Below the pieces are notes generated by a model. That model had not been told where the DNA came from. It was given only the letters and a program-made list of their open reading frames with translations, and made no database searches. A program made the position numbers and the translations under genes. A DNA stretch of 64,000 bases from Thauera sedimentorum (GTDB taxonomy: Bacteria; Pseudomonadota; Gammaproteobacteria; Burkholderiales; Rhodocyclaceae). Each line of letters begins with the position of its first letter. Position 1 is the first letter of the stretch. Shown here piece after piece: positions 1 to 64,000 of this stretch. The stretch covers positions 1,550,001 through 1,614,000 of the forward strand of contig NZ_JACTAH010000001.1 of the NCBI RefSeq assembly GCF_014489115.1, given 5' to 3'.

Positions 1-347
1 GCCAGCCGCTCCACACGCACTACGACGGAGTCTGCGCCTTCTTCCTGCTGCACGAAGTACCCGCCCACCAGCGCCGGCTGATCGTGGACAACCTGCTGGC
101 CGCGGTCGCGCCCGGCGGCAAGGCGGTGTTCGTGGACTACCACCGCCCGCGACGCTGGCATCCGCTGCGGCCGGTGATGCACTGGGTCTTCCGCCTGCTC
201 GAACCCTACGCGCCCTCGCTGCTCGCCACCCCGATCGCCTCGCTGTCGCCGCAGGCGGCGGCGTTCGACTGGCAGGCGACGACGCTGTTCGGCGGGCTCT
301 ACCAGCATGTGGTCGCGGTGCGCCGCCCGCAGCGCCCGAAAGACTGA
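1..347 (+). CDS. Class I SAM-dependent methyltransferase, C-terminal part (RquA-like)
   Basis: Only the 3' end is in the window; the reading frame is open from base 3 and stops at TGA 345-347. The visible part has the FFLLHEVP stretch followed by LLAAVAPGGKAVFVDYHRP, which is the late Rossmann-fold beta strand region of UbiE-type methyltransferases. The VDYHRP segment, the His-Pro-Leu-Arg that follows and the FGGLYQ ending resemble RquA, the enzyme that converts ubiquinone to rhodoquinone for anaerobic respiration. The family assignment is good; the RquA name is a pattern-based guess, because the SAM-binding N-terminus lies outside the window. Confidence 0.6.
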   Translation, partial: QPLHTHYDGVCAFFLLHEVPAHQRRLIVDNLLAAVAPGGKAVFVDYHRPRRWHPLRPVMHWVFRLLEPYAPSLLATPIASLSPQAAAFDWQATTLFGGLYQHVVAVRRPQRPKD

Positions 348-353
348 TCCGCC

Positions 354-2465
354 TCAGCCTTGACCGGGGGGTGAGGCCGGCGCGTGCTGATGTTCCAGCA
401 GCACCACGAAGGCGCCGGCCGGCATCGGGCGATGGAAGTGGTAGCCCTGCAGCAGGTCGCAGCCCAGTTCGCACAGGAAGGCGTGCTGGGCACCGCTCTC
501 CACGCCCTCGGCAACCAGTTCCAGGCGCAGGCTGTGCGCCAGGCCGACGGTGGCCGCGCAGATCATGGCGTCGTTAGGGTCGCTCTCGATGTCGCTGACG
601 AAGCCGCGATCCAGCTTCAGGCGGTCGAGCGGAAAGAGCTTGAGATAGGACAGCGACGAATAGCCGGTGCCGAAGTCGTCGATCGCCAGCGACACGCCCA
701 GCGCCTTGAGCGCCTGCAGGTTGCCGATGGTGACCTCCGGCTGCTCCATGGCCACGCTCTCGGTCACTTCCAGTTCCAGCAAGGCCGGATCGAGCCGGTG
801 CTGTGCCAGCAGGTGTTCGACCTCCCCCGGCAGCTGCGGGTCGCGCAACTGGCGCGCGGACAGGTTCACCGCCAGGCGGATGTTGCGGAAGCCGCGGGTC
901 TGCCAGTCCGCCAGCTGTTCGCAGGCCGAACGCAGCACCCATGCGCCGATGGCGCTGATCAGCTCGCTCTCCTCGGCAATCGGGATGAAGGCCGCCGGCG
1001 AGATCAGCGTGCCGTCCTCTCGCTGCCAGCGGATCAGCGCCTCGGCAGCCACGATGCGCAGGCCATCCGGCGCCATCTGCGGCTGGAAGTAGAGGCGGAA
1101 CTCGTTGCGCTCCAGGGCCTGGCGCAGCTCCGACTCGATGCGCAGGCGCTGGACCACCGCCTCGTTCATCGCCGCCTCGAAGAAACGGAACTGCGCCCGC
1201 CCCGCGGCCTTGGCCTGGTACATGGCGATGTCGGCATGCTTCATCAGCGTGCCGCCGTCCTGCCCGTCGTCGGGGAACAAGCAGATGCCGATCGACACCG
1301 AGGAGCGCAGTTCCAGCCCCTCGATGCGCACCGGGCGGGCGGCCGCTTCGAGCAGCTTGCGCGCCACCAGACCCGCATCCGCGCTGCCATTGATGTCGCC
1401 GAGCAGGACGACGAATTCATCCCCGCCCAGGCGTGCCACCAGATCCGCCTCACGCAGGCAGCCGGAAAGCCGGTCGGCGATGATGCGCAGCAGCGCGTCG
1501 CCGCTGGCATGGCCGAGCGAGTCGTTCACCGACTTGAAGCGGTCCAGGTCGAGGAACATCAGCGCCAGCTGCCGGCTCTGGCGGCGAGCCTGGCCGATGG
1601 CCTGCTCCAGGCGGGCCTCCAGCCCGTAGCGGTTGGACAGGCCGGTGAGCGCGTCGTACAGCGCGGCACGCTCCAGCGCCCGCTGGGTGGCGGACAGGCG
1701 GCCCACCGCCTCGACCACTTCGCCCAGCTCCTCGCTGTGCACGGTCGGCAGATTGCCCTCCACGTCCTTGCCACGACGCAGGTCGGCAAGCACGTCGGAG
1801 ACCTTGAGCAGCGGCGCAAGCAGATGGCGGCGCATCAGTACCACCAGCGCCCCGCCGCCCAGGACGGCGACCAGCGCCCCGCCCAGGGTCACGGCCAGCA
1901 CCACCCGCGTACCGCGCGAGATCTCGTTCGCCGCCTGCGAGATCTCGCGCACGATGCTGGCGGCCACCCGGTCCGCCGCCTCTTCCAACTGCGCGCGACG
2001 GGCCAGCCAGAACGCTTCCCTGCGTTCGGCCATGCGCGCAAGCTCGTCCGGCACCCGCGGCCGGGCGATCTCGGCCTCGCGCATGGCCAGCAGCTCGGTG
2101 GCCGTGTCGAAGGCGGTGGTGGCGCCGCCGACCTCGTCAACCAGGTCGCCCAGCGAGGGATGCAGGGCCAGGGCCTGCATGGTCAGCGCCAGCTTGCGCC
2201 AGCGCAGCGGCTCGGTCTCGGTCTGGAACTGGTCGCCCAGCGCGATCATGCGCTCCAGGTTGCCCACCGCGCGGAGCTCTTCCATGCGTGCGGTGGCAGT
2301 GTTCTGCCCGCCACGCTCGGCCAGCTCGAGCGTCGATCCGGCGATGGTGGCCACCACCCCGACGCCCAGCAGCAGCGCAAGCGCTGCCCCCAGCGCCAGC
2401 CATAGCGACAGCCGCCGTAGCGAGAGGCGGCGGACCGGCTGCGCGTCGGTGGGCGGCCTGCTCAC
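354..2465 (-). CDS. Membrane GGDEF-EAL c-di-GMP enzyme
   Basis: A 703-aa inner-membrane protein that should make and/or degrade cyclic di-GMP. Start is GTG. Two membrane helices (about residues 20-43 and 188-211) bracket a helical periplasmic sensor region, followed by a HAMP-like linker. The GGDEF domain has an intact GGDEF at 347-351 with an RxxD inhibitory site five residues before it (READ), so a product-inhibited cyclase is possible. The EAL domain keeps EALIRW and DDFGTGYSSLSYL, the signature of an active phosphodiesterase. It lies 10 bases after a periplasmic solute-binding protein on the same strand, suggesting that the binding protein reports a ligand to this enzyme. Which activity dominates cannot be told from the sequence. 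Confidence 0.92.
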   Translation of the reverse strand: MSRPPTDAQPVRRLSLRRLSLWLALGAALALLLGVGVVATIAGSTLELAERGGQNTATARMEELRAVGNLERMIALGDQFQTETEPLRWRKLALTMQALALHPSLGDLVDEVGGATTAFDTATELLAMREAEIARPRVPDELARMAERREAFWLARRAQLEEAADRVAASIVREISQAANEISRGTRVVLAVTLGGALVAVLGGGALVVLMRRHLLAPLLKVSDVLADLRRGKDVEGNLPTVHSEELGEVVEAVGRLSATQRALERAALYDALTGLSNRYGLEARLEQAIGQARRQSRQLALMFLDLDRFKSVNDSLGHASGDALLRIIADRLSGCLREADLVARLGGDEFVVLLGDINGSADAGLVARKLLEAAARPVRIEGLELRSSVSIGICLFPDDGQDGGTLMKHADIAMYQAKAAGRAQFRFFEAAMNEAVVQRLRIESELRQALERNEFRLYFQPQMAPDGLRIVAAEALIRWQREDGTLISPAAFIPIAEESELISAIGAWVLRSACEQLADWQTRGFRNIRLAVNLSARQLRDPQLPGEVEHLLAQHRLDPALLELEVTESVAMEQPEVTIGNLQALKALGVSLAIDDFGTGYSSLSYLKLFPLDRLKLDRGFVSDIESDPNDAMICAATVGLAHSLRLELVAEGVESGAQHAFLCELGCDLLQGYHFHRPMPAGAFVVLLEHQHAPASPPGQG

Positions 2466-2475
2466 CGGCTTCCGC

Positions 2476-3240
2476 TCAGAGAATGCTGAAGGGGAAGTAA
2501 CGACGGGCCATGCGCTCGTGCTCGCCGGTGGCGATCAGGTGCTGCAGCGCGCGGTCGATGGCCTCACGCAGCGCGTCGTCGCCGGGGCGCACCGCCATGT
2601 GCACCGTACCGCCCAGCCCCGGCTCGCGCAGGGGGGCGCCCAGGAATGCCAGCTCCGCGCCGCGAGGGGTCTGCATGAAGGGCAGCGCCTGCATCGCGGG
2701 CAACAGCGCCACCGGACAGTCGCCGGACAACAGCGCCTCCATGACTTCCTGGTTGGAAGGCAGGTCGCGCACATTGGCGGCATGCTCGCCGGCCTGCTCC
2801 AGCAGATAGCGGTGCTGGCCGCTGGCGCCGATGGCGCACACCGGGGTGTCGCGCAGCAGTTCGCGCACCGCCTTCATCGCGAACTCCCGTTTGCCGACGA
2901 AGGCCGAAGTGGACCGCCAGTACGGCACGGTGAAGGCCACCAGGCGCTCGCGTTCGGGGGTGCGGAGAAAATTCGCGACGCCGAGATCGAAGCGCCCGGC
3001 GGCAACCGCAGGCAGGATCTCGGGGAATGGCAGCACCTCCAGCCGGCAGCTGCGCTCCAGCCGGGCACAGATGGCGCGGACGATGTCGACGTTGAAGCCG
3101 ACCAGTTCGCCCTTTTCATCGAGGTAGGAAAACGGCACCGAGCGCGGCGTCAGGACCACATTGAGCACCTCGGCTTGCGCAGCGCCGCCCAGCAGGAGCC
3201 AGGACAGCGCCACTCTTGCAAGCAAAGCCCGCAATCTCAT
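2476..3240 (-). CDS. Periplasmic solute-binding protein, family 3
   Basis: A 254-aa protein with a Sec signal peptide (MRLRALLARVALSWLLLGG, cleavage after AQA). The start at 3240 is chosen over an upstream in-frame start because it has a GGAGGA ribosome site and begins directly with the signal peptide. The body has the SBP_bac_3 pattern: PFSYLDEKGELVGFNVDIVRAIC near the N-terminus, then FDLGVANFLRTPER and an alternating two-lobe layout. No permease or ATPase genes are adjacent, so it is more likely a sensor partner of the downstream GGDEF-EAL protein than part of an importer. Ligand unknown; amino acids or organic acids are typical for the family. Confidence 0.8.
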   Translation of the reverse strand: MRLRALLARVALSWLLLGGAAQAEVLNVVLTPRSVPFSYLDEKGELVGFNVDIVRAICARLERSCRLEVLPFPEILPAVAAGRFDLGVANFLRTPERERLVAFTVPYWRSTSAFVGKREFAMKAVRELLRDTPVCAIGASGQHRYLLEQAGEHAANVRDLPSNQEVMEALLSGDCPVALLPAMQALPFMQTPRGAELAFLGAPLREPGLGGTVHMAVRPGDDALREAIDRALQHLIATGEHERMARRYFPFSIL

Positions 3241-3289
3241 GAATTCTCCTCCATCGTGTGTTTCTGCACTTTCACGGCCGGACCGGCCG

Positions 3290-4942
3290 TCAGCGTGCGG
3301 CCGGGGGGGCTTCCGGCGGCAGCAGGTCGAGCGTGCCACCCACCAGGCCGATCTGCGCCGGCCCCTGGTCGCGGGCGAGCCGGTAGCGATGCGTGCCCAT
3401 CAACACCGTGACCCCTTCGTACATGGCTTGTTCGGCGATCACCCGAGCCTGCTGCGAGAGCATGACGAGATCGTTCAGGCGCTGCTCCTCGTCGCGCAGC
3501 GCTTCGATCTCCGCCGACAGGTTCTTCGCCGTGGCACATGCCCGCTCGACCATCTTCGGGTCGACGCGCGACGGGTTGCGGTCGGCGAATACGAGCAGCT
3601 TGCTGATGTCCAGCAGCTGCTTCTCGTGCGCATCGCGCTCGTGGGCCAGTTCCTGCATGCGACGGTTCATCGCCGGGCTCACGCCGACCTCGAAGGCGGT
3701 GGCGATACGGTTGGGCGAGCCGAGCACCTTGCCGGTGATCGACAGCGTGGCCAGCGCCTGGCCACCGATGATGTGCCCGCGCCTTTTGTTGCCCACCCGG
3801 ATGTGATTGCCGGCGGCCAGTTCGCACTGCATGGCCATGTCGTCGATGAAAATGCTGTCGCCCGCCTCCACGCGCGCCTGCTGCGCATAGCCCGCGGTGA
3901 AGCTGCCGCCGCAGCGGATCAGGCTGTCGGTGTGCTCCTTGCGCCCCACCCCGCCCAGCGCGCCGCCCTTGACGACGATGTTGCCGCCGGCCTCCAGCAT
4001 GCAGGGGTCGGCGGTGCCGCCGATCTCGATGTCGCCGGTGGCCTTGATGGTCATGCCCGCGGCCACGTCGCCGCGAACCACCACGCTGCCGTCGAAGCTC
4101 ACGTTGCCGCTGGCCATGTTCACCGCAGGCACGGTATACACCGGCTCGACAATCATGCCGCCGGCCACCACTACCGGCTGGCCGGCGATCTCCGCCAGCA
4201 GGCGGTTGGGGTCTGCCGGGTCGATGACCGCGCCGGCGAGCTTGCTGGCGAACATCACTTCCTTGCCGGCCACCGCCGGAATCGGCGTCCCCAGCACGGT
4301 GATGCCTTCCATCCCTGCGGTCGCCGGCACGCGGCGCATCAGCGGCTGCCCCGGGCTGACGGTGAGGATGTCGCCCAGATCGCGGAAATCGGTCTGGCCG
4401 GTCTCGGTCAGGCGCGGCACGCGCGAGCGCGCCGCCGGCAGCAGGCTTTCCAGGCGGCCATCCGCGCCATGGACCGCGGGCTTCGCGCGCGCGATCACCA
4501 CGTTCTGCGCTGCGCCTGCGGCAATCGCCCGGTTGATGTCGTCCAGCAGGATGCCTTCGGTGACGCCCTTCTCGGTCAACTGGTCGAGCACATCGGCCTT
4601 GCTCACTGCCTTGCCGCCTTGCGCGGGGACGATGTTGAGCACCGCGAACATGCCGTCGCCCGAGATGGTGATCGACAGCTCTGCATCGACCACCTCGGCG
4701 ATCTTCAGCGCCTCCACCGCGTTGCCCGAGTTGTATTGCGCCAGCAGGCCGGTGATCGCCATCGGCAGGTAGCGCAGCTTGTCGTAGCCTTCATCGGCCA
4801 GGTGCGCATGCAGCCAGGGTTCGTCGACCGGTTCGGCCTGCGGGTCGGGCACAACGCTGGCGAACAGTGCGGCGGCCGCGCGATCGAGCCGGAAGCTCAG
4901 GCCGGCGCCCTTGTTCGGGCTCACGTCCATGCCGTTCTCCAT
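3290..4942 (-). CDS. FapA-family (DUF342) protein
   Basis: A 550-aa cytoplasmic protein of the DUF342/FapA type. It starts at ATG 4942, 10 bases after the stop of the HDOD gene, with a GAAGG ribosome site; a longer open frame upstream only reads the HDOD gene in the wrong frame. The middle (about 190-430) carries the regular glycine-rich turns of a beta-helix (for example GNVSFDGSVVVRGDV and GDIEIGGTADPCMLEAGG), and the C-terminal third is a predicted coiled coil (MQELAHERDAHEKQLLDISKL onward). FapA proteins are linked to polysaccharide, flagellar and signalling functions; the exact role is unknown. Linkage to HDOD and GGDEF-EAL genes suggests a motility or surface signalling task. Confidence 0.8.
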   Translation of the reverse strand: MENGMDVSPNKGAGLSFRLDRAAAALFASVVPDPQAEPVDEPWLHAHLADEGYDKLRYLPMAITGLLAQYNSGNAVEALKIAEVVDAELSITISGDGMFAVLNIVPAQGGKAVSKADVLDQLTEKGVTEGILLDDINRAIAAGAAQNVVIARAKPAVHGADGRLESLLPAARSRVPRLTETGQTDFRDLGDILTVSPGQPLMRRVPATAGMEGITVLGTPIPAVAGKEVMFASKLAGAVIDPADPNRLLAEIAGQPVVVAGGMIVEPVYTVPAVNMASGNVSFDGSVVVRGDVAAGMTIKATGDIEIGGTADPCMLEAGGNIVVKGGALGGVGRKEHTDSLIRCGGSFTAGYAQQARVEAGDSIFIDDMAMQCELAAGNHIRVGNKRRGHIIGGQALATLSITGKVLGSPNRIATAFEVGVSPAMNRRMQELAHERDAHEKQLLDISKLLVFADRNPSRVDPKMVERACATAKNLSAEIEALRDEEQRLNDLVMLSQQARVIAEQAMYEGVTVLMGTHRYRLARDQGPAQIGLVGGTLDLLPPEAPPAAR

Positions 4943-4952
4943 GTCGACGCCT

Positions 4953-5813
4953 TCAACCCCGCACCGCGGCGAGGATCTCCTCGCGCTCGGCGTGCGAGGC
5001 CTCCAGCAGCGCGGAAAGCTCGGCGGCATCGATGCCGAAGGCGGTACCCGCCGCCGGGCCGCGCACCGGACTGCGCCCCAGCAGGCCGTCGAAGGGATTG
5101 GGCACCTCGGACACCAGCGAGGCCAGCAGCACCACGTGGCCGAGATCGCTCGGCGGCCATTCGCCGTCGTAGGCCTGCTCGATCTCCAGGCTGTCGAGTA
5201 TGGATTCCGGCATGTCGAACACTTCCAGCACCGCCACGCCCACGCTGTGGTGCAGTTCGCCCACCAGGGCTGCGAAGCGGTCGATGTTGGCCTCCATCGC
5301 CGGGTAGTCGGAGGCGCGGGCAAGCAGGAAGAACTGGCCGATGTGGGTCATCATGCCGGCCAGCAGGGCGGCGTCGGGGTTGGCCGCACGGGTCTGACGG
5401 GCGAGCGCGAAGCACCACGAGGCCACGTCCACCGATCGCCGCCACAGGCCGTAGGCCAGGGTACGCATGTTGGGCGAACGGTGGTCACCGGCCAGCTGCT
5501 CGCTGGCCACCGCCAGCGCCAGGCTGCGCAGCGAGGACAGGCCGATGCGCCGCACCGCGTCGCGCACCGTGTCGATCTGCGCGCGATACGGGTTGAGCGC
5601 CACCGTGTTGGCCATGCGGATGGTCTTGGCGCTGAGCACCGGCTCGGCCTGCACCACCGTGGCGATCTGGTCCAGCGTGGCATCCGGGTCGTCGGCCAGG
5701 CGCTTGATGCGCAGCGACACCTCCATCGACACCGGGAAGTTCAGCCGCCGTTCGGCAAGCTCGCCGGCGATGCGCTCGGCAAATGCCGCCGACTGTTCCT
5801 CGAAGCCTTGCAT
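4953..5813 (-). CDS. HDOD domain signalling protein
   Basis: A 286-aa HDOD protein. Start at ATG 5813 is preferred because GAGGAGGC lies just upstream; an earlier in-frame start has none. Recognisable HDOD features are the N-terminal LPxxPxVxLRIKRL-like stretch (LNFPVSMEVSLRIKRLADDPDATLDQIATVVQAEP written in the family order), then KTIRMANTVAL and the RxxVRRIGLSSLRSLAL helix, and GMMTHIGQFFLLA. HDOD domains resemble HD phosphohydrolases without the metal residues and act as protein-protein signalling modules. It is the first gene of the leftward group that continues with the FapA-like gene. The 131-base gap upstream should hold the promoter, but I see no clear consensus. Confidence 0.85.
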   Translation of the reverse strand: MQGFEEQSAAFAERIAGELAERRLNFPVSMEVSLRIKRLADDPDATLDQIATVVQAEPVLSAKTIRMANTVALNPYRAQIDTVRDAVRRIGLSSLRSLALAVASEQLAGDHRSPNMRTLAYGLWRRSVDVASWCFALARQTRAANPDAALLAGMMTHIGQFFLLARASDYPAMEANIDRFAALVGELHHSVGVAVLEVFDMPESILDSLEIEQAYDGEWPPSDLGHVVLLASLVSEVPNPFDGLLGRSPVRGPAAGTAFGIDAAELSALLEASHAEREEILAAVRG

Positions 5814-5944
5814 GACGCCTCCTCGCTTCCGTCCGGGCCGGAAGGCCCTCACGGACTTGTCGTTCTATTTATAACTAACGGCCGAGTGTAGCGCGCCCTG
5901 AAGGTCATTTGGAATACGCGGATGCCCTGAACCGGCTCGCCGGC

Positions 5945-7090
5945 TCAGCCGCCGGGCTCGAGACGCAGGATGTGGCCGTCGCTTTCGTCGAGCAGGTAAA
6001 GGAGTCCGTCGGGGCCCTGACGCACGTCGCGGATGCGCTGCCCCAGCTCGCGCAGCAGCCTCTCCTCACCGGCGATCCGGTTGCCGTCCAGGCTCAGGCG
6101 CACCAGCATGCTGCCGCGCAGCGCGCCGACGAACAGGCTGCCCCGCCATTGCGGGAAGGCGTCGCCGGTATAGAAGGCCATGCCGGAGGGCGCGATCGAG
6201 GGCGTCCACTGGGTGAGCGGCGGCTCGACGTCGGCGCGCGCGCTGCCTTCGCCGATGCGAAAGCCGGTGATGTACTCGCGCCCGTAGGTGATCACCGGCC
6301 AACCGTAGTTGCGCCCCGCCAGGGTGAGGTTCACCTCGTCACCGCCCTGCGGACCGTGTTCGTGGGTCCACAACGCGCCGCTCTGCGGATGCAGCGCCGC
6401 ACCCTGCACGTTGCGATGGCCGTAGGACCAGATCTCGGGCATCGCCCCGGCGCGGCCGACGAAGGGATTGTCCGGCGGCACGCTGCCGTCCGCGGCGATG
6501 CGCACCACCTTGCCGAGATGGCTGCCGAGGTCCTGCGCCTGGTCGCGATAGCTGTAGCGGTCGCCGAGGGTAACGAACAGCGTGCCGTCGCGCCCGAACA
6601 CCAGCCGCGAACCCCAGTGCGCGCCACCGCCGGGGTCCTCGTTCTGCGCGAACAGGCGCTCGACCCCGGTAAGGCGCAAGCCGTCGGCATCGAGCACCGC
6701 GCGCGCCACCGCAGTACGCGCCCCGCCGGGCGTGGGTTCCGCATAGGAGAAGTAGATGCGCCGGTCGCGGGCGAAGTCCGGGCCGAGCACCACGTCGAGC
6801 AGGCCGGCCTGGGAGCGCGCATGCACCGCCGGCACCCCGGCGACGGGCGCGGAGACCTGACCGTCCGGCGAGACGATGCGCATCCGCCCGGGGCGCTCGG
6901 TGACCAGCATCCGTCCGTCGGGCAGGAAGGCCAGCGACCAGGGGGTCTCCAGGCCGGCAGCCACCTCCACCACCTTCACCGCACCGGCTGCGCTACGGAC
7001 GGTGGCAAGGGTGTCGCCAGGCGCGGCAGCGGCCGGAAGGCCGAGGACGGCCACCGTCAGGACAAGGGCAAGGCGCGAAATGGCGGGCAT
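5945..7090 (-). CDS. PQQ-dependent soluble aldose sugar dehydrogenase
   Basis: A 381-aa secreted six-bladed beta-propeller of the soluble glucose/aldose dehydrogenase class (YliI-like). It has a signal peptide (MPAISRLALVLTVAVLGLP). Family markers are GLETPWSLAFLPDGRMLVTER near the N-terminus, the GLLDVVLGPDFARDRRIYFSY segment, GGGAHWGSRLVFGRDG, and WSYGHRNVQG followed by WTHEHGPQGGDEVN, which contain the His/Arg/Asp residues expected around PQQ and calcium. It oxidises sugars to lactones in the periplasm using PQQ. It is well placed next to a PQQ-rich locus, though it faces away from the sigma-54 promoters found here. Substrate range cannot be inferred. Confidence 0.87.
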   Translation of the reverse strand: MPAISRLALVLTVAVLGLPAAAAPGDTLATVRSAAGAVKVVEVAAGLETPWSLAFLPDGRMLVTERPGRMRIVSPDGQVSAPVAGVPAVHARSQAGLLDVVLGPDFARDRRIYFSYAEPTPGGARTAVARAVLDADGLRLTGVERLFAQNEDPGGGAHWGSRLVFGRDGTLFVTLGDRYSYRDQAQDLGSHLGKVVRIAADGSVPPDNPFVGRAGAMPEIWSYGHRNVQGAALHPQSGALWTHEHGPQGGDEVNLTLAGRNYGWPVITYGREYITGFRIGEGSARADVEPPLTQWTPSIAPSGMAFYTGDAFPQWRGSLFVGALRGSMLVRLSLDGNRIAGEERLLRELGQRIRDVRQGPDGLLYLLDESDGHILRLEPGG

Positions 7091-7166
7091 GGTGTGACCT
7101 CGATGACAAGCCGATCATGTCGGACAGACCCGCGGGCACGCGGCCTGGTTCAATCCCGCGCGGTAT

Positions 7167-9176
<2,010 letters not shown>

Positions 9177-9380
9177 TCCTCTCCTCCGTGCCTGCCCCGT
9201 TCAGGTTCTTTTTTATTACTGCTTTTTTTCGGGTTGTCTCAGAACGTAGCACCTGCCACGTCTTGCAGCAATCGGGCATTTTCCCGACTGTCGAGAAATC
9301 CATGCAATTTCCTTACCAGTTTGTTACGCCCACGCGACAGGCGTGCGCTTGCACAGCATCGCACCCATCCACCGGCCGGG

Positions 9381-9396
9381 TGGCACACCCCTTGCA
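9381..9396 (+). promoter_or_regulatory. Sigma-54 promoter (-24/-12)
   Basis: TGGCAC, five bases, TTGCA: an exact match to the sigma-54 consensus. Start of transcription would be near 9408, about 107 bases before the cytochrome c550 gene. The rest of the 9177-9514 gap holds a T-rich stretch near 9208-9238 and no gene; activator sites for the divergent AcoR-like protein would be expected upstream of 9381 but I could not define them. Confidence 0.85.
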
Positions 9397-9514
9397 GAAG
9401 GGGCAGCGCACCGGCGACGAATCCCCGGCAAGGCGCAAGCCGCACGCACGAGGGGTTCCCGACCGGAAAGACCTGGACTTCCCCAGATGAACCAACCTGC
9501 AAGAGGAAAACAAG

Positions 9515-9961
9515 GTGGCTGAGATGAACCACATGGAGACAATGACCCGCAATCTTCGCTCGCTGCTGGCGGCCGCCGTGCTTGGCGGCACCGCGGTCAC
9601 GGCGATTGCCCACGGCGACGTAACGCCCCAGGCGGTGGACGTATCCACGCTGAAGGCGCTCGGCGAGGAATGGCAGGCGGAGAACCCCTACCGCGGCGAC
9701 AAGGAGGCGATCCGCGTCGGCGACTCGGCCTACAACCAGAACTGCGCCCGCTGTCACGGCCTGGGCGCGGTGTCAGGCGGCATCGCCCCGGACCTGCGCT
9801 ACCTGCCGATCGACGCGGAGACCGACGAATACTTCATCGGCCGCGTGCGCAACGGCGTGACCCGCAACGGCGCGGTCTACATGCCGCCGTTCGAGGGCAT
9901 GCTGTCGCAGGAGGCGATGTGGGCAATCCGCGCATGGCTGGACACCGTCCATGAAGAATGA
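9515..9961 (+). CDS. pedF: Cytochrome c-550, PedF type
   Basis: A small secreted monohaem cytochrome c, the usual electron acceptor of quinoprotein ethanol dehydrogenases. The longest form starts at GTG 9515; ATG codons at 9524 and 9533 are alternatives, and AGAGGA at 9502 fits the first best. After a signal peptide (LLAAAVLGGTAVTAIA) comes ALGEEWQAENPYRGD, the haem site CARCH, and YMPPFEGML with the likely methionine ligand. The same layout recurs in the cytochrome at 28630. It is driven by the sigma-54 promoter at 9381 and its end overlaps the next gene by 11 bases, so the two are co-translated. Confidence 0.9.
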   Translation: MAEMNHMETMTRNLRSLLAAAVLGGTAVTAIAHGDVTPQAVDVSTLKALGEEWQAENPYRGDKEAIRVGDSAYNQNCARCHGLGAVSGGIAPDLRYLPIDAETDEYFIGRVRNGVTRNGAVYMPPFEGMLSQEAMWAIRAWLDTVHEE

Positions 9962-10799
9962 CCGCCGCCACTTCCTGCTCGCGGCCGGCGCGCTCTACCT
10001 CGGCAGCCTGCTGCCGGCACGCGCCGCCGCGCAACTCGAGACGCAGCAGGCCGGTGCCCTGCGCATCGCCGTGTATGCCGACTTCGCACCCTGGTCGGCG
10101 CGCGGCAAGGGCATCGACATCGCAATCGGACAGGCGCTGGCCGAGCGCCTCGGCCTGCGCGCGGAATTCGTCGAATTCATCGCCGACGAGGACATGAACG
10201 ACGACCTGCGCAACATGGTGTGGCGCGGACACTACCTGGGCACCCGCCCGGCCGACGTCATGCTCCACGTGCCGGTCGATGCAAACCTCGCGCGCCGCAA
10301 CGACAAGGTGAAGATCTTCGGCCCCTACCACCTGGAAACCATGGCCTTGGCGCGCGACACCGCGCGCCTGCCCGAGCCCGCGGGCTCCGCGTCCGGCCTG
10401 GAAGTGTTCACCAGCGAGAAGATCGGTGCGGAGCTGGACACCCACGCGAGCGACTTCCTGCTGCACGTGCTGGGCGGCCGCTTGCGCAACAACGTGGTCC
10501 ATTTCCGCAGCACCGAACAGGCGGTGCAGGCCATGCGACAGGGCGAGATGGCCGCGGTGATGGGTTCGCGCGCGCAGCTGGAGGCCGCGCTCGGCAAGGC
10601 CGACGGCTTTGCGCTCGATCCGCTTCACATGCCGGAGATGCGCCTGCGCGGCTGGTCGGTCGGCATGGCGGTCAAGGCCGAGCACGAGACCCTCGCCGCC
10701 GCCCTTGGTGAGGCGCTGGCCGAACTGCAGCGCTCCGGCGAACTCGGCCGCATCTTCGCGCAGCACGGCGTCACCCACCAGGTCCCGGGGAGCAACTGA
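9951..10799 (+). CDS. Quinoprotein-dehydrogenase-associated solute-binding protein
   Basis: A 282-aa periplasmic family-3 binding protein of the group found beside PQQ alcohol dehydrogenases (MoxJ/TIGR03871-like). The N-terminus RRHFLLAAGALYLGSLLPARA looks like a twin-arginine or Sec signal. The body has LRIAVYADFAPWSARGKGIDIAIGQALAERLG and the family-typical statement of a low-activity transporter fold without permease partners. In methylotrophs MoxJ-type proteins assist maturation or assembly of the dehydrogenase; a similar role for the enzymes of this locus is inference. It overlaps the cytochrome gene by 11 bases and is followed by a hairpin and a cytochrome b561 gene. Confidence 0.8.
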   Translation: MKNDRRHFLLAAGALYLGSLLPARAAAQLETQQAGALRIAVYADFAPWSARGKGIDIAIGQALAERLGLRAEFVEFIADEDMNDDLRNMVWRGHYLGTRPADVMLHVPVDANLARRNDKVKIFGPYHLETMALARDTARLPEPAGSASGLEVFTSEKIGAELDTHASDFLLHVLGGRLRNNVVHFRSTEQAVQAMRQGEMAAVMGSRAQLEAALGKADGFALDPLHMPEMRLRGWSVGMAVKAEHETLAAALGEALAELQRSGELGRIFAQHGVTHQVPGSN

Positions 10800-10817
10800 G
10801 CACCTTGTCCCAGGATG

Positions 10818-10848
10818 GCACACCTGCTCCGTAAGGGAGCAGGTGTGC
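10818..10848. repeat. Hairpin element, copy 1
   Basis: Perfect 13-base inverted repeat (GCACACCTGCTCC and its complement) with a five-base loop, 18 bases after the solute-binding protein gene. No T-run follows, so it is not a standard terminator. A related hairpin with the same left arm lies at 11578. Confidence 0.7.
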
Positions 10849-10936
10849 GCCATCGGCAGCGGACCGGAACGAAGCGTGGGGAGCCGCGACGAAGTCGAGC
10901 CTCCCCCCGAGACATCGACCAGGAAGGGCATGCAAC

Positions 10937-11548
10937 GTGGATGAGAGAACACGCTTGCCGGCCATTGCCCGCAAGCAGCACAGCAGGCCGCACCCTCCCG
11001 CGAACCCGCCAGACGGGCATCCACCGCGCTACGACCGCGGCGCGATGGCCCTGCACTGGGGGCATGCGGCCCTGGTGCTGGGTCTGCTCGGCTTGGGGCT
11101 GTACATGGTCGACCTGCCCAAGGGTGCCGGACGCAGCTCCGCCATCGCCTGGCACAAGTCCTTCGGCATCCTCGCCCTGCTGCTGGTGGCCGCCCGCATC
11201 GCCTGGCGCCGTTTGCACCCGCCGCCGGAGGATGCGCGGCTGGATGGCACCCAACGCCGCCTGGCCGACGCCGGCCACCGCCTGCTCTGCCTGCTGCTGG
11301 TGCTCACCCCGCTGGCGGGTTACCTGTCGAGCAGTTTCACCAAGTACCCGATGCGCGCCTTCGGCCTGTCCATACCCAAGGCAGGCTGGCCCGACGAGGC
11401 CATCAACGCATTCTTCAACGGCGCGCACGCCGTGCTTGCCTGGAGTCTTGCCGCGCTGATCGCCGCGCACATCGCGGCGGTCGTGCTGCACGCCTTGCAG
11501 GGCAGGACGGTGCTCCATCGCATGCTCCCGGGACATCGCCCGGACTGA
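10937..11548 (+). CDS. Cytochrome b561 family membrane protein
   Basis: A 203-aa inner-membrane dihaem cytochrome b of the b561/YodB type. Four membrane helices are visible (about 38-58, 72-90, 113-132 and 165-185) with histidines in the expected places: ALHWGH in helix 1, WHKSFG in helix 2, AGHRLLC in helix 3 and AHIAAVVLHALQG in helix 4. Such proteins pass electrons between periplasmic donors and the quinone pool. Its position after the PedF-type cytochrome and the binding protein suggests a route for electrons from alcohol oxidation. The first 35 residues are Pro/His-rich and non-conserved, so the start may lie further in, at AMALHW. Confidence 0.82.
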   Translation: MDERTRLPAIARKQHSRPHPPANPPDGHPPRYDRGAMALHWGHAALVLGLLGLGLYMVDLPKGAGRSSAIAWHKSFGILALLLVAARIAWRRLHPPPEDARLDGTQRRLADAGHRLLCLLLVLTPLAGYLSSSFTKYPMRAFGLSIPKAGWPDEAINAFFNGAHAVLAWSLAALIAAHIAAVVLHALQGRTVLHRMLPGHRPD

Positions 11549-11577
11549 GCGTCCATCGCAGCTGTATCGTTTCGGCA

Positions 11578-11602
11578 CACCTGCTCCATTCCGGAGCAGG
11601 TG
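11578..11602. repeat. Hairpin element, copy 2
   Basis: Inverted repeat CACCTGCTCC/GGAGCAGGTG with loop ATTCC, 29 bases after the cytochrome b561 gene. Its left arm, extended to GCACACCTGCTCC, is identical to that of the hairpin at 10818; the loops differ. The two hairpins thus flank the cytochrome b561 gene. Confidence 0.65.
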
Positions 11603-11700
11603 CGTGATCCCTCGTCTTTTCCGGAACCCCGGCGAGAGGGAGCGCGCATCTTCCGCGCCATCGCGCAGCTGATCATGCTGCGCAGCCCTTCGAACCGGCC

Positions 11701-12069
11701 TCAGACGAGGCCGGCGGCTTCCAGAGCCGCCCATTCGTCATCGGTGAACAGCCGTGAACTGGCATGGAAGGCCATGCCTTCCGGCCCCTCCAACGAGAAG
11801 TTGTCGCCGACGCCGGGGCGCGCATCGATGATCAGCTGGGTGTGCTTGACGTAGTCGTAGTGCGAACCCCCAACATAGACCGGACTGCCGCCGATTTCGC
11901 CGAGCAACACGTCGGTCGGCGCCACGGCGAACTCGCCGCGCGCGAAGCAATTGGGCGCACTGCCGTCGCAGCAGCCGCCCGACTGGATGAACAGCACCGG
12001 CCCGTGCTTGGCGACCAGCCGCTCGATCAGGGCCAGCGCTGCCGGCGTGGCAAGGACACGTTCGACCAT
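11701..12069 (-). CDS. DUF779 family protein
   Basis: A 122-aa cytoplasmic protein of the DUF779 family, which is nearly always encoded next to acetaldehyde dehydrogenases; the function is unknown. The start is ATG 12069 with an AGGAG site 8 bases before. Family marks are the QSGGCCDGSAPNCF segment with a Cys pair, and GDNFSLEGPEGMAFHASSRLFTDDEW. The three cysteines and nearby acidic residues might bind a metal. It lies downstream of the aldehyde dehydrogenase on the same strand, but a terminator and a second hairpin separate the two. Confidence 0.85.
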   Translation of the reverse strand: MVERVLATPAALALIERLVAKHGPVLFIQSGGCCDGSAPNCFARGEFAVAPTDVLLGEIGGSPVYVGGSHYDYVKHTQLIIDARPGVGDNFSLEGPEGMAFHASSRLFTDDEWAALEAAGLV

Positions 12070-12085
12070 GGGAACTCTCCTGCGC

Positions 12086-12110
12086 TTTGCGCGGCGCGGA
12101 GCCGCGCAAA
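12086..12110 (-). repeat. Leader hairpin before the DUF779 gene
   Basis: A perfect 10-base stem (TTTGCGCGGC and complement, loop GCGGA) lies 17 bases upstream of the DUF779 start, directly after the T-run of the aldehyde dehydrogenase terminator. It could shape translation or stability of read-through transcript. Confidence 0.5.
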
Positions 12111-12112
12111 CC

Positions 12113-12143
12113 AAAAAAAATGGGCGGCCCCATCAGGCCGCCC
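12113..12143 (-). terminator. Rho-independent terminator after aldehyde dehydrogenase
   Basis: Read on the minus strand: stem GGGCGGCC, loop of six, stem GGCCGCCC, then a run of eight T. It lies 86 bases after the aldehyde dehydrogenase stop. Confidence 0.85.
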
Positions 12144-12228
12144 GTGAAATCTCCCACGAGGAGGGAGAGGGAGAACAACCGTGGCCCGCAGCGGCCGCCG
12201 TGGTCCGCTGCGGACTGCCGTCACCGGC

Positions 12229-13749
<1,521 letters not shown>

Positions 13750-13803
13750 GAGATCTCCTCCTGTTCCGGTTTATCATGACGTCAAACGCGTCGCAGCCTC
13801 TTC

Positions 13804-13819
13804 TGCATATGCCGTGCCA
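13804..13819 (-). promoter_or_regulatory. Sigma-54 promoter of the aldehyde dehydrogenase
   Basis: On the minus strand TGGCAC, GGCAT, ATGCA; one mismatch to the consensus in the -12 box while the GG and GC doublets are intact at the right spacing. Predicted start near 13792. The remaining upstream gap to 14098 contains no gene; it must also hold the promoter of the divergent AcoR-like gene, which I could not recognise. Confidence 0.75.
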
Positions 13820-14098
13820 GCACCGCCAGCGGCTTCGCCCCATGAAGCACCAATCCTTCCTCATCAATGATTTGCGCACCCATGGCGGCCACTGCCGCTC
13901 GGCCGGCCGGCCTCGCACGGGAACCGGGGTGTCACGTTTTTGCACACCTGCCCCGACGGCCGCTGCTCCGTATCACGACAAGGGCCCGGCAGGCGCAGCG
14001 CAAGGGGGCCGCAACACCGCGCCGGGCGGGCGTTTGCAGCCCGCAACGGAACCGGCGGGCGGGGATCTCCTCGGCATGATTCATGCATCGGTTTCGTC

Positions 14099-15709
14099 AT
14101 GAACCCCGCACTACCCCGTGACCCCCCCGGGCGCGAGCTGCTCGCCTCCTGGGAACGCAGCAAGGCGTACGGCCTCACCGCCGACCAGCCCCTGCCCGAC
14201 GCCACCCTGGCGCGCGTGGCGCTGGATGAACGACTGGAGGCGAACGCCCGCCTGCTGACCTTTTCCCGTCCGGTTCTGGAGAACCTCTACCGCCAGATCG
14301 GCAGCCCGGCCTCGACCGTGCTGCTCGCGGACCAGGAAGGCATGATCCTGTCCGCAGTGGGCGACACCGCCTTCCTCGACCGTGCCGCGCGCGTGGCGCT
14401 CGGCCCCGGCGCATGCTGGAGCGAGGCCGAGAAGGGCACCAACGCCATCGGCACCGCGCTGCAAGCGGGCCGCACGGTGGCCGTGCTCGGCGAGGAGCAC
14501 TTCCTGCGGCGCAACCACTTCCTGAACTGCGTGGCCACCCCCATCCTCGCCCCGGGCGGTGGCGTGCTGGGCATCCTCGACGTGTCCACCGACGCGCGCG
14601 CCGACATCTCGCATGCGGACGCCCTGCTGCGCACCACCGCCGAACTCATCGAGCACCAGCTGATCCAGAGCCTGGACGACGGCTTCATGATCCTGCGTTT
14701 CCATCACCGCGCGGAGCTGCTCGGCAGCCCGCTAGAGGCGCTGATGGTGTTCGACGAGGACGGCTGCCTGATCGCCAGCAACCGCGCCGCGCGCAGCCTG
14801 CTGGCACTGGACCCCGCCCATCCGGTGGCCTTCAGTGACGACTGCTTCGCCACGCCGTGGCCGGGGCTGGTGGGCTGGGCGGCGCTGCAGCAGAACACCC
14901 CGTTTCCGCTGCGCAGCCTGCGCGGCCACACCTATGTTTCGCGCGCCACCCTGGCCCAGCGCCGCCCGCGCATGGCGAGCCGCCCCATCGTCAAGGACAG
15001 CGCGCGACTGTCGCAGCTCGACGCGATGCGCCTGGGCGACGCCCGGCTGGCAGCTGTGCTCGACCATGTCGCAGGCACCGCCCGCGAGCGCACGCCGCTG
15101 CTCATCGAAGGCGAAACCGGGAGCGGCAAGACCCATCTCGCGCGCGCCGTTCACCACGATCACGACGGCGCCGATGTGCCGCTGGTCACCCTCGACTGCC
15201 CCACGCTGGCCACCGGCGAGGCAGGCAGGCGGGAGGCGACGGCCGCCATCGCCCAGGCCGCGGGCGGCACCTTGCTGCTGAAGGAGATCGGCGCCCTGCC
15301 CGTCGCCCTGCAGGCCATGCTGGTCCGGCGTAGCGCCGACACCGACGGCGCGCGCCTGGTGGCCACCACCACCACGCCGGTGCACGATCTGGAGGCGCGG
15401 CAAGCGTTCGCCCGCGCCGACTTCGACGCCCACCGCGGCAGCACGGTCACGATCCCGCCACTGCGCGCGCGCAGCGACTTCGACGCGCTGGTGCGCCTGT
15501 TCGTGCGCGAATCCAGCACCGAGCGCAACATCTACGTCTGCCCCGACGCCCTCGCCCGCCTGCGCCAGCACGCCTGGCCGGGCAACCTGCGCGAGCTGCG
15601 CAACCAGTTGCGCCTGATCCTCGCGCTGATGGGCGACGAGGCCAACCAGCTGTGCCCCGAGGACATCCCCCCCGAGCTGTTCGACGAGGACGCACCGGGC
15701 AAGGGCTGA
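14099..15709 (+). CDS. Degenerate AcoR-like regulator without GAFTGA or HTH
   Basis: A 536-aa relative of the AcoR protein at 7167. The N-terminal GAF sensor is well kept (GTNAIGTALQAGRTVAV, 113-129; FLNCVATPIL, 141-150). Walker A is intact (GETGSGKT, 338-345), but the segment between Walker A and B is about 20 residues shorter than in the paralogue and has no GAFTGA loop; Walker B reads LLLKEIGA (392-399), so the catalytic Asp is Lys. The protein ends soon after the AAA+ lid (HAWPGNLRELRNQLR) with no Fis helix-turn-helix. The frame is open throughout. It should not be able to open sigma-54 promoters; it may sense a ligand and modulate the intact activator. Start ATG 14099 lacks a strong ribosome site, so an upstream start is possible. 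Confidence 0.85.
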   Translation: MNPALPRDPPGRELLASWERSKAYGLTADQPLPDATLARVALDERLEANARLLTFSRPVLENLYRQIGSPASTVLLADQEGMILSAVGDTAFLDRAARVALGPGACWSEAEKGTNAIGTALQAGRTVAVLGEEHFLRRNHFLNCVATPILAPGGGVLGILDVSTDARADISHADALLRTTAELIEHQLIQSLDDGFMILRFHHRAELLGSPLEALMVFDEDGCLIASNRAARSLLALDPAHPVAFSDDCFATPWPGLVGWAALQQNTPFPLRSLRGHTYVSRATLAQRRPRMASRPIVKDSARLSQLDAMRLGDARLAAVLDHVAGTARERTPLLIEGETGSGKTHLARAVHHDHDGADVPLVTLDCPTLATGEAGRREATAAIAQAAGGTLLLKEIGALPVALQAMLVRRSADTDGARLVATTTTPVHDLEARQAFARADFDAHRGSTVTIPPLRARSDFDALVRLFVRESSTERNIYVCPDALARLRQHAWPGNLRELRNQLRLILALMGDEANQLCPEDIPPELFDEDAPGKG

Positions 15710-15718
15710 CCTCGCCCG

Positions 15719-15759
15719 GCGCCGCGCCCTGCCGGTCGTGCCGCACAGGGCGTCGGCGC
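15719..15759. repeat. Imperfect inverted repeat between convergent genes
   Basis: GCGCCGCGCCCTG pairs with CAGGGCGTCGGCGC (one bulge) across a 14-base loop. It lies between the convergent AcoR-like and TonB genes and probably helps stop the rightward transcript. Confidence 0.5.
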
Positions 15760-15760
15760 G

Positions 15761-15782
15761 AAAACGCCCTCGGCAGAGGGCG
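15761..15782 (-). terminator. Terminator of the TonB receptor gene
   Basis: On the minus strand CGCCCTC, loop TGCC, GAGGGCG, then TTTT; located 34 bases after the TonB receptor stop. Confidence 0.65.
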
Positions 15783-15815
15783 CGGGGCGGAAAGTCCGGG
15801 GCTTCCGGAGAACGC

Positions 15816-18212
15816 TCAGAACCGCCCGCCCGCCTTGCCGAACTCGTAGCGCACGCCGATCCACGCCGCACGGGGCGCGCCCGGAGCGACCAGCGCGGAG
15901 AACTCGTCGTCGCCGCCCATGAAGGTGCCGTCGGCTTCGAAGAAGGTCTCGCCCAGCATGCCAACGGTGTGGTACTTCCTGTCGAACAGGTTGTTGACCC
16001 GGGCGAACAGCTGCCAGCCGGTCTTGCCGAAGCTGTAGCGCGTATCCAGGTTCACAACCGTGTAGCCGCTCACCTTGCCGCCGGCGCCCTGGTGGTCGTT
16101 GTTCTCGTTGCCGTGCGAATACTGGCTGGAGAAGGCCACGATGTTGGCGCCGATGGTCCAATGCGGCAGCGCCTGCCATTCGCCGCGCAGCTTGAACTGA
16201 TGACGCGGGATGCCGGGGATGCTGTCGCCCTTGCCGACGAGTATGGTGTCCCCCTCGCCGTCGCTGTCGGTATCCACCGCGCTGGAATTGACCTCGTTGG
16301 CGATCGAGAAGGCGGACTGGTAGGTGGCCTCGATGTAGCTGTAGCCGGCGAACCAGCGGAACTTGCCGATCTCGCCATTCACGCCCAGATCGATCCCCTG
16401 GCGGCGCGTCTTGCCGACGTTGGAGAAGTAGCCGGCGCCGGTTGAATTGGCGGCGATGAACTGGATGTCGTCGGTGTTCTGGGTACGGTACAGGCTGAGG
16501 CTGTAGCCGAACCGGTCCGCGACCTTGCCGCGCACGCCGCCCTCGAAGGTCTTGGACACCACCATGTCGAGCGGCGGATCGCCGGCCATGGCGTTGGGCA
16601 GCTTGCACGGCTGGTCCGGATTGGCACAGCCCAGCTCGATGGCGGTCGGCGCGCGGCTGGCTTCGTTGTAGCTGGCGTACAACGACAGCTTCCTGTTCGG
16701 GGTGATCGCCAGGCCGATCGCCGGATTGAAGCGGTGGAAGCTGTGGTCGCCGGTCAGGGATTCGGGATTTCCGGGGTCCGGGATCAGCTGGTCGCGGTTC
16801 TCCACCCGGGTGTGGTTGTAGCGCCCCGACAGGGTCAGGTGGTAGACCTCGTTGAACGAGAAGGTATCGGTCAGGAAGAAGCTCCAGCTGCGATTGACCC
16901 CGCGCAACTCGACTTCGCCCTCGTCTCCGAACACGCCGATGCCGTCCACGCCGCGGCCGGCGTTGATGGTGCCGAACTCGGTGCCCTGCTCGAAATCGGT
17001 GCGGCTGCGGTCATAGCCCAGCCCGACGATGAACAGGTTCTGGCGGCCCCACAGGTCCTGGTTGAAGTTGAGCTGCGCGCTGGCCCCGTAGCCCACGCGC
17101 CTGGACTTGCTGCGATTGAGCGCCCCGCTGCAGGAGATCTCGGCGTCGTCCTCGTCCGCCCCGGGCACGCAATCGTCCAGATCGAAACCCGGGTCGTCCG
17201 GATCGATGTCGTCGTTGGCATCGCCATTGAGGGTGCGGGTGCGCGCATTGCGGTAGTAGGCATTGCCGCTGATCATGGTGTCGTCATTGATCCAGTGGCT
17301 GGCGTTGAAGTTGAGGAAGGCGAGCTTGTTCGCGGTCTGGTCCGGCTTGGTGTTGATCGCATCCCAGCCCTGGGCGTGCAGGAACTCCCTCTGCACCAGG
17401 CCATTGCCGATCAGGTCGTTGTCGGCCAGGGACAGGCTCAGGCTGAGGTCGGTGCTGTCGTTGCGCCAGCCCAGCTGGCCGAACAGCTGGCGCACGTCGG
17501 AGGGCGAGGCATCGCGCCAGCCATCCTCCTCGAACCAGTTGCCGGCGATGAAGTAGTCCACCCCGTTGGCGGCCACCCCGCCGTACTCGGCCTGGGCGTT
17601 GTAGCGCCCCCAGGAGCCACCGGACAGCTCCACCGCAGCGCCGCGGTGGGTATGGCCGCGCTTGGTCTGCAGCGAAATGGCGCCGCCCAGGGTGTTGAGG
17701 CCGAACAGCGGGTTGGAGCCCGGAATCAAGGACATGTCGGCCAGCGCGTTGGTCGGGATCAGGTCCCAGCTCACCACGTCGCCGAACGGTTCGTTCACGC
17801 GCACGCCATCCTGGTACACCGACAGGCCCTGGGGGGTGCCGAGCAGCGGCGAGGCGGTGAAGCCGCGGAAGTTCACGTTGGGCTGGAAGGGATTGTTCTG
17901 GGTCTCATTGACGTTCACCCCGGTCATGTTCTGCGCCATGTAGTCCGCGATGGTCAGGCTGTGCTGCTCCTGCAGGGCCTCGCCCTCGACCGTCTGCACG
18001 TTGGCCGGCACCTTGCCGACGGGAAGGCCGATGCCCGGCAGCGGCGTGGTGCCGATCACGGTCACCGTCGGCGCGACATGAACGTCACCGTGCTCCTGCG
18101 CACCGGCGGCGCCGGCGCCCGCCGCGGCAACGAAGGCGATGAGCGAGAAGCGCGCGAGCGGACGGTATGCCGCCCGGGGCAAGGGTGAAAATGCGCAGGT
18201 GGAACGGATCAT
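15816..18212 (-). CDS. TonB-dependent outer-membrane receptor with acidic loops
   Basis: A 798-aa outer-membrane receptor. Start ATG 18212 has GAGGAGA and opens with a long signal peptide ending in GAGAAGAQ. The plug shows VTVIGTTPLPGIG, YQDGVRVNEPFGDVVSWDLIP and NTLGGAISLQTKRG; the barrel ends in Phe (GKAGGRF). Two loops are striking: a Cys-bounded very acidic loop around residues 325-355 (DANDDIDPDDPGFDLDDC) and an EF-hand-like DTDSDGEGD around 645. These could bind Ca or lanthanide ions. The gene is divergent from the unusual pqqA operon. Known TonB receptors near quinoprotein loci take up lanthanide chelates or PQQ; which, if either, applies here is open. Confidence 0.87.
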   Translation of the reverse strand: MIRSTCAFSPLPRAAYRPLARFSLIAFVAAAGAGAAGAQEHGDVHVAPTVTVIGTTPLPGIGLPVGKVPANVQTVEGEALQEQHSLTIADYMAQNMTGVNVNETQNNPFQPNVNFRGFTASPLLGTPQGLSVYQDGVRVNEPFGDVVSWDLIPTNALADMSLIPGSNPLFGLNTLGGAISLQTKRGHTHRGAAVELSGGSWGRYNAQAEYGGVAANGVDYFIAGNWFEEDGWRDASPSDVRQLFGQLGWRNDSTDLSLSLSLADNDLIGNGLVQREFLHAQGWDAINTKPDQTANKLAFLNFNASHWINDDTMISGNAYYRNARTRTLNGDANDDIDPDDPGFDLDDCVPGADEDDAEISCSGALNRSKSRRVGYGASAQLNFNQDLWGRQNLFIVGLGYDRSRTDFEQGTEFGTINAGRGVDGIGVFGDEGEVELRGVNRSWSFFLTDTFSFNEVYHLTLSGRYNHTRVENRDQLIPDPGNPESLTGDHSFHRFNPAIGLAITPNRKLSLYASYNEASRAPTAIELGCANPDQPCKLPNAMAGDPPLDMVVSKTFEGGVRGKVADRFGYSLSLYRTQNTDDIQFIAANSTGAGYFSNVGKTRRQGIDLGVNGEIGKFRWFAGYSYIEATYQSAFSIANEVNSSAVDTDSDGEGDTILVGKGDSIPGIPRHQFKLRGEWQALPHWTIGANIVAFSSQYSHGNENNDHQGAGGKVSGYTVVNLDTRYSFGKTGWQLFARVNNLFDRKYHTVGMLGETFFEADGTFMGGDDEFSALVAPGAPRAAWIGVRYEFGKAGGRF

Positions 18213-18671
18213 CGCAGCCTGTCTCCTCTGGTCTTGTCGGGGCTTGCCGATGCGCGGGGGCAGGATGCGCCCTGCACCGGTACAGCCTTCGATTCTAGGA
18301 AGCTGACGGCGCCGGAACCCGGGAAAGCGGCAACACGGACCCGGGAATTCTTCCCGAGTCCGCAGCCATGAAGACGGCCCTGAATGAACAGGTGCGTCCC
18401 CGTACCGACAGGGTCGGCAGCCGTGCCGGCCTCGGGCCCGAGCAGCCCTTCCGTAGCGGCAAGCCATCGCCAGCCGCCGCTGTCCTTAGCCTGGATCAAG
18501 AACGGCGGAGCCCGCCGCCGAATCATGATTGTCGCCATGTGCCGATCACGATTCCGTCGACGTCCGGCTCGACATCCCACGGACGGACGACAGGCGCCTT
18601 GCGGCGATCATGACCACGGACCACGCGCCTGCACCGGTCCGTTCCCACACCATCAATTGAGGAGTCTCACC
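18213..18671. other. Divergent intergenic region, TonB receptor / pqqA operon
   Basis: 459 bases with no convincing gene. It must hold both divergent promoters. I looked for GG-N10-GC sigma-54 sites on both strands and found none of quality. It also contains the mRNA leader of the TonB gene, whose ribosome site at 18220-18229 is complementary to the candidate small RNA at 36888. Confidence 0.6.
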
Positions 18672-18746
18672 ATGCAATGGATTGAACCTGCCTACTGCGA
18701 TATCCGCCTCGGCTTCGAAGTCACCGCTTACGTGTACGTGCGCTGA
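18672..18746 (+). CDS. pqqA: PqqA-type precursor peptide, second copy (pqqA1)
   Basis: A 24-residue peptide, too short for most gene callers. It starts at ATG 18672 after a GAGGAG site. It keeps the PqqA core: Cys9-Asp10, Arg12, Gly14-Phe15, and Glu16-x3-Tyr20 (EVTAY), the pair that PqqE joins by a carbon-carbon bond in PQQ biosynthesis. It differs from the other PqqA here (40415-40489) at about half its positions and has extra tyrosines at 8 and 22. It is followed at once by pqqD and pqqE paralogues but not by pqqB or pqqC, so the product after cross-linking may not be PQQ. Confidence 0.93.
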   Translation: MQWIEPAYCDIRLGFEVTAYVYVR

Positions 18747-18860
18747 GCGTCGCCGGGCGCCCCGGGCACGGCGCTCCGCTTGCGGGGAAGTGCCCGGGGC
18801 GGTGCAACGAGCGCGGCCGGCAGCCTGCATCGCCGCCCGCGCCCAGCAAGGAGAGCAAGC

Positions 18861-19154
18861 ATGAGCGACGCAACCCTGCCTGCGGCGCAGGACCGTTACG
18901 AGATCAATCCGATGTATCTCTTCCGCTGGGAAGACTCCCAGCAGGCCTACGTCCTTCTCTACCCGGAGGGCATCGTCAAGCTCAACCTGACGGCGGGCGA
19001 GATCATCAAGCGCTGCGACGGCCTGCGCACCGTCGGCGAGCTGGTGGCCGAACTGCAGGCCCTGTTCACCGGCGACGCGGAGAGTGTCGCCGAAGGCGTA
19101 TACAAGTTTCTGGAGGTGTTCCGTGCCAAAGGATGGATCCGTCGTCAGGCTTGA
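18861..19154 (+). CDS. pqqD: PqqD-type peptide chaperone, second copy
   Basis: A 97-aa PqqD protein, the RiPP recognition element that binds PqqA and delivers it to PqqE. Start ATG 18861 has AAGGAGAG upstream. The core WEDSQQAYVLLYPEGIVKLNLTAGEIIKRCDG matches PqqD closely and is shared with the canonical copy at 38409. Its last 32 bases overlap the pqqE copy, so the two are translationally coupled. No damage is visible. Confidence 0.93.
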   Translation: MSDATLPAAQDRYEINPMYLFRWEDSQQAYVLLYPEGIVKLNLTAGEIIKRCDGLRTVGELVAELQALFTGDAESVAEGVYKFLEVFRAKGWIRRQA

Positions 19155-20274
19155 CGGCCAGGGCAAGCCCTTGTGGCTGGTGCTCGAGCTGACCTACCGC
19201 TGTCCCCTGAAGTGCCCCTGGTGCAGCAACCCGGTGGATTACGAGCACTGTCACGACAAGGAGCTCTCCACCGAGGAGTGGAAGCGCGTGTTGCGCGAAG
19301 GCCGCGAGCTCGGTGCCCTGCAGCTGGGCTTCACCGGCGGCGAGCCCATGCTGCGCGACGACCTGGAGGAACTCGTGGGCGAGGCCAACCGCCTCGGCTA
19401 CTACACCAACCTCATCACCTCCGGCGTCGGCCTCACCGAAGAGCGCCTGGTCGCGCTCAAGGCCGCGGGGCTCAAGCAGATCCAGCTCTCGCTGCAGTCG
19501 AGCGACCGCGAACTCACCGACAGTCTGGTCGGCGCCCGCGCCTTCGACCTCAAGATCAAGGTCGCACGCATGATCAAGGCGCACGGCTTCCCGATGGTGC
19601 TCAACGTACCGGTGTTCCGCCACAACGCCGACCAGACCGCCGACATCCTGGCGCTCGCCGAGGACATCGGCGTCGACTATCTGGAGTTCGCCAACATCCA
19701 GTACTACAACTGGGCGATGGCCAACCGGGACGAGTTGCTGCCCACCCGCCAGCAGCTGGAAGCGGCGGAGCGCGGGGTCCAGGTGGCGCGCGAGCGCATC
19801 GGTGACCGCATGACGATCTACTTCGTCATTCCCGACTACTACGAGGAGCGGCCCAAGGCGTGCATGAACGGCTGGGGCTCCATCCACCTCACCGTCGCCC
19901 CCGACGGTGCCGCCCTGCCCTGCCAGGAAGCCCGCCTCATCCAGGGGCTCGATTTCCCGACGGTACGCGAGAGGAGCCTCGCCTGGCTGTGGAACGAATC
20001 GCCCACCTTCCGCAAGTTCCGCGGCGACGAATGGATGCGCGAGCCGTGCCGCTCCTGCAGCGAGAAGGAGAAGGACTTCGGCGGCTGCCGCTGTCAGGCC
20101 TTCCTCCTCACCGGCGACGCGGCCAACACCGACCCTGCCTGCGGCAGATCGCCCGCTCATCACCTCATCGGCGAGGCCGTGGCGCGCGCCCACGCACCGG
20201 GGCGCACAGTCAAGCCGCTGGTGATGCGCACCGAACGTGCCGCGCGGGAAGTGCTGGAGGCGGATCGTGGCTAG
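19123..20274 (+). CDS. pqqE: PqqE-type radical SAM peptide cross-linking enzyme, second copy
   Basis: A 383-aa radical SAM/SPASM enzyme. GTG 19123 is chosen because GGAGG lies 7 bases before and the protein then aligns with PqqE. The SAM cluster motif is CPLKCPWC (Cx3Cx2C); the SPASM cysteines are present (CMNGWG, LPCQEA, CRSC, GGCRCQ, ACGRSPAH). PqqE installs the Glu-Tyr bond in PqqA. Sequence is clearly diverged from the copy at 37104, for example in the region after the SAM motif (SNPVDYEHCHDKE versus YNPVDFARDDTE). All catalytic residues I can recognise are there, so it is likely active on the neighbouring PqqA1. Confidence 0.93.
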   Translation: MPKDGSVVRLDGQGKPLWLVLELTYRCPLKCPWCSNPVDYEHCHDKELSTEEWKRVLREGRELGALQLGFTGGEPMLRDDLEELVGEANRLGYYTNLITSGVGLTEERLVALKAAGLKQIQLSLQSSDRELTDSLVGARAFDLKIKVARMIKAHGFPMVLNVPVFRHNADQTADILALAEDIGVDYLEFANIQYYNWAMANRDELLPTRQQLEAAERGVQVARERIGDRMTIYFVIPDYYEERPKACMNGWGSIHLTVAPDGAALPCQEARLIQGLDFPTVRERSLAWLWNESPTFRKFRGDEWMREPCRSCSEKEKDFGGCRCQAFLLTGDAANTDPACGRSPAHHLIGEAVARAHAPGRTVKPLVMRTERAAREVLEADRG

Positions 20275-20362
20275 TCGTCTGCTCGACTCGGCATTGCGCA
20301 CCGTGCTCCTCGGCGTCGGACTGACCGCCGTCCTCGCCCTGGCGCTGCGGCTCGCCGCCTGA
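20267..20362 (+). CDS. 31-aa single-span membrane peptide
   Basis: A small open frame starting at GTG 20267 inside the end of pqqE (overlap 8 bases), with GGAGG six bases before the start. The product is a short basic N-terminus followed by one hydrophobic helix (TVLLGVGLTAVLALALRLAA). The good ribosome site, tight overlap and position within an operon argue for a real gene, but there is no family to compare. It may be a partner of the following PuuD-like membrane protein. Confidence 0.55.
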   Translation: MASRLLDSALRTVLLGVGLTAVLALALRLAA

Positions 20363-20394
20363 TCCCACCCCACCGGAAGAAGCGGGAAACGCGA

Positions 20395-20901
20395 ATGGAA
20401 GGCATCCTCCTCGAAGTGCTGGCCCGCTGGCTGCACTTTCTCGGCGCCATCGTCTGGATCGGCCACAACTATGCCACCGCGGTGAACCGGCCACGCTACG
20501 AGCCGCTCACCGCGGCCGACCTCGCCGACCCGGACAGCCCGCGTCAGCAGGCCCTGCTCGCCCGCGAGCATGGCACCTTCCGCTACGCGTCGCTGGTTAC
20601 CCTGGGCAGCGGCCTCGTCATCCTCTGGCAGCGGGGCTGGCTCGGCGACGCGCTGAGCCTGCAGGGCGGCCTCGCGCCGCTGGGCGTCGGCATATGGCTC
20701 GGCATCGCGATGGTGCTCAACCTGTGGTTGGTGCTGTGGCCCAACCAGAAACGGGTTCTCGGCTTCGTTCGCGCCCCCTTGGAAGACCGCCTGCGTGCGT
20801 CGCGGATGACCTTCCTGTCGGCGCGGGTGAACACCCTGCTGTCGATCCCCGTGCTGTTCCTGATGGCCGCCGGCGCCCATGGACTCGCCCTGTTCAGCTG
20901 A
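20395..20901 (+). CDS. PuuD-like (urate hydroxylase membrane domain) protein
   Basis: A 168-aa integral membrane protein with four helices. RWLHFLGAIVWIGHNYATAVNRP at the N-terminus resembles the membrane domain of PuuD urate hydroxylases and related redox membrane proteins; the two His in the first helix (LHFLG, GHNYA) could ligate haem. There is no C-terminal cytochrome domain. The start at 20395 follows a GGAAGAAG sequence. It sits in the middle of the second pqq-type operon and overlaps the next gene by 23 bases. It might pass electrons from an oxidative step of that pathway to the quinone pool; that is inference. Confidence 0.65.
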   Translation: MEGILLEVLARWLHFLGAIVWIGHNYATAVNRPRYEPLTAADLADPDSPRQQALLAREHGTFRYASLVTLGSGLVILWQRGWLGDALSLQGGLAPLGVGIWLGIAMVLNLWLVLWPNQKRVLGFVRAPLEDRLRASRMTFLSARVNTLLSIPVLFLMAAGAHGLALFS

Positions 20902-21994
20902 ACTGCACGCCGCCGCCCGCCCGCAGCCGGCCACCGGCTACAGCTTCTCGGCCGCGAGCGGGCCGTTGCCAGCCGAGGTGCGGGCGGCGGTCGCCGAGGC
21001 TTGCATGCCACCTAACGGCGGCCGCTCCATCCTGAGCCTGCCGTTCACCTCCGACGCCTACCGCAGGCTGCAGGACGAAACCGAGGCCTGCCTGCGTCGC
21101 CTGCTCGACATCCCCGACGAGTTCCGTGTGCTCTTCCTGCAGGGCGGGGCCACGCTGCAGTTCGCCATGCTGCCCCTCAACCTGCTCGGCGGGGCGCGCC
21201 TGGCGGCCTACGTGGACACCGGCCACTGGTCGCGCCGGGCGATCGAGGAAGCCGGCCGCTACGCCGATCCCGACATCGTCGCGCGCGCCGTGGGGCACAT
21301 CCCCCACGAGCACGACTGGCAACTCGACCCGCGCGCCGCCTATTGCCACATCACCACCAACGAGACCGCCGACGGCCTCCAGTTCGACCGCTTGCCGGCG
21401 ATCCCCGTGCCGCTCGTCGCCGACATGAGCTCGGACCTGCTCACCAGGCCGCTCGATTTCACGCGTCTCGCGCTCGGCTACGCCGCCACCCAGAAGACCA
21501 TCGGCGTGCCGGGGCTGACGGTGCTCATCCTGCGCGCCGACCTCCTCGGACGCGCCCACCCCGCCACGCCGCGGGCGATGAACTACACGGCCCAGGCCGA
21601 GGCCGCGTCGCGGGTGAACACGCCGCCGGTGTTCCCGGTGCTGGTCGCACACCGCATGCTTCACTGGATCGAGCGGCAAGGCGGAGTGGCCGCGATGGCT
21701 GCGGCCGTCGAGCGGCGCAGCGCTGCCGTCTACGCCGTCCTCGACGACAGCGGGGGCTTCTATCGCAACACGATCGCCCGAGCCCACCGGTCGCGCGTGA
21801 ATCCGTGCTTCCACCTCGCCGACCAGGGTCTCACCGAGCGCTTCCTCGACGCGGCGCAGCGGGCGGGGCTGCACGACCTGCGCGGCCACCCGCGGACCGG
21901 CGGCATCCGGGTGAGTCTCTACAACGGCGTCGAGGACGAGGCGGTCGCGGCCCTGGCCGGATTCATGCGCGAGTTCGCGCGCACCCAGGGCTGA
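20879..21994 (+). CDS. SerC-like class V aminotransferase with altered substrate site
   Basis: A 371-aa PLP enzyme of the phosphoserine aminotransferase family. Typical SerC parts are FLQGGATLQFAMLPLNLL, the TNETADG segment, VADMSSDLLTRPLD and the PLP lysine in ATQKTIG, plus GGIRVSLYNGV at the end with the conserved Arg. The His-Arg pair that grips the phosphate of phosphoserine in SerC (SHRS in E. coli) is replaced by Pro-Phe-Thr-Ser at 55-58, so phosphoserine is unlikely to be the substrate. It is translationally coupled to the PuuD-like gene. In this operon it may transaminate or deaminate an amino acid-like intermediate derived from PqqA. Confidence 0.83.
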   Translation: MDSPCSAELHAAARPQPATGYSFSAASGPLPAEVRAAVAEACMPPNGGRSILSLPFTSDAYRRLQDETEACLRRLLDIPDEFRVLFLQGGATLQFAMLPLNLLGGARLAAYVDTGHWSRRAIEEAGRYADPDIVARAVGHIPHEHDWQLDPRAAYCHITTNETADGLQFDRLPAIPVPLVADMSSDLLTRPLDFTRLALGYAATQKTIGVPGLTVLILRADLLGRAHPATPRAMNYTAQAEAASRVNTPPVFPVLVAHRMLHWIERQGGVAAMAAAVERRSAAVYAVLDDSGGFYRNTIARAHRSRVNPCFHLADQGLTERFLDAAQRAGLHDLRGHPRTGGIRVSLYNGVEDEAVAALAGFMREFARTQG

Positions 21995-22091
21995 CAGGCA
22001 TGGCCTCCTCTCTTCGCCAAAGACCACTCGGCAGTCCGGCCGCACGCGGCCGCGCCGGGCGGCCCGGGCACCCGCCGCTGCGAGCCTTGTC

Positions 22092-22964
22092 ATGAGCGCG
22101 ACACCGAGCCCACGCGCGCTGCGCACCCGCCGGGCCCTGGCCGCGCTGCGGCGAGCAGCGGCGTCGGCGGGCAAGGACGGTGGAGGTAAGGTGTATGCGT
22201 ACGCCGGCGCACCGGTTCATGCGATGGGTCTTGCCTTTCCGGGACCGCTCGGGCTGGCTGCGGGCTTCGACCGCTTCGGTCTCCTCGCCCGTACGGCACC
22301 ACGACTCGGTCTGGGAGCGGTCGAGGCGGGCACCTTTTTCGGCGGCAGCGCGGGAGAGCTTGCGGTGCTGGGCAGCGGCACCGCTCGACACGGTTCGAAC
22401 GCGGCGATCCGGGGCGTCAGCATCGGCAAGCGCCCTGCCACGCCCTGGTCGCGTGCCGAGGACGACTTCCTCGACGCCCTGTTCGCCTTCCACCGCGGCG
22501 CGGACTACCTCACGCTCAACCCCGGGCGCGACCACCCGCGGCCGGAACGCTTTGCCATCGTGCTGCGGGAGGTCGTCCGCGCCCGTGACGCCCTCGGCGG
22601 ACGCCGGGACAGGCGGATTCCCCTGGTCGCCAAACTGCCGTTCGCCTGGACGGCCGGCCCGGAGGGGGTGGCCATCGCCACGGCCTTCGTCGCCGCGGGC
22701 GCCGACGGCTTGCTGCTCTCGGCCGAAGGCGCCGCCTGCCCTCGCCATGCCCGCGAAATCCTGCGGCGGATCGCCACGGCACTCGGACGCGAGGCGTGCA
22801 TCGTCAGCGTCGGCGGCATCGACGGCGCGCGCGAAGCACGCGCGCGAATGGATGCCGGCGCGCACCTGATCCAGGTGCACCGTGGCGCCGCCGCGGGCGG
22901 CGCCCGCTTCACCCGTGCGCTCGCGCTCGAACTTTCGCTCCGGCGCTTCGGCGAGCGGCCATGA
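22092..22964 (+). CDS. Dihydroorotate dehydrogenase-like flavoprotein with altered active site
   Basis: A 290-aa TIM-barrel FMN protein related to class 2 PyrD. FMN-site features remain: GPLGLAAGFD near residue 50, GLGAVEAGTFFGG, VAKLPFAWT with the conserved Lys, SVGGIDG and LIQVHRG. The catalytic loop that reads N-x-S-S-P-N-T in PyrD is replaced here by LNPGRDHPRPE, so the catalytic Ser and the dihydroorotate-binding Asn are gone. It therefore probably binds FMN and oxidises or reduces something else. It is the last gene of the pqqA1 operon. A 31-codon frame at 22000-22095 overlaps its start (ATGA) but has no clear sign of being real. Confidence 0.8.
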   Translation: MSATPSPRALRTRRALAALRRAAASAGKDGGGKVYAYAGAPVHAMGLAFPGPLGLAAGFDRFGLLARTAPRLGLGAVEAGTFFGGSAGELAVLGSGTARHGSNAAIRGVSIGKRPATPWSRAEDDFLDALFAFHRGADYLTLNPGRDHPRPERFAIVLREVVRARDALGGRRDRRIPLVAKLPFAWTAGPEGVAIATAFVAAGADGLLLSAEGAACPRHAREILRRIATALGREACIVSVGGIDGAREARARMDAGAHLIQVHRGAAAGGARFTRALALELSLRRFGERP

Positions 22965-23015
22965 TCCCGGCCTGCAAGTCCGTTCCCGGACAACAGGACC
23001 GGGCGCCGCGGGACA

Positions 23016-23873
23016 TCACTCGAGGTAGTGACCGACACCGATCAGCGAGCCGCCGACCTTGCGCACGTAGGAACGCTTCTTCTCCACCGCGTTGGTCACC
23101 GGGTTGCGCCACACGTAGTCGACGCTCGCCTCGTCGGCGCCCTTGAGCTTCTCCACCATCTCCGCCACCAGCGCGTGGCCGGCCGCATCGTGCAGGCCGA
23201 GCGCGTCGGTGTCGGCCAGCGCCGGATTCATGCCCATGGCCTGGAAGCGGCCGCTCGCCAGGTCGACCATGAACACGTAGAGATCGTCCTTGACGAATTC
23301 GCCGCCGCGGTCATTGAAGGCTTCCGCCGCCTTGCCCACGCCTTCCGCCCCGGCGAAGGCGACTGCCCGCTCGAGCATCGCGCGGGCGTCGTCGGCGCTG
23401 GCGCGCGGCGCCGAATAGCCCACGCCGAGCACGTAACTGCCGACCTTGCGCACATAGCTCACCTTGGGCTCGACCTTGTTGGTCACCCGGTTCAGCCACA
23501 TGTAGCGCACGGTGGCTTCCTGCGTCCTGCGGGTGGAGTCGATCATCTCGCGGAACAGCGGGTTGCCGGCCGCGTCGGTGGTGTTGAGCACGGTCAGGCC
23601 GACCAGCGCCTCGGGGGCGGCGCCGCTGGCGTGATAGACACCCTTGTCGTCGATCACGAACACATACAGGTCCTTGCGGACGAACTTGCCCTTCTGGTTG
23701 TTGAAGGCCGCAAAGGCGCGCTCGGCGCCGTTCTCCTGCATGTACTGCACTGCCTGCTCGAACAGGCTGCGCGCCTCGCGCGGGGTGGCACGGTCGACCG
23801 CCGCGGCCGGCAGCGCGAGCCCCGCCGCCAGCAGGGTGGCGAACACGGCCTTGGACTGGAATACGCGTTTCAT
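23016..23873 (-). CDS. Secreted protein with two tandem Cache domains
   Basis: A 285-aa periplasmic protein. Start ATG 23873 has GAGGAG and a signal peptide (FATLLAAGLALPAAA). The rest is two similar Cache-type sensor units, each ending in a matching motif (SYVRKVGSYVLGVGYS at about 175-190 and SYVRKVGGSLIGVGHYLE at the C-terminus) and each containing DLYVFVID or DLYVFMVD. There is no membrane anchor or output domain. It follows the response regulator by 44 bases, so it probably presents a small ligand to the histidine kinase encoded two genes upstream. Cache units commonly bind carboxylates or amines. Confidence 0.82.
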   Translation of the reverse strand: MKRVFQSKAVFATLLAAGLALPAAAVDRATPREARSLFEQAVQYMQENGAERAFAAFNNQKGKFVRKDLYVFVIDDKGVYHASGAAPEALVGLTVLNTTDAAGNPLFREMIDSTRRTQEATVRYMWLNRVTNKVEPKVSYVRKVGSYVLGVGYSAPRASADDARAMLERAVAFAGAEGVGKAAEAFNDRGGEFVKDDLYVFMVDLASGRFQAMGMNPALADTDALGLHDAAGHALVAEMVEKLKGADEASVDYVWRNPVTNAVEKKRSYVRKVGGSLIGVGHYLE

Positions 23874-23917
23874 TGGTTCATCTCCTCGGGTCAACAACGG
23901 ATCGGCTGTCGGTCCGC

Positions 23918-24574
23918 CTACGCGTGGCAGGCGGCCGCGGCCGGAAAATCCACCAGGCCGTGGCGCACCGCGAGCCTGAGCAGCTTGAAATCGTTGTCGG
24001 CGTCGAGCTTCTGGCGGATCGCCGACATGTGGTTGAGCACGGTCTTCTGGCTCAGGTGCATGCACTGGGCGATGGCCGCGGCCGAATCGCCGCCGGCGGC
24101 CATGCGCAGCACCTCGAATTCGCGCGGGGTCAGGCGCGCGAGGCCTTGCTCGCCGTCGAGCGTGGCGGTGGCGAGCGACTGGGCCACCTCGGCCGACAGC
24201 GTCCGCCGCCCGCCCGCCGCGGCGCGGATGGCGTCGAACATTTCGGTGGGCTCGCAGTTCTTGGTCAGGTAGCCGAGCGCACCGGCACGCGTCGCCTGGG
24301 TAACGTAGCCGGGGTTGTCGTGCATCGACAGCACCAGCACACGCAGCTCGGGCACGCGCGCGAGCATGCGGCGGATGGCCTCGATGCCGCTGCTGCCGCG
24401 CAGGCTGATGTCCACCACCGCCACGTCCACGCCGCCGCGCTGCAGGCAGGCGTAGGCCTCGTCGCCGGTCGCCGCTTCGCCTACCACCTCGAAGCCGGGC
24501 TCGGCGTCAAGCAAGCGCCGGTAGCCATTGCGCACCACCGCATGATCGTCGAGCAGCAGGATGCGTATCGTCAT
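23918..24574 (-). CDS. LuxR/NarL-family response regulator
   Basis: A 218-aa two-component regulator. The receiver has LLLDDHAVVRNG, the phospho-acceptor Asp in VVDISLRG, and the Lys in YLTKN; the C-terminal LuxR helix-turn-helix is LTPREFEVLRMAAGGDSAAAIAQCMHLSQKTVLNHMSAIRQKL. It overlaps the upstream kinase gene by 68 bases and has its own AGGAGGGAG site. Probably regulates alcohol dehydrogenase genes nearby, as the ExaE/PedR2/ErdR types do in Pseudomonas. Confidence 0.92.
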   Translation of the reverse strand: MTIRILLLDDHAVVRNGYRRLLDAEPGFEVVGEAATGDEAYACLQRGGVDVAVVDISLRGSSGIEAIRRMLARVPELRVLVLSMHDNPGYVTQATRAGALGYLTKNCEPTEMFDAIRAAAGGRRTLSAEVAQSLATATLDGEQGLARLTPREFEVLRMAAGGDSAAAIAQCMHLSQKTVLNHMSAIRQKLDADNDFKLLRLAVRHGLVDFPAAAACHA

Positions 24575-25871
24575 TGTTGTCTCCCTCCTTCTTCAATCCG
24601 GGCAGCCACAGTTCGAGCCGCAAGCCGCCCTCGACCGCGTTGCCGAGCACCAGGCGCCCGCCGGCCATCTCGACGCGTTCGCGCATGCCCAACAGGCCGC
24701 CGCCGGGGTGGACCCGGGCGGCACGCCCGCAGCCGTCGTCGCACACCGCCAGGCACACGCCGCCCGCCTGCGCGCTCACCCGCACCCACGCGCGCCGCGC
24801 GCCGCTGTGACGCAACACGTTGGTGAGCGCTTCCTGCAAAGTGCGGTACAAGGCCAGGCCGGCGTTCGGCGCCAGGCCGGGCAGCACCTCGGGCAGGCGC
24901 GCCTCCAGGGCGATGCCGGTTTCGCGCTGGCGCCAGGCGGCGAGAACCTCGGCCAGCGCATCGACCATGCCCAGCCCCTCCAGCCCGTGGGGGCGCAATT
25001 CGGTAAGCAGCCCGCGCACATGTGCGGACATCTGCGCCACCTGGCCGCGGATGTCGCGCGCACAAGCAGTCAGGCTGCCAGGGTCGGCGCTGCCGGCATG
25101 GCGTTCGACGAAGGCCGCGGCCGCACCGATCGCGGTCAGCGACTGGCCGAATTCGTCGTGCAACTCACGTGCCAGATGGCGCCGTTCGGTCTCCTGCAGG
25201 TCGATCAGGCGTCGCGCCAGCGTGCGCTCGGCCGCGCGCGAATCGGCGAGGCTGGCGGCCAGCCGCTCGATGGCTTGTGCGATGCGGCGGAACTCGCGCA
25301 GTTCGAACTGCGGCAGCGCGGCCTGCGAGGCGCCCTGCGCGAGCTGCTGCAGACCGTCTTCCAGCGCACGCACCGGGCGCAGCGCGCGATCCACCGCGAA
25401 CCACGCCGCCGTACCGCCGGCCAGCACGAAGGCCAGCAGGGCTGCGAGCATGAACACCGCGTCGCGCAGGATCTCCAGCATCTCGCTGCGCGGATTGGCG
25501 CTCACCAGCAGCACGTCCCGGCCCAGCGGAATCCGCAGCTCGGGGGCCTCGACGCCGGGCAGGCGGTCGGCCAGCCAGTCGAGGACACCGGCTGCACCTG
25601 ATGCGCTCTGGAGCGACTGTTCCATTTCGGGACGCTCCAGGGATACACGCACATGACGCAGCCCGCCGTCGGCGAGCAGGCGGTCGAGCGCCGCGCGCGA
25701 GCCTTCGCGCGCCTCGTGCACCGCGAGCATCAGCTCGGCCAGACGCGTCGAGGCCTCCACCTCCTCGGCCACGTCCTCCCGCAATGCGAGTCCCACCAGC
25801 AGCACCGCGGCCGCCAGCAACGCGACCGAGAAGGCGGACAACCAGGCCACCAGGCGCCAGCGCAGATCCAT
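24507..25871 (-). CDS. NarX-type sensor histidine kinase
   Basis: A 454-aa membrane kinase. Start ATG 25871 with GGAGG. Helix 1 at about 8-30, periplasmic sensor to about 165, helix 2 (FMLAALLAFVLAGGTAAWFAV), a HAMP-like linker, then HisKA_3 with the phospho-His in LARELHDEFGQSLTAIG and the ATPase with DDGCGRAARVHPGGGLLGMRERV. The C-terminal tail past the ATPase domain runs over the response regulator start. The periplasmic region is a plausible partner of the Cache protein at 23016. A perfect sigma-54 promoter at 25907-25922 lies 36 bases before the start. Confidence 0.92.
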   Translation of the reverse strand: MDLRWRLVAWLSAFSVALLAAAVLLVGLALREDVAEEVEASTRLAELMLAVHEAREGSRAALDRLLADGGLRHVRVSLERPEMEQSLQSASGAAGVLDWLADRLPGVEAPELRIPLGRDVLLVSANPRSEMLEILRDAVFMLAALLAFVLAGGTAAWFAVDRALRPVRALEDGLQQLAQGASQAALPQFELREFRRIAQAIERLAASLADSRAAERTLARRLIDLQETERRHLARELHDEFGQSLTAIGAAAAFVERHAGSADPGSLTACARDIRGQVAQMSAHVRGLLTELRPHGLEGLGMVDALAEVLAAWRQRETGIALEARLPEVLPGLAPNAGLALYRTLQEALTNVLRHSGARRAWVRVSAQAGGVCLAVCDDGCGRAARVHPGGGLLGMRERVEMAGGRLVLGNAVEGGLRLELWLPGLKKEGDNNDDTHPAARRSCGGAQWLPALA

Positions 25872-25906
25872 GGAGCATTCCTCCGTCAGACATCCACGCT
25901 TCCCAT

Positions 25907-25922
25907 AGCAACGCACGTGCCA
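25907..25922 (-). promoter_or_regulatory. Sigma-54 promoter of the kinase-regulator-Cache operon
   Basis: Minus strand TGGCAC, GTGCG, TTGCT: an exact consensus match. Predicted start near 25895, giving a short leader of about 24 bases before the kinase start. Confidence 0.85.
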
Positions 25923-26070
25923 CGGCTCCCGGCGACGACGGGAATTCCACCCGGTACGGCCGGGGGAGCTTCCCGCGACCGCTCACCGCGCTCCGCCGGA
26001 TACTGGCCTCGGCCCCGGACACGCCCCTGGCATGACCGCCGGCCGACCAGACAACGAACGGAGACATGAG

Positions 26071-27957
26071 ATGCCTCAGAAAACCCCCAAGACGGCCAAG
26101 CCGTTGCTGAGCCTGGCGGCAATCGCGGTCGCGACCGCCTGCGCCCTCCCGGCCTCGGCCGTCACCCCGGTCACCTGGAACGACATCGCCAGCGACGGCA
26201 AGAACCCGAACAGCGTGCTGATGTACGGCATGGGCCTGAAGGGCCAGCGCTTCAGCCCGCTGACCCAGATCAACGCCAAGACGGTGGCCGGACTGGTGCC
26301 GGCGTGGTCCTTCTCCTTCGGCGGCGAGAAACAGCGCGGCCAGGAGGCCCAGCCCCTGGTCCATGACGGGGTGATCTACGTCACCTCCTCCTACTCGCGC
26401 ATGTTCGCGCTCGACGCCAGGACCGGCAAGCAGCTGTGGGCCTACGAGCACCGCCTGCCCGACGACATCCGCCCGTGCTGCGACGTGATCAACCGCGGCG
26501 CCGCGATCTATGGCGACAAGGTGTTCTTCGGTACGCTGGACGCGGCCATCGTCGCGCTCGACCGCAAGACCGGCAAGGTGGTGTGGAAGGAGAAGTTCGG
26601 CGACCACAAGGTCGGCTACACCATGACCGGCGCGCCCACCATCGTGAAGGACCAGAAGACCGGCAGGATGCTGCTGGTGCACGGCAGCTCCGGCGACGAG
26701 TTCGGCGTGGTCGGCTACCTGTTCGCGCGTGACCCGGACACCGGCAAGGAAGTGTGGGCGCGTCCGCTGGTCGAAGGCCACATGGGCCGCCTCAACGGCA
26801 AGGACAGCACACCCACCGGCGACGTCAAGGCGCCCTCGTGGCCCAACGACCCGACCCGCCAGACCGGCAAGGTCGAACCCTGGAGCCATGGCGGCGGCGC
26901 CCCCTGGCAGAGCGCCACCTTCGACGCCGAGACCAACACCATCGTCATCGGCGCGGGCAACCCGGCGCCATGGAACACCTGGGCACGAACCGCCCCGGGC
27001 GACGATCCACTCAACTGGGACAGCCTGTTCACCTCCGGCCAGGCCTATGTCGACGCCAGCACCGGCGAGCTCAAGGGCTTCTACCAGCACACCCCGAACG
27101 ACGCCTGGGACTTCTCGGGCAACAACGAGATCGTGCTCTTCGAGTACAAGGACCCGAAGACCGGCAAGATGGTCAAGGCCGGCGCGCACGCCGATCGCAA
27201 CGGCTTCTTCTTCGTCACCGACCGCGAGAAGCTCGCCAACGGCTCGGGCTATCCCAACCGCCCGACCGCGCTGATCGCCGCCTACCCCTTCGTCGAGGGC
27301 ATCACCTGGGCCAAGGGCTTCGACCTCAAGACCGGCAAGCCGATCGAGACCGGCAACCGTCCGCCGCTGCCCAAGGACGGTGCGGAGAAAGGTGAATCGG
27401 TGTTCGTCTCGCCGCCTTTCCTCGGCGGCAAGAACTGGAACCCGATGTCCTACAGCCCGGATACCGGCCTGTTCTACATCGCCGCCAACCACTGGGCGAT
27501 GGACTACTGGACCGAGAAGGTGAACTACAAGGCCGGCTCCGCCTACCTCGGCCAGGGCTTCCGCATCAAGCGCCTGTTCAAGGACCACGTCGGCACGCTG
27601 CGCGCGCTCGATCCGGTGACCGGCAAGATCGTCTGGGAGAACAAGGAGGAGTTCCCGCTGTGGGCCGGCACCCTCGCCACCGCCGGCGGCCTGGTGTTCA
27701 CCGGCACCTCCGACGGCTTCGTGAAGGCGCTCGACGCCAAGACGGGCAAGGAGCTGTGGAAGTTCCAGACCGGCTCCGGCATCGTCTCGGCACCGATCAC
27801 CTGGGAGATGGACGGCGAGCAGTACATCGGCCTGTCCAGCGGCTACGGCGGTGCGGTACCGCTGTGGGGCGGCGACATGGCCGACCTCACCAAGCAGGTG
27901 ACGCAGGGCGGTTCGTTCTGGGTCTTCAAGCTGCCCAAGCAGCTGGCGAGCCGCTGA
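26071..27957 (+). CDS. exaA: PQQ-dependent alcohol dehydrogenase, calcium type
   Basis: A 628-aa periplasmic quinoprotein with signal peptide and eight-bladed propeller. ATG 26071 follows CGGAGAC. The adjacent-Cys ring typical of these enzymes is seen in [10 protein letters not shown], the metal/PQQ site in GAGNPAPWNTW, and the catalytic Asp in TPNDAWDFSGNNE. The residue two after the catalytic Asp is Ser, not Asp, which marks the Ca-dependent ExaA/PedE group. The W-motifs of the propeller recur (for example DAKTGKELWKFQTGSG). It oxidises ethanol and other primary alcohols, passing electrons to the cytochrome two genes downstream. I found no sigma-54 site before it. Confidence 0.95.
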   Translation: MPQKTPKTAKPLLSLAAIAVATACALPASAVTPVTWNDIASDGKNPNSVLMYGMGLKGQRFSPLTQINAKTVAGLVPAWSFSFGGEKQRGQEAQPLVHDGVIYVTSSYSRMFALDARTGKQLWAYEHRLPDDIRPCCDVINRGAAIYGDKVFFGTLDAAIVALDRKTGKVVWKEKFGDHKVGYTMTGAPTIVKDQKTGRMLLVHGSSGDEFGVVGYLFARDPDTGKEVWARPLVEGHMGRLNGKDSTPTGDVKAPSWPNDPTRQTGKVEPWSHGGGAPWQSATFDAETNTIVIGAGNPAPWNTWARTAPGDDPLNWDSLFTSGQAYVDASTGELKGFYQHTPNDAWDFSGNNEIVLFEYKDPKTGKMVKAGAHADRNGFFFVTDREKLANGSGYPNRPTALIAAYPFVEGITWAKGFDLKTGKPIETGNRPPLPKDGAEKGESVFVSPPFLGGKNWNPMSYSPDTGLFYIAANHWAMDYWTEKVNYKAGSAYLGQGFRIKRLFKDHVGTLRALDPVTGKIVWENKEEFPLWAGTLATAGGLVFTGTSDGFVKALDAKTGKELWKFQTGSGIVSAPITWEMDGEQYIGLSSGYGGAVPLWGGDMADLTKQVTQGGSFWVFKLPKQLASR

Positions 27958-28013
27958 GGAGGCTGGCGGGGCGCGCCGTCGGCGTCGCCCCGCCGCGCAA
28001 GGAGCACCAAGCC

Positions 28014-28613
28014 ATGCGAAGAAACCGACTCATTCCCACCGCCCTGCTCGCCACCGCGCTCGCCTGCAGCGCAAAGGCCGGCACCGGCGCCACGCCGGAA
28101 GCCTCCGCGGCCGTGCCGGACATCATCAACGGCTGCGGCATCTGGCCCTACACCCGCTGTCCCGGGGTGGATCTCTCCGGCGCCTCGCTGGTGGGCCGCA
28201 ATCTCGCCGGCGCCGACCTGCGCGGCGCCAATCTGCGCGGCGCGGACCTGCGCGCCGCCAACCTGGCCGGCGCCAAGCTCGACGGCGCCGACCTCGGGGG
28301 CGCCCGCCTGGACAAGGTCAATGCGCCGGTCGCGCTGTTCCGCGGCGCCAACTTCGCCGGCGCAAGCATGGAGTTCGCCCGCCTCATGCGTTCCGACTTC
28401 AGCGGCGCGGACTTCACCGGCACGACGCTCGAGGCGGCGCGCGCCAACTACGCCCGCTTCGCGAACGCCCGCTTCGTCGACACGAACCTGCAGGAGGCCA
28501 AGTTCAACAATGCCAACCTCGCCAATGCCACCATGGAGCGCTGCGTGCTGCGCTTCGCCATTTTCCCCGACGCCAACCTGGACGGCTGCAAGGGCTGTCC
28601 GGAAGGCTGGTGA
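28014..28613 (+). CDS. Secreted pentapeptide-repeat protein
   Basis: A 199-aa exported protein. After a signal peptide (LIPTALLATALACSAKA) and a short Cys-containing segment (GCGIWPYTRCPG) come some 20 pentapeptide repeats of the A(D/N)LxG type (LAGADLRGANLRGADL and so on), which fold as a right-handed quadrilateral helix. It ends with a CxGCPEG segment. It lies 56 bases after the Ca-type dehydrogenase with an AAGGAG site. Similar proteins occur in quinoprotein alcohol dehydrogenase clusters; their function is unknown, but structural assistance or Cys-based redox contact with the dehydrogenase is possible. Confidence 0.88.
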   Translation: MRRNRLIPTALLATALACSAKAGTGATPEASAAVPDIINGCGIWPYTRCPGVDLSGASLVGRNLAGADLRGANLRGADLRAANLAGAKLDGADLGGARLDKVNAPVALFRGANFAGASMEFARLMRSDFSGADFTGTTLEAARANYARFANARFVDTNLQEAKFNNANLANATMERCVLRFAIFPDANLDGCKGCPEGW

Positions 28614-28629
28614 GCCGGAGCACTCGTCG

Positions 28630-29139
28630 ATGCAGCGGCCGTCCCCCGCCTCGCCCGCCACACGGCCACGCCGCGACCGGCTCCGGGGCTCCGCCGCGGC
28701 GTTGACGCTCGCCCTGCTGCTCGCCTTGCCCGGTGCCGAAGCCGCCACGCCCCTGGCGCCGACCGTCGACCTGTCCGGCCTGCCCGCCCTGGGCGACGCC
28801 TGGCGCGAGGAGAACCCTTACCGCGGCAACGCCCAGGCGATCGAGACCGGCCGCTCGCTCTACGCCCAGGCCTGCGCGCGCTGCCACGGTGCCGAGTCGC
28901 TCGAACCCGGCCCGGCCGCCAACCTGCGTCTGGTCGGGCTGTACTGCCAGCGCCTAGCCGACCCGGAGCTCGCCAGCCGCTGCACGCGCGACGCGGACTA
29001 CTACTTCCGCACCACGGTACTGGAAGGCAAGGTGCGTCTCGGGGTGGAGCACATGCCACCCTGGACGGGCGTGCTGTCGCAGGAAGCGATCTGGGCGCTG
29101 CGCAGCTTCATCGAAGCCCAGCGCGGGGCCAAGCCGTGA
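28630..29139 (+). CDS. Cytochrome c-550, PedF-like, second copy
   Basis: A 169-aa exported monohaem cytochrome c. The signal anchor is SAAALTLALLLALPGAEA, the haem site CARCH, and the methionine ligand HMPPWTGVLSQEAIW. The PALGDAWREENPYRGNAQAIETG block matches the cytochrome at 9515 closely. It has an extra segment YCQRLADPELASRC with two cysteines not found in the other copy, perhaps a disulphide. It is the third gene after the Ca-type dehydrogenase and is its likely electron acceptor. The ribosome site is weak. Confidence 0.9.
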   Translation: MQRPSPASPATRPRRDRLRGSAAALTLALLLALPGAEAATPLAPTVDLSGLPALGDAWREENPYRGNAQAIETGRSLYAQACARCHGAESLEPGPAANLRLVGLYCQRLADPELASRCTRDADYYFRTTVLEGKVRLGVEHMPPWTGVLSQEAIWALRSFIEAQRGAKP

Positions 29140-29176
29140 GCGCCAGCCGGCGCGGGCAGCGGCGTATCAACGCGAC

Positions 29177-29206
29177 GCGGCCCGGGTGCGCGAACACCCG
29201 GGCCGC
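29177..29206. terminator. Bidirectional hairpin between convergent genes
   Basis: A perfect 12-base stem (GCGGCCCGGGTG and its complement, loop CGCGAA) between the cytochrome gene and the convergent lanthanide-type dehydrogenase. No long T-run on either side. Confidence 0.65.
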
Positions 29207-29246
29207 GATGGCCGGATTCAGCCCCGCCGCAGCGGGGCCGGCATGC

Positions 29247-31046
29247 TCAGCTCTTGTGCAGCTTGAACACCCACACGGAACCGCCCTGCTCCAGGAAGTT
29301 CACGCGCTTGGCCACTTCGCCGCCCCACAGCGGCACCGCACCGCCCCAGCCGGACACCACGGCGACGAACTGCTCGCCGTTGTCCTCCCAGGTGATCGGC
29401 GGGGCGATGACGCCGGAGCCGGTCTGGAACTGCCACAACTCGTCGCCGCTCTGCGCATCGATCGCCTTGAGGTAGCCCTCGGGCGTGCCGTAGAACACCA
29501 GGTCGCCGGCGGTGGTGAGCACCCCGCCCCACAAGGGCGCGCTGTTCTTCACTTCCCAGACGATCTTGCCATTGACCGGATCGACCGCGCGCAGGGCGCC
29601 GATGTAGTCCTCGTAGAGCGGCTTGATGGTGAAGCCCGCGCCCAGGTAGGCGGCGCCGCGCTTGTAGGACACCGGCTCGTTCCAGATGTCCATGCCCCAC
29701 TCGTTGGCCGGCACGTAGAAGTAGCCGGTCTTCGGGCTGTAGGCCATCGGCATCTGGTTCTTGCCACCCAGGAAGGACGGCGCGTTGAACACCACCTCGC
29801 CCTTCTTGCCGTCGCCGCCGGCGTCCTCGAAGGGGCTGCCCGGACGGTTCTGGTCCTTGTAGATCGGCCGGCCGGTCTTCAGGTCGATGCCCGAGGCCCA
29901 GTCGGTGCGGGTGACGAAGGGGAAGGCGTTGAGCAGTTTGCCGTTGGTACGGTCATTGACGAAGAAGAAGCCGTTGCGGTCGGCCTTGCCGCCGGCCTTG
30001 ACCGTCTTCCCGCTCTTCGGATCCCTGTACTCGAAGGAGACGAACTCGTTCACCCCGTCGAAGTCCCAGCCGTCGTGCGGCGTGGTCTGGTAGTGCCATT
30101 CGATCTTGCCGCTGTCCGGGTCGATCGCCACGGTGGAGGACGAATACAGGTTGTCGCCCGGGCGCAGGTGGCTGTTCCACGGCGCCGGGTTGCCGGTGCC
30201 GATGAAGATCAGGTCCACCTCGGGATCGTAGTAGGCCGACAGCCAGGGGGCCGCGCCGCCGGTCTTCCAAAGGTCGCCCGGCCAGCTGGCGTTGGTCTTG
30301 CCGGTGATGCCGTTTTCGACCTGCTTGCCGTCCTTGTCGTACTTGTAGCCCATGTGGCCTTCGACCACCGGACGGGTCCACACCAGCTTGCCGGTCCTGG
30401 CGTCGCGCGCGTCCACGCGGCCGACGATGCCGAACTCGCCGCCGGAGTTGCCGGTGATCACCAGGCCCTTGACGATCTGCGGCGCCGCGGTCATCGAGTA
30501 GCCGGCCTTGTAGTCCTCGATCTTCTCCTTCCACACGACCTTGCCGGTGTCCTTGTCCAGGGCCACCAGCTGGGCGTCCAGGGTGCCGAAGATCACCAGG
30601 TTGCCGTAGATCGCCGCGCCGCGGTTGATCACGTCGCAGCAGGGCATGATGCCGTCGGGCAGGCGGTGCTCGTACTTCCACAGCTTCTCGCCGGTCTTCA
30701 CGTCGAGCGCGAAGATGCGGCTGTAGGAGGCGGTGACGAACATCTTGCCGTCATGGACCAGCGGCTGCGACTGCTGGCCGCGCTGCTTCTCGCCGCCGAA
30801 GGAAAAGGACCACACCGGCACCAGGTCCTTGACGGTCTGGCGATTGACCTGCGTCAGCGGGCTGAAGCGCTGCCCCTTGGTGCCAAGGCCGTGCGTCACC
30901 ACCTGGGTGGTGTCGGTGGCATCGTTCAGGATGTCGGCGTCGGTCACTTCCTTGGCCTGTACCTGTACGCTGCCCAGCGCCATCACGGCCGCGGCGATGA
31001 TGCCCGGCACAATGTGGCGGCGCTTCAATGCATGGATCTGCTCCAT
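29247..31046 (-). CDS. PQQ-dependent alcohol dehydrogenase, lanthanide type
   Basis: A 599-aa periplasmic quinoprotein, related to the one at 26071 but of the PedH/XoxF metal type. Start ATG 31046 after AAGGAGGA, with signal peptide ([20 protein letters not shown]). The adjacent Cys pair is in [10 protein letters not shown] and the metal site in [17 protein letters not shown]. At the catalytic site it reads [13 protein letters not shown]: the Asp two positions after the catalytic Asp is the accepted marker of lanthanide dependence. It has its own sigma-54 promoter at 31137-31152. Having both metal types in one locus suggests a lanthanide switch like PedE/PedH in Pseudomonas putida. Confidence 0.94.
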
Positions 31047-31136
31047 TAGATTTTTCCTCCTTGGTCTCAGGGTGTCTTGTCCGTGGGTTGTTCTCGCCCC
31101 GGCCCACGGGGTGAGCCGGTTGGCGCACCCCCTGTC

Positions 31137-31152
31137 TGCAAGGCTCATGCCA
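31137..31152 (-). promoter_or_regulatory. Sigma-54 promoter of the lanthanide-type dehydrogenase
   Basis: Minus strand TGGCAT, GAGCC, TTGCA; one mismatch in the -24 box. Predicted start near 31125, leaving a leader of about 80 bases. Confidence 0.8.
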
Positions 31153-31308
31153 TCGTCCGGTCACCTGCGCTTCCCGGCACTTGCGGCCCGGTTCGCGACC
31201 GCTCATGTCGTGCGGATGGCGCAACTCGGGTGCTCCACATGTCAGCACCTGTCCCGAATCGATACACCGCGGAGCACCTTCGCCCCGTGACAACCCGGCC
31301 GGGCGCGA

Positions 31309-31324
31309 TGGCACGCCCTTTGCA
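31309..31324 (+). promoter_or_regulatory. Sigma-54 promoter of the SoxYZ-like operon
   Basis: TGGCAC, GCCCT, TTGCA: exact consensus, about 52 bases before the coding start. It is divergent from the promoter at 31137-31152; the 156 bases between them probably carry shared activator sites. Confidence 0.87.
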
Positions 31325-31376
31325 AGCTCCTGGGCAACAAATGCGCGGCAAGGACCGCGCACCAGGAGGAGACAAG

Positions 31377-32144
31377 ATGCGCATCGTCAACACGATCGCC
31401 ACCGTATTGCTGGCCGGCGCCACCGGACTGGCCACCGCCGCAGGCGCCGATCCGCTCGATTCGGCCCGCTGGCAGGACATGCGCGCGGCCTTCTTCGCCG
31501 ACGCCGCGGTGGCGTTCGACGAGCGCGTGCAGGTCAGCGCCCCGGCGACCGCCGAGAACCCGCTCGACGTCCCGGTGCTGGTCGACGCCACCCGCCTGCC
31601 CGGCGTGGTGGAAGAGATCGTCGTGTTCGCCGACTTCAACCCCATCGTCAAGGTGCTCGACTTCCGCCCGCTCGGCGCGCGCGCCAGCCTGGGTTTCCGC
31701 CTCAAGCTGCAGCAGTCCTCGCCGGTGCGCGCCGCCGCCCGCACCGCGGACGGCCGCTGGCATGTGGGCGGCACCTGGGTGAACACCACCGGCGGCGGCT
31801 GCACCCTGCCCTCCACCGGCTCGGGCTCGGCCGAATGGCAGGATCGCCTCAACGAAGTGAGCGCCCGCGTATGGCCGCGCATCGACGGCGGCCAGCGCCT
31901 GCGCCTGCGCATCATCCACCCGATGGACACCGGCCTGGCCGCAGGCGTACCGGTCTTCCACATCGACACCCTCACCCTGCGCGACGCCGCCGGCACCGAC
32001 CTGATGCGCATCCACCCGGCCGAGCCGGTGGCCGAGAACCCGGTGTTCACCATCGACCTGCCGCCCGGTGTCGCCGCCGGCCCGCTCGCCCTCGTCGGAC
32101 GGGACAACAACGGCAACCGCATTGCCGCCGAGGTGGCGCGATGA
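31377..32144 (+). CDS. Quinoprotein-dehydrogenase-associated SoxYZ-like carrier
   Basis: A 255-aa exported protein, ATG 31377 after AGGAGGAG, signal peptide to AAG. The first part resembles SoxY (VPVLVDATRLPGVVEEIVVFADFNPIVKVLDF) and ends in a GGGC-type motif (TTGGGCTLPS) that would carry a substrate on its Cys; the second part resembles SoxZ (LRIIHPMDTGL, DNNG). This fused form is known beside quinoprotein dehydrogenases (TIGR04557), always with a metallo-hydrolase as here. Its job in alcohol oxidation is unknown. Stop and next start overlap as ATGA, so it is co-translated with the hydrolase. Confidence 0.88.
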   Translation: MRIVNTIATVLLAGATGLATAAGADPLDSARWQDMRAAFFADAAVAFDERVQVSAPATAENPLDVPVLVDATRLPGVVEEIVVFADFNPIVKVLDFRPLGARASLGFRLKLQQSSPVRAAARTADGRWHVGGTWVNTTGGGCTLPSTGSGSAEWQDRLNEVSARVWPRIDGGQRLRLRIIHPMDTGLAAGVPVFHIDTLTLRDAAGTDLMRIHPAEPVAENPVFTIDLPPGVAAGPLALVGRDNNGNRIAAEVAR

Positions 32145-33091
32145 ATCGCCTCGCACGCACGCTGGCGTCCTGGGCATTCATGATGCTGTCCGTCGGCAGT
32201 GCGCCCGCCGCCGGCTTCGACTACCGCCTCGAACCGCACGCGGTGGCCGACGGCGTCTATGTGCTCACCGGCCTTCTGCAGGACTTCTCCACCAGCAACG
32301 GCGGCAACATCGTCAACACCGGCTTCATCGTCGGCCCGCGCGGCGTGGTGGTGATCGACAGCGGCCCGTCGCGGCGCTACGGCGAACAGCTACGCGCGGC
32401 CATCGCCCGCGTCACCCCGCTGCCGGTGGTGCTGGTGATCAACACCCACCACCATCCCGACCATTTCCTCGGCAACCAGGCCTTCGAGCGCGCCACGCTG
32501 GCCGCCCTGCCCGGCACCCGCGCGGGCATCGAGCGCGAGGGCGAGGCCTTCAACACCAACATGTACCGCCTGGCCGGCGACTGGATGCGCGACACCGTCG
32601 TCGCCGCGCCTACCATGGACGTCGCCCCCGGCCGCCTGGAAGCCGGCGGGCGCAGCCTGGAGCTGTTCGCCCTCGACGGCCACACCGGCGCCGACCTCGC
32701 GGTGCTCGACCGCGCCACCGGCACGCTGTTCGCCGGCGACCTGGTGTTCCACGAGCGCAGCCCGACCACCCCGCACGCCCGCATCGAAGGCTGGCTGGCC
32801 AGCCTGGACGTGCTCGAAGCCATCCCCTTCAGGGTGCTGGTGCCCGGCCATGGCGCGGTGGCGCAGGATGCCGCCCCGCTGCGCCAGACCCGCGACTACC
32901 TGCGCTGGCTCGACGACCTGCTGCGTCGCAGCGCCGCCGCCGGGCTGGACATGGCCGAGGTGCTCACCCTGCCGCTGCCGCGCATGTTCGCCCGCCTGGC
33001 GGTGGCCGAGGACGAGTATGTGCGCTCGGTCGGACACCTCTACCCCGCCATCGAGCAGGCCGTGCTGGAGGAAGGCAGTCATGCCCGCTAA
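32141..33091 (+). CDS. Quinoprotein relay system zinc metallohydrolase
   Basis: A 316-aa exported metallo-beta-lactamase-fold protein. Signal peptide ends at SAPAAG. Zinc ligands are visible in NTHHHPDHFLGN, in the DGHTGADLAV segment and the FAGDLVFHE segment, with the last His in VPGHGAV. It is of the type paired with SoxYZ-like carriers near PQQ dehydrogenases and may release a thiol-bound group from that carrier. It overlaps the SoxYZ-like gene by 4 bases and the following kinase by 11. Confidence 0.87.
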   Translation: MNRLARTLASWAFMMLSVGSAPAAGFDYRLEPHAVADGVYVLTGLLQDFSTSNGGNIVNTGFIVGPRGVVVIDSGPSRRYGEQLRAAIARVTPLPVVLVINTHHHPDHFLGNQAFERATLAALPGTRAGIEREGEAFNTNMYRLAGDWMRDTVVAAPTMDVAPGRLEAGGRSLELFALDGHTGADLAVLDRATGTLFAGDLVFHERSPTTPHARIEGWLASLDVLEAIPFRVLVPGHGAVAQDAAPLRQTRDYLRWLDDLLRRSAAAGLDMAEVLTLPLPRMFARLAVAEDEYVRSVGHLYPAIEQAVLEEGSHAR

Positions 33092-34460
33092 GCGCACGCC
33101 GCGCCTGCGCGACCGCATCTGCCTGCTGGTCACCGCGGTCGCCGCGCTCCTGCTGCTGCTCTCCAGCCTGGGCTGGGCGCGCGCCACCCGCGAGGCCATC
33201 CACGAGGAAGTGGAAGCCGCCACCCGGGTGGCCGAGCAGTGGCTGACGGTGCTCGCCGCCGAAGGCGAGGCCGACCCCGACGGGCTCGCCGCCCGCCTGG
33301 TCGCGGTCGGCCGGCTGCGCGCCAACACGCTCGATGTGCTGGACGCCGACGGCACGCTGCTCTACCGCTCGCCCGAACCCACCTACAAGGCCGGGCGCCA
33401 CGCCCCGGCGTGGTTCGCCACCCTGCTCGCTCCCGAATTCGGCGAGCGCCGCCTGCAGGCCGGCGCGCGCACCCTGGTGCTGCGCCCGGACACTTCGCGC
33501 AGCGTGCTCGACGCCTGGGACGAACTGATGCTGATCGCCGGCTGGGCCTTCGGCCTGCTGCTCCTGCTGTGGCTGGGTGCGGGCCGCGCCATCGAGCGCA
33601 TGCTGGCCCCGCTCGCCGCGCTGGAAGAAGCGCTGGCGCGCGGCGCAGACGGCGCCTTCGACACCCGCCTGCCGCGCCACGGCGTGGCCGAGCTCGACCG
33701 CCTGGCCGCCAGCTACAACCGCCTCGCCACCCAGCTCGACCGCAGCCTGCTGCGCAACGCCCGCCTGGAAGAAGACCAGGCCTTTGCCCACGCGCTCAAC
33801 GCCCGGCTTGAAGAAGAACGCCGCCAGCTCGCCCGCGAACTGCACGATGAACTCGGCCAGAGCGTCACCGCGGTGCGCGCGATCGCCGGCGCCATCGTCC
33901 AGCGCAGCGCCGGACAGCCCGGCCTGCACGGCAACGCCCAGGCCATCCTGGCGATGACCGGGCAGCTGCAGGACGGCGTGCGCGCCATCCTGCAGCGCCT
34001 GCGCCGCCCGGACGCGCAGCCGGTCGGCCGCCTGGGCGAGGCGCTGGCCGACTACTGCGCGCACTGGGCCGGGCTGTACCCGGCGATCACCGTCAGCCCG
34101 CAGATCGACGTGGTGGACCGCGTCCTGCGCGAGGACTACTGCCTCACCGTGCTGCGCCTGCTGCAGGAGAGCCTGACCAACGTCGCCCGCCACGCCGAGG
34201 CCGACCAGGTGGACGTCGCCCTGAGCACCGACGTCGATGGCCTGCGGCTCAGCGTGCGCGACAACGGCCGCGGCTTCGACCCCGCGCTGCGCACCGACCG
34301 CTTTGGCCTGGCCGGCATGCGCGAGCGCGTGGCGCAGTGGCACGGCGAACTGGCCATCGAGACCCTGCCCGCCGGCGGCACCCTGGTACAGGTGCGCCTG
34401 CCCTGGCCGCAGTTGGCCGATGCCACCGCAGCTCGCACCGAAACATCCGCCCACCCCTGA
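33081..34460 (+). CDS. NarX/UhpB-type sensor histidine kinase
   Basis: A 459-aa membrane kinase; ATG 33081 lies inside the end of the hydrolase gene with GGAAGG before it. Helix 1 at about 13-31, periplasmic sensor region, helix 2 (LMLIAGWAFGLLLLLWLGAG, about 148-168), HAMP, HisKA_3 with LARELHDELGQSVTAVRAI, and an ATPase with DNGRGFDPALRTDRFGLAGMRERV. Co-transcribed with the SoxYZ/hydrolase pair under the sigma-54 promoter at 31309 and followed by its response regulator. Similar kinases (PedS2, ErcS) respond to alcohol or metal in Pseudomonas. Confidence 0.92.
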   Translation: MPAKRTPRLRDRICLLVTAVAALLLLLSSLGWARATREAIHEEVEAATRVAEQWLTVLAAEGEADPDGLAARLVAVGRLRANTLDVLDADGTLLYRSPEPTYKAGRHAPAWFATLLAPEFGERRLQAGARTLVLRPDTSRSVLDAWDELMLIAGWAFGLLLLLWLGAGRAIERMLAPLAALEEALARGADGAFDTRLPRHGVAELDRLAASYNRLATQLDRSLLRNARLEEDQAFAHALNARLEEERRQLARELHDELGQSVTAVRAIAGAIVQRSAGQPGLHGNAQAILAMTGQLQDGVRAILQRLRRPDAQPVGRLGEALADYCAHWAGLYPAITVSPQIDVVDRVLREDYCLTVLRLLQESLTNVARHAEADQVDVALSTDVDGLRLSVRDNGRGFDPALRTDRFGLAGMRERVAQWHGELAIETLPAGGTLVQVRLPWPQLADATAARTETSAHP

Positions 34461-34507
34461 CACTGAACTCCGCCGGCAGCGCGCCGGCCCCGACGAGGCC
34501 AACCGCC

Positions 34508-35158
34508 ATGAACCAGCTCCCCCTCAACGGCAAACGCATCCTGATCGCCGACGACCACGCCGTGGTACGCATGGGCTTTCGCCTGCTGCTCGAAGGCGGC
34601 GGCGCCATCGTGGTGGCCGAGGCCGACAGCGGCGAGGCGGCCATCGCGCTGTACGCCGAGCACCGCCCGGACGCGCTGATGATGGACGTCACCATGCCCG
34701 GCCTGGGCGGCCTGGGCGCGCTCGAGCGCCTGCTTGCCCACCACCCGGACGCACGCGTGCTGATGCTCTCCGCGCACGAGGACGTGCAGATCCCGGGCCG
34801 GGCGCTGAAGGCCGGCGCCACCGGCTATCTCTCCAAGCGCGCCGAACCGGCCGAGATGCTGCGCGCGCTCGCCCAGGTGGCCCGCGGCCAGCGCTACATC
34901 GACCCCGCGCTCGCCCCGCAGCTCGCGCTCGCCCAACTGGGCGGCGCCAGCCACCCGGGCGACGCGCTTACCGACAAGGAGTTCGCGGTCTTCCTGCAGC
35001 TCGCGCGCGGCCGCTCGGTGAATGAAGTCGCCACCACCCAGCACCTGAGCCCGAGCACCGTGGGGACCCACCTCTACCACATCAAGCAGAAGCTCAATGC
35101 CGGCAACGCCGCGGAACTCGCGCTGATCGCGGTGCGTTCCGGGCTGATCGAGGTCTAG
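34508..35158 (+). CDS. LuxR/NarL-family response regulator
   Basis: A 216-aa regulator, start ATG 34508 (no strong ribosome site, 47 bases after the kinase). The receiver has ILIADDHAVVRMG, phospho-Asp in LMMDVTMPGLGG and Lys in GYLSKRAEP. The C-terminal helix-turn-helix is LTDKEFAVFLQLARGRSVNEVATTQHLSPSTVGTHLYHIKQKL. Partner of the kinase at 33081. Likely controls the choice between the Ca- and lanthanide-type dehydrogenases or the porin downstream; that is inference by analogy with PedR2. Confidence 0.92.
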   Translation: MNQLPLNGKRILIADDHAVVRMGFRLLLEGGGAIVVAEADSGEAAIALYAEHRPDALMMDVTMPGLGGLGALERLLAHHPDARVLMLSAHEDVQIPGRALKAGATGYLSKRAEPAEMLRALAQVARGQRYIDPALAPQLALAQLGGASHPGDALTDKEFAVFLQLARGRSVNEVATTQHLSPSTVGTHLYHIKQKLNAGNAAELALIAVRSGLIEV

Positions 35159-35195
35159 GGAGCACGCTTTCCCTGCAGGCGCGACACGGAAGAAG

Positions 35196-35222
35196 AAAGG
35201 GGCGGCCATCGGCCGCCCCTTT
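35196..35222. terminator. Bidirectional Rho-independent terminator
   Basis: AAAGGGGCGGCC, loop ATC, GGCCGCCCCTTT: 12-base stem with A and T on the two outer ends, between the convergent regulator and porin genes. Confidence 0.85.
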
Positions 35223-35240
35223 CGCTTCGCAGAGCGTCGA

Positions 35241-36407
35241 TCAGAAGAAGATGATGCCGCCCAGCGACACGGTACGGGTCTTGAGATCGCCGTTGCCGCC
35301 CGAGTTGATCGCGTCGGCGCCGGTGGCGCGCTCGGTGTTGAACTCACCGACCAGGGTGACGTACTTGTTGAGCGTGTGATAGACGCCGAAGGTCACCGAC
35401 TTGAACTTGTTGGTATCGGTCAGCGTACCGCCCTTGTCGCGGTTCTCGCCGTAGTTCAGGCCCACCTTGGTCTTGCCGAACTTGTAGGTGCCCTGCAGGA
35501 AGTGACCACGGCTGTCGGTTTCGCCGTTCGGCGAATGGAACAGCGCCCCCACCGTGGACAGGCCCAGGCCCTTGCCCTTGAACGCGTAAGCCACCGCCTC
35601 GAAGTTGCCGATGCCCAGCTTGGCGCCCAGTTCCAGGCCGCGCGCGCTGAAGGTGCGCACGTTGTTCAGGCCGCTGTCGGTGCGCTGGTGGATCAGGCCG
35701 CCCCACACCGAGCCGGGCATGTCGCCCTCCCAGTCGTAGCTGCCGATCGCCTGCAGGCCGGGGGTCTTGGTCTCGCCGCTGCCGATGAAATCGCTCGGCT
35801 GGAAGATGCCGACCGAGGCGGAGAAGCCGTCCATCGGCGCCGTGGTGTAGGTGATCTGCGGCTGGAAGCCGGTGTACATGTAGCCGTGGCCGATCATGCC
35901 GAAGGTGGTGTTGAACGGGGTAGCCGCATAGCTGTTGCCGCCCACGCCCAGCAGGGTCATGTCGGACAGTATGATCTTCTGGCCGAACAGGCCGATGTCG
36001 CGCCCGAATTTCAGCGTGCCCCAGTCGGCATTGCCGAACTGGAAGTACAGGTTGCGGGTGTCGATCTGGCTGTACGGTTCGCCGCCGCCGCCGATCGGCA
36101 GGCCGACCACCGAGGAGTCGTTGTTGATGCCGGGCGCGAAGCCGACGTGCGCCTTGATGTCCAGGCCCTCGACCTTGGTGGTGAACACGAAGTTGATCCA
36201 GCCCGGCAGCAGGCCGTTGGCCAAGGCCGAGTTGGTGGTCGAGCCGCGATCGTCCTTGGCATGGCGATTGACGTAAAAGCCGTTGATGGTGCCATTGATG
36301 TCCAGCGTGGCGTCCCCGTGGGTGAAGCTCACCGCCTGGGCGCTGCCGACGGTGGATGCGCAGAGCGCTGCCGCGATCGCCGTCCGCTTCAAAGAAACCT
36401 TGTGCAT
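35241..36407 (-). CDS. Gram-negative general porin
   Basis: A 388-aa outer-membrane beta-barrel. Start ATG 36407 has AGGAGG, with signal peptide MHKVSLKRTAIAAALCASTVGSAQA. Alternating amphipathic strands run the whole length (for example TLKFGRDIGLFGQKI, GLELGAKLGIGNFEAVAYAFKG), and the last residue is Phe after SLGGIIFF, the signal for BAM insertion. It probably lets alcohols or their acid products cross the outer membrane. A weak sigma-54-like site (36531-36546) lies about 125 bases before the start. Confidence 0.85.
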   Translation of the reverse strand: MHKVSLKRTAIAAALCASTVGSAQAVSFTHGDATLDINGTINGFYVNRHAKDDRGSTTNSALANGLLPGWINFVFTTKVEGLDIKAHVGFAPGINNDSSVVGLPIGGGGEPYSQIDTRNLYFQFGNADWGTLKFGRDIGLFGQKIILSDMTLLGVGGNSYAATPFNTTFGMIGHGYMYTGFQPQITYTTAPMDGFSASVGIFQPSDFIGSGETKTPGLQAIGSYDWEGDMPGSVWGGLIHQRTDSGLNNVRTFSARGLELGAKLGIGNFEAVAYAFKGKGLGLSTVGALFHSPNGETDSRGHFLQGTYKFGKTKVGLNYGENRDKGGTLTDTNKFKSVTFGVYHTLNKYVTLVGEFNTERATGADAINSGGNGDLKTRTVSLGGIIFF

Positions 36408-36861
36408 CGTGATCCTCCTGAGATGTGATTTGTTGTTGCGTCCGCCCGCGCTAGGCGTTCTCCATCGCTGCCCGCGGGTGGTGCTCCGTACGGCCGGCCG
36501 CAAGGCCGTCGACGACGCCGCACACCTCTTTGCAAGGTCCGGACCAGAAACGCTCCGAACAAGCTTTTCGCTACATGTTTGGCAATTTTCGTCTCACGTT
36601 AAGCGACGTTGACGTCAACTGCTGCGCCACAGCGTGACACTCCGGGCAATCCTCATTGCAGATGTGTTGCAAGTCGTGACACCGTCTGCGACCACAGAAG
36701 CATGGCGGCGCATGGCAGGACGGAGGGGTTTGGTCGCCGCGATGGCGCACCGCCAGGAGCGACCGACGCCTGGGCTCGGGCAGCGCGAGGGTGTGCGGCC
36801 TACCACGGCGAGCGCTCGTGGCACCTGCATCGGGGAGCGTCAGAAAGGTGGATAGGAAACC
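36408..36861. other. Intergenic region before the sRNA candidate
   Basis: No gene is supported here. Open frames in it have no family features or ribosome sites. It contains the porin leader and the weak promoter at 36531-36546. Confidence 0.55.
36531..36546 (-). promoter_or_regulatory. Possible sigma-54 promoter of the porin
   Basis: Minus strand TGGTCC, GGACC, TTGCA. The -12 box is perfect and the GG doublet is right, but the -24 box has two mismatches. Leader would be about 110 bases. Confidence 0.4.
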
Positions 36862-36877
36862 TGGCACGCTACCTGCA
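36862..36877 (+). promoter_or_regulatory. Sigma-54 promoter of the sRNA candidate
   Basis: TGGCAC, GCTAC, CTGCA: one mismatch to the consensus, correct spacing. Predicted start near 36888. No protein gene follows on this strand; a terminator follows instead. Confidence 0.75.
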
Positions 36878-36887
36878 TTGGATGCAG

Positions 36888-37015
36888 CGCCGGCGGCACG
36901 GGGGCGAGACGGGCGGATCGCCGCCGCCGGCGAATGCGTGTTTGTCTCCTCTTCCCCGGAATGCGCACCGGGACGGGGGCGCGGCGGCCGCGAGGTCGCC
37001 GCGCCCCCAACTTTT
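36888..37015 (+). ncRNA. Candidate sigma-54-dependent small RNA
   Basis: About 128 nt between the predicted start of the promoter at 36862 and a terminator with five T. It opens with a 10-base GC stem (36888-36897 with 36923-36932), continues with an unpaired pyrimidine-rich stretch (TTTGTCTCCTCTTCCCC, 36941-36957), and ends in the terminator hairpin. The layout 5' stem, open anti-ribosome-site stretch, terminator is typical of trans-acting sRNAs. The stretch TTGTCTCCTC is exactly complementary to the ribosome site of the SoxYZ-like gene (31366-31375), and TGTCTCCTCT to that of the TonB receptor (18220-18229). Since ribosome sites are similar to each other, part of this match is expected by chance. 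No homologue is known to me. Confidence 0.55.
36975..37015 (+). terminator. Rho-independent terminator of the sRNA candidate
   Basis: GGGGGCGCGGCG pairs perfectly with CGCCGCGCCCCC over a 10-base loop, followed by AACTTTTT. The facing gene (pqqE) is on the other strand and ends 89 bases further on, so this terminator serves a rightward transcript. Confidence 0.8.
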
Positions 37016-37103
37016 TCCAGGAGAGCGGGAATCCGCCGGCCCGGCACAGGCCGCGAAGGCGATACGGCGCGTTGCGCCCGATGCCGCGACGGCAGGAGAA
37101 AAC

Positions 37104-38243
37104 TCAGTCCGCGCAGCCGGCCTGGCGGCGCGATTCGCGCGGGTCGCGGAAGATCAGCGGCGCGCCCGGCGTGCCGGGCTGCTGTGCGCGCGCGACCGCC
37201 GCGCTCACCTTGTCATGGGCGGGCGACTTGTCGCACACCGGATCGGCCGCGGCCGGGTCGCCGGCCAGCATGTAGGCCTGGCAGCGGCAGCCGCCGAGGT
37301 CCTTTTCCTTGTCTGGGCAGCTCCGGCAAGGGTCCTTCATCCAGGCGTCGCCGCGGTAGCGGCTGAAGCCTTCGGATTCGTACCAGATCTCGCGCAAGCC
37401 CATCTCGCGCACGTTCGGGAATGCCAGCCCGGGCAGCATCTTCGCGGTATGGCAGGGCAGCGCGGTGCCGTCCGGGGTGACGGTGAGGAAGACGTTGCCC
37501 CAGCCGTTCATGCACTTCTTCGGCCGCGTCTCGTAGTAGTCCGGCACCACGAAGAAGATCTTGATCCTGTCGCCGAGGCGCTCACGGTATTCGTTGGTGA
37601 TGCGCTCGGCGCGCTGCAGTTGTTCGCGCGAGGGCAGCAGCTGGTCGCGGTTCAAGAGCGCCCAGGAGTAGTACTGGCTGTTGGCCAGTTCCAGGTATTC
37701 GGCGCCCAGCGCCACCGCCATGTCGATGATCTGGCCGATGTAGTCGATGTTGAGCCGGTGCACGACCACGTTCATCACCATCGGCCAGCCCTGCTCCTTG
37801 ATGCGCGCCGCGACCTGCTGCTTGAGCTCGAAGGTGCGGGTGTGGGAGAGGAAGTCGTTGAGCTCCCTGGTCGAGTCCTGGAAGGACAGCTGGATGTGGT
37901 CCAGCCCGGCGGCCTTGAGCGCTGCGGCACGCTCCGCGCTGAGGCCCACGCCAGAGGTCAGCAGGTTGGTGTAGTAGCCCAGGCGGTGCGCTTCGGCGAC
38001 CAGCACTTCGAGGTCCTCGCGCATCATCGGCTCGCCACCGGAGAAGCCGCACTGCACGCTGCCCGCGGCGCGTGCCTCGCGCAGCACGCGCAGCCAGTCG
38101 TCGGTGGACAGTTCGGTGTCGTCACGGGCGAAATCCACCGGGTTGTAGCAGAACGCGCAGTGCAGCGGGCAGCGGTAGGTGAGCTCGGCCAGCAGCCACA
38201 GCGGCGGGCCGGGTTGCGCTACGGAGGAGGAAAGCGGGTTCAT
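37104..38243 (-). CDS. pqqE: PQQ biosynthesis radical SAM enzyme PqqE
   Basis: A 379-aa radical SAM/SPASM enzyme that joins Glu and Tyr of PqqA. SAM motif CPLHCAFC; SPASM cysteines in CMNGWGN, LPCHTA, CRSCPDKEKDLGGCRCQ and VCDKSPAH. It is the last gene of the canonical pqq operon and is separated from pqqD by 165 bases containing a REP pair, an unusual gap in an otherwise overlapping operon. Both halves look intact. Confidence 0.96.
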   Translation of the reverse strand: MNPLSSSVAQPGPPLWLLAELTYRCPLHCAFCYNPVDFARDDTELSTDDWLRVLREARAAGSVQCGFSGGEPMMREDLEVLVAEAHRLGYYTNLLTSGVGLSAERAAALKAAGLDHIQLSFQDSTRELNDFLSHTRTFELKQQVAARIKEQGWPMVMNVVVHRLNIDYIGQIIDMAVALGAEYLELANSQYYSWALLNRDQLLPSREQLQRAERITNEYRERLGDRIKIFFVVPDYYETRPKKCMNGWGNVFLTVTPDGTALPCHTAKMLPGLAFPNVREMGLREIWYESEGFSRYRGDAWMKDPCRSCPDKEKDLGGCRCQAYMLAGDPAAADPVCDKSPAHDKVSAAVARAQQPGTPGAPLIFRDPRESRRQAGCAD

Positions 38244-38288
38244 CGATCGTACCTCTCGGCCCGCGCGCAGGCGGCCCGGAATCCGTGC

Positions 38289-38393
38289 CGATCGCGGGCA
38301 AGCCCGCTCCTACAGGTCGCGCCGAGCGCCCGGGCAGGTTCGCGACCAGATCGCGCGAAGACTGTCCTGTAGGAGCGGCCTTGGCCGCGATCG
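38289..38393. repeat. REP pair (BIME) between pqqD and pqqE
   Basis: Two inverted copies of a REP-like palindrome: 38289-38316 (GCGGGCAAGCCCGCTCCTACA core) and 38366-38393 (TGTAGGAGCGGCCTTGGCCGC core). Such Pseudomonas-style REP elements are mobilised by RAYT transposases and usually lie between genes, and can stop or stabilise transcripts. No RAYT gene is in the window. Confidence 0.82.
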
Positions 38394-38408
38394 AAGCGCG
38401 CAGCCATG

Positions 38409-38690
38409 TCAGACCTCGATCCAGCGCTGCTTGCGCGCCATGTCGAGGAAGGCCAGCACGTCGGCCTGCAGGCCCGTCGCGCCGAAGGCCTCCTCCAGTT
38501 CGGTGACCAGCGCCGGCACGCTGCGCGAGCCGTCGCAGCGCTTCATGATCTCGCCGGCGCTGGCATTGAGCTTCACCATGCCCTCCGGGTAGAGCAGTAC
38601 CCAGGCCTGCTGCGCCTCTTCCCACTGCAGGCGAAAGAGGCGCGCCACCTGCGGGCGGGCAGCGAGCAGCTCGGCTTCTTCGGCGGTCAT
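38409..38690 (-). CDS. pqqD: PQQ biosynthesis peptide chaperone PqqD
   Basis: A 93-aa RiPP recognition protein that holds PqqA for PqqE. Core [36 protein letters not shown]. Start ATG 38690 overlaps the pqqC stop by 4 bases. A longer frame seen upstream is pqqC in the wrong frame. Confidence 0.95.
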
Positions 38691-39433
38691 GCCTTCGGCC
38701 CGGTGATGGCGATCTCGCACTGCTGCAGCATGATCGCGTCGGCCAGCGCCCACAGCAGGTCGAGCTTGAACTGCAGGATCTCCAGCGCGCGTTCCTGCAG
38801 CGCGCGGCTCTGGCTGAAGTAGTCGAGCGTGAAGCGCAGGCCGTGGGCGACGTCGCGGCGCGCCTGGGTGAGGCGGTTGCGGAAATACTGCAGGCCGGCC
38901 GGATCGACCCAGGGGTACATCTGCGGCCAGGTGTCCAGGCGCTGCTGGTGGATGTGCGGGGCGAACAGCTCGGTGAGGCTGGAGGCCACCGCCTCCTGCC
39001 AGGGGCGCTGGCGGGCAAAGTTCACATAGGCATCGACCGCGAAGCGCGCCGCCGGCGACACCAGGCGCTGCGAGGTGACGTCCTCGCGGCTGAGACCGAC
39101 CGCCTCGCCGAGGCGGATCCAGGCCTCGATGCCGCCGTCGTCCTTGATGCCGCCGATGTCGTAGCCGTCGTGGTCGAGCACGCGCTGGATCCACTCGCGG
39201 CGCAGTTCGCGGTCCGGGCAGTTGGACATGATGGCCGCGTCCTTCACGGGAATCGCGACCTGGTAGAGATAGCGGTTGGCCACCCAGCCCTGCAGCTGCG
39301 CCTTGGTGAGCCGGCCCTCGGCCATCATCACGTGGAAGGGGTGATGGATGTGATAGCTCGCGCTCTTGCCGCGCAGGCGGGCTTCGAACTCCTCGCGGCT
39401 CAGCGGCGCGGCCAGCTTTTCCGGTGCATTCAC
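38687..39433 (-). CDS. pqqC: Pyrroloquinoline-quinone synthase PqqC
   Basis: A 248-aa cofactor-free oxidase that performs the last ring closure and eight-electron oxidation to PQQ. Start is GTG 39433 (overlapping the pqqB stop). Conserved active-site blocks are [66 protein letters not shown] and [11 protein letters not shown]. Complete and normal in length. There is no second copy in the operon at 18.7 kb. Confidence 0.96.
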
Positions 39434-40344
39434 GGGACGATCTCCATACCGTCGAAGGAAACCTCGATGCCGTGGGCGGCGAGCGTGGCACGCTCGGCGC
39501 TGTCCTCGTCGAGGATGGGGTTGGTGTTGTTGATGTGGATGAGCACCTTGCGGGTGTCCTGCGGCAGGCGGTCGAGCCACTCGATCATGCCGCCCTCGCC
39601 GCTTTGCGGCAGATGGCCCATGGCGCGCGAGGTCTTCTGCGAGGCGCCCAGGCGGATCATCTCGTCGTCGGTCCACAAGGTGCCGTCGACCAGCACGCAG
39701 TCGGCCGCCTGCATCGCCGCCCACACGTGCGGCTCCATCTCGCCCAGGCCGGGGGCGTAGAACAGGCTGCGGCCGGAGCGCGTGTCGGTAATGGTGACGC
39801 CTATGTTGTCGCCCGGCTGCGGACAGTCGCGGTGCGGCGAATACGGCGGCGCGTTGGAAATCAGCGGCAGCGCGGCAAAGCGCAGACCGGGTACGCCGGG
39901 AATCTCGAAATCCTCGCCGAGCGGCAGCGCGTGCCAGTTCACCCCGCAGTAATGGCCGAGCAGGTTCAGCAGCGGGTTGCCGCGGGTGAGGTCTTCGTGC
40001 ACATGCGGGGTGCACCACAGCTCCAGCGGCTGGCGGTGCTCGCGCAGCATGTAGAGCCCGGTGGTGTGGTCGATCTGTGCGTCGATCAGCACGATGGCGG
40101 CGATCGCGGTGTCGCGCAGCGCGCGTGCCGGCTGCAGTTCGGGAAAGCTGCGGATCTGCTGCAGCACGTCGGGCGAGGCGTTGAACAGCACCCAGCGCTC
40201 GCCGTCGCCGCTCACCGCGATCGACGACTGGGTGCGCGCACGGGCGCGGATGGTGCCGCGGCGCACACCGTCGCAGCGCGGGCAGTTGCAGTTCCACTGC
40301 GGAAAACCGCCGCCGGCCGCGGAACCGAGGACTCGGACTTTCAT
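39430..40344 (-). CDS. pqqB: PQQ biosynthesis hydroxylase PqqB
   Basis: A 304-aa metallo-beta-lactamase-fold protein shown in other bacteria to hydroxylate the tyrosine-derived part of the PQQ precursor. N-terminal [20 protein letters not shown] is the PqqB signature; metal ligands are in [11 protein letters not shown] and later in HINNTNPIL. Start ATG 40344. The gene stop overlaps the pqqC GTG start. Confidence 0.95.
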
Positions 40345-40414
40345 GACGGATCTCGCACGCTATTTGATCGGGTTCGGCGGGCGCCCGGCCGCAGCGCGGG
40401 CGCCCCGGCCACGT

Positions 40415-40489
40415 TCAGCGCGTGGCGATGTACATGGTGATTTCGAAGCCGAAGCGGAAATCGCAGGCGCTCGGGGTTTCCCATTTCAT
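40415..40489 (-). CDS. pqqA: PqqA precursor peptide of the canonical pqq operon
   Basis: A 24-residue peptide, ATG 40489 with AAGGAGA before it. It has Cys9-Asp10, Arg12, Gly14-Phe15 and the Glu16-x3-Tyr20 pair (EITMY) that becomes PQQ; there is only one Tyr. It precedes pqqB by 70 bases in a normal A-B-C-D-E order. A hairpin or weak gap there could limit downstream expression relative to PqqA, but I see no strong terminator. Confidence 0.95.
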   Translation of the reverse strand: MKWETPSACDFRFGFEITMYIATR

Positions 40490-40684
40490 GGTGTCTCTCC
40501 TTGTGGCGTTTCGATGGGTGATGGAGGCGATGCCCCACTGCCGGCGGCGGAATGCGGATGCGCCGCCACCGTCGTCAGATTGCCGGTCGACGGCGCGCGG
40601 CGCATCGCGGAATCCGGCCGAACGCGATAGAGAAATTCATGAGACGGGCGACCGCCCGCCAAGACCAGGCGCGTGCGGCGCACC

Positions 40685-41839
40685 TCAGGCGACCCTTGCG
40701 GCCGCCTCCATATCACCGCCCTGCGGCGCCGGCTGCTCGACCACCACGCGGTTGCGCCCCTGCGCCTTGGCCGCATACATCGCATGGTCCGCCCGCCGCA
40801 TGAAGGACGACAGCGTCTCGGTCGGGCCCGTGCACATCGCCACGCCGATGCTCACCGTGGGCACGACCGTGCCGCCGGGCAGCTCGCAGCGCAGCCCCGC
40901 GACCGACTCGCGCAGGCGCTCGGCGGCGGCGAAGGCCTGCGCCAGCGCGGTCTCGGGCATCAGCACGGCGAACTCCTCGCCGCCCAGGCGGGCCAGGCAA
41001 TCCTCGCCGCGCACCGTCTGCGCGCAAACCCCGGCCACCGCCTTGAGCACCTCGTCGCCGGCCAGGTGACCGTGGGTGTCGTTGATCGGCTTGAAGTGGT
41101 CGATGTCGAGCATCAGCAGGGCCAGCGGGTGGCGGTAGCGCGCGGCGCGCTGCAACTCGGCCTGGGCCGCCGCGATGAAGTGGCGGCGGTTGAAGAGGCC
41201 GGTGAGCGGATCGCGCGTGACCTGCCGTTCGAGTTCGCGGATCAGCTCGGCATTTCGCTCGCGCAGTACCAGCGCCTCGGTGGTGCTGGCGTGGATCTTC
41301 AACCCCACCAACAGCATCAGCGCGATGAAGAGCAGCCCGAGCATGGTGAGCCCGAGGTAGAACAGCCCACCGCCGAGCAGCGGTGGCGCCACCAGCGCGA
41401 CCGCCGGCGGCACCAGGTCGCCGAGCAGCAGGCGGCGGTGCGGATTGCTCATCGCCACGGTCAGCGAGATCAGCCCGACATGGATCAGCATCGTGAACAT
41501 CAGGCTGTTGAAGTTGCCCGGCTGCCAGCCCCACACGATGATCGAGGACCACGACACCATGTGCGCGCCGTGCGCCAGGGCGATGCGCCGCGCCCACAGG
41601 CGTTCGTCCTGCGGCCCCGGCGCCGCGCGCCGAAAGCGCGTGTAGACGCCGATATACACCGCGATCACGACGAGTTCGATCGCCGCCCACAGCGCGGCCT
41701 TCCACGGCGCGACCCAGGTCGTCAGCAGCGCGGCGGTCACCACCGTCAGCAACGGTGCGAGGTATTTGTCGTGGATATGGTTGTCGACGTAGAGCCCGAG
41801 CTGGCTCAAGCGGACGCCGGCGTTGCGCGCGTGGTCCAT
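40685..41839 (-). CDS. Membrane-bound diguanylate cyclase
   Basis: A 384-aa membrane protein with six hydrophobic helices in the first 185 residues (no recognised sensor family, possibly MASE-like) and a C-terminal GGDEF domain. The active site reads GGEEF with an RxxD inhibitory site (RGED) five residues before it, so it should make c-di-GMP under product control. Start ATG 41839. It lies downstream of the ABC operon on the same strand with an 89-base gap. Confidence 0.92.
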   Translation of the reverse strand: MDHARNAGVRLSQLGLYVDNHIHDKYLAPLLTVVTAALLTTWVAPWKAALWAAIELVVIAVYIGVYTRFRRAAPGPQDERLWARRIALAHGAHMVSWSSIIVWGWQPGNFNSLMFTMLIHVGLISLTVAMSNPHRRLLLGDLVPPAVALVAPPLLGGGLFYLGLTMLGLLFIALMLLVGLKIHASTTEALVLRERNAELIRELERQVTRDPLTGLFNRRHFIAAAQAELQRAARYRHPLALLMLDIDHFKPINDTHGHLAGDEVLKAVAGVCAQTVRGEDCLARLGGEEFAVLMPETALAQAFAAAERLRESVAGLRCELPGGTVVPTVSIGVAMCTGPTETLSSFMRRADHAMYAAKAQGRNRVVVEQPAPQGGDMEAAARVA

Positions 41840-41928
41840 GCCTTTTCCTGGAGGAGGCCGAGGCGGAATGCGGCCGCTGTCGCCCGCCCCGCAAAGCGGA
41901 GCATGTTAGCGTATGCCGATCGGCTGAT

Positions 41929-42783
41929 TCAACCGCGTTTCGCCAGTTGCCCGAAGCCGCGCTGCGGATCGTAGCCCCAGCAGGCCAGGGTGAAGCAGGC
42001 CAGCGCGGTGCCGCACACGATCCACGGCGCCCAGCCCGGGTCTTGGCCGTAGAGCGCGAAGCGCAGCCATTCCACCGCGTAGGTGAAGGGGTTGCCCTGC
42101 GCGGCGAGGAACACCCAGCGCGCGCCCGCCTCCTCCAGCTTCCACAGCGGATAGAGCGCGGTGGAGATGAAGTACATCGGGAAGATGACGAAGTTCATCG
42201 CCCCGGCGAAGTTCTCCAGCTGGCGCACATGCACCGACAGCAGCAGGCCGAGCGCACCCAGCATCAGCGCGCCGCCCACCGCGGCGGCGAGCACCTGCGG
42301 GGTGTGCGCGCCCCACAGCGGCAGCGTGGTGCCGAGCAGCGCGGCGATGGCGACGAAGGCCACCGCCTGCAGCAAGGAGAGCACCGCGGTGGCGGCCAAC
42401 TTGGCGAACAGCACCCACGCGCGCGGCAGCGGCGCGGTGAGCAGCAGGCGCATCATGCCCATCTCGCGGTCGTACACCATGGCCAGCGAGGACTGCATGC
42501 CATTGAACAGCATCACCATGCCGATCAGGCCCGGGGCGATATACTCGTCGTAGGTGATGTAGGTCTCGTAGGGCGGCACGATGGCCACCCCGAACACGTT
42601 GCGGAAACCCGCGGCGAACACCGCCAGCCACAGCACCGGGCGCACCAGCGCGGACACCAGGCGGCCGTACTGGCGGGCGAACTTGAACAGCTCGCGCGCG
42701 ACGATCGCCCACAGCGCCTGCAATGCGTGGCGCAGCGGGCCGCGGGCGGGGGCATCGGCCGCGCTCAGTGCGGGCGCGCGCAT
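41929..42783 (-). CDS. ABC-2 permease, PQQ-alcohol-dehydrogenase-associated (PedC-like)
   Basis: A 284-aa permease with six membrane helices. ETYITYDEYIAPGLIGMVMLFNGMQSSLAMVYDREMGMMRLLLTAPLPR is the typical ABC-2 membrane core; the group is the TIGR03861 type seen with PQQ alcohol dehydrogenases. It overlaps the upstream binding-protein gene by 19 bases and is the last gene of the seven-gene operon. In P. putida the homologous PedA1A2BC system is needed for lanthanide-dependent growth, so metal supply is one possible role, though an ABC-2 permease is usually an exporter. Confidence 0.88.
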   Translation of the reverse strand: MRAPALSAADAPARGPLRHALQALWAIVARELFKFARQYGRLVSALVRPVLWLAVFAAGFRNVFGVAIVPPYETYITYDEYIAPGLIGMVMLFNGMQSSLAMVYDREMGMMRLLLTAPLPRAWVLFAKLAATAVLSLLQAVAFVAIAALLGTTLPLWGAHTPQVLAAAVGGALMLGALGLLLSVHVRQLENFAGAMNFVIFPMYFISTALYPLWKLEEAGARWVFLAAQGNPFTYAVEWLRFALYGQDPGWAPWIVCGTALACFTLACWGYDPQRGFGQLAKRG

Positions 42784-43919
42784 CGCTTCTCGGCCTCGTC
42801 CGCGCCCAGGGTGTCGAGCGCGTTCTTCGGATGCAGGATGCCGTCGACCGGCGCGCTCGCCACCACCCCTTGGCCGTCGCTCAGCAGCAGGGTCTGGCGC
42901 AGCTGGCCGTCCCAGGGGCGGAAGGCCAGCGCCACGCCTTTGGAGCCGTCGAGCGCGAGGCCGGTCAGTTTCGCCGGCCCCTTGCCGTCCGCAGCCAGCA
43001 CCGCACCCACCGCCGCCTTGCCGGCCAGCCAGGCCGCCCAGTCCTGCGCCACCATCGGCCGCCCGGCGGCCTTCTGGAAGCGGCGGCTTACCTGCGGCGC
43101 GCCGAAGCGTTCGAACTGCGCGTGCCAGGCCAGCGCCACCAAGCCCGCATCGCCCACCACCGGGCGCGGCCGGGCGGTGCGATAGGGCAAGGCGCGGGAG
43201 AACTCGCCGTCGCTATCGACCACCCACACCACGTCGTAGTCGTTGCCGCCGGTGAGCAGCTGCGGGTTGGCCAGATCGCGCTCGCGCGGATCGGCCGAGG
43301 GCTTGAACGGCTTCTTCGCCACCAGCTTGAGCCCGTAGCGCTTGGCCGCCGCTTCCACCACCGCGCCGCGCGCCGCATCGGCCGGCGTGCTGCCGACCAG
43401 CAGCAGCACCTTGCGCCAGCGCCGCTCGACCAGGGTCTGCGCCAGGGCGTCGGCACGCATGCGTTCGCTCGGCAGGGTATGGAACAGGTTGGCGCGGCAG
43501 TCGGCCTCGCGCAGCGCATCGGCGGCCTCGCCGACGTTGATCACCGGCACGCGCACTGCGTCGGCCACCGCCAGCACCCAGGGCGCGGGCAGATCCACCA
43601 CCAGCAGCGCGGCGCCCTCCTTCACGCTGCGCGCGGCGGCTTCGCGCGCCGCTTCGGCTGACGCGGCTTCGGCCTCGGCGAGTGCCAGGCGGTGGCCGGC
43701 CGCTTCGAGCTCGAAAGCGGCATCGTCCAGCGCCAGCTTCAGCCCATCGGCGGCCGATCCGCCCGGATGACCCAGGTAAGCCCGCTCCAGGCGGTCGCGG
43801 TCCAGACGCGGGTCGTCCTCCACTGCGATCAGCGCAACGCGGAAGTCCGCCGCATGAGCGCCGAAGGCCAGCACCAGCCCGGCGAGAAGGCCTGTGAACG
43901 GGCCCAGGGTCCGGCGCAT
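42765..43919 (-). CDS. ABC substrate-binding protein, PQQ-alcohol-dehydrogenase system
   Basis: A 384-aa periplasmic type I binding protein (branched amino-acid-binding fold; TIGR03863-like). Signal peptide ends at AHAAD. FRVALIAVEDDPRLDRDRLERAYLG and GHPGGSAADGLKLALDDAAFELEAAG are the family start; RRWRKVLLLVGSTPAD begins the second lobe. An ABC exporter-type permease with a binding protein is an unusual pairing that is typical of this system. Ligand unknown. Confidence 0.87.
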   Translation of the reverse strand: MRRTLGPFTGLLAGLVLAFGAHAADFRVALIAVEDDPRLDRDRLERAYLGHPGGSAADGLKLALDDAAFELEAAGHRLALAEAEAASAEAAREAAARSVKEGAALLVVDLPAPWVLAVADAVRVPVINVGEAADALREADCRANLFHTLPSERMRADALAQTLVERRWRKVLLLVGSTPADAARGAVVEAAAKRYGLKLVAKKPFKPSADPRERDLANPQLLTGGNDYDVVWVVDSDGEFSRALPYRTARPRPVVGDAGLVALAWHAQFERFGAPQVSRRFQKAAGRPMVAQDWAAWLAGKAAVGAVLAADGKGPAKLTGLALDGSKGVALAFRPWDGQLRQTLLLSDGQGVVASAPVDGILHPKNALDTLGADEAEKRCARPH

Positions 43920-43922
43920 GGC

Positions 43923-44903
43923 TTACTCCACCACCACCGCGGTGTGCGGCACGCGGCCCACCGGGATGGTCTTGACCGCCTTGGCCGCGGCCACGTCGAC
44001 CACGGTGAGGTCGTCCGACAGGCCATTGACCACGAACAGGCGCGACTCGTCGCCGTTGAGCGCCACGCTCCAGGCGCGCTTGCCCACCAGTACCAGCTGC
44101 TGCACCTTGCGGCTGGCGACATCGACGAAGGCCACGTGGTTGGCCTTGCCCAGGCCGACGAAGGCGCGCTTGCCGTCGCGGCTGAAGGTCAGGCCCACCG
44201 GGGTGATGTCCTCGCTGCGCGCGCCCTTGAGCTCGAAGCGCAGGGTGTCGACCACTTCCAGCTTGGCGGTATCGATCACGCTGACGCTGGCATCGAGTTC
44301 GTTGCTGACCCACAGCTCGGCGCCGTCCGGGCTGATGGCGAAGCGGCGCGGGCGCTTGCCGACCTTGATGTTCTTCACCACCTTGCCGCTGGCCGCATCG
44401 ACCACGTGCACCATGCTGGCCACCTCCGAAGTGACGAACACCGTCTTGCCGTCCGGCGACACCTTCACCCCTTCCGGCTCCTGCCCCACCTTCACCGCGC
44501 CGGTGCGCTTGCCGCTGGCGACATCGATCACCCCCATCTCGCCGTCGTCCTCGTTGGAGACGTAGAGCGTCTTGCCGTCGGGCGACAGGTCGAAGATCTC
44601 CGGGTCGTCGCCCAGGTCGATGCGGCGCACCGACTTGCCGCTCGCCAGGTCGATGACGTCGGCCTTGCCGGACTCGGTGCATGCGACCACCAGCTGCTTG
44701 CCGCCGGCGGCGAGCTGCATGTGGCGCGGGCGCTTGCAGGTGGCCACGGTGCCGGTGACCTGGAGTGTGGCGACGTCGATCATGGTGAGCGCATCGTCCT
44801 TCTCGCTGGACACATACAGCGTGGCGGCTTGCGCGGCGCCGGCGGCGCAGGCCAGGGCCAGCGCGGCGAGCGCGTGGCGGGCGGGGATGGTCGTCGGGGT
44901 CAT
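43923..44903 (-). CDS. Secreted YVTN beta-propeller (PedB-like)
   Basis: A 326-aa exported seven-bladed YVTN/NHL-type propeller (TIGR03866-like). Signal peptide to AQAA; repeats of about 42 residues such as LYVSSEKDDALTMIDVATLQ, LYVSNEDDGEMGVIDVASGK and LWVSNELDASVSVIDTAKLE cover the whole chain. No cysteine-haem site, no PQQ site. It overlaps the ATPase stop by 4 bases. Probably a periplasmic partner of the ABC system. Confidence 0.88.
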   Translation of the reverse strand: MTPTTIPARHALAALALACAAGAAQAATLYVSSEKDDALTMIDVATLQVTGTVATCKRPRHMQLAAGGKQLVVACTESGKADVIDLASGKSVRRIDLGDDPEIFDLSPDGKTLYVSNEDDGEMGVIDVASGKRTGAVKVGQEPEGVKVSPDGKTVFVTSEVASMVHVVDAASGKVVKNIKVGKRPRRFAISPDGAELWVSNELDASVSVIDTAKLEVVDTLRFELKGARSEDITPVGLTFSRDGKRAFVGLGKANHVAFVDVASRKVQQLVLVGKRAWSVALNGDESRLFVVNGLSDDLTVVDVAAAKAVKTIPVGRVPHTAVVVE

Positions 44904-45655
44904 GACAGGGCTCCTTGGGGATTATTGGTATGGGTGGCGGCCAGGCCGGCCGCCTTGAAGAATCCTTGTTCCAGCGTCGGCTCGCCGAGCGCCGCGATCA
45001 CCGCCTGCTGCGAGCCGTCGGCCAGCACGCGGCCGCGGTGCAGCACCACCACCTGGCCGGCGTCCTCGATCTCCTCGATCCAGTGGGTGGCCCACAGCAC
45101 CGCCATCGGGCGCTGCTGCATGCAGTGGGAAATGTGGCTGCGCAGCGCGCGGCGCGAGGGCAGGTCCAGGCCGACGGTAGCCTCGTCCATCAGCAGCACC
45201 GCCGGGCGATGCAGCATGGCGCGGATCAGCTCCACCCGCCGGCGGTTGCCGCCGGACAGTTCGCGCACCTTGCGTCCGCCGTGCGCGGCGAGGTCGAACT
45301 GCACCAGCCCTTCCTCGATGCGCTGGCGCGCCAGCGCGCGGGGCATGCCGTGCAGGTCGGCGTGCAGCAGCAGGTTGCGCGCGATCGACAGGTCGAGATC
45401 CAGCGCCTGCTGCTGGAACACCACCCCCAGGCGGGCCAGCGCGCGCGCCGGCTGGCGACGCACCGGGATGCCGTCGATGAAGATCTCGCCGCCGTCCGGC
45501 ACGAATAGCCCGGAGAGCAGCTGGAACAGCGTGGACTTGCCGGCCCCGTTGGGCCCCAGCAGCACGCAGAAGCTGCCGGCCGCCACCTCCAGGCTGACCC
45601 GGTCGAGCGCCTTCACCGCGCCGTAGGACTTGCTCACCTCGCGCACGCTCAGCAT
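44900..45655 (-). CDS. ABC transporter ATPase, PQQ-alcohol-dehydrogenase system (PedA1-like)
   Basis: A 251-aa ABC ATPase. Walker A GPNGAGKST, signature LSGGNRRRVEL, Walker B VLLMDEATVGLD and H-loop ATHW are intact. The start at ATG 45655 is preferred because an earlier open frame is only an unrelated frame of the upstream gene. It overlaps the upstream ATPase gene by 7 bases. Partner of the permease at 41929 and the binding protein at 42765. Confidence 0.9.
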   Translation of the reverse strand: MLSVREVSKSYGAVKALDRVSLEVAAGSFCVLLGPNGAGKSTLFQLLSGLFVPDGGEIFIDGIPVRRQPARALARLGVVFQQQALDLDLSIARNLLLHADLHGMPRALARQRIEEGLVQFDLAAHGGRKVRELSGGNRRRVELIRAMLHRPAVLLMDEATVGLDLPSRRALRSHISHCMQQRPMAVLWATHWIEEIEDAGQVVVLHRGRVLADGSQQAVIAALGEPTLEQGFFKAAGLAATHTNNPQGALS

Positions 45656-46482
45656 GCCGGATGCTCCATCAGAAAGGGTTTCGGCATCGCGCCGTCTCCC
45701 AGGCACCTCACCCCCTCCGCGCCCTCTTCCGCCACCCCCGCGAGCAGGTCGCGGTGGCGGGCGAGCAAGGCGCGACGGAAGTCCTCGCAGGCGGCGTCCT
45801 CGGCGCGGCGCGGGCGCGGCAGGTCCACCGCCACGTCGAGGATCACCTGCGAGGGCGCGCGCGACAGGAAGAGGATGCGGTCTGCGAGCTGGATCGCTTC
45901 GCGCAGGTCGTGGGTGACGAACAGCACCGTGGTCGGATGGCGCTGCCACAGCTCCAGCAGCATGTCGCGCAGATGCTCGGCGACCGGATGGTCGAGCGAC
46001 ACGAAGGGTTCGTCGAGCAGCAACAGGCGCGGCTCGATGGCGAAGGCGCGCGCCAGCGCCACCCGGCGCTGCATGCCGCCGGAGAGCTGGCCGGGGTAGG
46101 CGTCGAGGCAGGTGCCCAGGCCCATCTCGTCGAGGAGTTGCTCGGCGCGCCCGGCAGCCACCGCTTGCGCATCGAGCACCACCCGCACGTTGTCGCGCAC
46201 CGTGCGCCAGGGCAGCAGGCGCGGGGTCTGGAACATGTAGCCGATCGGCGCCGCGGCCGGGGTGCTGCCGTCGCCGAAGCGCACCTCGGCACGCGCCGCG
46301 CGGTCCAGCCCGGCGAGGATGTTGAGCAGCGAGGTCTTGCCGCAGCCGGACGGGCCGACGATGCAGCAGAACTGGCGCGCCGGCAGTTCGAAGGCGAGCT
46401 CGGCGATCGCCGGCTGCGCCGCGCCGGGGTAGCGCTTCTCGGCCACCCGCACCGCGAGGTCGGCAAGCATCGTGCCGTTCAT
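45649..46482 (-). CDS. ABC transporter ATPase, nitrate/sulfonate type
   Basis: A 277-aa SsuB/TauB-like ATPase with Walker A GPSGCGKTS, signature LSGGMQRRVAL, Walker B LLLLDEPFVSLD and His in FVTHDLREAI. Start ATG 46482 (an ATG at 46470 is an alternative). It energises the permease encoded immediately upstream, overlapping it by 4 bases. The C-terminal tail is Cys-terminated and non-conserved. Confidence 0.9.
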   Translation of the reverse strand: MNGTMLADLAVRVAEKRYPGAAQPAIAELAFELPARQFCCIVGPSGCGKTSLLNILAGLDRAARAEVRFGDGSTPAAAPIGYMFQTPRLLPWRTVRDNVRVVLDAQAVAAGRAEQLLDEMGLGTCLDAYPGQLSGGMQRRVALARAFAIEPRLLLLDEPFVSLDHPVAEHLRDMLLELWQRHPTTVLFVTHDLREAIQLADRILFLSRAPSQVILDVAVDLPRPRRAEDAACEDFRRALLARHRDLLAGVAEEGAEGVRCLGDGAMPKPFLMEHPAC

Positions 46483-47249
46483 GCCCGCCACCGCGTCAGC
46501 CGGCGCTCGAGCGGCGCGAGCACCGCCATCTCGATGGTCAGCATCACCGCGACGAAGGCCAGCGTATAGGCCAGGATGCCGGCGATGTCGAAGAGCTGAA
46601 AGAACACCGAGAGCTGGAAGCCCACGCCGTCGCTGCGCCCGAGCAGTTCGACCACCAGCACGATCTTCCAGATCAGCGCGATGCCGTTGCGCGCCGCGGC
46701 CATGATGTAGGGGTAGAGCTGGGGCAGGAAGAACACCAGGAAGCGGCGCAGCGGCGGCACGTGAAAGACCTGCGCCACCTGCAGCAGTTCGCGCCCGGCG
46801 GCGCGCGTGCCTTCGCGCATCACCACCACCACGTTGGGGATCTTGTTCACCGCCACCGCCAAGATGGCCGCGGTCTCGTTGAGCCCGAACCACACGTAGC
46901 ACAGGATGATCACCACCAGCGCCGGCAGGTTGAGGAAGAGGATCAGCCCGCCGTCGAGCAGCTGGTTCACCCGCTCGCGCGCGCCCATCAGCATGCCCAG
47001 AGCGATGCCGGCCGCCATCGCCAGGACGAAAGCCACCGCCACGCGGGTCAGCGTGATGCCAAGATCGGCGAGCAGCGTGCCGTGGGCGAGGTGCTCGCCC
47101 ATGCTCGCCGCCACCGCCCAGGGGGTGGGCAGCACGCGGCTTTCGGTCACCACCGCCACCAGCGCCCAGGCGCCAAGGAAGACCGCCAGCGAGACGCCGC
47201 GCAGCCAGGGCGTCGGAGGGGCAGCGGCAAGTGCGGGCGCGCCGTTCAT
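46479..47249 (-). CDS. ABC permease, nitrate/sulfonate type
   Basis: A 256-aa SsuC/TauC-like importer permease with six helices and the EAA loop around GTRAAGRELLQVAQVFHVPPLRRFLVFFLPQLYPYI. Start ATG 47249, sharing one base with the stop of the binding protein. Works with the adjacent ATPase and binding protein; substrate unknown. Confidence 0.9.
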   Translation of the reverse strand: MNGAPALAAAPPTPWLRGVSLAVFLGAWALVAVVTESRVLPTPWAVAASMGEHLAHGTLLADLGITLTRVAVAFVLAMAAGIALGMLMGARERVNQLLDGGLILFLNLPALVVIILCYVWFGLNETAAILAVAVNKIPNVVVVMREGTRAAGRELLQVAQVFHVPPLRRFLVFFLPQLYPYIMAAARNGIALIWKIVLVVELLGRSDGVGFQLSVFFQLFDIAGILAYTLAFVAVMLTIEMAVLAPLERRLTRWRA

Positions 47250-48250
47250 CACCAGCCCTGCCACACCGTACCGCGCGCCAGCCCGGCGGACTCGCCCACC
47301 AGCACTGCCCCGCCGGTCTCGGCCAGCACGCGGTAGGCGGCGGCGATCGCCGCCTGGTGCTCGGCTGCGCTGCCCGACGGGATGCCGCGGCGAAAGCCGT
47401 CGCGCAGCGCGGCCAGCGTGGCCGCGTCCTTGGCGCCGGTGAGCGGCTGCAGGCGGGTCCATTCGGCGTCGGAGTCGCGCAGCACGGCCTGCGCCGCGCG
47501 CGAGGCGGCGATGAAGCCGCGCACCGCATCCGGCTGCGCGGCGGCGAAGCGCTCGGAGAACACGTAGCCGATCAGCGGCAGGCGCCCCGGCACGCCCAGC
47601 CCGGCGAGCAGGTCCTGCACCTGGATCAGCGGCACCATGCCCTGCGCCTCCAGGCGCGCGGCGTACTGCCAGAAGTTGAGCACCGCATCGAGCTCGCCCT
47701 GCAGGAACTTCTCGTTGAGCAGCGGCGGTGCGGCGTAGGCCGGGCGCGCGCTGTCCTTGAGGTCGCGCCCGGTGCTGCGCAGCGCATGCGCGCGCAGCAG
47801 CAGCCAACTCTTGTCGAGCGCGCTGCCAGCCACGCCGATGCGCTTGCCGGCCAGGTCGGCCAGCGAGCGGATGCCGCCGTCCGGGCGCACCATCACCGCG
47901 CCCGAGGCTTCCGAGTAGGCGACGAAGGTGTAGTCCGCGCCGGCGTCGCGCTGGCGCGAGACCCACAGCCAGTCGGTGACGATCATGTCCACCGCGCCGC
48001 CCTGCAGCGCGATCGCGGTGGCGTCCTTGTTGGCCAGTTCCACCACTTCCAGCGCCACGCCGTGCTTGCGGTCCAGGCCGTGGTGGCGGATCACGTCCAG
48101 CTCCCAGCTCACCGTGCCGAACTTCAGCACGCCCACGCGCAGCTTGGCCGGCTCGGCGGCCGCGGTGGCGCCGACCAGCCCCAACAGCACGCAGGCCAGC
48201 AGCAGGCGCAGCCGGGCGGCGAGCGGGAAGCGGAAGGTCGGGCGAGGCAT
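47249..48250 (-). CDS. NMT1/SsuA-like ABC substrate-binding protein
   Basis: A 333-aa exported binding protein; signal peptide ends at ATAAAE. The body has KLRVGVLKFGTVSWELDVIRHHGLDRKHGVALEVVEL, GGAVDMIVTDWLWVS and the GKRIGVAGSALDKSW hinge typical of the NMT1/sulfonate class. It is the first gene of a seven-gene leftward operon that links an SsuABC-type importer with the Ped-type ABC system, all joined by overlaps. Given the location the ligand may be a PQQ-locus compound such as a metal complex or an alcohol-derived acid; not provable here. Confidence 0.87.
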   Translation of the reverse strand: MPRPTFRFPLAARLRLLLACVLLGLVGATAAAEPAKLRVGVLKFGTVSWELDVIRHHGLDRKHGVALEVVELANKDATAIALQGGAVDMIVTDWLWVSRQRDAGADYTFVAYSEASGAVMVRPDGGIRSLADLAGKRIGVAGSALDKSWLLLRAHALRSTGRDLKDSARPAYAAPPLLNEKFLQGELDAVLNFWQYAARLEAQGMVPLIQVQDLLAGLGVPGRLPLIGYVFSERFAAAQPDAVRGFIAASRAAQAVLRDSDAEWTRLQPLTGAKDAATLAALRDGFRRGIPSGSAAEHQAAIAAAYRVLAETGGAVLVGESAGLARGTVWQGW

Positions 48251-48440
48251 GGGCGAGGTCTCCGGGGGTGGCGAGCGGTCCGCGCTCCATGACGGAGTGG
48301 CCGCATCGTTTGTCGTTGGTCCCAGTGTCCGCAGATGCGCCGCGCGGCGCCTCGTCAAAACCGTCGGCCGCGGCTCATGATTTTCTGTATTCGCCCCACC
48401 CGTACGACGCGTGCCCGGCCGCTCTGCTAACTTGCCGGAC

Positions 48441-49469
48441 ATGGACACCACAGCCCTCTGCGCGCCCTGGGACGAAGGCCTGCTCGACACCGGCGACGGC
48501 CACCGCATCCGCTTCGAACAGAGCGGCAACCCGCTCGGCCTGCCGGTGCTGTCGCTGCACGGCGGCCCGGGCAGTGGCGCACGGCCGCGGCTGCGCACGT
48601 TCTTCGATCCGGCGCGCTATCGCATCGTGCTGTTCGACCAACGCGGCTGCGGGCGCAGCGCGCCGCTGGGACGCATCGAGCACAACACGCTCGCCCACCT
48701 GGTGGCCGACATCGAAGCCCTGCGCCGCCACCTGGGCATCGCGCGCTGGCTGGTGTGCGGCGGCTCCTGGGGTGCCTGCCTGGCGCTGGCCTACGCCACC
48801 GCCCACCGCAACACCTGCCTGGGCCTGCTGCTGCGCAGCGTGTTTCTCGGCACGCGCGAGGAGATCGACTGGTTCTTCCACGGCGCACGGCGCGTGCGGC
48901 CGGCCGCCTGGGAGGCCTTCGCCGCCCCGGCGCCCCCGGCACGGCGTGGCGACCTGCTGGCGTGTTATGCGGAGGCGGTGAATGATCCCGACCCGGCCCG
49001 CGCGCTGACCGCCGCACAGCGCTGGCGCCGCTGGGAGACCGCGCTCGGCCAGCCCGACGCCGCGCCGCCCGACTTGCCGGCAGCCGGCTCGCCCGAAGCC
49101 ACCGCCCTGATCGCCCGCTACCGCGTGCAGGCCCACTACCTGCGCCACGACTGCTTCATTGCCGCCGGCGGCGTGCTCGCCGATGCCGGGCGGCTCGCCG
49201 GCCTGCCGGTCGCACTGGTGCATGGCCGCGCCGACCAGGTGTGCCGGCTGCAGGCCGCCCGCCGGGTGCACGCCGCCCTGCCCGGCAGCCGGCTGTACGA
49301 AGTGCCGGACGCCGGCCACGACCCCTTCGCGCACGGCATGTTTGCCGCACTCTACGAGGCGGCCGCGCACTTTTACGTGCATGGTGACTTTCGCGGCTGG
49401 GACACGGACGACGAAGACGTACCATCAGCTACCGGCACCCCCCGATGCCAGGTTCATGGTTTTCGCTAG
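48441..49469 (+). CDS. pip: Prolyl iminopeptidase
   Basis: A 342-aa alpha/beta hydrolase. Oxyanion motif HGGPGSG, nucleophile elbow GGSWGACLAL, FDQRGCGRS, and the catalytic His near DAGHDPFAHG, all typical of proline iminopeptidase. It removes N-terminal proline from peptides. ATG 48441 is chosen because the protein then begins with the usual family lead. Its place in a PQQ locus invites the idea that it trims released PqqA fragments, but such a role is speculation. It is divergent from the ABC operon. Confidence 0.88.
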   Translation: MDTTALCAPWDEGLLDTGDGHRIRFEQSGNPLGLPVLSLHGGPGSGARPRLRTFFDPARYRIVLFDQRGCGRSAPLGRIEHNTLAHLVADIEALRRHLGIARWLVCGGSWGACLALAYATAHRNTCLGLLLRSVFLGTREEIDWFFHGARRVRPAAWEAFAAPAPPARRGDLLACYAEAVNDPDPARALTAAQRWRRWETALGQPDAAPPDLPAAGSPEATALIARYRVQAHYLRHDCFIAAGGVLADAGRLAGLPVALVHGRADQVCRLQAARRVHAALPGSRLYEVPDAGHDPFAHGMFAALYEAAAHFYVHGDFRGWDTDDEDVPSATGTPRCQVHGFR

Positions 49470-49559
49470 CCCCTTGCCATTCGCTCGTGGACGACCGCCC
49501 TCCCCGCCAAGCGTGACACTGTGCCCACCAAGCATTCAGCCGCACAGGACTCAGCCATC

Positions 49560-51683
49560 ATGAACCGCCGCAAATTCGCCTCCCGATCCCGCCCCGCCCT
49601 CGCCCCGCTCGCCGCCATAGTCGCCGCGCTCGTCCCCACGGCTGCACAGGCCGCCGACCCCGCCCCCACGCTCAGCCCGGTAGTGGTCACCGGCAGCCGC
49701 GCCGAGGCCGAGAGCTTCGAGCAGCCTTTCTCGGTGGACGTGGTCGACATGCAGGCGGTGCAGGCCGGCAACCTCAACGTGAATGCCTCCGAGGCGCTTG
49801 CCGCGGTGCCCGGCCTGGTGGTGCAGAACCGCCAGAACTACGCGCAGGACCTGCAGATCTCGGTACGCGGCTTCGGCGCGCGCGCGGCCTTCGGGGTGCG
49901 CGGGGTCAAGCTGATCGCCGACGGCATCCCGGCCAGCAACCCGGACGGCCAGGGCCAGGCCGCCACCTTCAACCTCGACACCGCCGAGCGTATAGAGGTA
50001 CTGCGCGGCCCGATCGCCACGGTGTACGGCAACCACTCCGGCGGCGTCATCCAGCTGTTCTCGCGCGACGGCGCGGGCGACCCGCAGGTGCATGGCGGCG
50101 CCATCGCCGGCGCCTGGGGCACGCGCAAGTATTCGCTGGGTGCGGAAGGCGAAACCGGCGGCGTCGGCTACCTGGTGAATGGCTCACGCTTCACCACCGA
50201 CGGCTACCGCGAGCACAGCGCCGCCACCCGCGACCAGGCCTTCGCCAAGGTGAACCTCAAGCCCAACGCCGACGGCAAGCTCACCCTGGTGGTCAGCGGC
50301 CTGCGCCAGCGCGACACCGAGGACCCGCTCGGCCTCACCTGGGACACCTACAAGCGCGACCCGCGCGCAGTGGAGGACCCCGCGCTCAACTTCAACACCC
50401 GCAAGCACATCGACCACAAGCAGGCCGGCGCCACCTGGGACCAGCGCTTCGGCAGCGGCCGCCTGCAACTGGTGGCTTACGGCGGCACGCGCGCGGTCAC
50501 CCAGTACCAGTCCATCCCCACCTTCGTGCAGGCCAATCCGCGCCACTCCGGCGGCGTGGTGAACTTCGACCGCGAATTCCATGGCCTGGGCGCGCGCTGG
50601 ATCCAGGTCTTCGGCCTGGGCGGCGGCGCGCTCACCGTCACCGGCGGGGTCGACTACGACCGCTCGCAGGACGACCGCCGCGGCTACGAGAACTTCGTCG
50701 GCGCCACGCTGGGCGTCAAGGGCGCGCTGCGCCGCGACGAGACCGACACCGTCACCAGCGTCGACCCCTATGTGCAGGCGAGCTGGGAGACCGGCGACTG
50801 GACCGTGCAGGCCGGCCTGCGCCACAGCCGGGTCAAGTTCGAGGTGGACGACGACTACATCACCGGCACCAACCCGGACGACAGCGGCAGCCTGCGCTTC
50901 AGCGAAACCACCCCGGCCTTCGGCATCGCCTGGCGGCCGATGGAAACCCTGAGCCTGTACGCCAGCGCCGCGCGCGGCTTCGAGACCCCGACGATGAACG
51001 AGCTGTCCTACTCCGGCCTCACCGGCACCGACGGCTTCAACTTCGACCTCAAGCCCTCGCGCAGCACCCAGTACGAAATCGGCGCCAAGGCCTTCATCGG
51101 CGACGGCACCACGCTCAACGCCGCGCTCTTCCACATCCGCAGCACCGACGAGCTGGTCGTGCTAGCCAGCGGCGGCGGGCGCACCGTGTTCCAGAACGCC
51201 GCCCGCACCCGGCGCGACGGCATCGAACTCGCGCTCGACAGCGAATTCACCAGCCAGTGGCGTGGCAAGCTCGTCCTCACCCACCTGCGCGCCATCTACG
51301 ACAGCAGCTTCGACAGCCGTGGTGAAACCATCGAGTCCGGCAACCGCCTGCCTGGCATCCCCGCCACCAGCGCCTACGCCGAACTCGCCTGGACCCCGCG
51401 CACCGGCCTCACCCTGGCGGCTGAGGCGCTCTACCGCAGCAAGGTGTACGTGGAAGACACCAACACCGAACGCACCGCACCCGCGCACACCCTTGTCAAC
51501 CTGCGCCTGAACGCCGAACGCCGCTACGGCAACTGGACCCTGGCCGGCCTGCTGCGCCTGGACAACCTCTTCGACCGCGAGCACATCGCCTCGGTCATCG
51601 TCGGCGACGGCAACGGCCGCTACTACGAACCCGGCCCCGAGCGCAGCTGGTACGCCGGCGCACGGCTGAGCTACCACTTCTAG
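49560..51683 (+). CDS. TonB-dependent receptor (YncD/PqqU-like)
   Basis: A 707-aa outer-membrane receptor; ATG 49560 opens a signal peptide ending at AAQAAD, then the TonB-box-like TLSPVVVTGSR. Plug features: VRGFGARAAFGVRGVKLIADGIPASNPDGQGQ, RIEVLRGPIATVYGNHSGGVIQLFSRDG. Barrel ends in SYHF. The plug sequence resembles the FecA-like/YncD family, and E. coli YncD (PqqU) imports PQQ, which would suit this locus; the likeness is by eye only. Directly followed by the DUF302 gene. Confidence 0.87.
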   Translation: MNRRKFASRSRPALAPLAAIVAALVPTAAQAADPAPTLSPVVVTGSRAEAESFEQPFSVDVVDMQAVQAGNLNVNASEALAAVPGLVVQNRQNYAQDLQISVRGFGARAAFGVRGVKLIADGIPASNPDGQGQAATFNLDTAERIEVLRGPIATVYGNHSGGVIQLFSRDGAGDPQVHGGAIAGAWGTRKYSLGAEGETGGVGYLVNGSRFTTDGYREHSAATRDQAFAKVNLKPNADGKLTLVVSGLRQRDTEDPLGLTWDTYKRDPRAVEDPALNFNTRKHIDHKQAGATWDQRFGSGRLQLVAYGGTRAVTQYQSIPTFVQANPRHSGGVVNFDREFHGLGARWIQVFGLGGGALTVTGGVDYDRSQDDRRGYENFVGATLGVKGALRRDETDTVTSVDPYVQASWETGDWTVQAGLRHSRVKFEVDDDYITGTNPDDSGSLRFSETTPAFGIAWRPMETLSLYASAARGFETPTMNELSYSGLTGTDGFNFDLKPSRSTQYEIGAKAFIGDGTTLNAALFHIRSTDELVVLASGGGRTVFQNAARTRRDGIELALDSEFTSQWRGKLVLTHLRAIYDSSFDSRGETIESGNRLPGIPATSAYAELAWTPRTGLTLAAEALYRSKVYVEDTNTERTAPAHTLVNLRLNAERRYGNWTLAGLLRLDNLFDREHIASVIVGDGNGRYYEPGPERSWYAGARLSYHF

Positions 51684-51690
51684 CCAAGCG

Positions 51691-52179
51691 ATGCTGAAGC
51701 ACGCCGCCCGCCCACTGCGCCACCTCACCGCCGCCGCCCTGCTCGCCGCCTGCGGCGTGGCGGCCCAGGCGCAGGCGCAGATCGTCGAGCACGTGCTCCA
51801 CCCCACCGACTTCGCCAGCGCCCGCACCGCGCTGGAAGACAGCATCGCCGCCGAAGGCCTCGCCCCGCCCACGGTCAGCGAATTCGGCAACATGCTCCAA
51901 CGCACCGCCCCCACCCTCGGCCACCCGGCAGACACCTACCGCGAGGCGGTCATCTTCACCTTCTGCAGCGCCCACGTCGCCGGTCGCATGACCGCCGAAA
52001 CCCCGCGCCACATCGCGCTGTGTCCGCTCAGCATGGCGCTCTACACACTGCCTGCAGAGCCCCGCCGGGTGCATCTCACTTACCGCTTGCCGGCCACCGC
52101 CACGCCAGGCGGCGAACTGGCCGAAGCCCTGCTCGCACGCATCGCGCGGCGCACCGCCGACACCCTCGGTCTGCACTGA
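51691..52179 (+). CDS. Exported DUF302 protein
   Basis: A 162-aa periplasmic protein with signal peptide (TAAALLAACGVAAQAQA). The body fits DUF302 (HPTDFASARTALEDSIAAEGL, VIFTFCSAHVAGRMTAETPRHIALCPLSMALY, HLTYRL). DUF302 proteins are often near redox or sulphur genes and bind small ligands; function unknown. It begins 7 bases after the TonB receptor stop and is probably co-transcribed. It is the last chromosomal-style gene before the integron array. Confidence 0.82.
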   Translation: MLKHAARPLRHLTAAALLAACGVAAQAQAQIVEHVLHPTDFASARTALEDSIAAEGLAPPTVSEFGNMLQRTAPTLGHPADTYREAVIFTFCSAHVAGRMTAETPRHIALCPLSMALYTLPAEPRRVHLTYRLPATATPGGELAEALLARIARRTADTLGLH

Positions 52180-52380
52180 TCCGCTAGACGACCACCTCAC
52201 ATGTCTGCGGGATGGATGAATCCCGTTCGGATGTTGTATTGTTCATGCCATTCGAGATCGGCGTTTCGCAGGCAGTAGAACGATACCGAACGCGATAGGC
52301 GTCACAAAGGGTTCAACCCCGTACGCCGTGTCTCGTTAAATCCACTACTTGTGCAAGATTGAGGTGTTATCCGACATGAC

Positions 52381-52426
52381 GCATAACGCCTTTACGCCGT
52401 CACTTGTCGTCTACTAAACGTTGGGG
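52381..52426 (+). repeat. attC-like site 1 (left border of array)
   Basis: GCATAAC to GTTGGGG, 46 bases. Short for attC and with a weak palindrome; could be a remnant of attI or of a lost cassette. Confidence 0.45.
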
Positions 52427-52433
52427 GGCTTGA

Positions 52434-52730
52434 ATGCATAGCGCCGCGAAGAAAGTTGCAAAGTGGTACGGGGCTTGGGCTCTTGCGCTGCTCGCAATCG
52501 CCGCTCTCGGCAACTCCTTCAGTGGTCACGGCGAGTACGGCGTTTCCACCCATCTCTGGCTTACGATCACCGGCCTCCCACTCTCTCTTCTCTCGTGGCA
52601 CGTCCAGAACGGCACCGTCCTGGGCGTTCTGGTCGCCGGTCTCATTGGCACAGCGCAATGGACTGCTGTCGCCGAGGCTAATGCCCGCTGGGAAGCATGG
52701 CGCCAAACACGAGAGGTGAAAAACCAATGA
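52434..52730 (+). CDS. Cassette protein, small membrane protein
   Basis: A 98-aa protein with three short hydrophobic segments (about 11-29, 39-57 and 60-78) and a hydrophilic C-terminal helix (ARWEAWRQTREVKNQ). No family recognised. The start, 8 bases after the attC-like core, is typical of a gene translated from a cassette leader. Membrane localisation is likely; function unknown. Confidence 0.7.
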   Translation: MHSAAKKVAKWYGAWALALLAIAALGNSFSGHGEYGVSTHLWLTITGLPLSLLSWHVQNGTVLGVLVAGLIGTAQWTAVAEANARWEAWRQTREVKNQ

Positions 52731-52746
52731 TTTTTCTTGGCCTGCC

Positions 52747-52812
52747 CCCCAACCCAGCAGTCGAGCGGACCTGCGCAAAAAGCCGCGCTGTCCGCTCACT
52801 TCTACGTTAGAG
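52747..52812 (+). repeat. attC site 2
   Basis: CCCCAAC to GTTAGAG, 66 bases, with the inner palindrome GCGGACCTGCGC/GCGCTGTCCGC. Confidence 0.75.
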
Positions 52813-52816
52813 CGCT

Positions 52817-53149
52817 ATGGTTCTTCGCTACGCATTAGCCGGAGCAATCAGCGGATACCAAAGGCTCCTGTCTCCGCATAAAGGGTTTCGGTGTGCGCAT
52901 CGTGCGCTTCATGGCGGCTGGTCTTGTTCTGAGTTTGGCCGCCGCGCAGTGCTTCGCTTCGGTGTGCTGCGGTTCCTGCTTCTTCAGCGCAGACGGTTTG
53001 TTCGTTGTGCTAGTGCGTACGCTGTGCTTCAGAACCACGCAGCTGAGCCCGAGACAGAATACAAAGACTTTCCGTGGAAACAGTGTCTCAAGAGCAAGGA
53101 GTTCGATTGTGCAGCTACTGGCTGTTGTTTCTGCTTTCCGTGGTGGTAA
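52817..53149 (+). CDS. YidD-like membrane protein insertion factor in a cassette
   Basis: A 110-aa protein. ISGYQRLLSPHKGFRCAHRALHGGWSCSEFGRRAV matches the core of YidD, the small helper of the YidC insertase, including the SP and Cys-Ser pattern. The C-terminal part (KSKEFDCAATGCCFCFPWW) is Cys- and Trp-rich and is not part of the standard family. An isolated yidD in an integron cassette is seen occasionally; what it gains from extra YidD is unknown. Start ATG 52817. Confidence 0.7.
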   Translation: MVLRYALAGAISGYQRLLSPHKGFRCAHRALHGGWSCSEFGRRAVLRFGVLRFLLLQRRRFVRCASAYAVLQNHAAEPETEYKDFPWKQCLKSKEFDCAATGCCFCFPWW

Positions 53150-53158
53150 TACACCGCG

Positions 53159-53230
53159 CTCTAACCCGCCGCTCCAGAGGGACGCTACGCCGGCAAGCCG
53201 GCTTCGCGCCCCTGAGCTAGCACGTTAGAG
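53159..53230 (+). repeat. attC site 3
   Basis: CTCTAAC to GTTAGAG, 72 bases, with inner palindrome around GCCGGCAAGCCGGC. Confidence 0.8.
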
Positions 53231-53243
53231 CTTTCTGACTGCT

Positions 53244-53849
53244 ATGCCAACATTTCCAACGATGACAAATACCGACTGGCTGACACTTGCTCTTGTCCTC
53301 ATCACAGCGTTCTATGCTTGGGCGACACTCCAAATCCTTCGTGCAAACCAAGCCATGGTTTCAACGATGAGAGAACAACAAAACGCTGCAATGCGCCCAT
53401 ACATACTCGTATCAACGAGCGTTAGAACAGGGACACAGCTTTTATATCTTTCTATCAAAAACGTGGGAAAAACAGCAGCTCTGAACTTGAAGCTATCCCT
53501 AGACAAAAGCTTTTACCAACTTGGCGAGAAACGTGAGGAGCGCAATATTGCCAACAGCGCTGCGTTTTCGCGTGCCATCGATAGCTTGCCACCCGACGGG
53601 CAACTCCTTTTTCTGTTGGGTAATGGGCCTACGCTTTACGGTGGCTCGAATACTGAAGAACTCTCTCCACTGCAATTTCAAGTTACCGCCAATTACACAT
53701 CAGGCTCCGAGCCAATATCAGAGACTTCGATTGTTGATCTCCGTCCATACATCAACACAGACGTTCCGCATGACCCCATCGTCGAAGAACTCGGAAAGCT
53801 GCGTGAAGAATTCAAGAAGCTGTCCAAGGCACTGGAGAAAGCGCTCTAA
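53244..53849 (+). CDS. Cassette protein, membrane-anchored
   Basis: A 201-aa protein: one N-terminal helix (LTLALVLITAFYAWATLQIL), then a beta-rich soluble domain (RPYILVSTSVRTGTQLLYLSIKNVGKTAALNLKLSL, an Ig-like pattern) and a C-terminal helix with heptads (IVEELGKLREEFKKLSKALEKAL). No family name given. The stop lies inside the left box of the next attC. Confidence 0.75.
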   Translation: MPTFPTMTNTDWLTLALVLITAFYAWATLQILRANQAMVSTMREQQNAAMRPYILVSTSVRTGTQLLYLSIKNVGKTAALNLKLSLDKSFYQLGEKREERNIANSAAFSRAIDSLPPDGQLLFLLGNGPTLYGGSNTEELSPLQFQVTANYTSGSEPISETSIVDLRPYINTDVPHDPIVEELGKLREEFKKLSKALEKAL

Positions 53850-53930
53850 CATGGCACTCAACCTCGCTCCCTTCGGTCGCTGGACGCTGCGCGATAAAGC
53901 CGCGCAGCGCCGGTTAGCTCTACGTTAGGC
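53844..53930 (+). repeat. attC site 4 (common 87-bp type)
   Basis: CTCTAAC to GTTAGGC. Nearly identical copies occur at 58750 and 59694. The centre GCTGCGCGATAAAGCCGCGCAGC forms the hairpin. Confidence 0.92.
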
Positions 53931-53934
53931 ATCT

Positions 53935-54360
53935 ATGAGTTGCATGCTCCGAGCTGGTGGTGAAAATTTCAACGTAGATGGCTTCATCGCCAGCGTTCCG
54001 CTCCCCATTGATTCCCTATGGCGCAAGGGTGAGAGGCGCTTTCCGAACAGCACTAAAAATGAAAAAATCAATGAAACCTCGGGTATTCGAATCGTGGCCA
54101 GTGAAGCCAGCTTCTCCCAATTTCAGCGGCAAATCGAAGATGTAATTTCGTTCCTCCAAGCTAACCTTGAAAACGTAAAGCGCCTGAGTTCGTTCCCTGG
54201 GGTTGAGTGGTTGGCTCTTGATTTCGGGGCTGAAATATATCCGCCGGGTTGGTCCTCATTCACATTTCCGCCTGAATTGTTGTTTTTGTCAGGTCAGGCT
54301 GGCGTCTCTCTGTGTCTGTCGGTGTACCCAACCGAAAACGAGGTAGAAGCCGATGCCTAA
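53935..54360 (+). CDS. Cassette protein of unknown function
   Basis: A 141-aa soluble protein, ATG 53935 just after the attC core. It has a central helix (SQFQRQIEDVISFLQANLENVKRLSS) and a strand-rich end (WLALDFGAEIYPPGWSSFTFPPELLFLSGQAGVSLCLSVYP), suggesting an alpha/beta fold. No family recognised with confidence; it could be one of the DUF4279-like cassette proteins. Confidence 0.7.
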   Translation: MSCMLRAGGENFNVDGFIASVPLPIDSLWRKGERRFPNSTKNEKINETSGIRIVASEASFSQFQRQIEDVISFLQANLENVKRLSSFPGVEWLALDFGAEIYPPGWSSFTFPPELLFLSGQAGVSLCLSVYPTENEVEADA

Positions 54361-54444
54361 CATTCCGGTCAAGGTCGCTCCCTCCGGTCGCTGGACGCTG
54401 CGCGATAAAGCTCCGCGCAGCGCCCCTTACCTAAAACGTTGGGC
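54355..54444 (+). repeat. attC site 5
   Basis: GCCTAAC to GTTGGGC, 90 bases; shares the CGCTGGACGCTGCGCGATAA centre with the 87-bp type. Confidence 0.9.
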
Positions 54445-54450
54445 CCCTAG

Positions 54451-54942
54451 ATGAAAGCCCTTGCATTTGTGGCCGTTGTTGCCGCGCTAATTGTCGCGGG
54501 AGTGCTGATGCTCAAGAGTAGGTCCGCCAAGGCGGCACAACCCAATGCAGCAGGTTTCCCGCCAGAGGTCGTCAAACGCATCGAGCAGGAACGTATAGCA
54601 CGTCAGCAAGTGCAAGCTGCTGACCCAGAATTCTTTGCCGCCGTGTCGAAGCTGATGTTTGAGCACGATCCAATTTCAATCAACTTTGGCGAAAACACTG
54701 ACGAATATGAGGCCGAGGCGGGGAGCGTACTTCCGCGGCTAAAGAGTTGTGCGTCCGCCGACGATGTAACCACCATTGTTCACGAGGAGTTTCAACGCTG
54801 GTTTGGCAAAGACACTGCCGGCGACCGCAGTCATTACGCCAGCCTTGCAAAAGACATCTGGGGTCTCTGGCAGCGCCGGGGGCCCAACCCTGCGGTCGAG
54901 GGGACGCTGCGCGATAAAGCCGCGCAGCGCCCCTCACCTTGA
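54451..54942 (+). CDS. Cassette protein, membrane-anchored
   Basis: A 163-aa protein with an N-terminal membrane anchor (ALAFVAVVAALIVAGVLML) and a helical soluble part (FGENTDEYEAEAGSVLPRLKSCASADDVTTIVHEEFQRWF). The last 20 residues (RGPNPAVEGTLRDKAAQRPSP) are read from the attC site, so the C-terminus is set by the recombination site itself. Function unknown. Confidence 0.72.
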   Translation: MKALAFVAVVAALIVAGVLMLKSRSAKAAQPNAAGFPPEVVKRIEQERIARQQVQAADPEFFAAVSKLMFEHDPISINFGENTDEYEAEAGSVLPRLKSCASADDVTTIVHEEFQRWFGKDTAGDRSHYASLAKDIWGLWQRRGPNPAVEGTLRDKAAQRPSP

Positions 54943-54951
54943 ACGTTAGGG
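54882..54951 (+). repeat. attC site 6
   Basis: GCCCAAC to GTTAGGG, 70 bases; the preceding gene reads into it. Same GGACGCTGCGCGATAAAGCC centre as the 87-bp type. Confidence 0.88.
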
Positions 54952-54954
54952 CAC

Positions 54955-55359
54955 ATGAGCCTCGACTACTTCACCTCTCGTCTCGCACCGGTCGCATCCG
55001 TCGCGTACCAACGCAAGTTCGGCGTTTCCGGAACGGCCGCCGAATACATCATCGCCAGCGAGTTACTTCAGGGTGCATGGGAGTGCATCGAAAGATTGGA
55101 AGGGCACTTCCCGCAAGCCGCAGCGCTCAATGGCCAAGCTCAGTCCTTTGGCGCGCCAGTGAAAGCTGAGTTGCGTTGCATTGGCGACTTGTTGCGCTCG
55201 CCAGAGTCGCAAGATCTGGAGATATTGTCCTGGGCTGCACTACTGCAAAATCCAACATGGCAGAAACTGTCGTTACATGCACGTTTTGCGCTATCGGCAC
55301 TCGGCTTCGACCTTACTGCATGGGAGCAATCTGAGGTTGGAGAGTACCGTGTGCCCTAA
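54955..55359 (+). CDS. Cassette protein of unknown function
   Basis: A 134-aa mostly helical soluble protein (ASELLQGAWECIERLEG, LRCIGDLLRSPESQDLEILSWAALL). ATG 54955 is 3 bases after the attC core. No family recognised. Ends with the stop in the left box of the next attC. Confidence 0.7.
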   Translation: MSLDYFTSRLAPVASVAYQRKFGVSGTAAEYIIASELLQGAWECIERLEGHFPQAAALNGQAQSFGAPVKAELRCIGDLLRSPESQDLEILSWAALLQNPTWQKLSLHARFALSALGFDLTAWEQSEVGEYRVP

Positions 55360-55452
55360 CCATCGCTTCGAGAGGGACCGCCTGCAAGCTGCGCTTGCAG
55401 GTACCCTCCGCGGCTTCGCCGCTCCGGCGGCCCCTCAAGCTAAACGTTAGCC
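55354..55452 (+). repeat. attC site 7
   Basis: CCCTAAC to GTTAGCC, 99 bases, with nested palindromes CTGCAAGC/GCTTGCAG and CCGCGGCTTCGCCGC. Confidence 0.85.
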
Positions 55453-55455
55453 ACC

Positions 55456-55842
55456 ATGTCTGTTCAGCGTAACGTTGCCGAGCAAAACGCCGAAACCTTG
55501 TCCGAAATTCGCCACGCGGGGGGCCTCATGGCGGAAGGTGCCATTCAATGGCTTCCCAACATTCTGCGTAGCCACAATATAGAGCCAAGTCTTGGCGTCT
55601 TGGTTCGCGTGGCATCGGTGACAGAGCAAGAGGGTGAAAGCTATGGTTGTGTTTGGCTCACATCTTCAGGCCAGTTCTGGAAGATCGACGCTATGATTTC
55701 CCGGGAGAACGGTGAGGTGATTGAGCTCGAAAGCGTCGACGATATTTCCGCGGATATCGTCGTGTCGTCGCACTTGCGAGGCACCGGCAAATCGTTCGGT
55801 TTCTTGGCTCACCAAGTTCTCAGAGAGGTGCTTGGTGGCTAA
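55456..55842 (+). CDS. Cassette protein of unknown function
   Basis: A 128-aa soluble protein with a helical N-terminus and a beta-rich second half (LGVLVRVASVTEQEGESYGCVWLTSSGQFWKIDAMIS). It resembles small cassette-borne proteins common in integrons, none with known function. Start ATG 55456, stop within attC site 8. Confidence 0.7.
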   Translation: MSVQRNVAEQNAETLSEIRHAGGLMAEGAIQWLPNILRSHNIEPSLGVLVRVASVTEQEGESYGCVWLTSSGQFWKIDAMISRENGEVIELESVDDISADIVVSSHLRGTGKSFGFLAHQVLREVLGG

Positions 55843-55932
55843 CCCTGGAGTCGAGCGGGACAGCCAACAAGCTGCGCTTGTTGGTTCCCTCCGTGCTTCG
55901 CACTCCGGCTGCCCCTCACTTCCACGTTATGC
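55837..55932 (+). repeat. attC site 8
   Basis: GGCTAAC to GTTATGC, 96 bases, with centre CAACAAGCTGCGCTTGTTGG. Confidence 0.88.
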
Positions 55933-55950
55933 GTCTTGGAGCGTTTGCCT

Positions 55951-56508
55951 GTGAGTAATGACGTAATTTTCTGGACTCAAATCGCGTCAATTGTGGCCTT
56001 TGTATTTTCGGTCTTCGGGCTTTACCGCCTCCTCGTAGATCAAAAAGACGCCACGATTCAATTGCTAAAAGAAACGGTCAACACGCTGAAAGACCAGTTG
56101 GCCGAAGCACGTAATTCCACGCCTGACGTTCTTGCTCAGTCATTGTCCGGGCGGGTCAAATTGCTCGAAGGCGAGTTGGAACGCCTCTCACAGGACAAGA
56201 ACGCAAATCAAGAGCTCGTGCACCGCAAAGAAGAGGAACTACGTGCAACTCGCCAAAAAGCTGAAGAACTTACAAAGCAAGTTTCGCTTGCGCGAGAGCT
56301 GCTAAATGACTTCCTTTGCCCACACTGCGGCTCTGCTCTAACCGCCCGCGAGTTTCATTCTGAATCGGTTGAATACCAAGGGCGCGAACTGGACGTTGAC
56401 CACGAATATTCAGAATACGAGTGCGGCTACTCTGTCCTAGACGGAAAGCCTCACAGTCCGTGTGCATCAGGTCAAGGGCGAAACGCCAGTGCAATCACAA
56501 ACGCATAA
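55951..56508 (+). CDS. Cassette protein: membrane anchor, coiled coil, zinc-ribbon-like end
   Basis: A 185-aa protein, start GTG 55951 (TTG 55936 is an alternative). One helix near the N-terminus (IASIVAFVFSVFGLYRLLV), a long heptad-rich coiled coil (about 25-120), and a C-terminal part with CPHCGS and later single Cys residues that could form a zinc site. The layout resembles the cassette protein at 58854. Such anchor plus coiled coil proteins occur in stress and defence contexts, but no function can be assigned. Confidence 0.72.
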   Translation: MSNDVIFWTQIASIVAFVFSVFGLYRLLVDQKDATIQLLKETVNTLKDQLAEARNSTPDVLAQSLSGRVKLLEGELERLSQDKNANQELVHRKEEELRATRQKAEELTKQVSLARELLNDFLCPHCGSALTAREFHSESVEYQGRELDVDHEYSEYECGYSVLDGKPHSPCASGQGRNASAITNA

Positions 56509-56589
56509 CACTACGGTCGAGGCGCGGCTTCGCCGCTGGGACGCCGTGCCGGCGATGCCGGCCCGTCGCCCCTCACCTTCACGTTATGC
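56503..56589 (+). repeat. attC site 9
   Basis: GCATAAC to GTTATGC, 87 bases; centre GCCGTGCCGGCGATGCCGGC. A truncated relative of it lies at about 60050. Confidence 0.9.
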
Positions 56590-56604
56590 CTTTACGGAGC
56601 CAAT

Positions 56605-57027
56605 ATGAAAGTTTGCGGCGTTGATATCAAAGGTAGCGAGGCAATCCTAGCCGTTGCGCACCTAGCAAAAGGCCAGCTAAGCCATATTGCGACCGATACA
56701 AAGAAGATCGCTCTGGCTGATGATGATGAGTCAGCCAACGTCAAATCCTTCTTTGAATTGGTTGCCGGCTTTATTCGAGACAATGGCATCAAACATATGG
56801 CCATCAAGAAGCGTGGGAAGAAGGGTGAATACGCAGGTGGCCCCACCACATTCAAGATCGAAGGTCTACTCCAAATGCTTGGTAACTGCGACGTGACATT
56901 GGTTTCTCCGCAAACAATCGGTGCACACGTAAAGAAGCACGCCTTTGTTATGCCGGCTACGCTGAACAAGTATCAACATGACGCCTACTGCACCGCTTGC
57001 ACCGCAATTCTGAAGGCATCCGAGTGA
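56605..57027 (+). CDS. DUF3010 family protein, first gene of a three-gene cassette
   Basis: A 140-aa protein of the DUF3010 family (MKVCGVDIKGSEAILAVAHL), which has an RNase H-like appearance at its N-terminus. AFVMPATLNKYQHDAYCTACTAI is the conserved C-terminal part. Function unknown. Its TGA overlaps the GTG of a protein kinase gene (GTGA), so both are co-translated. Start ATG 56605 with CGGAG. Confidence 0.82.
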   Translation: MKVCGVDIKGSEAILAVAHLAKGQLSHIATDTKKIALADDDESANVKSFFELVAGFIRDNGIKHMAIKKRGKKGEYAGGPTTFKIEGLLQMLGNCDVTLVSPQTIGAHVKKHAFVMPATLNKYQHDAYCTACTAILKASE

Positions 57028-58118
57028 GCGCACTGTGTATAGAAGGCACCAGTGCGCCGCCTGAGATCAAAAAGGCGTTACGCGAGTTATCGAAAAATAT
57101 TGCCTTCACAAAAGAGGACATCAAGGCGTCAAACGGTTATGTTTTCTTCGGCACCAATCGGATAACGGAAAAAAGTGTCGCAGTAAAGTTCTATTACTGG
57201 GGAGGCAAAGCAGAGTTCCACGCTGAACCGAAACAACTAGCCCAGATTGAAGCCGACAGTGTTCTAAAGATTCACGATGCAGCACTCTTAGACGCCAAAT
57301 GGGCGTATTTCGTTACTCCCAACTGTACAAACGGTGACTTGGACGAAGTACTTGAGGCTACGTCGCTGGGGAACCTGGCAGCGATCGATTACACGTACCA
57401 GATTCTCTCTGGCCTAAGCCATCTGCATGCGAAGCGATTCATTCACCGCGACATCAAGCCTGCAAACATCTACATCTCAGATGACAACAAGGCAGTGATC
57501 GGTGATTTTGGGTCCGTAAAGCGAATTCCGGAAGGCGCATCATCGATTCCCGCTTCCAGTCATTCCCTTCTATATCGTCCTCCAGAAAGCATTACCAAGA
57601 ACTCGTATGGTGTCGTTGGCGATATCTACCAAGCAGGCATAGTTCTGTATCAGCTTCTTGGAGGACCACTTCCTTACGACAGCCGTGCTTGGCTCTCACG
57701 TAGGGAAATCGAACACTATGAGTCGATTACGTTGCCGAACGACCAGCGAGAGTTTGTTGACCAATGCATTCGTTCCCGAATCGTCTCAGGCAAAGTGCTA
57801 AGTCTCTCGGCATTGCCTCCCTGGGTTCCACCCAATTTGAAGCGACTTATACGAAAAGCGTGCCATCTGGAAAGTGCACAGCGTTTTGGCAATGCGTCTT
57901 CCTTCATGGCGAAGCTGCATGACCTTCGGCCATCGATACTGGACTGGCAGATCGTCGATGGCGTCCCCGTCCTGAATGGAGTAATTAGTTATCGGATAGT
58001 CGAGACGCCAAATGGCCTTGGTGTTCAAAAACGCGTCAAAGGTGATTGGAGATACGACAATGGCTTCGAGGGGGTGACAATGGAGGAGCTAGTTGATGAA
58101 ATATCGCAGCGGGCATAA
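57024..58118 (+). CDS. Eukaryotic-like Ser/Thr protein kinase in a cassette
   Basis: A 364-aa cytoplasmic kinase. The N-lobe Lys is in VAVKFYYWGG, the catalytic loop is HRDIKPANIY, the DFG motif is IGDFGSVK, and the APE-like segment is YRPPES; all catalytic residues are present. Unlike most bacterial kinases it has no membrane helix. The last 80 residues (WQIVDGVPVLNGVISYRIVETPNGLGVQKRVKGDWRYDN in the sequence order) look like a small beta domain. No attC separates it from its neighbours, so it travels with the DUF3010 and HEPN-like genes as one unit. Confidence 0.88.
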   Translation: MSALCIEGTSAPPEIKKALRELSKNIAFTKEDIKASNGYVFFGTNRITEKSVAVKFYYWGGKAEFHAEPKQLAQIEADSVLKIHDAALLDAKWAYFVTPNCTNGDLDEVLEATSLGNLAAIDYTYQILSGLSHLHAKRFIHRDIKPANIYISDDNKAVIGDFGSVKRIPEGASSIPASSHSLLYRPPESITKNSYGVVGDIYQAGIVLYQLLGGPLPYDSRAWLSRREIEHYESITLPNDQREFVDQCIRSRIVSGKVLSLSALPPWVPPNLKRLIRKACHLESAQRFGNASSFMAKLHDLRPSILDWQIVDGVPVLNGVISYRIVETPNGLGVQKRVKGDWRYDNGFEGVTMEELVDEISQRA

Positions 58119-58160
58119 CCCGGCGGTCCATCCCGAAGTGACATCCTGAAACCTATAGTC

Positions 58161-58745
58161 ATGTCAAATCAAATACTGTCCGAGAGCTTTGGGTTTATTA
58201 GCGCCCCAAAAACAGAAGAGGAAAGAAGCTGGCAATGTCGCTTCGTTAGCGAGGTTGAGTCAGAAACCGTGAGGGGAGCCGTCTTAAACATCACGTCGTT
58301 CATCGACGAACTTCTCATCAAGTTGTTGCAAAGTTTCTTCCCGAATGAGAACAAAGCAACAGACCTTCTATCTTCCCTTGATAGTTGCATGAGTACATTA
58401 ATGCATCGCGCCAATGTGGCTCACGCATTGGCCCTGATCCGAGACAGCGAATTCGAGGCAATTAGAGTAGTCGCAAGAATCAGGAATGAGTTTGCCCACA
58501 AGTGGGATGGTTCCAACTTTGAGAGCCATGAAATATCTAAACTAGTCCGGAAGATTCCGAAGCAGTACTTTGAGCATCTCGATGGAACGAATAGGGCAAA
58601 GTTTATGTTCATCTGCTCACAACTAATTCAAGAGCTTCTGGACCGACATCATTATGCAGCCCGTCTTAGAAAAGGGCTTCCAGAAAGGTATAGGGACAAC
58701 TTTGATCTTTCGTTGGAAGAACGGCAGAGGCTGCTACGGCCATGA
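58161..58745 (+). CDS. MltR/DUF4145-like HEPN-fold protein, third gene of the cassette
   Basis: A 194-aa all-helical protein. VLNITSFIDELLIKLLQSFFP and RANVAHALALIRDSEFEAIRVVARIRNEFAHKW resemble the MltR/DUF4145 group. The RNEFAH motif (R-x4-H) is the one used by HEPN ribonucleases, so an RNA-cutting activity is possible. It begins 42 bases after the kinase stop, without an intervening attC. If the kinase controls it, the set would be a toxin-like module; this is inference. Confidence 0.75.
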   Translation: MSNQILSESFGFISAPKTEEERSWQCRFVSEVESETVRGAVLNITSFIDELLIKLLQSFFPNENKATDLLSSLDSCMSTLMHRANVAHALALIRDSEFEAIRVVARIRNEFAHKWDGSNFESHEISKLVRKIPKQYFEHLDGTNRAKFMFICSQLIQELLDRHHYAARLRKGLPERYRDNFDLSLEERQRLLRP

Positions 58746-58749
58746 CGGC

Positions 58750-58836
58750 GCATAACATGGCGCTCAACCTCGCTCCCTTCGGTCGCTGGACGCTGCGCCA
58801 TAAAGCGGCGCAGCGCCGGTTAGCTCTACGTTATGC
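58750..58836 (+). repeat. attC site 10 (common 87-bp type)
   Basis: GCATAAC to GTTATGC. Near-identical to sites 4 and 11, with a paired change in the stem (CATAAAGCGGCG) that keeps part of the pairing. Confidence 0.92.
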
Positions 58837-58853
58837 CTCAACAAGGAAAACAC

Positions 58854-59699
58854 ATGGATCAAGAAAAGGGTAAAGCAGGTTTGTGGGATTGGGTCAAAGC
58901 AATTTCTACCATCGTCTTGGTCGCTGTGTGCGCATACAAAATCTATTCGACACCGACCACATTGACCGTGGATTTTCCTACGCTGCTGTCTCTCCTCTTA
59001 GCTCTATTCTCAGTTGGATTAGCCGCTCTTTTCTATTTCAAGGCAACAGAAACAAGCAATACCTTCTATGACAACACCTACAAGTTCACGAAAGATATTG
59101 CCGAGTTACTAGTAAAAATCGAGAGTGGCTTTGGGGAGCGCCTGAGGAATCTTGATGAAGGCTATTCATCAATGCGTACCTACTTGCAGAATATTCCTAC
59201 CAAGCAAAACGATGCCGTCGAAAAAACAAAACAAAAGCTTGAGACAGAGCAACAAGAAATTGAAAAGGTTCTCGCCGAAAGAAATGAGATTGTTCAGCAC
59301 TTAGTAGAACGATCGCACCTTCAAGAGGAAGAAAAGGAGAAAGTTCTAGCGCAACTCAAAGCGAAGGAGGATGAGTTGGCTGAAGCGCAACGGGAGGTAT
59401 CGAAACTAAACAAGCGGCTGTTTATGGAGCGAATGGAAAAGAAGCGGGAACGAAATAATCCGCTTGATGATAGAGGAATGGCCGACTTTACTCAGTCCCA
59501 TGTCGTGGAAAAGATTGGGCTAGAGAGAATCCTTGCGGGCAGCCATTCAACTCTTCGGAGAGAGTTTGACGATATTGCCAATCGCTTGCCACGGCAGTAC
59601 TTGGACGACCTAGAACGGCATGGGCTATTTGATAGTGGCTTAACCCAATCGGGTGCGCGTTTTTTGCGGGAACTCGCAATGAAGCACCACAATGCATAA
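58854..59699 (+). CDS. Cassette protein: two helices plus long coiled coil
   Basis: A 281-aa protein. ATG 58854 has AAGGA; an ATG at 58833 lies inside the attC. Two membrane helices (AISTIVLVAVCAYKIY and TLLSLLLALFSVGLAALFYF) are followed by a coiled coil from about 95 to 200 rich in Glu/Lys, and a helical C-terminal domain (DFTQSHVVEKIGLERILAGSH). Function unknown; similar in plan to the protein at 55951. Confidence 0.75.
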   Translation: MDQEKGKAGLWDWVKAISTIVLVAVCAYKIYSTPTTLTVDFPTLLSLLLALFSVGLAALFYFKATETSNTFYDNTYKFTKDIAELLVKIESGFGERLRNLDEGYSSMRTYLQNIPTKQNDAVEKTKQKLETEQQEIEKVLAERNEIVQHLVERSHLQEEEKEKVLAQLKAKEDELAEAQREVSKLNKRLFMERMEKKRERNNPLDDRGMADFTQSHVVEKIGLERILAGSHSTLRREFDDIANRLPRQYLDDLERHGLFDSGLTQSGARFLRELAMKHHNA

Positions 59700-59780
59700 C
59701 ATGGCGCTCAACCTCGCTCCCTTCGGTCGCTGGACGCTGCGCGATAAAACCGCGCAGCGCCGGTTAGCTCTACGTTAGCT
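59694..59780 (+). repeat. attC site 11 (common 87-bp type)
   Basis: GCATAAC to GTTAGCT. Nearly identical to sites 4 and 10; one base change in the loop (GATAAAACCG). Confidence 0.92.
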
Positions 59781-59797
59781 CTACTTAACTCACGCCT

Positions 59798-60112
59798 ATG
59801 TACGCACTGAAAGTCACGGTAAATGATGGTCCGCCGGTCATCGGCGGCACCGAGGATCTTGGCGTTCTCTCCGCAATACTTACCTGTGCGGGAAAGCTTG
59901 GTTCTCAATCCCATCCGTCCCGAGACGATGAAACTCAGGATTTCACTTTTCGTCTTGGCGGCCTTACTTCGCGTGGTCCCGGTGCTAGCGACGAACATCT
60001 AGGGTGGCTGTCGCTTTGGGAACTAAAAGTCGGAGACAAAATTACGGTCGAGATTGCCGGCGATGCCAGCCCGTCGCCCCTCAATTCCACGTTAGGGCAC
60101 ACAGGGAGATAA
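59798..60112 (+). CDS. Cassette protein, 3' end fused to a truncated attC
   Basis: A 104-aa protein starting at ATG 59798. The body MYALKVTVNDGPPVIGGTEDLGVLSAILTCAG fits a family common in integron cassettes. At its 3' end the coding frame runs directly into an attC fragment (60050-60097), so the last residues (DASPSPLNSTLGHTGR) are derived from attC. It seems that a deletion removed both the original gene end and the left part of the attC. Confidence 0.7.
   Translation: MYALKVTVNDGPPVIGGTEDLGVLSAILTCAGKLGSQSHPSRDDETQDFTFRLGGLTSRGPGASDEHLGWLSLWELKVGDKITVEIAGDASPSPLNSTLGHTGR
60050..60097 (+). repeat. attC site 12, left part missing
   Basis: Only the right part remains: the ACGGTCGAG and GCCGGCGATGCC blocks of site 9 are directly joined, followed by the right box GTTAGGG (60091-60097). 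The left RYYYAAC box is not present. Confidence 0.7.
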
Positions 60113-60114
60113 TC

Positions 60115-60633
60115 GTGAGCCGAGAAGATTTTGTCGCAGTAGCTGTCCGACTATTCGCCATCTACCTATTGATAGGCATTCTTAAGCACGTACCGGGCGC
60201 AGTTCAGCTCTTTTCGCAACCGCAAGGGATTGGTTGGGCCATCGCTTATGTAGTGATGCTTTCTATTGCTCTGCTCGTTTGCGCCCTGCTCTGGCGTTTC
60301 CCGGTTACGGTGGCACGGAATTTCCTTCCAGTCATGCGTGAACCGCGCTCTGAGCGCTCCCTCGATTCTTCAGTGGCGATGTCCGTTGGCTTAACCTTGA
60401 TTGGCGTTTGGGTGATGGCTTACGGCATCAGTGATGCAATCTACTGGCTTACCTTGTTTGCGCGTTCAAGGCAGATCGGCGTCGGTGTTCTTGAGTGGCA
60501 GCCTGACCAGATCGCTGACATGGCCGCCACCGCCGTTGAGCTTGCTCTGGCAACCTGGCTCATCTTTGGCAGCACTGGCATCAAGCGGCTGATCTATAGG
60601 TACAGATTCGAGGAGCCGCCGGGTGCCCCCTAA
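60115..60633 (+). CDS. Cassette protein, multi-span membrane protein
   Basis: A 172-aa protein from GTG 60115 (GGGAG upstream). About four hydrophobic helices: VAVRLFAIYLLIGILKHV, IAYVVMLSIALLVCALLW, MSVGLTLIGVWVMAYGIS, and AATAVELALATWLIFGS. Basic C-terminus. No family recognised. An upstream in-frame start lies inside the previous gene and is not used. Confidence 0.75.
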   Translation: MSREDFVAVAVRLFAIYLLIGILKHVPGAVQLFSQPQGIGWAIAYVVMLSIALLVCALLWRFPVTVARNFLPVMREPRSERSLDSSVAMSVGLTLIGVWVMAYGISDAIYWLTLFARSRQIGVGVLEWQPDQIADMAATAVELALATWLIFGSTGIKRLIYRYRFEEPPGAP

Positions 60634-60687
60634 CAATCCATTCAAGCCGACGCCGCTCCGCGGCGCGGTTTAAATCCACCGTTGGGC
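60628..60687 (+). repeat. attC site 13 (60-bp aadA-like type)
   Basis: CCCTAAC to GTTGGGC, 60 bases. CATTCAAGCCGACGCCGCT resembles the classical 59-base elements of resistance integrons. Confidence 0.92.
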
Positions 60688-60690
60688 GTC

Positions 60691-61029
60691 ATGGTGAATA
60701 GCGATATGGACGATTGGCAGCCGTACTTCGACGACGAAGAGGCTAAAGCCCTCATCGGCAAACATCTTCTCGTTGGCGTAACACACCGCAATCATGCTGA
60801 CGAGATCATCGGCATGGAGCAGTTTCACGGAGAAATTGTTCGTGCTACACGAGACGAGGGGATTGTTCTCCGTCTCGAAGCCTCCGGCGAAGAGCGTCTG
60901 TTGCCGCCAGATCTGTCGCGCCTCGAACAAGCAGCCCCTGGCAATTTCAGGCTCAAGGCGTCGGGCGAGGTGGTTGAAAACCCGGACTTTGTTTCTACTT
61001 GGACGGTGTACCCACCTAAGGAACATTAA
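60691..61029 (+). CDS. Cassette protein of unknown function
   Basis: A 112-aa soluble protein from ATG 60691. KHLLVGVTHRNHADEIIGMEQFHGEIVRATRDEGIVLRLEASGEERLLPPDL forms a small beta-barrel-like pattern that recurs in cassette proteins of several proteobacteria. No enzymatic motif. Start sits 3 bases after the attC core. Confidence 0.7.
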   Translation: MVNSDMDDWQPYFDDEEAKALIGKHLLVGVTHRNHADEIIGMEQFHGEIVRATRDEGIVLRLEASGEERLLPPDLSRLEQAAPGNFRLKASGEVVENPDFVSTWTVYPPKEH

Positions 61030-61045
61030 TGCTTCAAAGTTCGCC

Positions 61046-61117
61046 GCCCAACAAAGCGCTCCAGCCGACCTGCAGAATGCGATGCATTTCGCGGTCGGCT
61101 GAGCTATGTCGTTATGT
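61046..61117 (+). repeat. attC site 14
   Basis: GCCCAAC to GTTATGT, 72 bases, with CAGCCGACCTGCA/TGCATTTCGCGGTCGGCTG as stem. Confidence 0.88.
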
Positions 61118-61120
61118 GCC

Positions 61121-61447
61121 ATGAAAAATAACCAGCTCACGAAGGGCAACCAACGACGCGTCATGTACATCGAAAACAAAGATGGAGAAATTGACGGCGC
61201 AGCAGCAAGGATTGGGTGGCTCGAGTTTTCAAAGTCAGGCCTTAGTGTCTATTACCGGGGAAGAACGCTGTCCAGAGCAAAAGGTAGTGGCGTGGCAGGC
61301 AACCACTTTGACGCAGAAACCGGCGAAGAATACTGGATATCCGGGATTAAAAAGAAAGGCTCCAATACACATTGGGCCGAATCAGTGAAGGTGGTTGTTG
61401 ATGAAGACGCCAAAGATGAATATCAACGAATCAAAGAAAGCATATAA
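61121..61447 (+). CDS. Cassette protein, widespread WISG family
   Basis: A 108-aa soluble protein. YIENKDGEIDGAAARIGWLEFSKSGLSVYYRGRT and GNHFDAETGEEYWISGIKKKGSNTHW mark a family that is frequent in integrons and is sometimes misnamed as an isoprenoid enzyme in databases. It is too small for that enzyme, and no catalytic motif is present. Start ATG 61121 (61163 is an alternative). Confidence 0.78.
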   Translation: MKNNQLTKGNQRRVMYIENKDGEIDGAAARIGWLEFSKSGLSVYYRGRTLSRAKGSGVAGNHFDAETGEEYWISGIKKKGSNTHWAESVKVVVDEDAKDEYQRIKESI

Positions 61448-61507
61448 CACGGCGCTCCAGCCGATGTCGGCCCTGTCGGGCCTCCTCGGCTGAGTTCGGC
61501 GTTAGGC
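61442..61507 (+). repeat. attC site 15
   Basis: ATATAAC to GTTAGGC, 66 bases, stem CAGCCGATGTCGGCCC/GGGCCTCCTCGGCTG. Confidence 0.85.
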
Positions 61508-61837
61508 ATGTATATGCTCGGAATTGAAACCGCAGCGAACTGGATTGCCATATCTGCCAATGTTGGTATTGCAGTCTACATTTTAGCTAAGGTTCATCGA
61601 TTATCGGGTTTGCTATTAGTCGCCTGGTTCACGGCCCTTGCAATTCAGTTTGTATTGTTAACTGAGACATCAGAGATCATCAAATTCGAAATAGCTAACG
61701 GGGAAGCAATTTTGATTGCTCCGTTATGGTACAAAATATTTATTGCAGCGCGCTCAATTCTGGCTTTACTGTCACCAGTCGCTTTATATCTCTTAGCCAC
61801 GCAAGCCTTGGCTTCAAAGGATAGAACAAATGACTGA
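61508..61837 (+). CDS. Cassette protein, three-helix membrane protein
   Basis: A 109-aa hydrophobic protein with helices at about 12-29 (AISANVGIAVYILAKV), 33-51 (GLLLVAWFTALAIQFVLL) and 78-100. Function unknown. Its own attC is missing: the IS-like unit follows directly after the stop. Confidence 0.72.
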   Translation: MYMLGIETAANWIAISANVGIAVYILAKVHRLSGLLLVAWFTALAIQFVLLTETSEIIKFEIANGEAILIAPLWYKIFIAARSILALLSPVALYLLATQALASKDRTND

Positions 61838-62850
61838 CAGGTTGATGCAGAACCCAGCGAACGAACCAGAAAGTCATTTGTCATAGAAACATTCCCAGAA
61901 CTCCAGTCCTGACGGCGATGCGCGGCCAACTCGACCCCCAGTCCTCGATGTTCCATTACTTCTCTCACGAGTCGCGCGTGCCGGCGGACCATCCGCTGCG
62001 GCGGGTGAAGAAGCTCGCCGATCGGGCGCTCGCTGCCATTTCGGCGGACCTGAATGCGCTGTATTCGAGTGTTGGGCGCCCGTCGATCCCGCCCGAGCCC
62101 CTGCTCAAGGGCCAATTGCTGATCGCGCTGTACACGATTCGCTCGGACCGGCAGTTTTGCGAGCAGCTCGACTACAACATCCTCTTTCACTGGTTTCTCG
62201 ACATGAACCTGGAGAGCGCCAGCCTCGATCGGTCGAACTTCAGCCGATTGCGCGAACGCCTGGTGGCCACCGACGTGGCGCGGCGCTCTTTCGATGAAGT
62301 GGTGTGCCTCGCCCGCCGGCAGCAACTGTTGTCTTCGGACCATTTCACGGTCGACGGCACGCTGATCGACGCCTGGGCCTCGTTCAAGAGCTTCAGGCGC
62401 AAAGACGGCGAGCCGCCGAAGGATGGCGGCGACGGCACCGGAATGGTCGACTTCAAGGGCGAGAAGCGCGCCACCGACAAGGGTTACCACGTAAAGGACT
62501 TCGTGGGGCATCTGCGAGAGCACCGAATCCGTCAGCGCATTGCGCGCGTTGAGGGGCGCAAGACACCAGGGCTCGACAGGCGCACTACGCGGACCGAGGC
62601 TTACCAGATCAGCCAACGCAAGCGCAAACGGGTGGAAGAAATCTTCGGCTGGCTCAAGACGGTCGGAGGAATGCGCAAGAGCCGATTCATCGGACAGGCG
62701 AAGACCCAGATGGCGGCCTTCATTTCCGGCGCCGAATACAACCTACTGAGGATCGCAGAATTGAGCGGCTCGGAGGTGAAGGCGTGAACCGGGGGGCGAA
62801 AAGGGCCGACGCGGTGCACGCCGGCAACCGCATCGGCAATTCGAAGCGAA
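61838..62850 (+). mobile_element. IS5-type insertion, borders approximate
   Basis: A GC-rich insert in the array that interrupts the attC of the preceding cassette. I could not define terminal inverted repeats or a target duplication; the limits given are the last base of the cassette gene and about 60 bases past the transposase. Confidence 0.6.
61918..62787 (+). pseudogene. IS5-family transposase with internal deletion
   Basis: A 289-aa frame, about 80 residues shorter than usual IS5-family (DUF772) transposases. N-terminal SMFHYFSHESRVPADHPLR and the first catalytic Asp in FTVDGTLIDAWAS are normal, as is the Glu region RKRVEEIFGWLKTVGG. Around residue 184 the text jumps from FKGEKR to ATDKGYHVKDFV; the segment with the second catalytic Asp (normally CFMGHALMENR followed by VDA) is missing. 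The frame is kept, so the protein may be made but should be inactive. Confidence 0.8.
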
Positions 62851-62970
62851 TTGAGAATCCAATCCCTGCGAAGAAGTCGCCATGAGAATCAAACCGAACA
62901 ACCCCGCCGGTGCCATTTCGACCGGTTTTGCATCACCCTTTTAGGGATATGGACCCTCATCTCTGAACAC

Positions 62971-63285
62971 ATGAAGAGCCAAGAAAAGAAATATTCTTCT
63001 AAAAATTTCTGGTTTATCCTTGCCGCCATCATCTCTGTAGGCTGCCTTTGGCTTTTAATTGATAGACCTGTCTCCCAAGACCTTGTCAGGGCCGTAGTAA
63101 CCCAAGGCGTCTGGAAGATTCAACGTTACAGCAACACCACCTATCAAGGTGTCGCAAGAGTAGAGGACGGTGCCACTATTCACTTCACAACCTATCGCTC
63201 CGTCCCGGTTGGCACACAGATTTATGTTTATCGTTATCGCCGGCCCATCAGCGGGATAACCACCTATGCGTACAATGGTCCTTAA
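62971..63285 (+). CDS. Small membrane-anchored protein after the IS
   Basis: A 104-aa protein from ATG 62971 with one helix (FWFILAAIISVGCLWLLID) and a short beta-rich tail (IHFTTYRSVPVGTQIYVYRYRR). No family recognised; probably a cassette gene whose upstream attC was replaced by the IS. The 183 bases between the transposase and this gene hold no gene. Confidence 0.6.
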   Translation: MKSQEKKYSSKNFWFILAAIISVGCLWLLIDRPVSQDLVRAVVTQGVWKIQRYSNTTYQGVARVEDGATIHFTTYRSVPVGTQIYVYRYRRPISGITTYAYNGP

Positions 63286-63472
63286 CACCCCTTGCCTGCA
63301 CTTTGAATCGACTTTTCTTCATGTGCGTCCTCGTCTCGCCTGACGGACTATACAGCTTCGCGTGCTACGGCTCAGTTTGGGCAGCTCAGCATGAGCAGCA
63401 TCGCAGCTCTAACACAGGGCTCCAAATGGACGCCAATGCCGCTGCGCTCTATTGATACTCTTTATCTCCGCG

Positions 63473-63877
63473 ATGAATAAGCTGGCACTGATCACTCTGT
63501 ACATTGTCTCGATTGTCCTAGCATTTCTTGCAGGAGGTCAGCTGTCGTACAAGCACAGCCTTGAAGGATTCAGCGTTGCTCTTGACGAAACCCAAGCCAT
63601 GCTTTGGTTCAATCATTTACTTCAGTTCCGTGAAATTGAGGCAGATCTTGAAATTAGGGGATGCGAAGAGGTCGCTCTTGAGAAAACCAGGATTGCGATT
63701 GATGGTGAATTGAGACTACTGTCGTCGTTCCATCAAGAATATCCAGACTCCTCTCTTAACAAGTACATCACAGACAGAGATGCCAAGTTGCTTGATCAAC
63801 TCAAGAGCTTCACGAGCAAGTATGGTGACTCATGGACAGTACCTCAGTGTCGAACGGTAAATACGTGCGCAAACTAA
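63473..63877 (+). CDS. Cassette protein, signal-anchor protein
   Basis: A 134-aa protein from ATG 63473: one N-terminal helix (LITLYIVSIVLAFLAGG) and a helical outer part with two Cys near the end (CRTVNTC). The 188 bases before it include a degenerate attC-like stretch around 63408-63450. Function unknown. Confidence 0.68.
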   Translation: MNKLALITLYIVSIVLAFLAGGQLSYKHSLEGFSVALDETQAMLWFNHLLQFREIEADLEIRGCEEVALEKTRIAIDGELRLLSSFHQEYPDSSLNKYITDRDAKLLDQLKSFTSKYGDSWTVPQCRTVNTCAN

Positions 63878-63956
63878 CCCCAACCCGACGCTCATCCGTA
63901 CAGTGCTTGCTGGTTCCCTCCGCGCTTCGAGCGCCGGCGGCCGGATAGCTTTATGC
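63872..63956 (+). repeat. attC site 16, degenerate
   Basis: AACTAAC to TTTATGC, 85 bases; the right box has T instead of the G at which recombination happens, so it may be inactive. Confidence 0.6.
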
Positions 63957-63975
63957 TGGACGTCAGGAGAGTAAG

Positions 63976-64000
63976 GTGACCGATTCCCCAAAGAAGCTGT
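63976..64000 (+). CDS. Start of the next cassette gene, partial
   Basis: GTG 63976 with AGGAGAG upstream opens a frame (VTDSPKKL) that runs off the window. Too short to classify. Confidence 0.4.

Follow-up and report, generated by a model that had tools for sequence, protein, structure and literature searches.

In a 64,000-nucleotide stretch of the Thauera sedimentorum genome (hereafter the window), seven genes on the + strand make up an additional PqqA operon, in which separate copies of pqqD and pqqE are followed by a membrane peptide and three repurposed enzymes (Table 1), as the earlier note had proposed from the letters alone. The genes mostly overlap or are closely spaced, as also described there: pqqD2/pqqE2, pqqE2/peptide and puuD/serC overlap, and the remaining gaps measure 32-114 bp. 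Like the canonical proteins, PqqA, PqqD and PqqE of the operon pass the NCBIfam equivalog cut-offs, and PqqA2 has the E-x3-Y core. Unlike the canonical set, the operon lacks PqqB and PqqC, neither of which was found by profile searches among the genes at 18672-22964. Conservation of the gene set in relatives excludes chance or mis-called genes.

A full pqqABCDE set had been placed elsewhere on the same stretch, and it was indeed found at 37104-40489 on the - strand, every gene being an unbroken frame. PqqA has two matches in this genome, and the sole genome matches of PqqB and PqqC are those at 38-40 kb of the window. For the TonB receptor adjoining the operon, a sequence search of the PDB gave no hit at E≤0.001.

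Table 1. Features of the second PqqA operon, its upstream region and the PQQ-related genes of the window
Feature	Position	Strand	Remarks
Degenerate FNR/ANR-type site	18486-18499	.	TTAGCCTGGATCAA; 186 bp before pqqA2; 2 mismatches to TTGAY-N4-RTCAA
Block downstream of site	18521-18530	+	AATCATGATT; aligned upstream regions
pqqA2	18672-18746	+	24-aa precursor, E-V-T-A-Y core, MQWIEPAYCDIRLGFEVTAYVYVR; PF08042 38 bits, TIGR02107 35 bits (cut-off 20), both above cut-off
pqqD2, peptide chaperone	18861-19154	+	TIGR03859 90 bits, cut-off 46
pqqE2, radical SAM/SPASM	19123-20274	+	GTG start; TIGR02109 506 bits, cut-off 381
31-aa single-helix membrane peptide	20267-20362	+	Reading frame, family motif
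PuuD-like four-helix membrane protein	20395-20901	+	PF06181 Urate_ox_N 37.7 bits, cut-off 26.9, 67 residues only
SerC-like class V PLP enzyme	20879-21994	+	TIGR01364 334 bits, cut-off 443.6; NF003764 366 bits, cut-off 253
PyrD-like FMN-type barrel	22092-22964	+	TIGR01036 80 bits, cut-off 200
PQQ-dependent alcohol dehydrogenase	26032-27957	+	TIGR03075 739 bits, cut-off 480
PQQ-dependent alcohol dehydrogenase	29247-31148	-	TIGR03075 789 bits
Canonical pqqE	37104-38243	-	TIGR02109 527 bits, frame
Canonical pqqD (start inferred)	38409-38690	-	Reading frame
Canonical pqqC (start inferred)	38687-39433	-	TIGR02111 342 bits, frame; match at 1588690-1589403 of contig
Canonical pqqB	39430-40344	-	TIGR02108 432 bits, reading frame
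Canonical pqqA1	40415-40489	-	MKWETPSACDFRFGFEITMYIATR
PqqU-like receptor	49521-51683		Within window

The PqqE copy of the operon is distinct from canonical PqqE. A midpoint tree, in effect unrooted, took as canonical rows those closest to PqqE2 plus any second copy encoded in the same loci. It separates PqqE2 from canonical PqqE with support of 100/99, and an origin of PqqE2 by recent duplication of the local gene was rejected on this basis. The precursors differ as well, the core being EVTAY in PqqA2 and E[VI]TMY in canonical PqqA.

Proteins encoded downstream of pqqE2

The SerC-like protein is a clear homologue of phosphoserine aminotransferase (best solved relative 4xk1, E 8e-83) with the PLP lysine and aspartate present; Lys206, Asp182 and Arg344 are kept in 26/26 rows. 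However, the aligned His-Arg pair, which we take to be the phosphoserine side-chain/phosphate-binding site of SerC, is replaced by Phe56 in 26/26 and by Thr, Ser or Ile at position 57. Because the pair is absent from all 26 rows and the protein falls below the TIGR01364 cut-off, though above that of NF003764, it was rejected as a phosphoserine aminotransferase.

For the PyrD-like protein the nearest solved fold is class 2 dihydroorotate dehydrogenase (DHODH; E. coli 7t5k, Foldseek 4e-17), with the barrel and the phosphate-end glycines conserved; Lys181, Gly241, Gly256 and Gln261 are kept in 29/29 rows. In contrast to PyrD, its family profile has no counterpart for two loop segments of DHODH, presumably substrate loops. 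What we assume to be the catalytic serine is not kept either: a Ser stands at the aligned position in 1/29 and at a neighbouring position in 13/29, a loss that depends on the alignment. With the loops and, by this alignment, the serine missing and a score far under the equivalog cut-off, a dihydroorotate dehydrogenase was discarded. Nor are these housekeeping genes lying here fortuitously, since full-scoring SerC and PyrD are encoded elsewhere. By these alignments, the SerC- and PyrD-like proteins are divergent at their predicted substrate-binding places.

The PuuD-like protein (168 aa) was modelled as four long helices (pLDDT 90.9). His14, His24, His59 and His162 are invariant in a 30-row alignment, and the protein has no Cys and hence no CxxCH. 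It resembles the cytochrome c urate oxidase PuuD (PMC4562309) in being a membrane protein with Urate_ox_N (DUF989) similarity; but PuuD has eight helices and a cytochrome c domain, and with four helices and no such domain the operon protein was not accepted as a PuuD urate oxidase. A cytochrome b561-like di-heme four-helix protein was considered, with fold and His ligands as the criteria, as a possible identity. Searches of PDB returned no match, either with the model (Foldseek, E≤0.001) or with the sequence profile (E≤1). The peptide encoded before it carries the motif [DE][STH]x3[TS]x3Gx2L[TSI], composed after inspecting the peptides, in 51/65 loci and in 0/1300 shuffles. Eight of the 14 misses belong to a Hyphomicrobium-type clade (L020, L021, L023, L026, L027, L037, L041 and L047), where the gap is ≤67 bp, and at least four of the other six (L005, L007, L022, L063) have near-miss versions.

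Distribution of the operon and sites upstream of pqqA2

The gene order is not unique to this Thauera genome: among 80 loci fetched by PqqE2, of which L039 and L040 are near-copies, the PuuD-like gene follows PqqE2 in 64, and this order spans Alpha-, Beta- and Gammaproteobacteria. A SerC-like gene is present in 63 of these 64 loci, the contig of the remaining one ending, and a PyrD-like match at E≤1e-3 in 51. PqqC is kept in 49/50 carrier genomes and in 48/49 of the puuD-bearing ones. TIGR02111 matched in 73 of 249 family genomes (69 over cut-off); with two distant matches left out (G516, G561) and two truncated ones kept (G528, G650), PqqC accompanied the cluster in 23/27 genomes with the PuuD-like marker versus 48/222 without it (p=1e-10, kinship uncorrected). 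An order-level sample of 399 genomes, for which completeness ≥90 was requested, contained just 6 clusters, a number too small for a test. NosZ was found in 24/27 family genomes with the cluster and 120/222 without it (p=3.5e-4, kinship uncorrected), but among PqqC-bearing family genomes no difference was observed (20/23 versus 37/48, p=0.52); the association with denitrification, which vanishes there, was not taken as proof.

In 12 of 50 genomes there is a single PqqE. In nine of them (G013, G022-G025, G028, G030, G033 and G042) it is of the E2 type and is followed by puuD and serC, the lone PqqA adjoins pqqB and pqqC, and PqqC is present. With only one copy of each, PqqA2 and PqqE2 have to supply PqqB/PqqC as well as the module.

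Conversely, in 4/27 family genomes with the PuuD-like marker neither PqqC nor PqqB was matched in profile searches, and all four carry a PQQ alcohol dehydrogenase over cut-off. Two of these genomes are near-complete and the other two weaker. In G559 (99% complete, 10 contigs) the genes A2-D2-E2-puuD-serC-pyrD lie together as a single cluster; no stop occurs within the matches to pqqA, puuD, serC and pyrD, and the contig also encodes a PQQ alcohol dehydrogenase ∼8 kb from the cluster. G545 (100% complete, 30 contigs) has E2-puuD-serC-pyrD ∼7 kb from two PQQ alcohol dehydrogenases, and its sole PqqA match lies with a pqqD on another contig. Such sole-pathway cases are rare, as 48 of the 49 puuD-bearing genomes examined also have PqqC.

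The degenerate FNR/ANR-type site of the window aligns with perfect sites of six relatives. Counting the window, 4/7 aligned upstream regions share the block AATCATGATT downstream of it unchanged, L005 and L008 differ by one base, and L007 lacks it; the block is possibly the -10 region of an FNR-activated promoter. A first, stricter scan (TTGAT-N4-ATCAA, ≤1 mismatch) detected sites at 12/66 A2-type pqqA genes (0.22 expected) and 0/16 canonical ones. The wider consensus TTGAY-N4-RTCAA was chosen after TTGAC sites had appeared in that scan. With related loci entered separately, perfect sites lie within 350 bp upstream in 16/41 A2-led operons versus 0.08 expected, and sites with ≤1 mismatch in 26/41 versus 1.38. 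At that threshold canonical pqqA gave 0/23 (0.87 expected), and pqqB starts in operons that are merged or led by pqqB gave 1/10 (0.2 expected). E2-led operons, a set that includes L004, L015 and L058, where pqqA2 is probably cut off by contig ends, gave 0/23 with ≤1 mismatch and 4/23 with ≤2, versus 5.2 expected. These counts suggest that, where pqqA2 leads the operon, an FNR/ANR-type regulator probably controls expression.

The likely product and its alternatives

The gene set pqqAED-puuD-serC-pyrD has been reported in Hyphomicrobium denitrificans (Hden_0548-0553) and other denitrifiers, including Azoarcus sp. DN11, with the speculation that it gives O2-independent PQQ synthesis (Mol Microbiol 2025, PMC12423496), so the operon is, contrary to the earlier note, not undescribed. 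In H. denitrificans, too, the set lies beside a complete canonical one, and pqqA, pqqD and pqqE with puuD, serC and pyrD are all found here. The available excerpts of that account report regulation of the cluster via SoxR/sHdrR and, in section 2.9, transcription data counted in support of the O2-independent reading, as well as the use of O2 by canonical PqqC. Unlike the present analysis, these excerpts make no mention of the 31-aa peptide, an FNR-type site at the operon, merged operons, genomes without pqqB/pqqC or active-site losses; no assay of any module enzyme was found in the literature excerpts available.

We consider it likely that the operon encodes a branch of PQQ biosynthesis that works without O2, under anoxic or low-oxygen conditions. 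PqqD2 would present PqqA2 to PqqE2, which would form the canonical Glu-Tyr cross-link, and a protease encoded elsewhere would release the cross-linked Glu-Tyr; family membership and the merged operons support these steps. The O2-using PqqB and PqqC would then be replaced by the module, a view supported by what a few genomes encode. The PuuD-like membrane protein, with the 31-aa peptide probably as its small subunit, may oxidise the aromatic ring with water as the oxygen source and feed the electrons into the quinone or cytochrome pool. With less certainty, the PyrD-like FMN protein might dehydrogenate the ring in a partly reduced state, much as dihydroorotate is oxidised by its dehydrogenase. 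Most tentatively, the SerC-like PLP enzyme could work on the free amino-acid end, perhaps preparing the pyrrole ring.

PQQ is the likelier product because PqqB/PqqC of some relatives can draw PqqA and PqqE from this set alone, and because in a few relatives it comprises the only PQQ genes found beside PQQ-dependent dehydrogenases. For the same reasons the argument that leads from a PQQ supply independent of the set to a different product is not supported. Several points count against O2-independent PQQ synthesis: nothing in the module obviously takes the place of PqqB, the ring hydroxylase, sole-pathway genomes are rare, NosZ shows no difference among PqqC bearers, E2-led operons lack the site, and that of the window is degenerate. 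In addition, both PQQ nitrogens derive from Tyr and Glu, so a transaminase is unexpected in a PQQ route.

That transaminase would fit a different PqqA-derived compound (a cofactor, signal or metallophore), as the earlier note preferred: the cross-linked Glu-Tyr would be transaminated by the SerC-like enzyme, taking off an amino group retained in PQQ, and oxidised by the PyrD-like one. That nearly all carriers already have PqqC, and that the PqqA2 and PqqE2 sequences form a type of their own, agrees with this; however, we find it unlikely, as nine genomes have just one PqqA and one PqqE, which must also supply PqqB/PqqC, and the pqqB/pqqC-less genomes retain PQQ alcohol dehydrogenases, on the same contig as the cluster in G559 and G545. 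It is distinctly unlikely that the product is a PqqA-derived quinone, a PQQ analogue with an amino-acid end altered by the SerC-like enzyme, which would be loaded into quinoprotein dehydrogenases under anoxia and be the sole such cofactor in, for example, G559. Retention of PqqC in 49/50 genomes, and FNR-type sites that indicate regulation and not chemistry, would also suit an anaerobically induced A2-D2-E2 duplicate feeding PqqB/PqqC at low oxygen, the three other proteins serving, e.g., electron disposal or precursor protection; but this is quite improbable, given that the PuuD-like gene holds its place after PqqE2 in 64/80 loci over three proteobacterial classes and that the module is retained in genomes without detected pqqB/pqqC. 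Finally, PqqU-type import is widespread and can supply quinoproteins without synthesis (PMC12124388, available excerpts), and the window itself encodes a PqqU-like receptor, but that the pqqB/pqqC-less genomes import PQQ by a TonB receptor, their cluster being a remnant or unrelated and uninformative on the product, seems very improbable, the six ordered genes of G559 and their uninterrupted pqqA, puuD, serC and pyrD matches speaking against it.

If the operon does make PQQ, it offers a defined, testable answer to where denitrifiers, which run PQQ-dependent alcohol dehydrogenases without air, obtain the cofactor, and genomes that carry this set alone lend themselves to such a test. Were the ring oxygens to come from water, this would be new chemistry. 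Six proteins and a micro-peptide would stand in for two oxygen-dependent steps, in parallel to the UbiT/UbiU/UbiV route of O2-independent ubiquinone synthesis, which likewise serves in anoxia in place of an O2-dependent cofactor pathway, although its protein families differ from those of the operon. The two also meet in the genome, an observation that is suggestive only, with loci from few clades and many short contigs: UbiU/UbiV-like genes flank 10/64 cluster loci versus 0/15 canonical loci (representatives confirmed).

Conservation and sequence types of the second PqqA cluster

All seven genes that an earlier note had placed in the second PqqA operon were found as described, and the complete canonical pqqABCDE set that it had reported elsewhere in the window was confirmed on the opposite strand. 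The second-set PqqA, PqqD and PqqE (A2, D2 and E2) all passed their NCBIfam equivalog cut-offs. The SerC-like protein scored over the cut-off of SerC model NF003764 and under that of TIGR01364, the PyrD-like protein scored under the cut-off of each DHODH model matched, and the PuuD-like protein gave only a partial match to Urate_ox_N and zero matches in the NCBIfam search.

Genome contigs were scanned with PqqE2, which yielded at least 80 loci. Among the matches listed, a PuuD-like gene came after PqqE2 in 64 of 80 loci, so that the gene order is not unique to Thauera sedimentorum; 15 loci were canonical, and one (L051) carried PqqE2 without the puuD-serC-pyrD module. A SerC-like gene was present in 63 of these 64 PuuD-bearing loci, and a PyrD-like match (E≤1e-3) in 51. 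The listed carriers, some of them MAGs, include Thauera, Aromatoleum, Hydrogenophaga, Methylotenera, Methylobacillus, Hyphomicrobium, Dechloromonas, Herminiimonas, Paraburkholderia and Stutzerimonas. In L051, from a Dechloromonas MAG, an E2-type PqqE lies immediately upstream of B-C-A2-D2 (8001-11352); over the 17 kb of this locus neither puuD nor serC gave a match, and the module appears to have been lost. Roughly 100 of the 399 genomes in a sample of the order encode a second family of four-helix PuuD-like proteins, which score no more than 157 bits against the A1 profile.

In a tree of 88 PqqE proteins, the 63 module-linked copies and that of L051 separated from 24 canonical ones with support of 100/99; because the tree was midpoint-rooted, the separation counts as a split and does not prove a clade. 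The typical C-terminal end of PqqA2 is RLGFEVTAYVYVR, and canonical PqqA carries R[FIY]G[FM]E[VI]TMY.

In 51 of 65 loci, the window among them, the stretch between pqqE2 and puuD contains a 25-60 aa frame that matches the motif [DE][STH]x3[TS]x3Gx2L[TSI]. Shuffled regions gave such a frame in 0 of 1300 cases, a chance check and no independent test because the motif was drawn up after the peptides had been inspected. On this conservation, the 31-aa peptide looks like the product of a real gene; the part of PMC12423496 available does not mention it.

Upstream sites, neighbouring genes and NosZ

The 350 bp upstream of each operon were scanned for the FNR/ANR-type consensus TTGAY-N4-RTCAA. Operons led by pqqA2 carried a perfect site in 16/41 cases (0.08 expected) and a site with at most one mismatch in 26/41 (1.38 expected). 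At this tolerance no site was found upstream of canonical pqqA (0/23; 0.87 expected) or of E2-led operons (0/23). The site lies 182-184 bp upstream in near relatives of T. sedimentorum, and the aligned place in the window, 186 bp upstream, reads TTAGCCTGGATCAA. UbiU/UbiV-like genes flanked 10 of the 64 cluster loci and 0 of the 15 canonical loci among the matches listed; one representative each of UbiV, UbiU, UbiT and UbiD scored over cut-off. In the family sample, NosZ, a denitrification marker, was commoner with the cluster (24/27 genomes versus 120/222 without it, kinship ignored), but among PqqC bearers only there was no difference (20/23 versus 37/48; p=0.52, kinship ignored), a result that counts against an O2-independent route.

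Relation to canonical PQQ synthesis

PqqC was sought in 50 genomes, from 50 of the 80 loci (49 with a PuuD-like gene), and was present in all except G032. Twelve of the 50 had a single PqqE match. In nine of these (G013, G022, G023, G024, G025, G028, G030, G033 and G042; counts without stated genome completeness), of which three are by title isolates (Simplicispira hankyongi, Dechloromonas denitrificans and D. agitata), PqqE is of the E2 type and is followed by puuD and serC, the lone PqqA match adjoins pqqB and pqqC, and PqqC is present. Hence, on gene content, this PqqA-PqqE pair must also supply canonical PQQ synthesis. The other three were G032, without PqqC, G040 (the L051 genome), without a visible module, and G039, with two PqqA.

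When 249 genomes were sampled evenly across the family, 27 proved to carry the PuuD-like marker (lowest score 271 bits, versus ≤157 bits for paralogues in the order sample), and 23 of these had PqqC. The four without it were G545 (the same genome as G032; 100% complete), G559 (99%, 10 contigs), G542 (99%, 320 contigs) and G517 (85%). PqqB was matched in none of the four, and all four had a PQQ alcohol dehydrogenase over cut-off. One PqqA match each was found in G545, G559 and G542, and none in the incomplete G517. G559 carries the full set in a single cluster with a PQQ alcohol dehydrogenase on the same contig, and G545 has two such enzymes ~7 kb from E2-puuD-serC-pyrD; G542 and G517 are weaker cases because E2-puuD-serC alone was detected, on short contigs. 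These genomes may instead be fed by PQQ import, an alternative supply described in the part of PMC12124388 available. A transaminase, as the SerC-like protein would be, is at odds with simple PQQ chemistry, which speaks against PQQ as the product. The second set is a conserved variant PQQ gene set and would most likely encode the O2-independent route proposed in 2025. The earlier note had offered the operon as a candidate for an undescribed pathway, but the accessible part of that paper (Mol Microbiol 2025; PMC12423496) already describes pqqAED-puuD-serC-pyrD in H. denitrificans, and gives as counterexamples Klebsiella pneumoniae and Pseudomonas aeruginosa, with canonical genes only and no anaerobic PQQ. 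A literature search for pqqE with puuD and oxygen-independent PQQ synthesis gave no further paper evidently on the idea. The present genome evidence extends past the proposal, as far as it is set out in that part.

Surroundings in the window

The window has the look of an island of alcohol-oxidation genes, and its 3′ part, with low third-position GC and an IS5-type transposase, is a probable acquired island. Given the PqqU-like receptor (the TonB receptor type for PQQ import), T. sedimentorum may import PQQ besides making it.

Features of the window and their family assignments
Position	Strand	Feature	Remarks
12229-13749		ExaC acetaldehyde dehydrogenase	NF050026 over cut-off; in many Pseudomonas and Stutzerimonas loci likewise close to the cluster
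15816-18467		TonB-type receptor in divergent orientation to pqqA2	no match in PDB sequence search; similar genes near several other cluster loci
18672-22964	+	second PqqA operon	
23918-25916		two-component pair (response regulator, histidine kinase)	NCBIfam scores under cut-offs; operon on one side, PQQ alcohol dehydrogenase on the other
37.1-40.5 kb	opposite to second set	canonical pqqABCDE	complete
42765-44903		PQQ-associated ABC substrate-binding protein; beta-propeller protein	TIGR03863 below cut-off; TIGR03866 over cut-off; near canonical pqq
49521-51683		PqqU-like TonB receptor	NF041535, 649 bits, E 5.6e-195, under cut-off of 1200
52800-64000		probable acquired island	low third-position GC in most open frames
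61918-62787		IS5-type transposase	NF033581 over cut-off; inside the low-GC3 stretch
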